IMG/VR virus record: IMGVR_UViG_3300038425_000062
Span: 1 to 25,721 of that record
Length of the DNA: 25,721 nucleotides
Reading direction: 5' to 3' (one strand)
Source: a virus
The notes below the pieces were generated by a model. It saw only the letters and a list, made by a program, of their open reading frames with translations. It searched no databases and was not told the DNA's origin. The translations under genes and the position numbers were made by a program. Numbering within the stretch: the first letter of the stretch is position 1; each line of letters begins with the position of its first letter. Of the stretch, positions 1 to 25,721 are shown piece by piece.

Positions 1-78
1 TATCAGGTAGCCGACGTGGAGGCGATTGCGTCGAAGCCGCGGGAAGAGGGCGAGCGCGGGCGAAGGAGGGCATCATGA
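1..78 (+). CDS. C-terminal end of an unknown protein (5' truncated)
   Basis: The window opens inside a reading frame that runs 25 codons to a TGA at 76-78. The visible tail is charged and arginine/glutamate-rich, with no recognisable domain. The stop overlaps the ATG of the next gene (ATGA), the same coupling used by most genes here, which supports it being a real gene end. No function can be assigned. Confidence 0.5.
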   Translation, partial: YQVADVEAIASKPREEGERGRRRAS

Positions 79-251
79 ACGCATTACGAATCGTCGCCTG
101 CATCCTGGGCGCGCTCCTGCTGGCGCTACTCTTCGCGGCGGCTTTCATCGCTACGCTGGTCCACCAGGAAGAGAAGATGTTCCAGCTCGAAACGGGGAGG
201 GCTGACATGTATGTGTCGGCTGAGGAGTACGAAGAAAGGAGGGAGTCTTGA
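75..251 (+). CDS. Small single-pass membrane protein (58 aa)
   Basis: The ATG at 75 overlaps the upstream stop and is preceded by a good ribosome binding site (AAGGAGG at 63-69). Residues about 4-27 are a continuous hydrophobic Leu/Ala/Ile stretch typical of one transmembrane helix. The C-terminal half, from about residue 30, is charged and rich in Glu and Arg. The expected topology is an N-terminal anchor with a soluble tail, but the sequence does not decide orientation. It is too short to place in a family. A holin or spanin fragment cannot be excluded, but nothing specific supports it. It ends overlapping the TTG start of the next gene. Confidence 0.6.
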   Translation: MNALRIVACILGALLLALLFAAAFIATLVHQEEKMFQLETGRADMYVSAEEYEERRES

Positions 252-484
252 AGATCATCATTTTCGAGAGGCTCGATGGAGAAGGTTGCGCCGTCCAGAG
301 ATTGGAGATCGATGGCAAGGTAAGACTACACGTGTCCGCGCTCTGCGAATGTCCAGAAGACGCCATCATCGGAAGATCTCTTGTGTCCTGCGCTGATGTC
401 GCTGCCTATATGCGCGAAGCCTACGAGGCAGGGAAGCGCGGCGAAACATTCGAAATCGAGAAAGCAGAGATGAAGAAGGATTGA
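248..484 (+). CDS. Hypothetical protein (78 aa)
   Basis: I place the start at TTG 248, which lies just after AAGGAGG (about 237-243) and overlaps the previous stop (TTGA). The product begins MKIIIFERLDGEG and is a mixed, soluble, acidic protein ending in a Lys/Glu-rich tail. I recognise no family. It is the last gene before a 144-nt structured leader, so it probably ends an upstream transcription unit or lies just before an attenuated one. Confidence 0.6.
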   Translation: MKIIIFERLDGEGCAVQRLEIDGKVRLHVSALCECPEDAIIGRSLVSCADVAAYMREAYEAGKRGETFEIEKAEMKKD

Positions 485-501
485 TAAAGGGCTTGGCAAT
501 C

Positions 502-543
502 GGAGCCGAGCGCGCGCGCTGACAACAGCGCGTTTTCGGCTCC
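502..543 (+). promoter_or_regulatory. Leader hairpin with SD-mimicking arm
   Basis: GGAGCCGA (502-509) pairs perfectly with TCGGCTCC (536-543). An inner stem, CGCGCT (515-520) with AGCGCG (527-532), closes a GACAAC loop. The same 8-mer GGAGCCGA recurs at 618-625, where its first four bases complete the AAGGAG ribosome binding site of the 629 gene. The 536-543 arm can therefore pair either with 502-509, leaving the binding site free, or with 618-625, masking it. This is directly visible complementarity; a switching role is inference. Confidence 0.6.
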
Positions 544-545
544 TA

Positions 546-595
546 CCGGGCGGCAGGGAAGTTGTAAGACTTTGCCCCTGCCGGCCCGGCTTTTC
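546..595 (+). terminator. Possible attenuator/terminator hairpin in the leader
   Basis: CCGGG (546-550) pairs with CCCGG (585-589), and inner GGCAGGG (552-558) pairs with CCCTGCC (576-582), around a 17-nt loop. The stem is followed by C then TTTT (591-594). It has the form of an intrinsic terminator with a short U tract. Its position between 248-484 and 629-1756 suggests either a gene-group end or an attenuator. A third small hairpin, GCCCC-ACAT-GGGGC (600-613), sits just before the ribosome binding site. Confidence 0.5.
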
Positions 596-628
596 AGCAG
601 CCCCACATGGGGCAGAAGGAGCCGATAA

Positions 629-1756
629 ATGGATTCTACCACACAGAACGTGCCCGCAATACAGAAGGCGATCAACGCTCTGGCGGGGTTCAAGAACAAG
701 GGGATGACGTTCGCACGACGTGAGGATCTTGAGAACGTCAGCCAGCAGTACCAGCCGCTTGTGACCATCGTCGAATTCCAGGCCGGCGACTTCACGCGGC
801 TGGGCAGTGACAAATCCTACTATCCGAGCAAAGGCGCAACCAATCGCATCGGCGACGCAGCCGGCGTGAGCTTCATCGAAGGCGCGGGCGGCACGCGCGA
901 GGAAGGGAACGCCACCTCGATCAAGGTTGTCGAACACAAGAACGGCAGCAAGCCGAGTTATTTCCAGATCGAGGGTCACTACCGAATCATTGGCACAGCC
1001 CAGGGCGAACGGTTGAAGCCGGATGGAACCCCGCGGCGCTCGTCCGTCTGCGAGTACGGCTTTGACGTGGTGCAGCGCACAAACGAGGCCATACTCAATG
1101 ACCTGGGCAACGAAAATCCTACGCTGACCAGCGAGATCGCCTGCCGGAAGAAGTTCCTTGAACTGCAGAAATTCGGGGTTCAGAAGGCTCGCACCGGCGC
1201 AGAGCTCGCGGTCATCCGTGAGCTGGTCGGCATGAACACGGGATTCAACAAGGCCGACGTGGAGAAGGGCTGCCAGATGCTTTTCTCGCAGGTCATCGAG
1301 AACAACTCGTTCAAGATCCAGGTCCTCGCGGAGGTGATGAAGACTCCGGACGGACGCGCGGCGGTGACCCAGGCGCTTTTCGGCGCCACGCGCTCTGTGT
1401 TCGGCCCAGGAACCGTACCGGAGCAGGAGCCCGCGAAGCAGATCGCGCGCACGGTGGACGTGGAGAGCGGAGAAGTAATCGAGCAGCCGAAGGCGGAAGA
1501 GAGCCAGGTCCCCATGTTCCCCGAGGAGGAGTCGCCGAAGCCCGAGCCGAGCCCTGTCGATAAACTTAAGGCGATCCTTCGCACGCATCTGGAGAAGATC
1601 CCGGTGGACCTGATCATCAAGCAGGGCAACGTCCACGAGTTGATCCAGAAATCGCTGGATAAAAAGGATGCGACAGAGATCGAGATCAACGCATGGATCG
1701 ACCGCTGCGCGCAGTATTTCCAGAACGTCCAGGCAAGGAACGGGGGCGCATCATGA
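629..1756 (+). CDS. Unknown phage protein, possible RecT-type recombination protein (375 aa)
   Basis: The ATG at 629 has AAGGAG 7 nt upstream. The protein is soluble. It has a folded N-terminal region to about residue 240, a low-complexity Pro/Glu-rich linker (about 275-310), and a helical C-terminal segment of about 60 residues. The central part, with the pattern ARTGAELAVIRELVG, resembles the A-x-T-x-A-x-x-R-x-I-R segment in several phage ssDNA-annealing proteins. That and the next-door Mre11/Rad50-like genes are why I suggest a recombination role, such as annealing or nuclease partner. I see no diagnostic catalytic motif, so the assignment is weak. Its mRNA leader is unusually structured (485-628). 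The stop overlaps the next ATG. Confidence 0.75.
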   Translation: MDSTTQNVPAIQKAINALAGFKNKGMTFARREDLENVSQQYQPLVTIVEFQAGDFTRLGSDKSYYPSKGATNRIGDAAGVSFIEGAGGTREEGNATSIKVVEHKNGSKPSYFQIEGHYRIIGTAQGERLKPDGTPRRSSVCEYGFDVVQRTNEAILNDLGNENPTLTSEIACRKKFLELQKFGVQKARTGAELAVIRELVGMNTGFNKADVEKGCQMLFSQVIENNSFKIQVLAEVMKTPDGRAAVTQALFGATRSVFGPGTVPEQEPAKQIARTVDVESGEVIEQPKAEESQVPMFPEEESPKPEPSPVDKLKAILRTHLEKIPVDLIIKQGNVHELIQKSLDKKDATEIEINAWIDRCAQYFQNVQARNGGAS

Positions 1757-2004
1757 GCACGCGAGACATCACGATGGACGTGAAGGGCGTTCAACTCATC
1801 ATCGCCGTGCTGATGAAATCCAAGGGGAAGCCGGCGCGCAGGTTCGGCGTCCGCGTCTGCGGCTCGAAGCAGGAGATCGACGAGATCATGGACGCCGGCG
1901 TGCTGGAGGACATCGACCGCAAGATCAGCGGCGGCGAGTTGCATTTCTCAGACGCGGAAGATGTCCCTTTCGACGTGCCGACGCCGGCGGGAGGTGCATC
2001 ATGA
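1753..2004 (+). CDS. Hypothetical protein (83 aa)
   Basis: The ATG at 1753 overlaps the upstream TGA (ATGA), and the gene's own stop overlaps the ATG of the Mre11-like gene in the same way, so it sits tightly coupled in the recombination operon. The product is a small soluble alpha/beta protein (MSTRDITMDVKGVQ start, acidic C-terminus) without cysteine clusters or membrane segments. No family is recognised. Its position suggests an accessory factor for recombination or DNA processing, but that is context only. Confidence 0.6.
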   Translation: MSTRDITMDVKGVQLIIAVLMKSKGKPARRFGVRVCGSKQEIDEIMDAGVLEDIDRKISGGELHFSDAEDVPFDVPTPAGGAS

Positions 2005-2822
2005 AAATCCTACACACAGCGGATATCCATTTTTCCCGCGAGCACCAGGCGGAAGCCCTCGCGAGCCTGACGGTGCTGGCGGAGACGGCGGAGCGGGAGA
2101 AGCCCGCGCTCGTGGTCATCGCGGGCGATCTCTTTCACAACGGCCTGCAGAATAGCGCGGCCTCCGGCTTCCCCGCGCTCCTGGCAGTGATCCAGCGCAT
2201 CCTGGACGTCTGCCCGATCGCGGCGGTAAGCGGGACTCCGACGCACGACCTGCCGGGCTGCTATGAAGTGCTGACGAATCTCATTTCGAAACATGCCTTT
2301 GTGATGCTCGAACCCGCCCTTCCTCCGCTTTTTCTGTTCGACGATGGATATGTCACCACGGAAGGAAGTACGGAACATCCCTTCAATGGCAAACCGCCGA
2401 TCCTTTTGATCCTCGGCTGCCCAGAGCCGTCGCGGGAGTGGTTGCTGGCAGCGAGCGAAGGGGCGACCGCGCAGGAGACAGGGGAGGCGATGAAGACCGC
2501 CCTTCGCGGAATCCTCCTGGGCATGGGCGCCATACGGGCGCAGCACCCGGATATTCCAGCGATCATGCTCTACCACGGGCCTGTCGAGGGCGCCAGCATG
2601 CAAAACGGGCAGGTAATCGGCGCGGGATCCATCACGATCGGCCGGGAGGACCTGGCGCTCGTGGGAGCGGACGCGTACCTCCTTGGAGATATTCATTTGG
2701 CTCAAAAGCTGGATGGAATGAACGCATGGTACCCTGGAAGCGCGTACCCTGTCAATTGGGGTGAGCTCGGAACCTCGGGATTTAATCTTGTCGAGATCGA
2801 ATCGTCCGGAGGTGCGGAATGA
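2001..2822 (+). CDS. Mre11/SbcD-like metallophosphoesterase nuclease subunit
   Basis: This 273-residue protein begins MKILHTADIH, giving the first metal-binding motif D8-x-H10. GDLFH supplies D43. The usual GNHD motif is replaced by GTPTHD (78-83), which keeps the His and Asp. Later come LYHG and LLGDIHLAQ, matching the C-terminal His motifs, with GDIH where GHxH is usual. Mre11/SbcD enzymes process DNA ends together with a Rad50/SbcC ATPase, and T4 gp47/gp46 are the phage counterparts. The ATPase partner is here at 3307-5964. The protein is shorter than bacterial SbcD, about the size of the catalytic domain alone. The substitution at the Asn of GNHD makes activity worth testing. Confidence 0.88.
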   Translation: MKILHTADIHFSREHQAEALASLTVLAETAEREKPALVVIAGDLFHNGLQNSAASGFPALLAVIQRILDVCPIAAVSGTPTHDLPGCYEVLTNLISKHAFVMLEPALPPLFLFDDGYVTTEGSTEHPFNGKPPILLILGCPEPSREWLLAASEGATAQETGEAMKTALRGILLGMGAIRAQHPDIPAIMLYHGPVEGASMQNGQVIGAGSITIGREDLALVGADAYLLGDIHLAQKLDGMNAWYPGSAYPVNWGELGTSGFNLVEIESSGGAE

Positions 2823-3310
2823 AAATCTGCACCAACTGCGGAGATCCGAAGAGCCGCTACTACGCGAAGGGCCTCTGCGCGAAGTGCTATGCGATCAGCT
2901 TTCGCAGGAAACATGGAGCGCGTCCCGCTTTCAACTGGAAGGGGCATTCTTGTGACAACTGCGGCGCTACCCCCGTCAAGGCGCGCGGCCTTTGCCTTCG
3001 GTGCTATAGAAGCCAGCTCAACAAGACTTCTCCCCGGGCCATGCGTCAGAGGTATTTGGCAAATCAGCGGAAGAACTTTGGAGGAAGGCGGGACGAACTG
3101 CTTTCCATTCTCGGCGGGAAATGTCAGAAGTGCGGCCTGACGGACGAGCAATCGGTTGAGAGATTTGGGCGCAAGCTGGACATTCACCACAAGGACGGCC
3201 ACGGGAGAACAAGCGACTCGCCGAACCATTCTGAGGACAACCTCATGATTCTCTGTCCGCCTTGCCATCGCTTGCTGCATATAACGCTGAAGAAAGGGGC
3301 GGCAGCATGA
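2819..3310 (+). CDS. HNH endonuclease with two N-terminal zinc fingers
   Basis: The 163-residue product has two similar CxxC...CxxC modules (C4/C7/C20/C23 and C45/C48/C59/C62), followed by a basic region. The C-terminal HNH nuclease domain has zinc cysteines C102, C105, C146 and C149, the catalytic pair H123-H124 (LDIHHKDGHG), N141 in the NHSEDNLMILC segment, and H150. This is the layout of a free-standing phage homing-type endonuclease. It lies exactly between the nuclease and ATPase subunits of the Mre11/Rad50 pair, with 4-nt overlaps on both sides, so it is co-translated with them. It may be a mobile intruder, or it may have been recruited to the complex. Confidence 0.85.
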   Translation: MKICTNCGDPKSRYYAKGLCAKCYAISFRRKHGARPAFNWKGHSCDNCGATPVKARGLCLRCYRSQLNKTSPRAMRQRYLANQRKNFGGRRDELLSILGGKCQKCGLTDEQSVERFGRKLDIHHKDGHGRTSDSPNHSEDNLMILCPPCHRLLHITLKKGAAA

Positions 3311-5964
3311 GCATATTTAATGTAAAGGTCACTCGCATCCTTTTTCCACATCCGCGCCGTTGCAAGTTTTCCCTCCACTGGCCGGAGCCCGCGGGCCCGG
3401 ATGTCGAAGGCGTGCAGGCGTGGATCTGCTATAAGGCGACGAAGGAGGAAGCCGCGAAGATCGACACCGCGGCGGTCCTCGAAGCCTACATCGAGCAAGG
3501 CGCGCTCCCCGGTTCTCGCGTGACGGTCGAGCTGATCCCGACGGAGACCGTGCGCGCGGCAGAGATCACGGAGAAGCACCGCCTACGGGAGAAGGTCGAA
3601 GTCTACGCCGAAGCATCAGGCGATTATGGGCCGGGCGCAATTGGCAAGAAAGTTCCCGAATCCATCCTCCTCAAAGCCGACCAACTGGAAAGGGAGGCCG
3701 AGGAGCGGGGCGCGGCAGCTGGCATGCACTTCCGCCTGAGACGTCTGCGCCTTCGCGGCGCCATCGGCGTCTGGAAGGGCCAGCGGAAGGACGAAGTTGA
3801 CTACAACCTGGACGCCTTCTCCCCGGGTCTGATCGCCATGGTCGGAGTCAACGGCTCGTCGAAGTCAACGGTCATCGAGAATATGCACCCGTATCCCTGC
3901 ATGCTCACGCGGGACGGGAAGCTGCAGGATCACTTCCGCCTGCGCGACTCCGCGCGGGAACTCTGGTTCGTGGACGAGCGCACCGGGGCCGAGTACCGCG
4001 CGCTCATGGAGATCGACGGCGCGAATGCCAGTGGCCTGGCGAAGTACCACCTGTTCAAAAACGGCGAGCCCATCAACAGCGGGGCGAAGTTATCGAAGGA
4101 CGAATATGAGCAGGCCATCGAGGGCCTGATCGGCACGCTGCCGCTGTTCCTCCGATCGGCGTTCGTATCTCAGCGGCCCACCAAATCAAATCCTGATCTG
4201 TCGGAGGCAACCAAAGGTGAGAGGAAAGCGATCTTTCGGGAGTTGGCCGGGCTCGACTACATGCAGGCGTATGCGGAGAGCGCAAAGGCGAAGGCAAGCG
4301 CAATCGAGGCGGAGATCGCCGTCGAGCGCGGCAGGATCAGCGTCATTGAGAGTCAGCTCACGGCGCTACCGGGAATTACGAGAGATCGAGATTCTGCGGC
4401 GGCTGATCTGGGCGTGCGGAATCTGGCGCTCGAGAAACTGGCTGCCACCGGATCCACGCTCAAGGCTGAGGCTGAGCAGCTCTCACAAAAGGTAGCCGAG
4501 CAGCGGAGCCTTGCGGAGAGGATCGCGGGCCTTGAGGACCAGATAGCGCAGAAGCAGCAGGTCATCAAGCTCGCCCAGGCCTCAATCACCGACTACCAGG
4601 AAGCGCTCACGTGGAAACCCGAAGCGGAGAAGGTCATCGCCGAGTGGGACGCGCTGAAGGAGCAGGAGAATGCGGAGAACCGACGACTCAGTGCCATCAA
4701 CGCCGACAATGCTCGGCTCCAGGGTGAGTACACAACTCGCCTCACGGCTCATAACGCAGATGTCCGAAAGGTCGAAGGTCAGCAGTCGGGCCTCCGAACG
4801 GAGAAGGCGAGTCTGGAGGGCACTCGAAACGTTCTTCAGGCGCAGATCGGGAACCTGAAAGAGTGGCTGGCGCCTCCGAAGCCGTGCCCGCAATGCGGCT
4901 ATATCGATCCAGAAATCATCAAAAAGCGCGAAGAACTGGAGAAAACGCTCGACGAAAAGGTGAAAAAGAGCGAGGAAGCCCGCATAAGGATTCAGAAAAC
5001 GGACCTTGAACTCGCCGCAATCGTCCCGCCGCCTGCCCTCCCGCCGTTTGTGCTCGCTCCCGCTGACCAGGCGCCCCTGCGGCGCATCCTGACCGCACTC
5101 GCCGTCCTCAAGATCGACCAGGCGCGGAAAAACGTGGCCACGGCCCAGGAAGCCGCTACCCGGATCGAAGAGGCGAAGAAGCAGCTGGAGAAGGCCTCTG
5201 GGGACCAGGCCGAGCTGGAACTCTCGATTCAGGGCCTGCAATCTCAGATCGACCCCGCAATCCAGCCCGTCTACGACGAGGCGGCCCGGAAGCTGGAAGC
5301 CGCGCGCGTGGAGTACGGAGAGGCGCAGAAGGCCATCGCGGGCCTTGAGGCGCAGATCCAGGGACTCGGCAAGCGGATCGCCGAGCTCCAGGCCTCCGAG
5401 AAGGACTTGGGGGAACGCAAGGTCACGCTGGAGGAGCGCCAGGCCTGCGCCGCGGAGTGGCGCTATCTGGAGACGGCCTGCGGGCCTGACGGGATCCAGG
5501 CGCTGGAGTTGGACGCCATGGGCCCGGGTATCTCCGACTGCGCGAATAAGTTGCTCTCGGCAGCATACGGCTCGCGCTTCAGCATTGAGTTGCGCACCAC
5601 GCGCATTGCTGGCAAAGGCTCGAAGACGAAGCAGGTCGAGGACTTCGCGATCATCGTACTGGACAACGAACTCCTGACCGAGCAGCCCATCGAGACGCTG
5701 AGCGGCGGGGAGTCGGTGTGGATAAAGCGCGCGCTCTACGATGCCTTTGCGCTGATCCGCGATCGCACCACGGGGATCCGGTTCCTCACGGTGTTCGCTG
5801 ACGAGGCTGACGGAGCGCTGGATCCCGAGAGTCGCCAGCATTATTTCGCAATGCTCGAGGCCGCGCACCAGGAGAGCGGGCGCCGGCATACGTTAGTCGT
5901 GACGCATTCGCCCGAGATTCAGGAAATGATTCCGCAGAAGATCGAGATGAGGAGCGCGGAGTGA
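3307..5964 (+). CDS. Rad50/SbcC-like SMC ATPase with extra N-terminal domain
   Basis: I choose ATG 3307, overlapping the HNH stop; this gives 885 residues. Residues 1 to about 138 are a separate domain I do not recognise. The Rad50 head then starts at about MHFRLRRLRLRG. Walker A is GVNGSSKST (180-188), with Ser185 replacing the usual Gly before Lys186. Long coiled-coil arms flank a zinc hook, CPQC (C527, C530). The signature is LSGGES (798-803) and Walker B is FADEADGALDPES with D832-E833. It should act with the 2001-2822 nuclease on DNA ends in replication and recombination. The shorter length relative to bacterial SbcC fits phage gp46-type proteins. Confidence 0.92.
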   Translation: MSIFNVKVTRILFPHPRRCKFSLHWPEPAGPDVEGVQAWICYKATKEEAAKIDTAAVLEAYIEQGALPGSRVTVELIPTETVRAAEITEKHRLREKVEVYAEASGDYGPGAIGKKVPESILLKADQLEREAEERGAAAGMHFRLRRLRLRGAIGVWKGQRKDEVDYNLDAFSPGLIAMVGVNGSSKSTVIENMHPYPCMLTRDGKLQDHFRLRDSARELWFVDERTGAEYRALMEIDGANASGLAKYHLFKNGEPINSGAKLSKDEYEQAIEGLIGTLPLFLRSAFVSQRPTKSNPDLSEATKGERKAIFRELAGLDYMQAYAESAKAKASAIEAEIAVERGRISVIESQLTALPGITRDRDSAAADLGVRNLALEKLAATGSTLKAEAEQLSQKVAEQRSLAERIAGLEDQIAQKQQVIKLAQASITDYQEALTWKPEAEKVIAEWDALKEQENAENRRLSAINADNARLQGEYTTRLTAHNADVRKVEGQQSGLRTEKASLEGTRNVLQAQIGNLKEWLAPPKPCPQCGYIDPEIIKKREELEKTLDEKVKKSEEARIRIQKTDLELAAIVPPPALPPFVLAPADQAPLRRILTALAVLKIDQARKNVATAQEAATRIEEAKKQLEKASGDQAELELSIQGLQSQIDPAIQPVYDEAARKLEAARVEYGEAQKAIAGLEAQIQGLGKRIAELQASEKDLGERKVTLEERQACAAEWRYLETACGPDGIQALELDAMGPGISDCANKLLSAAYGSRFSIELRTTRIAGKGSKTKQVEDFAIIVLDNELLTEQPIETLSGGESVWIKRALYDAFALIRDRTTGIRFLTVFADEADGALDPESRQHYFAMLEAAHQESGRRHTLVVTHSPEIQEMIPQKIEMRSAE

Positions 5965-6536
5965 CCTTCGCGTATGCGGATCCACCGTATATCGGTTGCG
6001 CCCGTCGATATTACAAGAATAGGTCTGACTTTGCCGGTGAGGTCGACCACAAGGAATTGCTCGAACGGCTCTATCATGAGTTCCCTGACGGTTGGGCTTT
6101 GAGCGCAAGCATGATGAGTCTTTGGGATCTTATACCAATGATCCCTAAGTCATGGAAATGCCGAATCGCCGCTTGGACGAAAAGCTATACCGGCAGACCT
6201 ATGGATATAGCTCTGCGACGTCCAGCCTATGCATGGGAGCCGGTCATTTGGCGCGGAGGGCGCAAACTTCCCCCCAAGACATTCCTTAGAGATTGGGTCA
6301 GTGAAAACAACATCGCGGCATCACCCGGGCACCGACCGCACAAAGTAGGGAAGCAATTCCCCGGAGCGAAGCCTGACGGATTCTGCTACTGGCTCTTTGA
6401 CCTTCTGAACATGCGCTCTGCCGATACATTCGTCGATCTTTTCCCCGGCACTGGTAGGGTTACGCGGGCATGGGAGCATTACAAGAAAGCAAACATGATT
6501 ATTTTTGGTACGGCGCCGCGCTTTTTTATGGCATGA
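5961..6536 (+). CDS. Small DNA adenine-N6 methyltransferase, permuted motif order
   Basis: It starts at GTG 5961, overlapping the Rad50 stop (GTGA). The 191-residue product has the catalytic DPPY motif at residues 7-10, right at the N-terminus, and the SAM-binding motif FPGTG at 161-165. Catalytic motif before SAM motif is the order of the beta-type N-methyltransferases. It is short, so the target-recognition part is minimal. Likely roles are methylation of phage DNA against host restriction or marking of replicated DNA. The base composition looks AT-richer than in the neighbouring Rad50 gene, which fits separate acquisition. No cognate restriction enzyme gene is evident. Confidence 0.82.
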   Translation: MTFAYADPPYIGCARRYYKNRSDFAGEVDHKELLERLYHEFPDGWALSASMMSLWDLIPMIPKSWKCRIAAWTKSYTGRPMDIALRRPAYAWEPVIWRGGRKLPPKTFLRDWVSENNIAASPGHRPHKVGKQFPGAKPDGFCYWLFDLLNMRSADTFVDLFPGTGRVTRAWEHYKKANMIIFGTAPRFFMA

Positions 6537-6582
6537 GCTTTTCGGCCTATATGCCATTAGCTCATAGGGAGGGAAGAAAAGG

Positions 6583-6861
6583 ATGGACCGTTATATCTAT
6601 GATGTGGGCATCAACGGAAATTGTCTGTTTGGTCACGCTATCAATTCAGATGGATCTGTTGGCTATGAGGTGGGATTTCTAAATACAGGAATGTGCGATA
6701 TTCCATTCGGTGAAATCATTGACATCGAGCGCGATGATAAGGGCTTCACCAAATCGATAAAACTCGCCCGAACTGGAGAAGAACTTTTCGACCGCGCTGG
6801 ATATGAACGGCGGACAGAAGAATATATCGAGAGTACAAAGCATTTATTTCGCGGCGCATAG
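6583..6861 (+). CDS. Hypothetical protein (92 aa)
   Basis: The ATG at 6583 follows a purine-rich ribosome binding region (GGGAGGGAAGAAAAGG, from 6567). The product is soluble, with an N-terminal half likely to form beta-strands (MDRYIYDVGINGN, then VGYEVGF) and a helical, charged C-terminus. No family is recognised. The coding sequence is visibly AT-richer than the Rad50 gene, like the preceding methyltransferase, suggesting the two may have arrived together. Confidence 0.6.
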   Translation: MDRYIYDVGINGNCLFGHAINSDGSVGYEVGFLNTGMCDIPFGEIIDIERDDKGFTKSIKLARTGEELFDRAGYERRTEEYIESTKHLFRGA

Positions 6862-6878
6862 GAATAGGGAGGGGAATT

Positions 6879-7226
6879 GTGTTCTATCTCACGCCGATCG
6901 GGATCGTCATTCTTACGTGGGGCGGCTGGCTGCGCATCGCGCTTTTCCTCTTCACCTATGCCGTGCTCATCATGTTCGGCTTCGCCTTCATCCTGCGGGC
7001 CGTGGAAAACACGAAGAAGGCTCGGGCGAGGCGCGCAAGAGAAGTGCCCATCGAGGCCCAGCGGAAGATCGACGAACTCTACCGCGAGCGCGACGAGGCG
7101 AGGGAAGAAGCGGCCGCGGCGAAGAAGGAGAATACGGCGCTGAGAAGGACGGCGCAGGAGCGGATCGCGTTCAATCGCTACAATGACTCGCGCACGAAGG
7201 CCGTGATAGCGGGGAAGCCGGAATGA
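6879..7226 (+). CDS. Membrane-anchored coiled-coil protein (115 aa)
   Basis: It starts at GTG 6879, after GGGAGGGG. Residues about 3-42 are strongly hydrophobic and aromatic, enough for one long or two short transmembrane helices. Then comes a basic patch (KKARARRAR) and a highly charged Lys/Glu/Arg/Ala helix (about 58-100) likely to form a coiled coil. The plan loosely recalls inner-membrane spanins (Rz type), but those normally have a single short N-terminal helix, and no outer-membrane lipoprotein partner is visible nearby. A membrane anchor for a replication or lysis function is possible. The basic patch predicts a cytoplasmic C-terminal domain. Confidence 0.6.
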   Translation: MFYLTPIGIVILTWGGWLRIALFLFTYAVLIMFGFAFILRAVENTKKARARRAREVPIEAQRKIDELYRERDEAREEAAAAKKENTALRRTAQERIAFNRYNDSRTKAVIAGKPE

Positions 7227-7244
7227 GGAGGAGTGGGGTGAGCC

Positions 7245-7730
7245 ATGAGTGAACCGATGAAGGAGCAAAACCAAATGAACGAAGACTACGCCAAGGCGGG
7301 GATGCAGGAGGAGCCGGGGCTGGAACAGGTCATCGACCAGCATTCCCACCCCTCCCCCGAGCGGGAAGGAGGAGCGGAAATGAGAGTCTACACTGTAAAA
7401 CCAAGCAAAGCTTTTGGCGAAAGTATCGAGGACGGAAACGGCAAAAGACTCTTCTCAAACTTATCACGTGACGAGATTGCACTTGCTATCGAACTACTCA
7501 AGATACGTGACTCCGCCTCGCCTCCGGGGGATGTGTTGAGGAGGACATTCGTAGAGGGGGCTAACTTTGCGTCTGCCAAGTATGAGGAGCACGGGCAATT
7601 TCCTCCCAAGCCTCTGTGTCTTCCCAATTGGGAGGAAATTGTCCGTTGGGCAGACATAGAGGCACAGAAGCGCTACCCCGAAGCTGCCCTCCGGGGCGTG
7701 CCGCAGAGAAGCGGGGAGGGCAAGCCGTGA
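7245..7730 (+). CDS. Hypothetical protein (161 aa) containing a large DNA inverted repeat
   Basis: The start is ATG 7245, with GGAGGAGTGGGG upstream. The N-terminal 45 residues are polar and low-complexity. A folded part follows, beginning about MRVYTVKPSKAFG, with a helical stretch (RDEIALAIELLKIRD). I do not recognise the family. The gene contains a near-perfect 19-bp inverted repeat at 7591-7646, encoding around FPPK and LPNWEE. An internal ATG at 7380 is preceded by GGAGGAGCGG (about 7367-7376), so a shorter 116-residue product is also possible. It ends overlapping the next gene's GTG. Confidence 0.6.
   Translation: MSEPMKEQNQMNEDYAKAGMQEEPGLEQVIDQHSHPSPEREGGAEMRVYTVKPSKAFGESIEDGNGKRLFSNLSRDEIALAIELLKIRDSASPPGDVLRRTFVEGANFASAKYEEHGQFPPKPLCLPNWEEIVRWADIEAQKRYPEAALRGVPQRSGEGKP
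7591..7646. repeat. 19-bp inverted repeat (long hairpin) inside a gene
   Basis: The left arm 7591-7609 (ACGGGCAATTTCCTCCCAA) and right arm 7628-7646 (TTGGGAGGAAATTGTCCGT) are complementary at 18 of 19 positions; the exception would be a G-U pair in RNA. The loop is 18 nt. A smaller palindrome, CCCAATTGGG (7623-7632), overlaps the right arm. There is no U tract, and the site is mid-gene, so a terminator is unlikely. It could be an RNA processing or stability element, or a protein-binding or cruciform site. Confidence 0.8.
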
Positions 7731-8458
7731 GCGAACAGGGATGGTTGATTGAACTTCCTACAACGGTTGGCAGAGATCCTTATTGGTCTCATCTTGGTCG
7801 ATCATCGCCAGAATGGTTATCGGCTGAACGTGGCTTCTTTCACTGGTCGTATGATAGTCGCGAAGCGATGCGATTTGCTCGCAAGAAAGACGCCGAAGAT
7901 TTCTTGCGCTGCTACGCCCGTCCTAACTATAAGGCAGTTCAGCCACAAGCAGGTATCCACGACAAAATGGAGGCCATAGTTACCGAACACGGATGGTCTG
8001 ATATGGAGGAGCCCGCCGCGTCCGAACCTCCCGTCGAGGGGCAGGCTAGTGAATATCTGGCTGGCCATAAAGGGTCTTGCAGATTGAGACATTGGGACCG
8101 GAACACGCCATGTGTCTGTGATTGCAGCTTCGATCCCCCACCCGCGCCAGCGTCCACGCCCGCTGCGCCCGAGCCTCTATGCGTGATTTGCAACAAGCCT
8201 GAGACCGACGATGCACACAACCAAGATGGTCACAATTTCCAATCGCCCGCCCCTGCCGCGACGCAACGGTGGAGGTGCAAGGGGTGTGGGGAAGACATTC
8301 CTGAAGCGCGGGTAAGCGAACCCTCAACGCTACTGAATCGCTACCACAATGTAGGGAATGCACTTGAAGAATGGTGGTGCGGTCCCGTGGTACCCGAGAC
8401 CCCGGGCAAGGAGGGGGAAGCGCGCCCCGCCGGCGGCACCGAAGAGTTGCCGGAATGA
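7727..8458 (+). CDS. Hypothetical phage protein with cysteine-rich modules (243 aa)
   Basis: GTG 7727 overlaps the previous stop (GTGA). The N-terminal 60 residues (GWLIELP, PYWSHLG, REAMRFARKKDAEDFLRCY) match a pattern I associate with a common phage domain of unknown function, in which a Trp-rich start is followed by an A-x-x-F-x-x-x-x-D-A-E helix; VTEHGW near residue 87 is also typical. The rest is Pro/Ala-rich linker carrying three cysteine-based modules (CVCDC, CVICNKPETDDAHNQDGH and CKGCGED), likely small zinc-binding units. No enzymatic motif is visible. A nucleic-acid or protein adaptor role is possible but not shown. Confidence 0.6.
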   Translation: MSEQGWLIELPTTVGRDPYWSHLGRSSPEWLSAERGFFHWSYDSREAMRFARKKDAEDFLRCYARPNYKAVQPQAGIHDKMEAIVTEHGWSDMEEPAASEPPVEGQASEYLAGHKGSCRLRHWDRNTPCVCDCSFDPPPAPASTPAAPEPLCVICNKPETDDAHNQDGHNFQSPAPAATQRWRCKGCGEDIPEARVSEPSTLLNRYHNVGNALEEWWCGPVVPETPGKEGEARPAGGTEELPE

Positions 8459-8486
8459 TTGGCGAGCTGGCATAGGGGAGGGGAGC

Positions 8487-8738
8487 GTGGCGGACAGTTT
8501 CTACAAGGAATATCTTGCGTCTCCACATTGGGAGACCACGCGGCAAGCTGCTATTGAGAGAGCTCACGGAGAATGCGCTCTTTGCGGGTACAGATATTCT
8601 GCCAAGCTCGAAGTCCATCATCGCACGTATGTGCGCATCGGGGAGGAACTGCCCGAAGATCTCGTAGTCCTTTGCGATGAATGCCACGACAATTACGAGC
8701 GCGGAAAGTGGCTCAAGAAGAAGATGAATCAATTATGA
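8487..8738 (+). CDS. Small HNH endonuclease domain protein (83 aa)
   Basis: I start at GTG 8487, preceded by AGGGGAGGGGA, rather than at upstream in-frame codons without a binding site. The 83-residue product is essentially one HNH domain: C30/C33 (CALC), the H44-H45 pair (LEVHHRTY), EDLVVLC with Asp58 where the family usually has Asn, then C63/C66 and H67 (CDECH). Minimal HNH proteins like this act as nickases or endonucleases in phage DNA processing, including near terminases. Here it is coupled (ATGA overlap) to the replication protein, so a replication or recombination nick is also conceivable. The Asn-to-Asp change could affect activity. Confidence 0.82.
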   Translation: MADSFYKEYLASPHWETTRQAAIERAHGECALCGYRYSAKLEVHHRTYVRIGEELPEDLVVLCDECHDNYERGKWLKKKMNQL

Positions 8739-9604
8739 ACTGCATTCAAATCGTCGACTGGGGGAAGCATTATGAGAACAATCGCACGCGCGAACTGAAG
8801 AAAATGGCGTGGGTTCCGATGCCAAATCGTCACGATGGAGACGGATATACACGTCTCTTGGATCACCCCAATGGCGCAGCTCACTTCGGGGCTTGGTGCG
8901 CCCTCGTAGAAGTCGCATCAAGGTGCGATATTCGCGGTACCCTCCTGGGAAGCACCGGAGAGGCCATAGAAACTGACAGTCTCTCTCGAATGACACGCAT
9001 TCCCACCGAAATATGGGCCGAAGTACTGCCAAGACTGGTAACTATCGGCTGGATAAAGGAATACAAAATCCCGCAGGAAGGTGCGGGATTACCGCAGGAA
9101 GGTGCGGCGCCGGCGCACCTTGTCGCGATGAATGGAATGGAAAGAAAGAAAGAAGGGGAGGGAATAGGAGCACCGCAGGCAACTGCGGCGCTGGAATCCC
9201 CCCCCCTCTTGGCTTCGCCCTCATCCGAACCCATGATGTTCGAGCTGCAGGAGATCCACCGCAAGGCGACCCAGGGAGCCGCGCTCAAACTGACGGACGG
9301 CGAGATGAGCAACCTCCTGGCACTCTTCCGCCAGCATGACGGGCCCAGTGTCATCGCTGCGTACAGGCTTCATCAGGCCGAGAAGCCGGGTAAGGCCTTC
9401 TGCTTTTTCCTGAAGGACTTTGCCGAGTACTTCGCCCGGGCGCCGAAGCCAACAGCTCCTCCCCCTGTTCGCTGCGCCTATTGCCAAGCCGACGTGGACG
9501 CCAGTGGCAAGGGCCACACGGCGACGTGCAATCGTCCAGGGAATCCGAACGGCCTGACGCCGCCCGACACCTTCGACGACAACTTCCCAGAGGCGAGCTC
9601 GTGA
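8735..9604 (+). CDS. Phage replication initiator / primosomal DnaD-like protein (289 aa)
   Basis: The ATG at 8735 overlaps the HNH stop. Residues about 25-110 (WVPMPNRHDGDGYTRLL, GAWCALVEVA, LSRMTRIP, LPRLVTIGWIKE) have the look of the winged-helix N-terminus of phage replisome-organiser proteins, which is followed by a low-complexity linker. The linker (about 113-170) contains PQEGAGL, PQEGAAP and PQATAAL, encoded by origin-like DNA repeats. A helical C-terminal segment (about 165-232) and a cysteine module (CAYC...CNRPG) follow. Such proteins bind the phage origin and load the helicase. No phage helicase or polymerase gene is in view, so it probably recruits host or other phage-encoded proteins. 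Confidence 0.65.
   Translation: MNCIQIVDWGKHYENNRTRELKKMAWVPMPNRHDGDGYTRLLDHPNGAAHFGAWCALVEVASRCDIRGTLLGSTGEAIETDSLSRMTRIPTEIWAEVLPRLVTIGWIKEYKIPQEGAGLPQEGAAPAHLVAMNGMERKKEGEGIGAPQATAALESPPLLASPSSEPMMFELQEIHRKATQGAALKLTDGEMSNLLALFRQHDGPSVIAAYRLHQAEKPGKAFCFFLKDFAEYFARAPKPTAPPPVRCAYCQADVDASGKGHTATCNRPGNPNGLTPPDTFDDNFPEASS
9067..9188. repeat. Origin-like iterons: three CCGCA-N6-TGCGG elements plus polypurine tract
   Basis: Copies 1 (9071-9086) and 2 (9092-9107) are identical 16-mers, CCGCAGGAAGGTGCGG, spaced 21 bp apart. Copy 3 (9173-9188) is CCGCAGGCAACTGCGG. Each is a small inverted repeat. Copy 1 extends to a 9-bp stem (9067-9075 with 9082-9090). Between copies 2 and 3 lies a 26-nt uninterrupted purine run (9139-9164). 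All three are in the same reading frame within the linker of the replication-protein gene, like the iterons inside lambda gene O. Confidence 0.6.
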
Positions 9605-9936
9605 GGGTGCAACGGCGAGTCGCGCACTGGTCCTCCGCGTCATTGCTGCCGAGTGAGGCCGAAGTTGAGCGCGATATCCTGACGTACTTGGCGTACAAGC
9701 ACTACTGGTTCCTGCAGACGCATAGCGGGAAGAAGCGGCCAGTGAAGAAGGGCGCACTCGATATCGTATTTGGCAAGGGCGCCGTCTGGGGATGCATCGA
9801 GACGAAAGGAGAGGACAGCATGCTGTCGGATGCACAACTCGAAGAGATGGAACGCGTACAGCGGGCGAAGGGAATTGTGATTGTGGCGCGGTCGCTTCAG
9901 GATGTTGTGGATGCTTTGCAAGGAGGAGAAACTTGA
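9601..9936 (+). CDS. VRR-NUC family nuclease (111 aa)
   Basis: The GTG at 9601 overlaps the previous stop (GTGA). The product has the compact PD-(D/E)XK-like VRR-NUC arrangement: acidic residues E21/E23 in the first helix, H41-S-G-K-K, KKGALDIVFGKG with D54, WGCIETKG with E67-x-K69, SDAQ, and a final strand ending VARSLQDVVDAL. VRR-NUC proteins are DNA-structure nucleases related to Holliday-junction resolvases and are frequent in phage replication modules. Likely roles are branch resolution before packaging or replication-fork processing. The length is normal for stand-alone members. Confidence 0.85.
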   Translation: MRVQRRVAHWSSASLLPSEAEVERDILTYLAYKHYWFLQTHSGKKRPVKKGALDIVFGKGAVWGCIETKGEDSMLSDAQLEEMERVQRAKGIVIVARSLQDVVDALQGGET

Positions 9937-10028
9937 AAAGACTTGATCTTATTGGCAAGATATTCGGAAGGCTTCGCGTCACAACAGCGATGAACAGAAA
10001 AGGAGAAGGGTATGAAGACGTGTGGTAA
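9933..10028 (+). pseudogene. Remnant of a homing-endonuclease-type N-terminal domain (31 aa)
   Basis: TTG 9933 follows a perfect AAGGAGG with proper spacing and overlaps the VRR-NUC stop. The peptide KRLDLIGKIFGRLRVTTA matches the DLxGxxFGRLxV opening of many phage HNH/AP2-type homing endonucleases, which normally continues to a WxCxCDCG segment. Here the frame stops right after the Trp. It is therefore either a truncated relic or a domesticated micro-peptide. The match is from memory of the family pattern. Confidence 0.5.
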
Positions 10029-10314
10029 TTGTTATTTCTGGAAGCCCGAGACGGCAGGCGTTGATGCCGGCAATTGCATGGTGGATCCTCCGAAGATCTA
10101 CCCGCTGCCGAAGCAGGACAGGACGATTGTCCTGCAGAACATGTACCCGACGACGACGCGGGATGACTATTGTCACTGGCACCAGAGGCGCTCTTTGCTT
10201 GCGCGCTTCCGCTTATGGTTGGCCGAACGCCGGCGGATCATTCCGTGCGTGGAACCGATTGAGGTAGGTGCAGCGCCGGGCATCCAGATCGTGAGCAAAC
10301 TCCCGAAGATATGA
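10012..10314 (+). CDS. Small cysteine-rich probable zinc-binding protein (100 aa)
   Basis: ATG 10012 follows AAAGGAGAAGGG. The N-terminal part has the pattern CGNCYFW...GNCMVDPP...DDYCHWH, i.e. C-x2-C, then a Cys before Asp-Pro-Pro, and a late Cys-His. This is a layout often seen in small phage and bacterial zinc- or metal-binding proteins of unknown role. After about residue 60 comes a basic amphipathic stretch (LARFRLWLAERRRI) and a neutral tail. No function can be named. It is translationally coupled to the sigma-like gene (ATGA overlap). Confidence 0.65.
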   Translation: MKTCGNCYFWKPETAGVDAGNCMVDPPKIYPLPKQDRTIVLQNMYPTTTRDDYCHWHQRRSLLARFRLWLAERRRIIPCVEPIEVGAAPGIQIVSKLPKI

Positions 10315-11027
10315 TCGACAACTCGAAGGCGCGCGGGCTCCAGGAGATCTACAAGGCGCGTGGCAATGGCGCACTCAATGCTCTTGCTGTTGAATGCGAG
10401 GGGATCGCCTTTATCATCGTCAAAGCGCAATGCCGAAAATACGGATTGCGCTTTGAGCGGGAGAAAGTCCTAGAGTTCGCGCACGATGCCGCGGCGCAAT
10501 TCATCTCGCAATATCTGAAGCATGCGGATTACAACGTGCGCTCGTTCTCAGCCCGCATCCGCCGAGACGTGCTCAACGTGATGTTCGGTCGCAAGCGAAA
10601 CAAACAGAACGCTTTCGAAGATGGGTTGGTACAGATTCTTTCGCCTTATTCGAGGACCCAGATTATAGACGGTCAAATGCTACAGCAACATATGAACTCC
10701 TCAACTGCCCTCGACGAGCTCATTGCCGACCATCCGCAAGGCATGAAGATCGCGGCGGATCTTGCCCGTTCGAAGTCCTATTCGCAGGCGATCAGGAGGA
10801 TAGCGATCTATGTCGGACGCGAATGGATCTATGAGCATGCCGAGAAAATGCATCACGTATGGAAAACGTTCAGGTGGAAGCCGGAGACGAAGGGTGGCAT
10901 TCGTCGAACAGGAGTTAGACGACTATGCCCTGGCCTTCTGTGCAGCGAACCAGCAGAGCTACAGCAGCCTGATCAACGATCTAATAAGATACCTCAGAGA
11001 CGAAATCGGAAAGGAGGAGGAGCATGA
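10311..11027 (+). CDS. Sigma-factor-like putative late transcription regulator (up to 238 aa)
   Basis: ATG 10311 overlaps the previous stop. Residues about 25-100 (CEGIAFIIVKAQCRKYGL, FAHDAAAQFISQYLKH, VRSFSARIRRDVLNVM, then GRKRNKQ) fit the helices of sigma region 2, where a D-(x)n-Q-(x)n helix is followed by FxxxLxxIxRNxxxDxxR. Residues about 155-185 (KSYSQAIRRIAIYVGREWIY) could be a helix-turn-helix like region 4. This is pattern reading; no search was possible. The segment after about residue 195 (GIRRTGVRRLCPGLL) looks unlike protein and overlaps another frame, so the true C-terminus may end early or involve a frameshift. Its location just before the virion genes suits a late-gene activator. 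Confidence 0.5.
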   Translation: MIDNSKARGLQEIYKARGNGALNALAVECEGIAFIIVKAQCRKYGLRFEREKVLEFAHDAAAQFISQYLKHADYNVRSFSARIRRDVLNVMFGRKRNKQNAFEDGLVQILSPYSRTQIIDGQMLQQHMNSSTALDELIADHPQGMKIAADLARSKSYSQAIRRIAIYVGREWIYEHAEKMHHVWKTFRWKPETKGGIRRTGVRRLCPGLLCSEPAELQQPDQRSNKIPQRRNRKGGGA

Positions 11028-11031
11028 CTGA
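10810..11031 (+). CDS. Ribbon-helix-helix-like ORF overlapping the sigma-like gene (73 aa)
   Basis: This +1 frame relative to the 10311 gene starts at ATG 10810, with AGGAGG 10 nt upstream (10794-10799). The C-terminal part, RVAFVEQELDDYALAFC followed by SYSSLINDLIRYLRDEIG, has the strand-helix-helix spacing of ribbon-helix-helix DNA-binding proteins, and is far more protein-like than the overlapping frame. The first 25 residues are basic and low quality. It is either a separate overlapping small regulator or the displaced C-terminus of the 10311 product after a frameshift. Confidence 0.5.
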   Translation: MSDANGSMSMPRKCITYGKRSGGSRRRRVAFVEQELDDYALAFCAANQQSYSSLINDLIRYLRDEIGKEEEHD

Positions 11032-11251
11032 AGACAACAAAGAGATCAATCATCTGAACATCGACGCCATTATTCAGGACATCGCATCGAGGCGGACCCG
11101 CATTCTGGAGGACTTCGCCCGCGCGTATCTCGCGGAGTTCTCCGGACTCATGCCAAGCCAAATTGAGTTTTGCTTTCAGAATGATTACGAGAACGGCATA
11201 GAAAAGGTGTGGATAAGAAAGCTGCCGGACGATAAGGGCTCTGGCATATGA
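11024..11251 (+). CDS. Hypothetical protein (75 aa)
   Basis: The ATG at 11024 has a near-perfect AAGGAGGAGG binding site. Both the 10311 and 10810 frames end within 8 nt of it. The product is acidic and largely helical at the start (IDAIIQDIASRRTRILEDFARAYLAEF) and then strand-rich (IEFCFQNDYENGIEKVWIRKL). No family is recognised. It overlaps the next ATG (ATGA). Confidence 0.65.
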   Translation: MTEDNKEINHLNIDAIIQDIASRRTRILEDFARAYLAEFSGLMPSQIEFCFQNDYENGIEKVWIRKLPDDKGSGI

Positions 11252-11631
11252 ACGGAGCCGCACTGAACTTCACGCGCCGCGATTTCAGGCATGCCCGCCA
11301 GCGTATCGGCGCCGAGAAGTTGCAGGCGCGAATACTGCGGGAGATGGTGCGCGAGATGCCTCCGACGCAGGCGATGGTGTTTATGTCCTATTTCCACCAA
11401 TTCCCGGAGTTTGCGCATGGCAATGACAATTACTTCAAGCCGGCCTGGGCGCGCACGTGTGGCCAGCTTCAGATCAGGCGCCGGGCATTCTGGAAGATGA
11501 CGCGCGCACTGATAGATCTGGGCTTCCTGGAACGCCGCTGGTGTGGGCTCCTTCGCGGGTGGTGGGAATATCGGATCGTGTTCGAGAAGCTGGAAAAGTA
11601 CAGAGTAGATCCGCGCAAAGGCACTACATAA
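11248..11631 (+). CDS. Winged-helix DNA-binding protein, candidate small terminase or regulator (127 aa)
   Basis: The ATG at 11248 overlaps the previous stop. The C-terminal half (CGQLQIRRRAFWKMTRALIDLGFLERR, then WEYRIVFE) reads as a winged helix: recognition helix, short loop, then a beta wing. The N-terminal half is basic and helical. Its place immediately before TerL makes it a candidate packaging-site recognition protein, but the TerL N-terminus itself carries a small-terminase-like motif, so a transcriptional role is equally possible. Its last codons (GGC ACT ACA TAA) are part of the GCACTACAT motif before TerL. Confidence 0.65.
   Translation: MNGAALNFTRRDFRHARQRIGAEKLQARILREMVREMPPTQAMVFMSYFHQFPEFAHGNDNYFKPAWARTCGQLQIRRRAFWKMTRALIDLGFLERRWCGLLRGWWEYRIVFEKLEKYRVDPRKGTT
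11619..11629 (+). promoter_or_regulatory. GCACTACAT motif copy 1 (before TerL)
   Basis: AAGGCACTACAT-type sequence (core 11621-11629) ends 5 nt before the TerL GTG at 11635, reading GCACTACATAAAGCGTG. Copy 2 before the 13702 gene is identical over 15 of these 17 or more bases and has the same 5-nt spacing. No Shine-Dalgarno lies between the motif and start. It may be a phage late promoter or a start-associated RNA element. Confidence 0.6.
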
Positions 11632-11634
11632 AGC

Positions 11635-13353
11635 GTGAACGATCAGGAACGCCACGAGCAACGCTTAGCGAATATTGAAAAACATAAATGGCAAAAGGGA
11701 GGTCCCTCTCCCAACCCAGGCGGACGAACTGCAGGCTTCCTGCATTTCTCTGCAAAGCTCATGGCTCAAATGCTTGACGCCCGAGTTGATGAGAATGGGA
11801 AACCGGTCCACAAGGATGATCCGAATTATCACTTAGCAACGCCTTTTCCTGTGGCTGCCTTGAGTCTCTATATGGAGCGAGTTCTCTCAAAAAGTGCTAG
11901 GCAAAGCGAAACTCTATTTGATTTCGTTGATCGCTTATTGCCACATCTTGATAAAGTTGATGGCATTCTCATGCATCAGCGCGAGCACGACATAAAATAC
12001 CTGACTTACCTAGTCTATAAATATTGCTTTGATGAACAACAGCAGGTCCTACTTACGAAGAAACCGCTGATCGTGATGATTTGCGGACGTCGCGCTGGAA
12101 AGACCATTGCCATAGCCGCACTTCTCATTCTGGTGGCTATCAGCCATGAGAGGGGCGATGTCATTTATCTTGGACGGACTGCGAAGTCAGCATATGATAT
12201 TGTCTGGAAATCCCTGATCGATATTCTGGATTATCTTGGAATCCCATTCATGCCGCACATAGCTGATCAGCGCATCGAATTCAACACAGGCGTCAACATC
12301 TACGTCAAAGGCACGAACACAAAAGAGGACATCGAAAACATTAGAGGCAAGGGCTTTCGGCTAGCAGTAAAGGACGAATGCCAGGGCGACAGCCATTCAA
12401 AGCTGAAGATGCTCGTCGAGGAAGTTCTCGGTCCCACCCTGAAGGACTACGAGGATTCAAGGATTGCGCTGCTCGGTACCCCGCCGCGGATCCAGGGGAG
12501 CTACTTCGAGGAGAAGTACCTCGAAATAAATCCCTTGATCGCGCGATGCAACTGGAATCTCTCAGTCAACCCGCATATTCCAAATCACGAAAAGATCCTG
12601 GCAAAGATTCTCGCGGATGAATTCGGAGGCAATGAGAACGATACCGTCTACCAGCGGGAGTATTTGGGCCGGGTGGGAGCTTATGATACTGAGGCCCTCA
12701 TTCTCCGCTTCACGGATGCCAATCACTACACGGACGCACAACTCGCCGAGTGGATCAACTCGCAGCCGCCTTCTGATATCTTCCTGTCGGGCGGGATAGA
12801 CTACGGCTTTGACGATTTCGACTCCTGCACGATCACGCTGGCATCGGAGCGCAAGCCCGGCCGGTACAACATCTACGAGTACAAGGGCAACAGGACCGGC
12901 ACGAGCGATTTCGTGAACCGGATGAAGCTCGGGATTACGCAGACGACCTCCAATCCGATCCTGGCGAAGATCAACAAGAACTTCACCTGGTTCTGCGATA
13001 CCGAGGGGCTGGGGAAGAAAATCACGTACGATCTTGCCTCGCAATTCGGAATAACCGTAGCGCCAGCATATCAAGGTCAGCAAGATCTCTTGCTGGAGAT
13101 GTTACAGGATGAGGTAAAGAATGGCTGGTATAAGACGCGAGCTCCTCAGACCATAGCTGGCAAGCTGATCATCTCGGAGATAGAGCAGGAAGCGAAGTAT
13201 ATGGTGTTCGCGCGAAACGAAGAGTTGCCCGGCCAACCGCTTACTCGCCGGATCGATGATGATGTCTATCATCCCGAGATCTTGAAAAGCGTGTTATACT
13301 CGCTCAGATATATTTGGCTAAGGAGTAAGGCGAAGCTGGGAAATACGAAGTGA
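11635..13353 (+). CDS. terL: Terminase large subunit (ATPase and nuclease)
   Basis: I use GTG 11635, giving 572 residues. The motor domain has Walker A CGRRAGKT (150-157), Walker B LAVKDE with D247-E248, and a LLGTPP coupling motif. The nuclease domain begins with GGIDYGFDD (catalytic D389) and continues to DTEGLGKK and DDDVYHPEILKSVLYSL. TerL packages phage DNA into the procapsid through the portal and cuts it. The N-terminus is unusual: KWQKGGPSPNPGGR (18-31) resembles the KPGQSGNPxGR motif of small-terminase-type (DUF5681) proteins, followed by about 90 residues ahead of the ATPase. The start lacks an SD and is preceded by motif copy 1. Confidence 0.95.
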   Translation: MNDQERHEQRLANIEKHKWQKGGPSPNPGGRTAGFLHFSAKLMAQMLDARVDENGKPVHKDDPNYHLATPFPVAALSLYMERVLSKSARQSETLFDFVDRLLPHLDKVDGILMHQREHDIKYLTYLVYKYCFDEQQQVLLTKKPLIVMICGRRAGKTIAIAALLILVAISHERGDVIYLGRTAKSAYDIVWKSLIDILDYLGIPFMPHIADQRIEFNTGVNIYVKGTNTKEDIENIRGKGFRLAVKDECQGDSHSKLKMLVEEVLGPTLKDYEDSRIALLGTPPRIQGSYFEEKYLEINPLIARCNWNLSVNPHIPNHEKILAKILADEFGGNENDTVYQREYLGRVGAYDTEALILRFTDANHYTDAQLAEWINSQPPSDIFLSGGIDYGFDDFDSCTITLASERKPGRYNIYEYKGNRTGTSDFVNRMKLGITQTTSNPILAKINKNFTWFCDTEGLGKKITYDLASQFGITVAPAYQGQQDLLLEMLQDEVKNGWYKTRAPQTIAGKLIISEIEQEAKYMVFARNEELPGQPLTRRIDDDVYHPEILKSVLYSLRYIWLRSKAKLGNTK

Positions 13354-13496
13354 TGACAATTAAGCCCAAGAAATGGTGGTGGCGCTTTTCTCCGCATAAG
13401 CGTAAGATCGTAAAAGCAGCCGAGTTCTATCTCAATCAAGAAGAGATTCAAGCTGCTATCAGGCTCGAAATCGTAAACAAATTGATGAACAGATGA
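13353..13496 (+). CDS. Very small basic protein (47 aa)
   Basis: The ATG at 13353 overlaps the TerL stop (TGATG). The peptide is MTIKPKKWWWRFSPHKRK followed by an amphipathic helix (AAEFYLNQEEIQAAIRLEI). It has a strongly basic, Trp-rich N-terminus. It may bind nucleic acid or membrane; no family is known to me. Coupling to TerL and to the next small gene supports translation. Confidence 0.5.
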   Translation: MTIKPKKWWWRFSPHKRKIVKAAEFYLNQEEIQAAIRLEIVNKLMNR

Positions 13497-13663
13497 ATCG
13501 CATGGACTTCAACGAGATCAGAGCCAAGGCACGCGCCACTCAGAATATTTACAAAACGATCCGCATTCTCTATCCTTGGGCAGAATTTCGCGAAGGATAC
13601 ATATTGCGAAAGTCAGTGATATTCATTTTACGGCAATGCTGGATAGAAGTAGGCTACTGCTAA
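13493..13663 (+). CDS. Very small protein (56 aa)
   Basis: The ATG at 13493 overlaps the preceding stop (ATGA). The product begins MNRMDFNEIRAKARATQ and is basic overall, with aromatic and hydrophobic residues toward the C-terminus (YKTIRILYPWAEF, SVIFILRQCWIEVGYC). No family is recognised. There is no independent binding site, so expression would rely on coupling to the 13353 gene. Confidence 0.45.
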   Translation: MNRMDFNEIRAKARATQNIYKTIRILYPWAEFREGYILRKSVIFILRQCWIEVGYC

Positions 13664-13683
13664 TCTTCGGGAAAGTCCCATAG

Positions 13684-13696
13684 AATCGCACTACAT
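13684..13696 (+). promoter_or_regulatory. GCACTACAT motif copy 2 (before the 13702 gene)
   Basis: AATCGCACTACAT ends 5 nt before the GTG at 13702 (CGCACTACATAATGCGTG), in a 38-nt gap after the stop at 13663. No Shine-Dalgarno is present, so the motif is the only evident start signal. A small GGGA-AAG-TCCC inverted repeat lies just upstream (about 13669-13679). Confidence 0.6.
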
Positions 13697-13701
13697 AATG
13701 C

Positions 13702-13959
13702 GTGGCAACCTTCATCGACGCATGGAAGCTCATTCATGATGAACTAAAGGCCCGGCGCGAAACAGAGAAGAAGCGCAAGGCTTTCGGGAAGCTCACCGGG
13801 AAAACCCTTGACATGCAGATGCTCGAATCTATCGCGCAAGAGGCCGCGAAGCTGCGCCCGGGATTCTATACGCGCGTGACGATTGAAGGAGCCGTGATCG
13901 AGATGGGCGTCAAAGAGAATGCGAAGCCGATGCCCCGGCAAGAAAATGAGACATTCTGA
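13702..13959 (+). CDS. Hypothetical protein (85 aa)
   Basis: I place the start at GTG 13702, directly after motif copy 2, giving MATFIDAWKLIHDELKARRE. The first half is a charged helix (KARRETEKKRKAFGKL). The second half has strand-like stretches (GFYTRVTIEGAVIEMGV). No family is recognised. It ends on the portal start (TGATG), so it is a late, probably head-related, accessory gene. Confidence 0.65.
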   Translation: MATFIDAWKLIHDELKARRETEKKRKAFGKLTGKTLDMQMLESIAQEAAKLRPGFYTRVTIEGAVIEMGVKENAKPMPRQENETF

Positions 13960-15788
13960 TGCCTGACGATAAACAATTCACAGAAAAGGAAATACTCGCC
14001 GACGCCATCCAGCTCGAAGCATGGCTCATGCGCCGGGATATGAAGTACCTGCGCAACCTGAACCGCTATAACAATAACGGACAGCGCGTCGAGCAGATCT
14101 ACGATCTTTATAACAATCCTGTTAGCTATTATTTCCAGGCCAGCGATGACAACCGGATCCCATGGCCCATCGAGAACGTGATCAAGAGCTGCATCGATAC
14201 CAAAGTCTCGAAGATGAGCCAAGTCAAGGTGCGGCCGTTCTTCAATCCGGTCAACGGACTCTGGAAGACCCGCAAATGCTGCCGTGTTGCCCAACAGTGG
14301 GCGGATGAATGGTACCAGCGCGAAGGCATCTATAAGTCCGGGAATATGGCCTATCGCGATGGCCAGATATTCGACGTTGGCCATGTGTGGGTCAACGAAG
14401 TTACGCGGCAACCCGTGCGTATCATGCCGTGGGAATATTATGTGGATCCCGCAGAGGAAACATTCAAGAAGCATAGCCGGTGCATGGTGAAGTTCCGGCA
14501 ATATCCTTTCTTCGCCTTGAAAGACATCCTGAAATCCGGCGGGCGCGCAGAAGGCGCTTATAAGAAAAATCCGTTCTATCGCGCACAGGATTACCGCATC
14601 TATTACCATCTGGCCGAAGGGAAGCGTTATGACATCGTGGATGGCGAAGTCCAGAAAATCAGCACGATCAAGTTCAAGAAGCCTCCGGTTGCCACGATCC
14701 ATTATTGCCCGCCGGTCAAAGGCATTTGGACTCCTTCCCTTGTCGATGACCTGATCACTCTCCAGAAAGAGCTCGACCTCGTAAACGAAAAGATACACGA
14801 CGCCGAGGAGAATACACCGGCCAACCTGATCCTCGTTCCTACTATGAGCAGCGGCGGCATTAAGGCATCAACCATCGACGGTGGGAAAGCCGCGATGATG
14901 TACGAATACGAACCTGCTCCCGGGTCTACCGCTCCTGCAACGTGGGTGACGCCGGCATCGGTGAATCCACAGCTCCTCACTAGGCGGGAAAAGATCATCG
15001 AGAGCATGTACAACATCTCCGGTGTCTCGCAGCTCTCCGCGCAATCGAAAAAGCCCAGCGGGATCAATAGCGGCGTCATGCTGGATACGCTCGAAGATGT
15101 GGAAAGCGAACGCTTCAACTTTGAGCTGCAGAACTTCGAAGACTTCTGCATGACGATCAGCGAGATCGCCATTGACGTCTTCGATGAGGATGCCGATATC
15201 CTGCCAAAACGCAAGCAGCGGCCGACCGTCACCTGGAAAGAAATCAAGGCAGAGCGGGACTTCTTCTCGATTCAATTCTCCCCCGCCTCTGCACTTTCCA
15301 ATACCCCGAAAGTGAAAATGGAGCAGGTCGAGAAGCTCCAGAAGATGGGTCTGATTGGACCCGAATGGGCCGCCGAGATGCTGCAATTTCCGGACCTTGA
15401 ACGTTCTTATGGTATCGCCACGGCCAACCGGGATGATATCGAGATGATCACCGAGCGCGCTGCAGAATATAGGGAGTTTGATTTCTATGACGTGGTGAAT
15501 GTAGGCGATCTCTACAAGAACGTTATGAACGAAATCATGCGCCTAGACGCGGATGAGGAGAATGAATCGATCCTCGATAACCTCATTGCGTTCTTAAAAG
15601 TCATCAAGAGCAAGATGGACGCGCTGAGGCTCGCGGCTACTCCAGCTCCACCGCCCCCGGGGCCTCCCGCAGCAGCTCCTCCAGTTGCATTGGGCCAACC
15701 TCCAAATCCTCCGAGCCCGCAAGTACCGAATGCTCTTGCCGGAGGAAATGGAAATACAGCGGCAGCTATGCAGCAGGCTCCCGCATGA
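13959..15788 (+). CDS. Portal protein (609 aa)
   Basis: Coupled ATG 13959. Assignment rests on length, position between terminase and scaffold/coat, and content: a helical N-terminal region, a central part with RIMPWEYYVDPAEETFKK (typical of podovirus portals), the segment PSLVDDLITLQKELDLVNEK followed by SMYNISGVSQLSAQ and SGINSGVMLDTLEDVE (like the clip/stem-proximal region of P22-type portals), and a charged helical C-terminal region. It forms the dodecameric ring through which DNA enters and leaves. The last about 45 residues are a Pro/Ala/Gly/Gln-rich tail, probably disordered. Confidence 0.88.
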   Translation: MPDDKQFTEKEILADAIQLEAWLMRRDMKYLRNLNRYNNNGQRVEQIYDLYNNPVSYYFQASDDNRIPWPIENVIKSCIDTKVSKMSQVKVRPFFNPVNGLWKTRKCCRVAQQWADEWYQREGIYKSGNMAYRDGQIFDVGHVWVNEVTRQPVRIMPWEYYVDPAEETFKKHSRCMVKFRQYPFFALKDILKSGGRAEGAYKKNPFYRAQDYRIYYHLAEGKRYDIVDGEVQKISTIKFKKPPVATIHYCPPVKGIWTPSLVDDLITLQKELDLVNEKIHDAEENTPANLILVPTMSSGGIKASTIDGGKAAMMYEYEPAPGSTAPATWVTPASVNPQLLTRREKIIESMYNISGVSQLSAQSKKPSGINSGVMLDTLEDVESERFNFELQNFEDFCMTISEIAIDVFDEDADILPKRKQRPTVTWKEIKAERDFFSIQFSPASALSNTPKVKMEQVEKLQKMGLIGPEWAAEMLQFPDLERSYGIATANRDDIEMITERAAEYREFDFYDVVNVGDLYKNVMNEIMRLDADEENESILDNLIAFLKVIKSKMDALRLAATPAPPPPGPPAAAPPVALGQPPNPPSPQVPNALAGGNGNTAAAMQQAPA

Positions 15789-15800
15789 GAAATTTCTCTC

Positions 15801-15815
15801 AAAATCGCACTACAT
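15801..15815 (+). promoter_or_regulatory. GCACTACAT motif copy 3 (before scaffold)
   Basis: AAAATCGCACTACAT lies in the 43-nt gap after the portal stop and 16 nt before the scaffold ATG. Here an ordinary AGGAG (15819-15823) follows the motif. Upstream is an AT-rich stretch (AAATTTCTCTCAAAAT). Confidence 0.6.
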
Positions 15816-15831
15816 ATCAGGAGTAGAGCAA

Positions 15832-16440
15832 ATGAGTGGTCAGCAACTTCCCAGCGCAGAAGAGCAGATACCCTCGGTAGAGGAGATTTTCCAGTCCCTC
15901 GAAGGCCATCCGCCCGAAGAGCAGATGCCGGCCCTGGCCGCAATCATGCAGGCCATGCTCGGCCAGATGAGCGAGATGGAGAAACGCCAGGAGGAGTATT
16001 ACCAGCGCGTGGATGATCTCTACAAGGAGATCTATGACCCGCTGAAAAAGGGGTACCAAGAGAAAGTCCGCGGTCAGGGACTCGAATCCCTGAAGGGGAA
16101 ATACGGATCTCTATTCGATCCCATTCTTGAACCGCTGAAGGGCTTCGGGATCGAGGATCCCTATTCGACCCTCTATGACATGCTGGAGCAAATGAAAAAG
16201 GATGGCACCTATAATGAGGCCGACGAAGGGAAATACATCGGCGATCAGCATGCGGATGCTATGAAGCACATCACTGCTGTCCGCGGGACGCCGCCGGCTG
16301 AAGAAGTGGCCGAGACGCCGGCTCCCGAGGCCGAAGTCGAAGCCGAAATCAAGAAAGAGGAAAAGCCGGCAGAGAAGAAGCCGGAAGAAAAACCGAAATC
16401 CCTCGCCCAGAAAAAGAGATCCATGAGGGACGGATACTAA
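15832..16440 (+). CDS. Scaffolding protein candidate (202 aa)
   Basis: I place the start at ATG 15832 (CAGGAG upstream, after motif copy 3); the same frame is open further upstream but overlaps the portal gene. The product is acidic and helical (PSVEEIFQSLEG, MQAMLGQMSEMEKRQEEYYQ, VDDLYKEIY). It ends in a Glu/Ala/Pro/Lys low-complexity stretch and a basic C-terminal tail (KSLAQKKRSMRDGY). A basic helix at the C-terminus that binds coat protein is the classical feature of P22-type scaffolds. Position between portal and coat supports it. No sequence identity is claimed. Confidence 0.75.
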   Translation: MSGQQLPSAEEQIPSVEEIFQSLEGHPPEEQMPALAAIMQAMLGQMSEMEKRQEEYYQRVDDLYKEIYDPLKKGYQEKVRGQGLESLKGKYGSLFDPILEPLKGFGIEDPYSTLYDMLEQMKKDGTYNEADEGKYIGDQHADAMKHITAVRGTPPAEEVAETPAPEAEVEAEIKKEEKPAEKKPEEKPKSLAQKKRSMRDGY

Positions 16441-16619
16441 TGCACCCCATAATTCAGGCCATCCAGGATGCGCTCAAGCCGAAGGTTATAGAAGTTCCCC
16501 CGCCGGCCCCATGGCCTCAGCCAGCAGAGGAACCGCGTGCCGAGGAGCTGACTGATCTTCAGTCTGAGATCGAAGAGCATTCCGACGAAGAAGAGAAATC
16601 CGAAAACATCGACTTTTGA
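16440..16619 (+). CDS. Small acidic Pro-rich protein (59 aa)
   Basis: The ATG at 16440 overlaps the scaffold stop (TAATG). The sequence starts MHPIIQAIQDALKPKVIEV, then PPPAPWPQP, then a very acidic end (EIEEHSDEEEKSENIDF). It sits between scaffold and coat and shares the scaffold's composition. It may be an accessory scaffold or capsid protein. Its stop lies directly on motif copy 4. Confidence 0.6.
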   Translation: MHPIIQAIQDALKPKVIEVPPPAPWPQPAEEPRAEELTDLQSEIEEHSDEEEKSENIDF

Positions 16620-16633
16620 AAATCGCACTACAT
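16619..16633 (+). promoter_or_regulatory. GCACTACAT motif copy 4 (before coat protein)
   Basis: AAAATCGCACTACAT, identical over 15 nt to copy 3, overlaps the end of the small acidic gene by one base and lies 22 nt before the coat ATG. An ordinary GAGGAG binding site (16640-16645) intervenes. Confidence 0.6.
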
Positions 16634-16655
16634 AGGGCAGAGGAGAAAACAGACC

Positions 16656-18062
16656 ATGCCCGTATCGAGTGCACAACTTCTTGCAACCTTCAAGACGTAT
16701 TACACGCCGGACCAGATGGAGAATCTCCTCTGGCGCAACAGCCCCGCGGTGAAACGGATCAAGAAGGTCCGGGTGAGCGGTGCGAACTACGTCTTCCCGA
16801 TGGTCACCGGCCGCGGTGGTGCGGTCTCTGGAAGCGGCGCCGTGGCCGTTGCCAAATCCGCAACTACCTCGCGCACGAACGCGATGACCGTCGATCATGG
16901 AAACCTCTTCAGCGCCTTCCAGCTCACTGATAAAGAGGCCCGGGCATCTGTGGACGACAAAGGCGCCTTCGAGCCCGTGGGGGTCACCAAGCTCTTCACG
17001 ACCTCGGATGCGCTTCGAAAGACGATTGCTGCCGCCTTCTACGGATCCGGGTTTGGAGAGGTGGGCCGTGTCCAGGGCGCGGTGATCGCCGGAGCAAACC
17101 AAGTCATCGTCGACAGTGCCACCGTGGCGAAGATCGACGTGGACACGGATTTCGTCGTCACCACGGGCCCGGCCATCGGAAATGATCTTCCCTCTGATGC
17201 CCTGATCGGAGGCGGAACAGGAACGGTCTATACCGTGCAGCAGGTGGATGGTGATGGAAGTGGAAACTACACCGTCACTTTCACGCCAGTCGCGCCTGCC
17301 GCGGGATTCGTCGATCAATCCTGGATCTGCCTGAACGGCTTCCGCGATGCGACGACCCTTGCGGCCATCGGCCCGCAAGGCCTCGGTGGAGCGCTTCCCT
17401 CCTTCGCCAACAGAACAGGCGCCAACTGGGCTACCTACATCGCTATCGCTTTCCAGGGGCTCGTGCGGAACGTCTTCACGAACCGGCTTGCCGGTGGATT
17501 CGTGCTGCAGAACACGGCAGGCGGGGAGACCAAGACGCAGGCTGTCACTCGCGCCGTGCAACTTGCACGATTCCAAGGAGGCGAGAGTGACCTGATCATC
17601 CTGAATGACAAGAACTTCAACGAAATCCTTATCGAGCTCAACAGCTCGACGCTTCTCTGGAAGGATCTTCAGGGCGGAGCTCCGAAGAATGAAGTGGCTC
17701 TCGGCATCGATAGTATGTCTTACATGTTCAGCACGAGCTGGGTGAAGACGGCCATCGATGATCCCTACTGCCCATACAACACTTTCTATGTCCTGGAAGA
17801 GCGGACGATCAAATGGATCGGGCTCACGGACATGGAGCGGGCCACGCAGGACAGCATCTCCGACAATCAGCCTGGAGCGCCCCCGGTCACGAAAGACGGA
17901 GAAGTGCCGACTGATCGTTATGGGCTGAACATCGATGACATCCTCACACTGAACCCGTCCGCAGTCGGCCAGGACGGCGCGGGAATCCAGGGACTCCTTT
18001 CGATCTTCGGGGCCTTCGTCGTACAGAACCCGGCGCACTGCGTGGTGGGAAGGTTTGTTTAG
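16656..18062 (+). CDS. Major capsid (coat) protein (468 aa)
   Basis: ATG 16656 with GAGGAG 10 nt upstream. The product is long and soluble, with an N-terminal arm (LLATFKTYYTPDQMENLLW) and extended strand-rich regions. A Gly/Asp-rich part around residues 145-225 (GAVIAGANQVIVD, GGGTGTVYTVQQVDGDGSG) may be an inserted surface domain, and the C-terminus is typical (DILTLNPSAVGQDGAG). Location after scaffold, high GC and strongly biased codons, its own motif and a strong terminator all fit the most highly expressed virion gene. An HK97-like fold is expected for tailed phages but is not proven here. Confidence 0.85.
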   Translation: MPVSSAQLLATFKTYYTPDQMENLLWRNSPAVKRIKKVRVSGANYVFPMVTGRGGAVSGSGAVAVAKSATTSRTNAMTVDHGNLFSAFQLTDKEARASVDDKGAFEPVGVTKLFTTSDALRKTIAAAFYGSGFGEVGRVQGAVIAGANQVIVDSATVAKIDVDTDFVVTTGPAIGNDLPSDALIGGGTGTVYTVQQVDGDGSGNYTVTFTPVAPAAGFVDQSWICLNGFRDATTLAAIGPQGLGGALPSFANRTGANWATYIAIAFQGLVRNVFTNRLAGGFVLQNTAGGETKTQAVTRAVQLARFQGGESDLIILNDKNFNEILIELNSSTLLWKDLQGGAPKNEVALGIDSMSYMFSTSWVKTAIDDPYCPYNTFYVLEERTIKWIGLTDMERATQDSISDNQPGAPPVTKDGEVPTDRYGLNIDDILTLNPSAVGQDGAGIQGLLSIFGAFVVQNPAHCVVGRFV

Positions 18063-18084
18063 CCAGCAATAGGAGATTTCAATC

Positions 18085-18115
18085 AAGCCCCGGCCAACTT
18101 CAGCCGGGGCTTTTT
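18085..18115 (+). terminator. Strong intrinsic terminator after coat gene
   Basis: AAGCCCCGGC (18085-18094) pairs with GCCGGGGCTT (18103-18112) over 10 bp with an 8-nt loop, followed by TTTTT (18111-18115). It ends + strand transcription just after the coat stop at 18062. Its left strand also encodes the last codons of the opposing minus-strand gene. Confidence 0.9.
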
Positions 18116-18273
18116 ATCAGATAAAGCACAATTCCCAGACCAATCGTTGGAAGTAAAATGATCAATAGCGATGTCATATCGAGAGGACCATTGCTCCAGA
18201 AAATGAAAAATGATCCTAGAATCCATACTACCATGAGAATCTTGATCACTCTCCGTAATCTCACTATGAACAT
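18100..18273 (-). CDS. Minus-strand small two-helix membrane protein (57 aa), moron-like
   Basis: On the minus strand, ATG at 18273 follows AGGAGG (plus-strand CCTCCT, 18282-18287) with 8-nt spacing. The peptide begins MFIVRLRRVIK and has two hydrophobic segments (about 11-27 and 33-53) joined by SNGPLD, ending LIKSPG. It is the only convincing minus-strand gene, sits between coat and connector genes and is AT-richer than they are. That is the profile of a moron, an independently expressed insert that often alters the host envelope or blocks superinfection. Holin-like function is an alternative. Its stop lies in the loop of the coat terminator. Confidence 0.65.
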   Translation of the reverse strand: MFIVRLRRVIKILMVVWILGSFFIFWSNGPLDMTSLLIILLPTIGLGIVLYLIKSPG

Positions 18274-18293
18274 TTCATTTGCCTCCTGATTAG

Positions 18294-18343
18294 AGTCTAC
18301 AAGTAAGTGTGCACATTTCAATCCCCTTCTGAAGCGTGCACAC
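18294..18343 (-). promoter_or_regulatory. Possible promoter and palindromic operator for the minus-strand gene
   Basis: On the minus strand TTGAAA (plus 18316-18321) and TAGACT (plus 18294-18299) are 16 bp apart, a plausible though imperfect sigma70-type pair. GTGTGCAC (18307-18314), within the spacer, and its inverted copy GTGCACAC (18336-18343), upstream of the -35, form an 8-bp inverted repeat, each half itself holding the palindrome GTGCAC. The layout suits a repressor site in a divergent gap. The inferred start would leave almost no leader, which weakens the promoter call. Confidence 0.35.
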
Positions 18344-18350
18344 AATAGAT

Positions 18351-18363
18351 TTCCGCACTACAT
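18351..18363 (+). promoter_or_regulatory. GCACTACAT motif copy 5 (before connector)
   Basis: TTTCCGCACTACAT-type sequence (core CGCACTACAT 18354-18363) lies 6 nt before ATG 18370, or 3 nt before TTG 18367. No Shine-Dalgarno is present in this gap, as with copies 1 and 2. It begins the tail-gene operon that runs to the window end without further copies. Confidence 0.6.
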
Positions 18364-18369
18364 CTCTTG

Positions 18370-19773
18370 ATGAACGTATCAGCAATGGTCACATGGGCCC
18401 GGTCCCTGGCGAATCTTTCTACTTCGAAGGCAATCAGCCAGGACGATGAGGACAAATCTTTCAATGCGAGTTGGAAGGATCTCTACGCTCGCATGCTGGA
18501 ATCGAACGACGATTACTTCACGAAGACAGTCCAGATCGCGCTCACCACGCCAATGCTCGTAGGGACCTTCGAATGGCTCGTTCCGATGCCTTCGGACTTC
18601 TACCAGCTCCGCACCGCGGAGTACCAGGATGGGACGACGAACGGCCAGTGGATCCCCCTGGAGAAGTTCCCGCTTTCCTCCCGGACAGATCAGGGAATTG
18701 CGGATCCCGGCTACCGGATGGACAACTCGAACCTCTGGATCAAGGGCCAGGGCATCAGCACCATCCGGATCAAGTACTATCCACCGCCGGCGCAACTCAC
18801 GCATCCCCAGCCCGATCTCCAATATGGAACGAGCTATGCCCCGAATGCCTTTCCCCTCATCACTTCCCCAGCGTATGCAGCGTGGAAGAACACGGGTCTC
18901 TATATCTACAGCGCGCAGAACATCGTTGAAGAATCGATTGACAGCAATTCCGTTGTAACTCCCGTGACGCTCTATGCCGTGGGAGCGAACGTCTCCAACC
19001 TGGTCTACTACAAGGGCTATCTCTATTGGCTTCAGGCGGGGAGCATCAAGCGGGCGCCCACCGATCTTGTCACGCCATTCCTAGTCGGAGTTGTGACTAT
19101 GCCAATCGGTACAGGTACGGTGTCCAGCTTCAGCGTGTTCATGAATAAGCTGTATTACAATGACGGCGGAACTATGAAGAGTGCCAACCTCGACGGTACC
19201 GGGGTAGCGGTCCTTTTGGCATCCGTGGGGTCATGGCTGTCTCTTGCCGGCGGCGTCGTTTTTTACATCGATGCTACGGCGAATCTGAAGGCAATAGGAG
19301 GGGGAACGCTTGTAACGGGGACCGCCGCGGCTTGCACGAGCGACGGCACAAATCTCTATATGTTGGACACCTCAAATCAGCTTCACCTCCTCACGTTAAG
19401 CGGAGCGGCGCTCAGATCGGACACGATCACAAGGACGGACGTATCCGCAATCGGACCGTGGGCGGGAAGCACGGTTCCATGCATCACGGGGGAAGCGCAG
19501 ACTTTCATCGCCGATGATTCTACGGTCGACAGCAATATCACCTATCCCGCAAATGTAGTCCTAGAGATCATGAGCTACCAGGGCGCAATTGATTTCAGGA
19601 CGAAGATAGGCGGGGAGTTTGACTTCGGCCCGCTCCTCGGGAGACTCGGCCATCCGGCGGGAGCGAATGGGAAAGCATCTGGACTCTGGGCCCGGTTCGA
19701 GAGCTCGGTCAAGCGTGATAGCTACAAAGCTGAGCGCGTGAGTAACAGCCGGCGCGTGGCAGGAAATTGGTAA
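18370..19773 (+). CDS. Head-tail connector with inserted beta-propeller-like domain (467 aa)
   Basis: I prefer ATG 18370; an in-frame TTG at 18367 is the alternative. Residues about 1-155 (SWKDLYARMLESNDDYF, FEWLVPMPSDFYQLR, NLWIKGQGISTIRIKYYPPP) read like a podovirus gp4-type head completion/adaptor protein that binds the portal. From about 160 to 385 the character changes to repeated short units: WKNTGLYIYSAQN, GYLYWLQAGSIKRA, NKLYYNDGGTMKSANLDG, GVVFYIDATANLKAI, TNLYMLDTSNQLHLL. These resemble blades of a beta-propeller. The adaptor-like C-terminus then resumes (VVLEIMSYQGAIDF, then RDSYKAERVSNSRR). P22 gp4 is about 166 residues, so the size excess equals the insert. Follows coat as in P22. 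Confidence 0.7.
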   Translation: MNVSAMVTWARSLANLSTSKAISQDDEDKSFNASWKDLYARMLESNDDYFTKTVQIALTTPMLVGTFEWLVPMPSDFYQLRTAEYQDGTTNGQWIPLEKFPLSSRTDQGIADPGYRMDNSNLWIKGQGISTIRIKYYPPPAQLTHPQPDLQYGTSYAPNAFPLITSPAYAAWKNTGLYIYSAQNIVEESIDSNSVVTPVTLYAVGANVSNLVYYKGYLYWLQAGSIKRAPTDLVTPFLVGVVTMPIGTGTVSSFSVFMNKLYYNDGGTMKSANLDGTGVAVLLASVGSWLSLAGGVVFYIDATANLKAIGGGTLVTGTAAACTSDGTNLYMLDTSNQLHLLTLSGAALRSDTITRTDVSAIGPWAGSTVPCITGEAQTFIADDSTVDSNITYPANVVLEIMSYQGAIDFRTKIGGEFDFGPLLGRLGHPAGANGKASGLWARFESSVKRDSYKAERVSNSRRVAGNW

Positions 19774-22580
19774 TGGCACGCAGCGCGAAACTCAATCTTC
19801 AGCATAGCATCTGCACGGATACTCCAGTCGGAGCCGATCTATTTGCTATTGGCGATGACAGCGCGAAGCATCTCCAAAATACCGGCATAGAGCGCAACAG
19901 CGGGTTGACTCCGATCTATGAAAAGGAAACGACTTTCCCGACTGCCGGCGTTTCCACGATTATTGCTAAAGATGGAACGGTCGTGCAGGTGGACGCATCG
20001 AATAATGTCCGGCTGAATGATCGAGTGATAGGAAATGTGGGACCGCTGGCGATCAAGAACCGTGGCGTTCTCTCTGGCTATCTCGATGCGGCATGGACGG
20101 CAGATGAAACACTTATAGCGATCAACCGAATCGGCACTTCGATGTATGTCTATGAGATTGATCCGGCCACCGGTACGGTCCTTCATAGTCGCTCAAATGC
20201 TTTTGCCGGGTTCCCTTCGGGGCCGATAGGTAATATCTGTCTCGTGAAATATGTAGACATGCACTATGCGGATAATCAGGAGTTTGTAGTTCAACTTGGA
20301 GGTCCTACCGGTACGGCTTCGGCAAATGCTTACATATTAAAAGAATCCGGGACAAGCACTACTTTAATAACTGGCTCAAATGCCAAACCATGTAGATATT
20401 TTGTATGGAGATTCTCTACGGGAAAGTACATTTCTGGTAAACAAGGACTCAACATTTCCAGTGTTCCCGCATGGTTTATAGGCGATTTGACAGGAGCAGG
20501 AGATACTAATCTAGTAAATGTTGACGCAGCAAAACCTGTAGTGAATATCACAATAGATAGATTCCCGGGGACGGCATTTTCAAGAGCAATCCTTACTCTG
20601 CCACCCGGTAAAAATACTGCAAATCTATTTAGTGGATATGGAGAAGTGGGATACACAAGCGCGGGAGTGTATTCCGCATCTCCTGTTTTCTATGGGATTG
20701 CTTTGGGAGCTGCCACCGTGACGGTGCAAAATCCAATCTTCGGAATGGGATATTCAGAATGTGATTTCACAAGGTCAGATTTTGCGGGTCAGATTTTCTA
20801 TTATTATGCGGCTCCCTTTGCTCACAATGTAGCAGCATATTATCTGGCTTCTTCATGTGCTACCAATACTCCGATAAATGGATATGGGAAGCTAACCGAT
20901 ATTTTCAATACGACATCAGGGGCAAACGTTGTTAATCTTGTTTCCTGGAGAGTGATATACATAAATGGGCAGCAATCTTTTCTTTCAGCGGCTCCTATTG
21001 GAACGACTTGGGATTGTATTGGAGTTCCGATAACTAATGTCGGGGAGTTTGACGAAATATTCACACCCCATATTGACGATAATGGGAGTACATATTCCAG
21101 AATCCTTTATCGTTATCATGGGCAATTGTTTTATGTCAACATTACTTCGACCGCAACGCATACCCTTCAAAGGGTAGGTGACAATCTCTATACTGTGAAT
21201 TGTATTTCTGCGATAAATGCGGTTGATGTAAGGGGTAGAAAACTTGCAACGGGAACTAATGATTACAATGGGAGATTGATACAATTCTCAGCTGCGGCAA
21301 TTGTAAATCCTACTTATAAAGTAGTTGGACTAATGCAAGAGGCTTTTTCTAATTCTACAGATTTCGGAGATAAACTCTCTACTGCTCTATCAACTGCTGC
21401 TCTTGCTGCTATTTCTCCGTATGACTATTTGAGCCTTTATCTTTTCTGCCCTGGGATAGAATCTCCAAGTTTTATAGATAGGTCAAGTGATTTCTCTGTT
21501 GATGTTTATTTGAATGATGTATATTTCGGTTCCTTTATCGCTTATGCCTCTCCAATAGTAAAAGCTGATCTCGGAGGAACTCTCTATGTTTCCGATACCC
21601 GTCTTCCCTTTGCCATGGGTTATTCCTTCCAAGAACGCACCATGCAGACGGAAGTTGAAACGATCTTCACCGGCGTAGGGGTGACGGGGAGTGCGGATAT
21701 CGACTTCGATTATCTTGGCTATGAGCTGGGAAATGATACCCCGGCGCTCTATCAATCATTTGTCCTTTTTGGTCAGACATATCTTTTCGACGGAAAACAG
21801 ATATGGTTCGCCTCCTTCACGGGAGCTTTGTTTGCAGGGCATGGAAGTTCCCCTATCTGCCCGGCGACAGGAATGCAGTTGATAGCCTCTTCTCCAACAG
21901 AAGTATTCTTTCTTTCCTTGCAAGACAACTCCATCTATTCGTTTGATGGAGGCAGATCGCTTCAGAAGGTTAACCGGATGAATGATCTCCGCAACTCTGT
22001 GGGTGCTCTGGAGACGATCATCAATGGCGTGTTCAGCGTTCGAGACAATACGCTCCTTTTGCAGACGGCAAGTACGTTCGTATGGATACGTGACAAGATC
22101 GTATCCCAGAACGCTAAGAAGGCCAATCAAACGGCAATAGCATTGTACGACACGCAGCTGGGAATATTCATTGCCAACAATACGCTGAGTTGGCAATATA
22201 CCTTTTTCGCACTCGCCGGATCTACTGTTGTGCCTTTCACCTGGCAGAGTGGATATTTCGGGGTCACTGACAACAAGCTCGGCATCTTCTCCGCATTTGA
22301 TCTCACCTTCTATTGCGCTGCCAAGTCGGCAGCCTCGATCATCGTTACTTTCGCTGGCTTCGATGCAGATGAGGAATGGACGGAGACTGTGCCCTACAAC
22401 ATCAAGCCTGGAGATTGGACGCCGCTGGGATTCTATCGTGCGAAAGTCACGCCAGCTCACACGCTGGGCCTTGCGCTGTCGATTGGTATTCAGACATCAT
22501 CCTATATCGTTCTCAACGAGGTCATCGCGGAGTTCACCCCGAGCGTGAGCACGGCTGTATCCGCGGGTAGGAGCAAATAA
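19773..22580 (+). CDS. Large tail protein, probable tail nozzle/hub (935 aa)
   Basis: The ATG at 19773 overlaps the connector stop (TAATG). The product is predominantly beta-strand, with many aromatic and Gly-rich strands (MYVYEIDPATGTVLHS, NNTLSWQYTFFALAG). By order it corresponds to P22 gp10 or T7 gp12, the tail nozzle, which contains beta-propeller-like domains, but at 935 residues it is far larger. Codons in the middle (about 20320-21620) are markedly AT-richer than in both ends; for example 23 of 60 bases are G or C in 20401-20460, against 43 of 60 in the coat gene at 16801-16860. The middle probably encodes an exchanged, variable domain, perhaps host-facing. Confidence 0.7.
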   Translation: MARSAKLNLQHSICTDTPVGADLFAIGDDSAKHLQNTGIERNSGLTPIYEKETTFPTAGVSTIIAKDGTVVQVDASNNVRLNDRVIGNVGPLAIKNRGVLSGYLDAAWTADETLIAINRIGTSMYVYEIDPATGTVLHSRSNAFAGFPSGPIGNICLVKYVDMHYADNQEFVVQLGGPTGTASANAYILKESGTSTTLITGSNAKPCRYFVWRFSTGKYISGKQGLNISSVPAWFIGDLTGAGDTNLVNVDAAKPVVNITIDRFPGTAFSRAILTLPPGKNTANLFSGYGEVGYTSAGVYSASPVFYGIALGAATVTVQNPIFGMGYSECDFTRSDFAGQIFYYYAAPFAHNVAAYYLASSCATNTPINGYGKLTDIFNTTSGANVVNLVSWRVIYINGQQSFLSAAPIGTTWDCIGVPITNVGEFDEIFTPHIDDNGSTYSRILYRYHGQLFYVNITSTATHTLQRVGDNLYTVNCISAINAVDVRGRKLATGTNDYNGRLIQFSAAAIVNPTYKVVGLMQEAFSNSTDFGDKLSTALSTAALAAISPYDYLSLYLFCPGIESPSFIDRSSDFSVDVYLNDVYFGSFIAYASPIVKADLGGTLYVSDTRLPFAMGYSFQERTMQTEVETIFTGVGVTGSADIDFDYLGYELGNDTPALYQSFVLFGQTYLFDGKQIWFASFTGALFAGHGSSPICPATGMQLIASSPTEVFFLSLQDNSIYSFDGGRSLQKVNRMNDLRNSVGALETIINGVFSVRDNTLLLQTASTFVWIRDKIVSQNAKKANQTAIALYDTQLGIFIANNTLSWQYTFFALAGSTVVPFTWQSGYFGVTDNKLGIFSAFDLTFYCAAKSAASIIVTFAGFDADEEWTETVPYNIKPGDWTPLGFYRAKVTPAHTLGLALSIGIQTSSYIVLNEVIAEFTPSVSTAVSAGRSK

Positions 22581-22581
22581 T

Positions 22582-23232
22582 ATGGGATTTTTTCAGGACG
22601 TGGGGAATTGGTTCGGAGATATTACGGGTGCCAATCAAGCAAATCTTGCGAAAGAACAGCAGAAGGCAGGACAAGCGAACGAGGCCGCGGCTGGTACAAC
22701 GCTGGGTCAAATAGGGGGGACCTCCGCAGGCCAGTTCGCCCAACAGGCGGGCCAGGCGGGTCAGGCGCTTGGCAACCAGATGGGACAGCAGGCCGCCACC
22801 ATGGGAACGCAGCAGGCGACGCAGGCAGCCCGGACGGCCGGGCTCAATAAGGGACAGGCGGCCCTTGAGGGAGGTCAGCAGGCTGGTAGGCTCTATACGC
22901 AAGGTCAGCAGGCCGGGCAAGGCATGGGGATGGAATCCTATGGGCAGGGGGCACAGACGCAGCTTGGAGGAGCGACACAGCAGGGGAATCTCGGAGTAAA
23001 TCAAATGGGAGGAGCCCAACAGGGACAGGCTGCGGCCGGGAAGGCTGGCGGAGGTTTGCTCAGCGCTGTAGGAGGTCTATTCGGCCTGAAGGAAGGCGGC
23101 ATCGTGGAGAAACCGACAAAGGCTGTAGTTGGAGAGGCAGGACCGGAGGCCGTGCTTCCTCTGACCAAGCCTGATCGAATGGCGAAGATCATTGCCGAAG
23201 TACTCACGAAAAAAGGAATCAAATATGCCTGA
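22582..23232 (+). CDS. Gln/Gly/Ala-rich virion protein with tape-measure-like C-terminus (216 aa)
   Basis: ATG 22582 lies 1 nt after the previous stop, with TAGGAG upstream. After MGFFQDVGNWFGDITGANQ come about 130 residues of low-complexity Gln/Gly/Ala sequence (QQAGQAGQALGNQMGQQA and similar). The C-terminus contains KEGGIVEKPTKAVVGEAG followed by PEAVLPL, a motif seen at the end of many phage tape-measure and internal virion proteins. In this P22-like order it is a probable ejection protein (gp14/gp7 position) that leaves the virion to help DNA entry. Family assignment of the low-complexity part is not possible. Confidence 0.65.
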   Translation: MGFFQDVGNWFGDITGANQANLAKEQQKAGQANEAAAGTTLGQIGGTSAGQFAQQAGQAGQALGNQMGQQAATMGTQQATQAARTAGLNKGQAALEGGQQAGRLYTQGQQAGQGMGMESYGQGAQTQLGGATQQGNLGVNQMGGAQQGQAAAGKAGGGLLSAVGGLFGLKEGGIVEKPTKAVVGEAGPEAVLPLTKPDRMAKIIAEVLTKKGIKYA

Positions 23233-24034
23233 CACTGGCGCGACTTCTGCGAAGACTCCTGAAATTACTCCTGAAATGCAAGCTGCGATAGATCAAGCGG
23301 CGGCCACAAAGAGGCCTCCTTATGTGGATACTCCTCCCAGCGCAGCCGAAGCTGGCATTATGGGTCAGGCGGGAAGTGATATCGGCGGCGTGACATATGA
23401 TATGCTGGAGAAAACCGGCCATGTGAAGCCTTCTGATCTCCCTTCATCGGAGACCGGAGCTCCAACCCAGGGAATGAAAGCAACGCCGCCGACTCCCGTA
23501 GCTACGCCAACGAAGAGCATAGGGCCGGTCGTCGGAGCGGCTGCCCCTTCCGTAGCGGCAGCTCCAGCGGTCAAGGATATCGTCTCGAATATCGTTGCCG
23601 ATCACGCCAAGACTTCGCCTCCTGGCGAATCGTGGCAGGATTTCCTCAAGGGCGCGGTGGGAAAGGTAGGAGAGTTCCTCCAGCGGTGGGGATTGAACGA
23701 ACAGGGAGCCCCTGGCGTCCAGACGCACGGCGAAGTCAAGCAGGCTCAGCAGTTTGAGTTGGAGAAGGCGGGAAAGCAGGCGCAGATCCAGCAAAACGCC
23801 ATGGCGATGGAGAATCAATACCAAACCGCACGTATGCAGCTTCAGCAGCAAATGAATCAGGCGAACATGACAGCACAGGGGAAGATCGAGATACAGAATC
23901 GCTTGACCGAAATGGAACAAGCGCACAAAAATCAATTAAGCATTCTCCCGCTGGAACTTCAGCAACAGTTCGCCATGCGGCAGTGGCAGCCCGGCGCTGA
24001 TCCCTCAGCCCATATTCTGGATCAGGGGAAATAG
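23225..24034 (+). CDS. Probable ejection/internal virion protein (269 aa)
   Basis: I start at ATG 23225 (AAGGA upstream), which overlaps the previous stop by 8 nt; the frame is open further upstream within the previous gene. The first about 130 residues are Pro/Ala/Thr-rich and probably disordered. SWQDFLKGAVGKVGEFLQRWG could be an amphipathic helix. The last 110 residues are Gln/Met/Glu/Lys-rich helix (GEVKQAQQFELEKAGKQAQ, MQLQQQMNQANMTAQGK), a likely coiled coil. This composition and position fit a P22 gp7/gp20-type ejected protein. No catalytic motif is seen. Confidence 0.6.
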   Translation: MPDTGATSAKTPEITPEMQAAIDQAAATKRPPYVDTPPSAAEAGIMGQAGSDIGGVTYDMLEKTGHVKPSDLPSSETGAPTQGMKATPPTPVATPTKSIGPVVGAAAPSVAAAPAVKDIVSNIVADHAKTSPPGESWQDFLKGAVGKVGEFLQRWGLNEQGAPGVQTHGEVKQAQQFELEKAGKQAQIQQNAMAMENQYQTARMQLQQQMNQANMTAQGKIEIQNRLTEMEQAHKNQLSILPLELQQQFAMRQWQPGADPSAHILDQGK

Positions 24035-25721
24035 ATGTCCGATCCGAATGTATACCCGCTCCCGGCGAATGTCCCGCAGTATGTTCCTCCACCGTCTGCC
24101 GCTTCCGGCGGAATCGCGCAGAAGATCGCCCAGCAGGTAGCCGCGTCGCCGGGGTATCAGAAGCTAAACCCTCCGAATGTTCCGTATGACACGCGGAAAG
24201 CGATCATTTCCTCATTCCCCGGCGTGGCATCTCTCATCGGTGCGTCTCCCGAAGAAGTGCAAGACGCGCAAGCTTGGCGCAAGGCACACGATGCCGCCCA
24301 GCTGGCATATCAAAATGAATTCATCGACAAGCATCCTACTTATGGGAAAATTGTTTCAGGTACCGAAGGTGCAATCAGCGGGGCTACACTTGGAGCCCCG
24401 GAAGCACTTCAGAAGGTAATCGGTGATCAGGAAGCTACTGATTTCACTGCAAAATTGAAACATGATTATCCCATTGCGAACCTTGTAGGGAACATAGGCG
24501 GTGGTGTAGCGTCATCGCTTGCGATCCCGGGGGCAGGGGAAGCGCTGGCAGCGAAAGGCGGCTACTTGGCCGCCAAAGGGTTACTGCCCCTGGCGGCACG
24601 TTCGGCGTTGAATGCCGCAACCTTCGCAGTTCCTACGGCAGTCACACAGGGAATCGCCTCCGGGGATCCCGGGAAGACGTGGCATGACCTGAAGCAGAAC
24701 ATGCTCTATGGCACAATCGGCGGAGTGGCGCTGAGCAAAATCTTGGGAGGTGCTCCGAAGATTGCAAACGCCATGCAGGATATCTCTGACGACATGGTAC
24801 TGAACGCCGCTGGCATCAATTCTCGGATGCTTAAAAGCGTGGCCGGTGGAGGCATAGCCGGGAAGGTAGGAGCAACTGCCGAGAAGATCTCGAATCTGAA
24901 AACAGATCTCGCCGATATGATCAGTAAAAACAAGCTCTATGGCAAATCCGCCATTGAGGACTTCACGCAAGGCAACGGGAAAATATGGGATTCAGTAGAT
25001 CAGGCTTTCCAGCAAAGCGGAGCAAAACCTTCTGATTATCTGGATGAAATCATTAATCATCCCGACGTCCAGAAGCTACTCAATGACCCGCAGTACGGTC
25101 AAGAAGTCGGGAACTATATTCAGAACATTCTTCAACGCGGCGATGCCCTGACTGACTACGCGAGCAAGCAAGGGGACAGTGCGCTTCCCGATATTCGGAA
25201 GATCCTCAATACCGACATGAAAAATGGATTCAAATCTACCGATGTCGGTACGCAATTGAAAGGGGATACTGCCGATGCAATTCATGATGTCATAGATGGG
25301 CATTTCGTCCCTCAGGATCTAAAGCAAGCCTGGCCGGCAATGAAGCTCCTGAAGCTGGCATCGCAGAGAATAGAATCGAATCTGCCAAAGGTGGAAGCCG
25401 GATCCGCAACAGCCCCTCGGATGATTCTAGAAAAAATGCTCGGAGGAGGGGAGGGAGGGGCAATAGCCGGAGCTGCAACTGGAATGCAGGGATTCGATCC
25501 GAGCGATCCTTCCTCGTGGGCGAACATGGGAATCAGGGTTGCGGCAGGGACTGTGCTCGGCTCTGTAGCCAACAAAGGTCTAGCGAGGCTGGCGAATCAA
25601 TTCAACGGAAGAACGGCCGGAGCTTTTCGCGGCCTCGTTTCCAAGCTCGGCAGTGGTCTATCGAATGAGGGAGGGCAAGAGGCTGCCAGCAAGGTAGCCG
25701 AGATTCTCGGGGGAGGAGAAA
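24035..25721 (+). CDS. Large ejection/internal virion protein, 3' truncated by window
   Basis: ATG 24035 follows AGGGGAAATAG. The frame stays open for at least 562 codons to the window end. Several Gly/Ala-rich hydrophobic segments occur (GAISGATLGAPEAL, LVGNIGGGVASSLAIPGAG, GTIGGVALSKILGG, GGAIAGAATG), separated by helical charged regions (SDYLDEIINHPDVQKLLN). Such glycine-rich membrane-active helices are typical of P22 gp20/gp16-class proteins that cross the host envelope and carry DNA in. It is the third gene of the ejection block. The C-terminal part, which might contain a lytic domain, is outside the window. Confidence 0.7.
   Translation, partial: MSDPNVYPLPANVPQYVPPPSAASGGIAQKIAQQVAASPGYQKLNPPNVPYDTRKAIISSFPGVASLIGASPEEVQDAQAWRKAHDAAQLAYQNEFIDKHPTYGKIVSGTEGAISGATLGAPEALQKVIGDQEATDFTAKLKHDYPIANLVGNIGGGVASSLAIPGAGEALAAKGGYLAAKGLLPLAARSALNAATFAVPTAVTQGIASGDPGKTWHDLKQNMLYGTIGGVALSKILGGAPKIANAMQDISDDMVLNAAGINSRMLKSVAGGGIAGKVGATAEKISNLKTDLADMISKNKLYGKSAIEDFTQGNGKIWDSVDQAFQQSGAKPSDYLDEIINHPDVQKLLNDPQYGQEVGNYIQNILQRGDALTDYASKQGDSALPDIRKILNTDMKNGFKSTDVGTQLKGDTADAIHDVIDGHFVPQDLKQAWPAMKLLKLASQRIESNLPKVEAGSATAPRMILEKMLGGGEGGAIAGAATGMQGFDPSDPSSWANMGIRVAAGTVLGSVANKGLARLANQFNGRTAGAFRGLVSKLGSGLSNEGGQEAASKVAEILGGGE

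Follow-up and report, generated by a model that had tools for sequence, protein, structure and literature searches.

The late region of the window (by which we mean the whole 25,721-nt stretch of viral DNA analysed, at its full length) is made up of the virion gene groups TerL, the gene starting at 13702 together with that for a portal-like protein, a scaffold-like gene, the coat gene and a presumed tail operon (Table 1). In a search of a phage collection, the portal-like protein was weakly matched by the portal of Microbacterium phage Shocker. The gene for a candidate sigma-like protein, beginning at 10311, is kept upstream of TerL both in the window phage and in a distant relative (G001), and two more DNA-binding candidates, a small ribbon-helix-helix-like ORF and the 11248 protein, adjoin it. 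One copy of a short motif stands ahead of each of the virion gene groups, so that every copy heads a unit, as an initial annotation of this DNA had described, and the copies are found only ahead of non-early gene groups and on the correct strand.

Table 1. Genes, motif copies and terminator in and around the late region (distances to start codons are counted from the end of the 10-nt word)
Feature	Position	Strand	Remarks
Candidate sigma-like protein (238 aa)	10311..11027	+	Candidate recogniser; G001 homologue 38% identical
Protein at 11248	11248..11631	+	G001 homologue winged-helix-like; alternative regulator
Motif copy 1 (GGCACTACATA)	11620..11630	+	5 nt before TerL GTG; overlaps stop of the 11248 ORF
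TerL	11635..13353	+	phrog_2, E 2e-28; unit headed by copy 1
Motif copy 2 (CGCACTACATA)	13687..13697	+	5 nt upstream of the GTG that starts the 13702 gene; unit comprises this gene and portal
Portal-like protein	13959..15788	+	E 0.014; annotated phage portal match E 1e-4; unit headed by copy 2
Motif copy 3	15806..15816	+	16 nt before ATG of scaffold-like gene; Shine–Dalgarno AGGAG in between
Motif copy 4	16624..16634	+	22 nt before ATG of coat gene; Shine–Dalgarno in between
Major head protein (coat)	16656..18062	+	E 7e-4; unit headed by copy 4
Intrinsic terminator	18085..18113	+	10-bp stem, loop of 8, T-run; after coat gene, upstream of copy 5
Small membrane-protein-like ORF	18100..18278	−	Between terminator and copy 5
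Motif copy 5 (CGCACTACAT)	18354..18363	+	3 nt before TTG of first tail gene, or 6 nt if the ATG at 18370 serves as start
First gene of presumed tail operon	18367..19773	+	Putative function, from position and a similar G001 gene at rc 24562

The word SGCACTACAT (GCACTACAT) has five exact sites, all on the + strand, and none on the minus strand when the window is scanned in both directions. Counting was done for the window and also for the whole record; shuffling gives an expectation of 0.03 sites, with none of 100 shuffles attaining five, and a chance repeat is thereby ruled out as the origin of the copies. Besides these five, no site comes within two mismatches of the 12-mer TCGCACTACATA, all other sites in the window having three. 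The positions, the strand and the range of distances to start codons (3–22 nt) had been correctly given at the outset, while the shared sequence had been slightly understated: copies 2–4 have 14 bases in common (AATCGCACTACATA) rather than 13, and copies 3 and 4 have 16 (AAAATCGCACTACATA) rather than 15. Another repeat, CCGATAAATGGA (at 622 and 20871), was considered as a set of start motifs and rejected, one of its copies being inside a gene.

Comparison of columns across six sites reduces the conserved block to 11 contiguous nt, CGCACTACATA, with no conserved base after it; it is non-palindromic and has a single orientation throughout. Upstream of the copies, no common −35 element or other word emerged beyond the level of shuffles, and the best score near them for a TTGACA-16/18-TATAAT-like pair was 6–8 out of 12, equal to that of random 70-mers, which agrees with the earlier remark that there is no likeness to a sigma70 −10/−35 pair. 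There is thus a single, short, strongly conserved element with no −35, as in promoters of the phiEco32 type. Could the motif instead be an operator, through which a phage regulator (the winged-helix-like 11248 protein or the small ribbon-helix-helix-like ORF) acts on promoters further upstream? These two candidates do adjoin the sigma-like gene, but the motif lacks symmetry and never changes its orientation, an activator site so placed would take up the space that a promoter needs ahead of the start codon, and upstream of the copies nothing recognisable as a host-type promoter is present, so we consider this very improbable.

It might also be supposed that the motif acts in RNA, either as a start-associated translation signal or as a site near start codons for the binding of a phage protein or for processing. 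No copy is further than 22 nt from a start codon, Shine–Dalgarno sequences are missing at three of the five motif-linked starts (those of TerL, the 13702 gene and the tail operon), and the start-associated sequences (SAS) of cluster K mycobacteriophages are a known example of a start-adjacent repeat (PMC3203893). On the other hand, the spacing to the start varies several-fold, copies 3 and 4 are followed by Shine–Dalgarno sequences of their own, the motif is itself unlike a Shine–Dalgarno sequence, and the motif regions gave no match to known RNA families in Rfam. Such a signal would also not supply the + promoter that is required past the terminator described below, and a role in RNA seems to us quite unlikely. 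The cluster K comparison, which the initial annotation had raised, is in any case a poor fit: the SAS (GGGATAGGAGCCC) has a Shine–Dalgarno core, typically lies 3–7 bp from the start and belongs to the non-structural arm, and although it too is a short asymmetric repeat beside start codons in essentially one orientation (PMC3203893), here the word is a different one, there is no such core, the spacing is 3–22 nt and only virion genes are concerned.

The junction between the coat and tail genes has a bearing on where transcription must begin. The terminator that follows the coat gene (−21 kcal/mol, z −4.8) is the cleanest intrinsic terminator of the window, and its counterpart (rc 24113–24136) is likewise the cleanest of G001. 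In both phages, the gap between this terminator and the tail copy of the motif is occupied by a minus-strand ORF; a close mosaic relative, L008, has a similar minus ORF, and that of G001 is unrelated and lipoprotein-like. Because the head genes are closed by a terminator and the gap is filled by an ORF of opposite orientation, the tail genes need a + promoter at the site of the motif.

The relatives that could be compared are contigs nearly identical to the window, the mosaic L008, a fragment, L017 (portal 81% identical to that of the window), and G001 (37 kb; portal 61% identical). In L017, an identical 15-base stretch of the motif precedes the homologue of the 13702 gene, in a TerL-to-13702 spacer that otherwise differs from that of the window, the longest word common to the two being the motif (15 nt). 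In L008, the coat-to-tail DNA has been replaced (it is unalignable upstream of 18336); the match restarts 18 bp before copy 5, and copy 5 is kept. The window word GCACTACAT is absent from G001, where TTGGGGCTATA is found on the same strand ahead of three of the five orthologous genes (as TTTGGGGCTATA before the 13702 homologue and scaffold gene, at the sites of copies 2 and 3, and as CTTGGGGCTATA before the tail genes, at the site of copy 5). An 11-mer is thus common to three of the five upstream regions, whereas 2000 random sets of five G001 60-mers reach nine at most. That related phages should carry the motif at the corresponding gene starts had been suggested as a check on it; this is so in L008 and L017, and in G001 it is the place that is kept. 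When viral contigs (2.9 million) were searched with the 14-mer, 93 stretches came up; of the ones retrieved, matches to window proteins were confined to the near-identical contigs and L017, so the others look like chance, and a search of viral contigs with the G001 word returned G001 and single unrelated matches only. No additional lineages were obtained by aligning the portal, TerL, coat and sigma-like proteins against viral contigs, nor any additional relatives from genome contigs or the phage collection. A motif set that has switched in sequence while remaining fixed in place points to a trans-acting reader co-evolving with it: different words before the same gene groups in two phages are what one expects of late start signals that have a phage-made reader, and not of signals served by the host alone.

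We therefore propose, with a probability of about two-thirds, that a set of late promoters specific to the phage has CGCACTACATA as its core and is served by a phage-encoded specificity factor, most likely the 10311–11027 protein. The initial annotation had allowed for such a reading. Its promoter half is well supported by the way the terminator is placed, by a motif that has switched in sequence and not in position, and by the lack of any sigma70 signal; for its sigma half, the support comes from the predicted fold. In a predicted model of the G001 homologue, the ten best PDB matches were all sigma factors, and sigma factors recur among the best matches in PDB and viral fold searches, with E never below 0.2 and with sigma-like models of low confidence (pLDDT 58–60, pTM 0.36–0.42). 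Sequence profiles detected no sigma region in the protein or its homologue, and hhalign of the candidate against RpoE, gp36 and gp47 was null, in a comparison that is weak for true sigmas too; by neither route was sequence-level proof of sigma homology obtained. The early description of the protein as sigma-like thus agrees with its predicted fold and finds no counterpart among sequence profiles.

A different polymerase might be involved. The initial annotation had also mentioned single-subunit enzymes, and the motif could be the promoter of a phage RNA polymerase of the T7 type, encoded in an unsequenced part of the genome and starting transcripts on the final A or immediately beyond it. Like T7-type promoters, it is a short directional element, repeated before late groups and differing between related phages, and in such phages promoter and polymerase co-vary. 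The motif reaches an ATA end, again as T7-type promoters do; the G001 word ends in CTATA (the sequence of the T7 promoter from −5 to −1), followed by G in two of its three copies; and the Shine–Dalgarno sequences that directly follow copy 3 and the G001 scaffold copy would suit a start inside the motif or at its end. However, conservation in T7-type promoters covers about 20 bp across the start site, and the block here is of 11 nt with nothing conserved after it. Moreover, PF00940 is unmatched in the window, G001 (37 kb), G002, G003 and G004 (partial records), the T7 genome serving as a positive control, and a sigma-like gene is present instead. The directional repeat before late groups suits a T7-type enzyme, but no gene for one was found in the sequenced records, and we regard this explanation as unlikely, if somewhat less so than a role in RNA.

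If the motif does mark late promoters for a phage-encoded specificity factor, each virion gene group would have its own CGCACTACATA copy, read in the + direction only, and all the copies would be activated together by that factor. The sigma-like protein, encoded just upstream of the late region, would be the most likely one, redirecting host RNA polymerase to a single −35-less element. With a start point 6–8 nt downstream, as at phiEco32 promoters, we infer that the mRNAs of TerL, the 13702 gene and the tail operon would begin at, or a few nt from, their start codons, and such near-leaderless messages would account for the absence of Shine–Dalgarno sequences there. Two points fit less comfortably: with this start point, transcripts from copy 3 and from the scaffold copy of G001 would lack part or all of their Shine–Dalgarno sequence, and the G001 word is missing before TerL and coat in G001. 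More tentatively, at rather less than even odds, we may be dealing with a divergent sigma family invisible to profiles, a start-abutting element and leaderless virion mRNAs, in which factor and element have been re-specified together between lineages with their places kept.

For an uncultured phage group, this would provide a late transcription code open to testing without culture of the phage: a promoter word, the gene units and a named candidate for the reader. The window phage and G001, as relatives with differing codes, offer material on how a promoter set and its specificity factor change jointly; the sigma family, for its part, would be widened by the candidate past the reach of present profiles.

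How does such a system compare with those already known? The late promoters of phage T4 (TATAAATA) consist of a −10-only element used with a divergent phage sigma, gp55; the arrangement proposed here is similar in both respects (the sigma being a candidate), but the sequence is another one, and T4 has many copies. In Salmonella phage 7-11, the gp47 late promoters (GTAAtg-16-aCTA; PMC8948821) are bipartite, with a −35-like part, whereas no upstream element was found in the window phage; an earlier computational promoter prediction for 7-11 (PMC4331800) was not confirmed by mapping (PMC8948821). A close precedent is the pair phiEco32 and 7-11, whose late promoters are unlike each other although similarly placed in the genomes, with distant sigmas and starts 6–9 bp away (PMC8948821), and the window phage and G001 resemble this pair in keeping the places of the putative promoters while their sequence is switched. 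The gp36-dependent middle and late promoters of phiEco32 itself (tAATGTAtA) are single short elements with no −35 and with starts 6–8 bp downstream (PMC8948821). The element described here is unrelated to theirs in sequence, its candidate sigma has no sequence similarity to gp36, and, as judged from the DNA alone, it abuts start codons in a way that implies leaderless messages; nevertheless, the two systems have in common a short −35-less element ahead of non-early gene groups, and the phage sigma of phiEco32 would have its counterpart in the candidate sigma-like protein.

The initial annotation had placed five copies of [C/G]GCACTACAT on the plus strand of the window (at 11620, 13687, 15806, 16624 and 18354, ahead of TerL, the 13702 gene with the portal, scaffold, coat and tail genes, respectively) and none on the minus strand, and both statements proved exact. 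In shuffled sequence the word is expected 0.03 times on average and five copies were never reached; shuffling of the whole 25,721-base virus record had the same outcome. Nine positions (GCACTACAT) do not vary across six sites, namely the five copies and a further one found in a relative; the flanking base on each side is nearly invariant (CGCACTACATA), AA is preferred two and three bases before the conserved block, and there is no common word further upstream. Longer identities between copies were also real, although slightly undercounted (14 bases are common to copies 2–4, and 16 to copies 3 and 4). Half-good copies are absent: all other TCGCACTACATA matches have three mismatches. Unlike a typical operator, the motif is asymmetric and always oriented toward the downstream gene; unlike a ribosome-binding signal, it keeps no set distance from the start codon, the gaps ranging from 3 to 22 nt. 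At the two copies with long gaps an ordinary Shine–Dalgarno sequence stands between motif and start; none was found at the three short-gap copies. As first described, no copy is surrounded by a sigma70-like pair better than that in random DNA.

The genes downstream of the copies are virion genes. TerL matches phrog_2 (E 2e-28), as well as Terminase_3 and Terminase_6N; the match of the coat gene to a major head family is weak (E 7e-4); and the 13959 gene gave a weak portal match in a profile search and a 24% match (E 1e-4) to the annotated portal of Microbacterium phage Shocker. The 15832 gene, small, charged and ahead of the coat gene, is probably the scaffold, to judge from its size, charge and place, while the 18367 and 19767 genes are assigned to the tail by position only. 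Elsewhere, SbcD-like and SbcC-like genes lie within 1950–5964, with an HNH endonuclease ORF (2819–3310) in between.

The nature of the motif is decided by comparison with relatives, of which three are distinct: the very close L008, the fragment L017 and the distant G001 (the contigs L006 and L007 are almost identical to the window and add no information). L008 is a close mosaic in which most of the late region is 98–100% identical to the window, and it has all five copies before the same genes, a conservation that the initial annotation had proposed checking. Its coat–tail DNA differs from that of the window, and similarity returns at window position 18336, 18 bases ahead of copy 5. L017, a 5.8-kb piece, comes from a phage that has diverged further (portal 81% and TerL 51% identical); its spacer ahead of the 13702 homologue is 102 nt long vs. 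348 in the window, and the longest word common to the two spacers is AATCGCACTACATAA, i.e. the motif. In L017 the portal gene is followed at once by other ORFs (3938–5807), in the place of the window's scaffold and coat genes.

Most telling is G001 (37,167 bases; portal 61%, coat 53% and TerL 50% identical). GCACTACAT was not found within the late region examined, and in its stead TTTGGGGCTATA lies 5 nt ahead of the GTG of the 13702 homologue and recurs 11 nt ahead of the scaffold gene, with CTTGGGGCTATA 4 nt ahead of the TTG-ATG start of the first tail gene. Each of the three is on the coding strand. With up to two mismatches allowed, just one further copy turns up, a weaker ATTGGGGCTATG within a coding gene near the end. 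An 11-base word is common to three of five orthologous 60-nt upstream regions, whereas 2000 sets drawn at random from G001 gave at most 9 bases; the TerL and coat upstream regions have no such word. Judged from these sequences, the positions have been retained in part but the word has been replaced as a set, and we infer a single trans-acting reader that changed in step. G001 also has a c. 4-kb insertion in the portal–scaffold interval (reverse-complement, rc, 16610–20736).

The arrangement of the genome speaks for a promoter role of the sites. The window's cleanest intrinsic terminator (18085–18113; 10-bp stem, −21 kcal/mol, z −4.8, then TTTTT) is just 3′ of the coat gene, and G001 has one of like build just ahead of the tail unit (rc 24113–24136, −20 kcal/mol). 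With both a terminator and a divergent gene ahead of them, the tail genes must have a plus-strand promoter in the short gap that holds the motif. The junction appears to be an accessory-gene slot, with a minus-strand gene at the same spot in all three phages. Just upstream of copy 5 is an inverted repeat, GTGTGCAC...GTGCACAC (18307–18343), half of which L008 retains; it may serve as an operator or form a hairpin.

ORFs at the head–tail junction
Feature	Genome	Position	Strand	Character
ORF between terminator and tail copy	window	18100-18278	minus	small, membrane-protein-like
ORF in the same gap	L008	16550-16870	minus	small, membrane-protein-like
ORF in the same gap	G001	rc 24140-24530	minus	lipoprotein-like, unrelated to window ORF
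Extra inserted ORF	L008	16016-16582	plus	

What might the reader be? Just ahead of TerL, ORFs 10311–11027 and 11248–11631 have G001 homologues in the same place (38% and 32% identical, respectively), that of the second being winged-helix-like. The 10311–11027 protein has no family match in Pfam, PHROGs or PDB sequences, and its profile gave nothing against RpoE, phiEco32 gp36 or 7-11 gp47, a comparison weak even for true sigmas. Confidence in the predicted folds of this protein and its G001 homologue is low (mean pLDDT 58 and 60), and no individual E-value is significant. Among 350,542 PDB chains, however, the ten best Foldseek matches of the G001 protein are all sigma factors (including sigmaS, SigI, AlgU, ShbA and WhiG); the match list of the window protein includes a sigma model (RPSH), sigma32, sigmaE, sigmaS and sigmaE region 2; and in a viral fold library the two best matches are phage sigma factors, which recur among the named ones. 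It is the consistency of these model-based matches, not any single E-value, that makes 10311–11027 a likely, if unproven, sigma factor. In both phages a short ORF with a possible GTG start (GTG GCA T..) overlaps the end of this candidate sigma gene (about 10897–11031, in the +1 frame of the 10311 gene; L009:9500–9619). It has no match in Pfam or PHROGs; the two sequences (VAFVEQELDDYALAFCAANQQSYSSLINDLIRYLRDEI / VAYLDPVLAQYGDAYCKANGISRSKLVNLLLAMLKDDL) read like a ribbon–helix–helix protein, though the ORF could instead be a frameshift end product.

The phiEco32 group offers the closest precedent. There, phiEco32 gp36 reads a single element, tAATGTAtA, and transcription starts 6–8 bp downstream, while the related phage 7-11 relies on a distant sigma, about 15% identical, and on another element, which is bipartite and lies at comparable genome positions; further such pairs were predicted to turn up (PMC8948821). 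An earlier computational promoter prediction for 7-11 (PMC4331800) was unconfirmed by mapping (PMC8948821). With phiEco32 spacing, transcription of TerL, the 13702 gene and the tail gene would begin on or right next to their start codons (11635, 13702 and 18370, respectively). The same would hold for G001, and these messages would be leaderless in both phages. At copy 3 and the G001 scaffold copy, however, the Shine–Dalgarno is so near the motif that such a start would cut into it. A T7-type polymerase starting right at the motif end would preserve both and is the main, though less likely, alternative; no gene for such an enzyme was found in the window, G001, L017 or the L006 and L008 contigs, possibly partial genomes, in a search with a T7 positive control. 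Apart from the start-adjacent location, the proposed likeness to cluster K start-associated sequences fails: these have a Shine–Dalgarno core, typically lie 3–7 bp from the start and belong to the non-structural arm (PMC3203893). Seen as promoters, the motif set would belong among the late promoter sets known to be specific to phages. It is unusual in that the copies abut start codons, the word differs between relatives and the candidate sigma is missed by all profiles.
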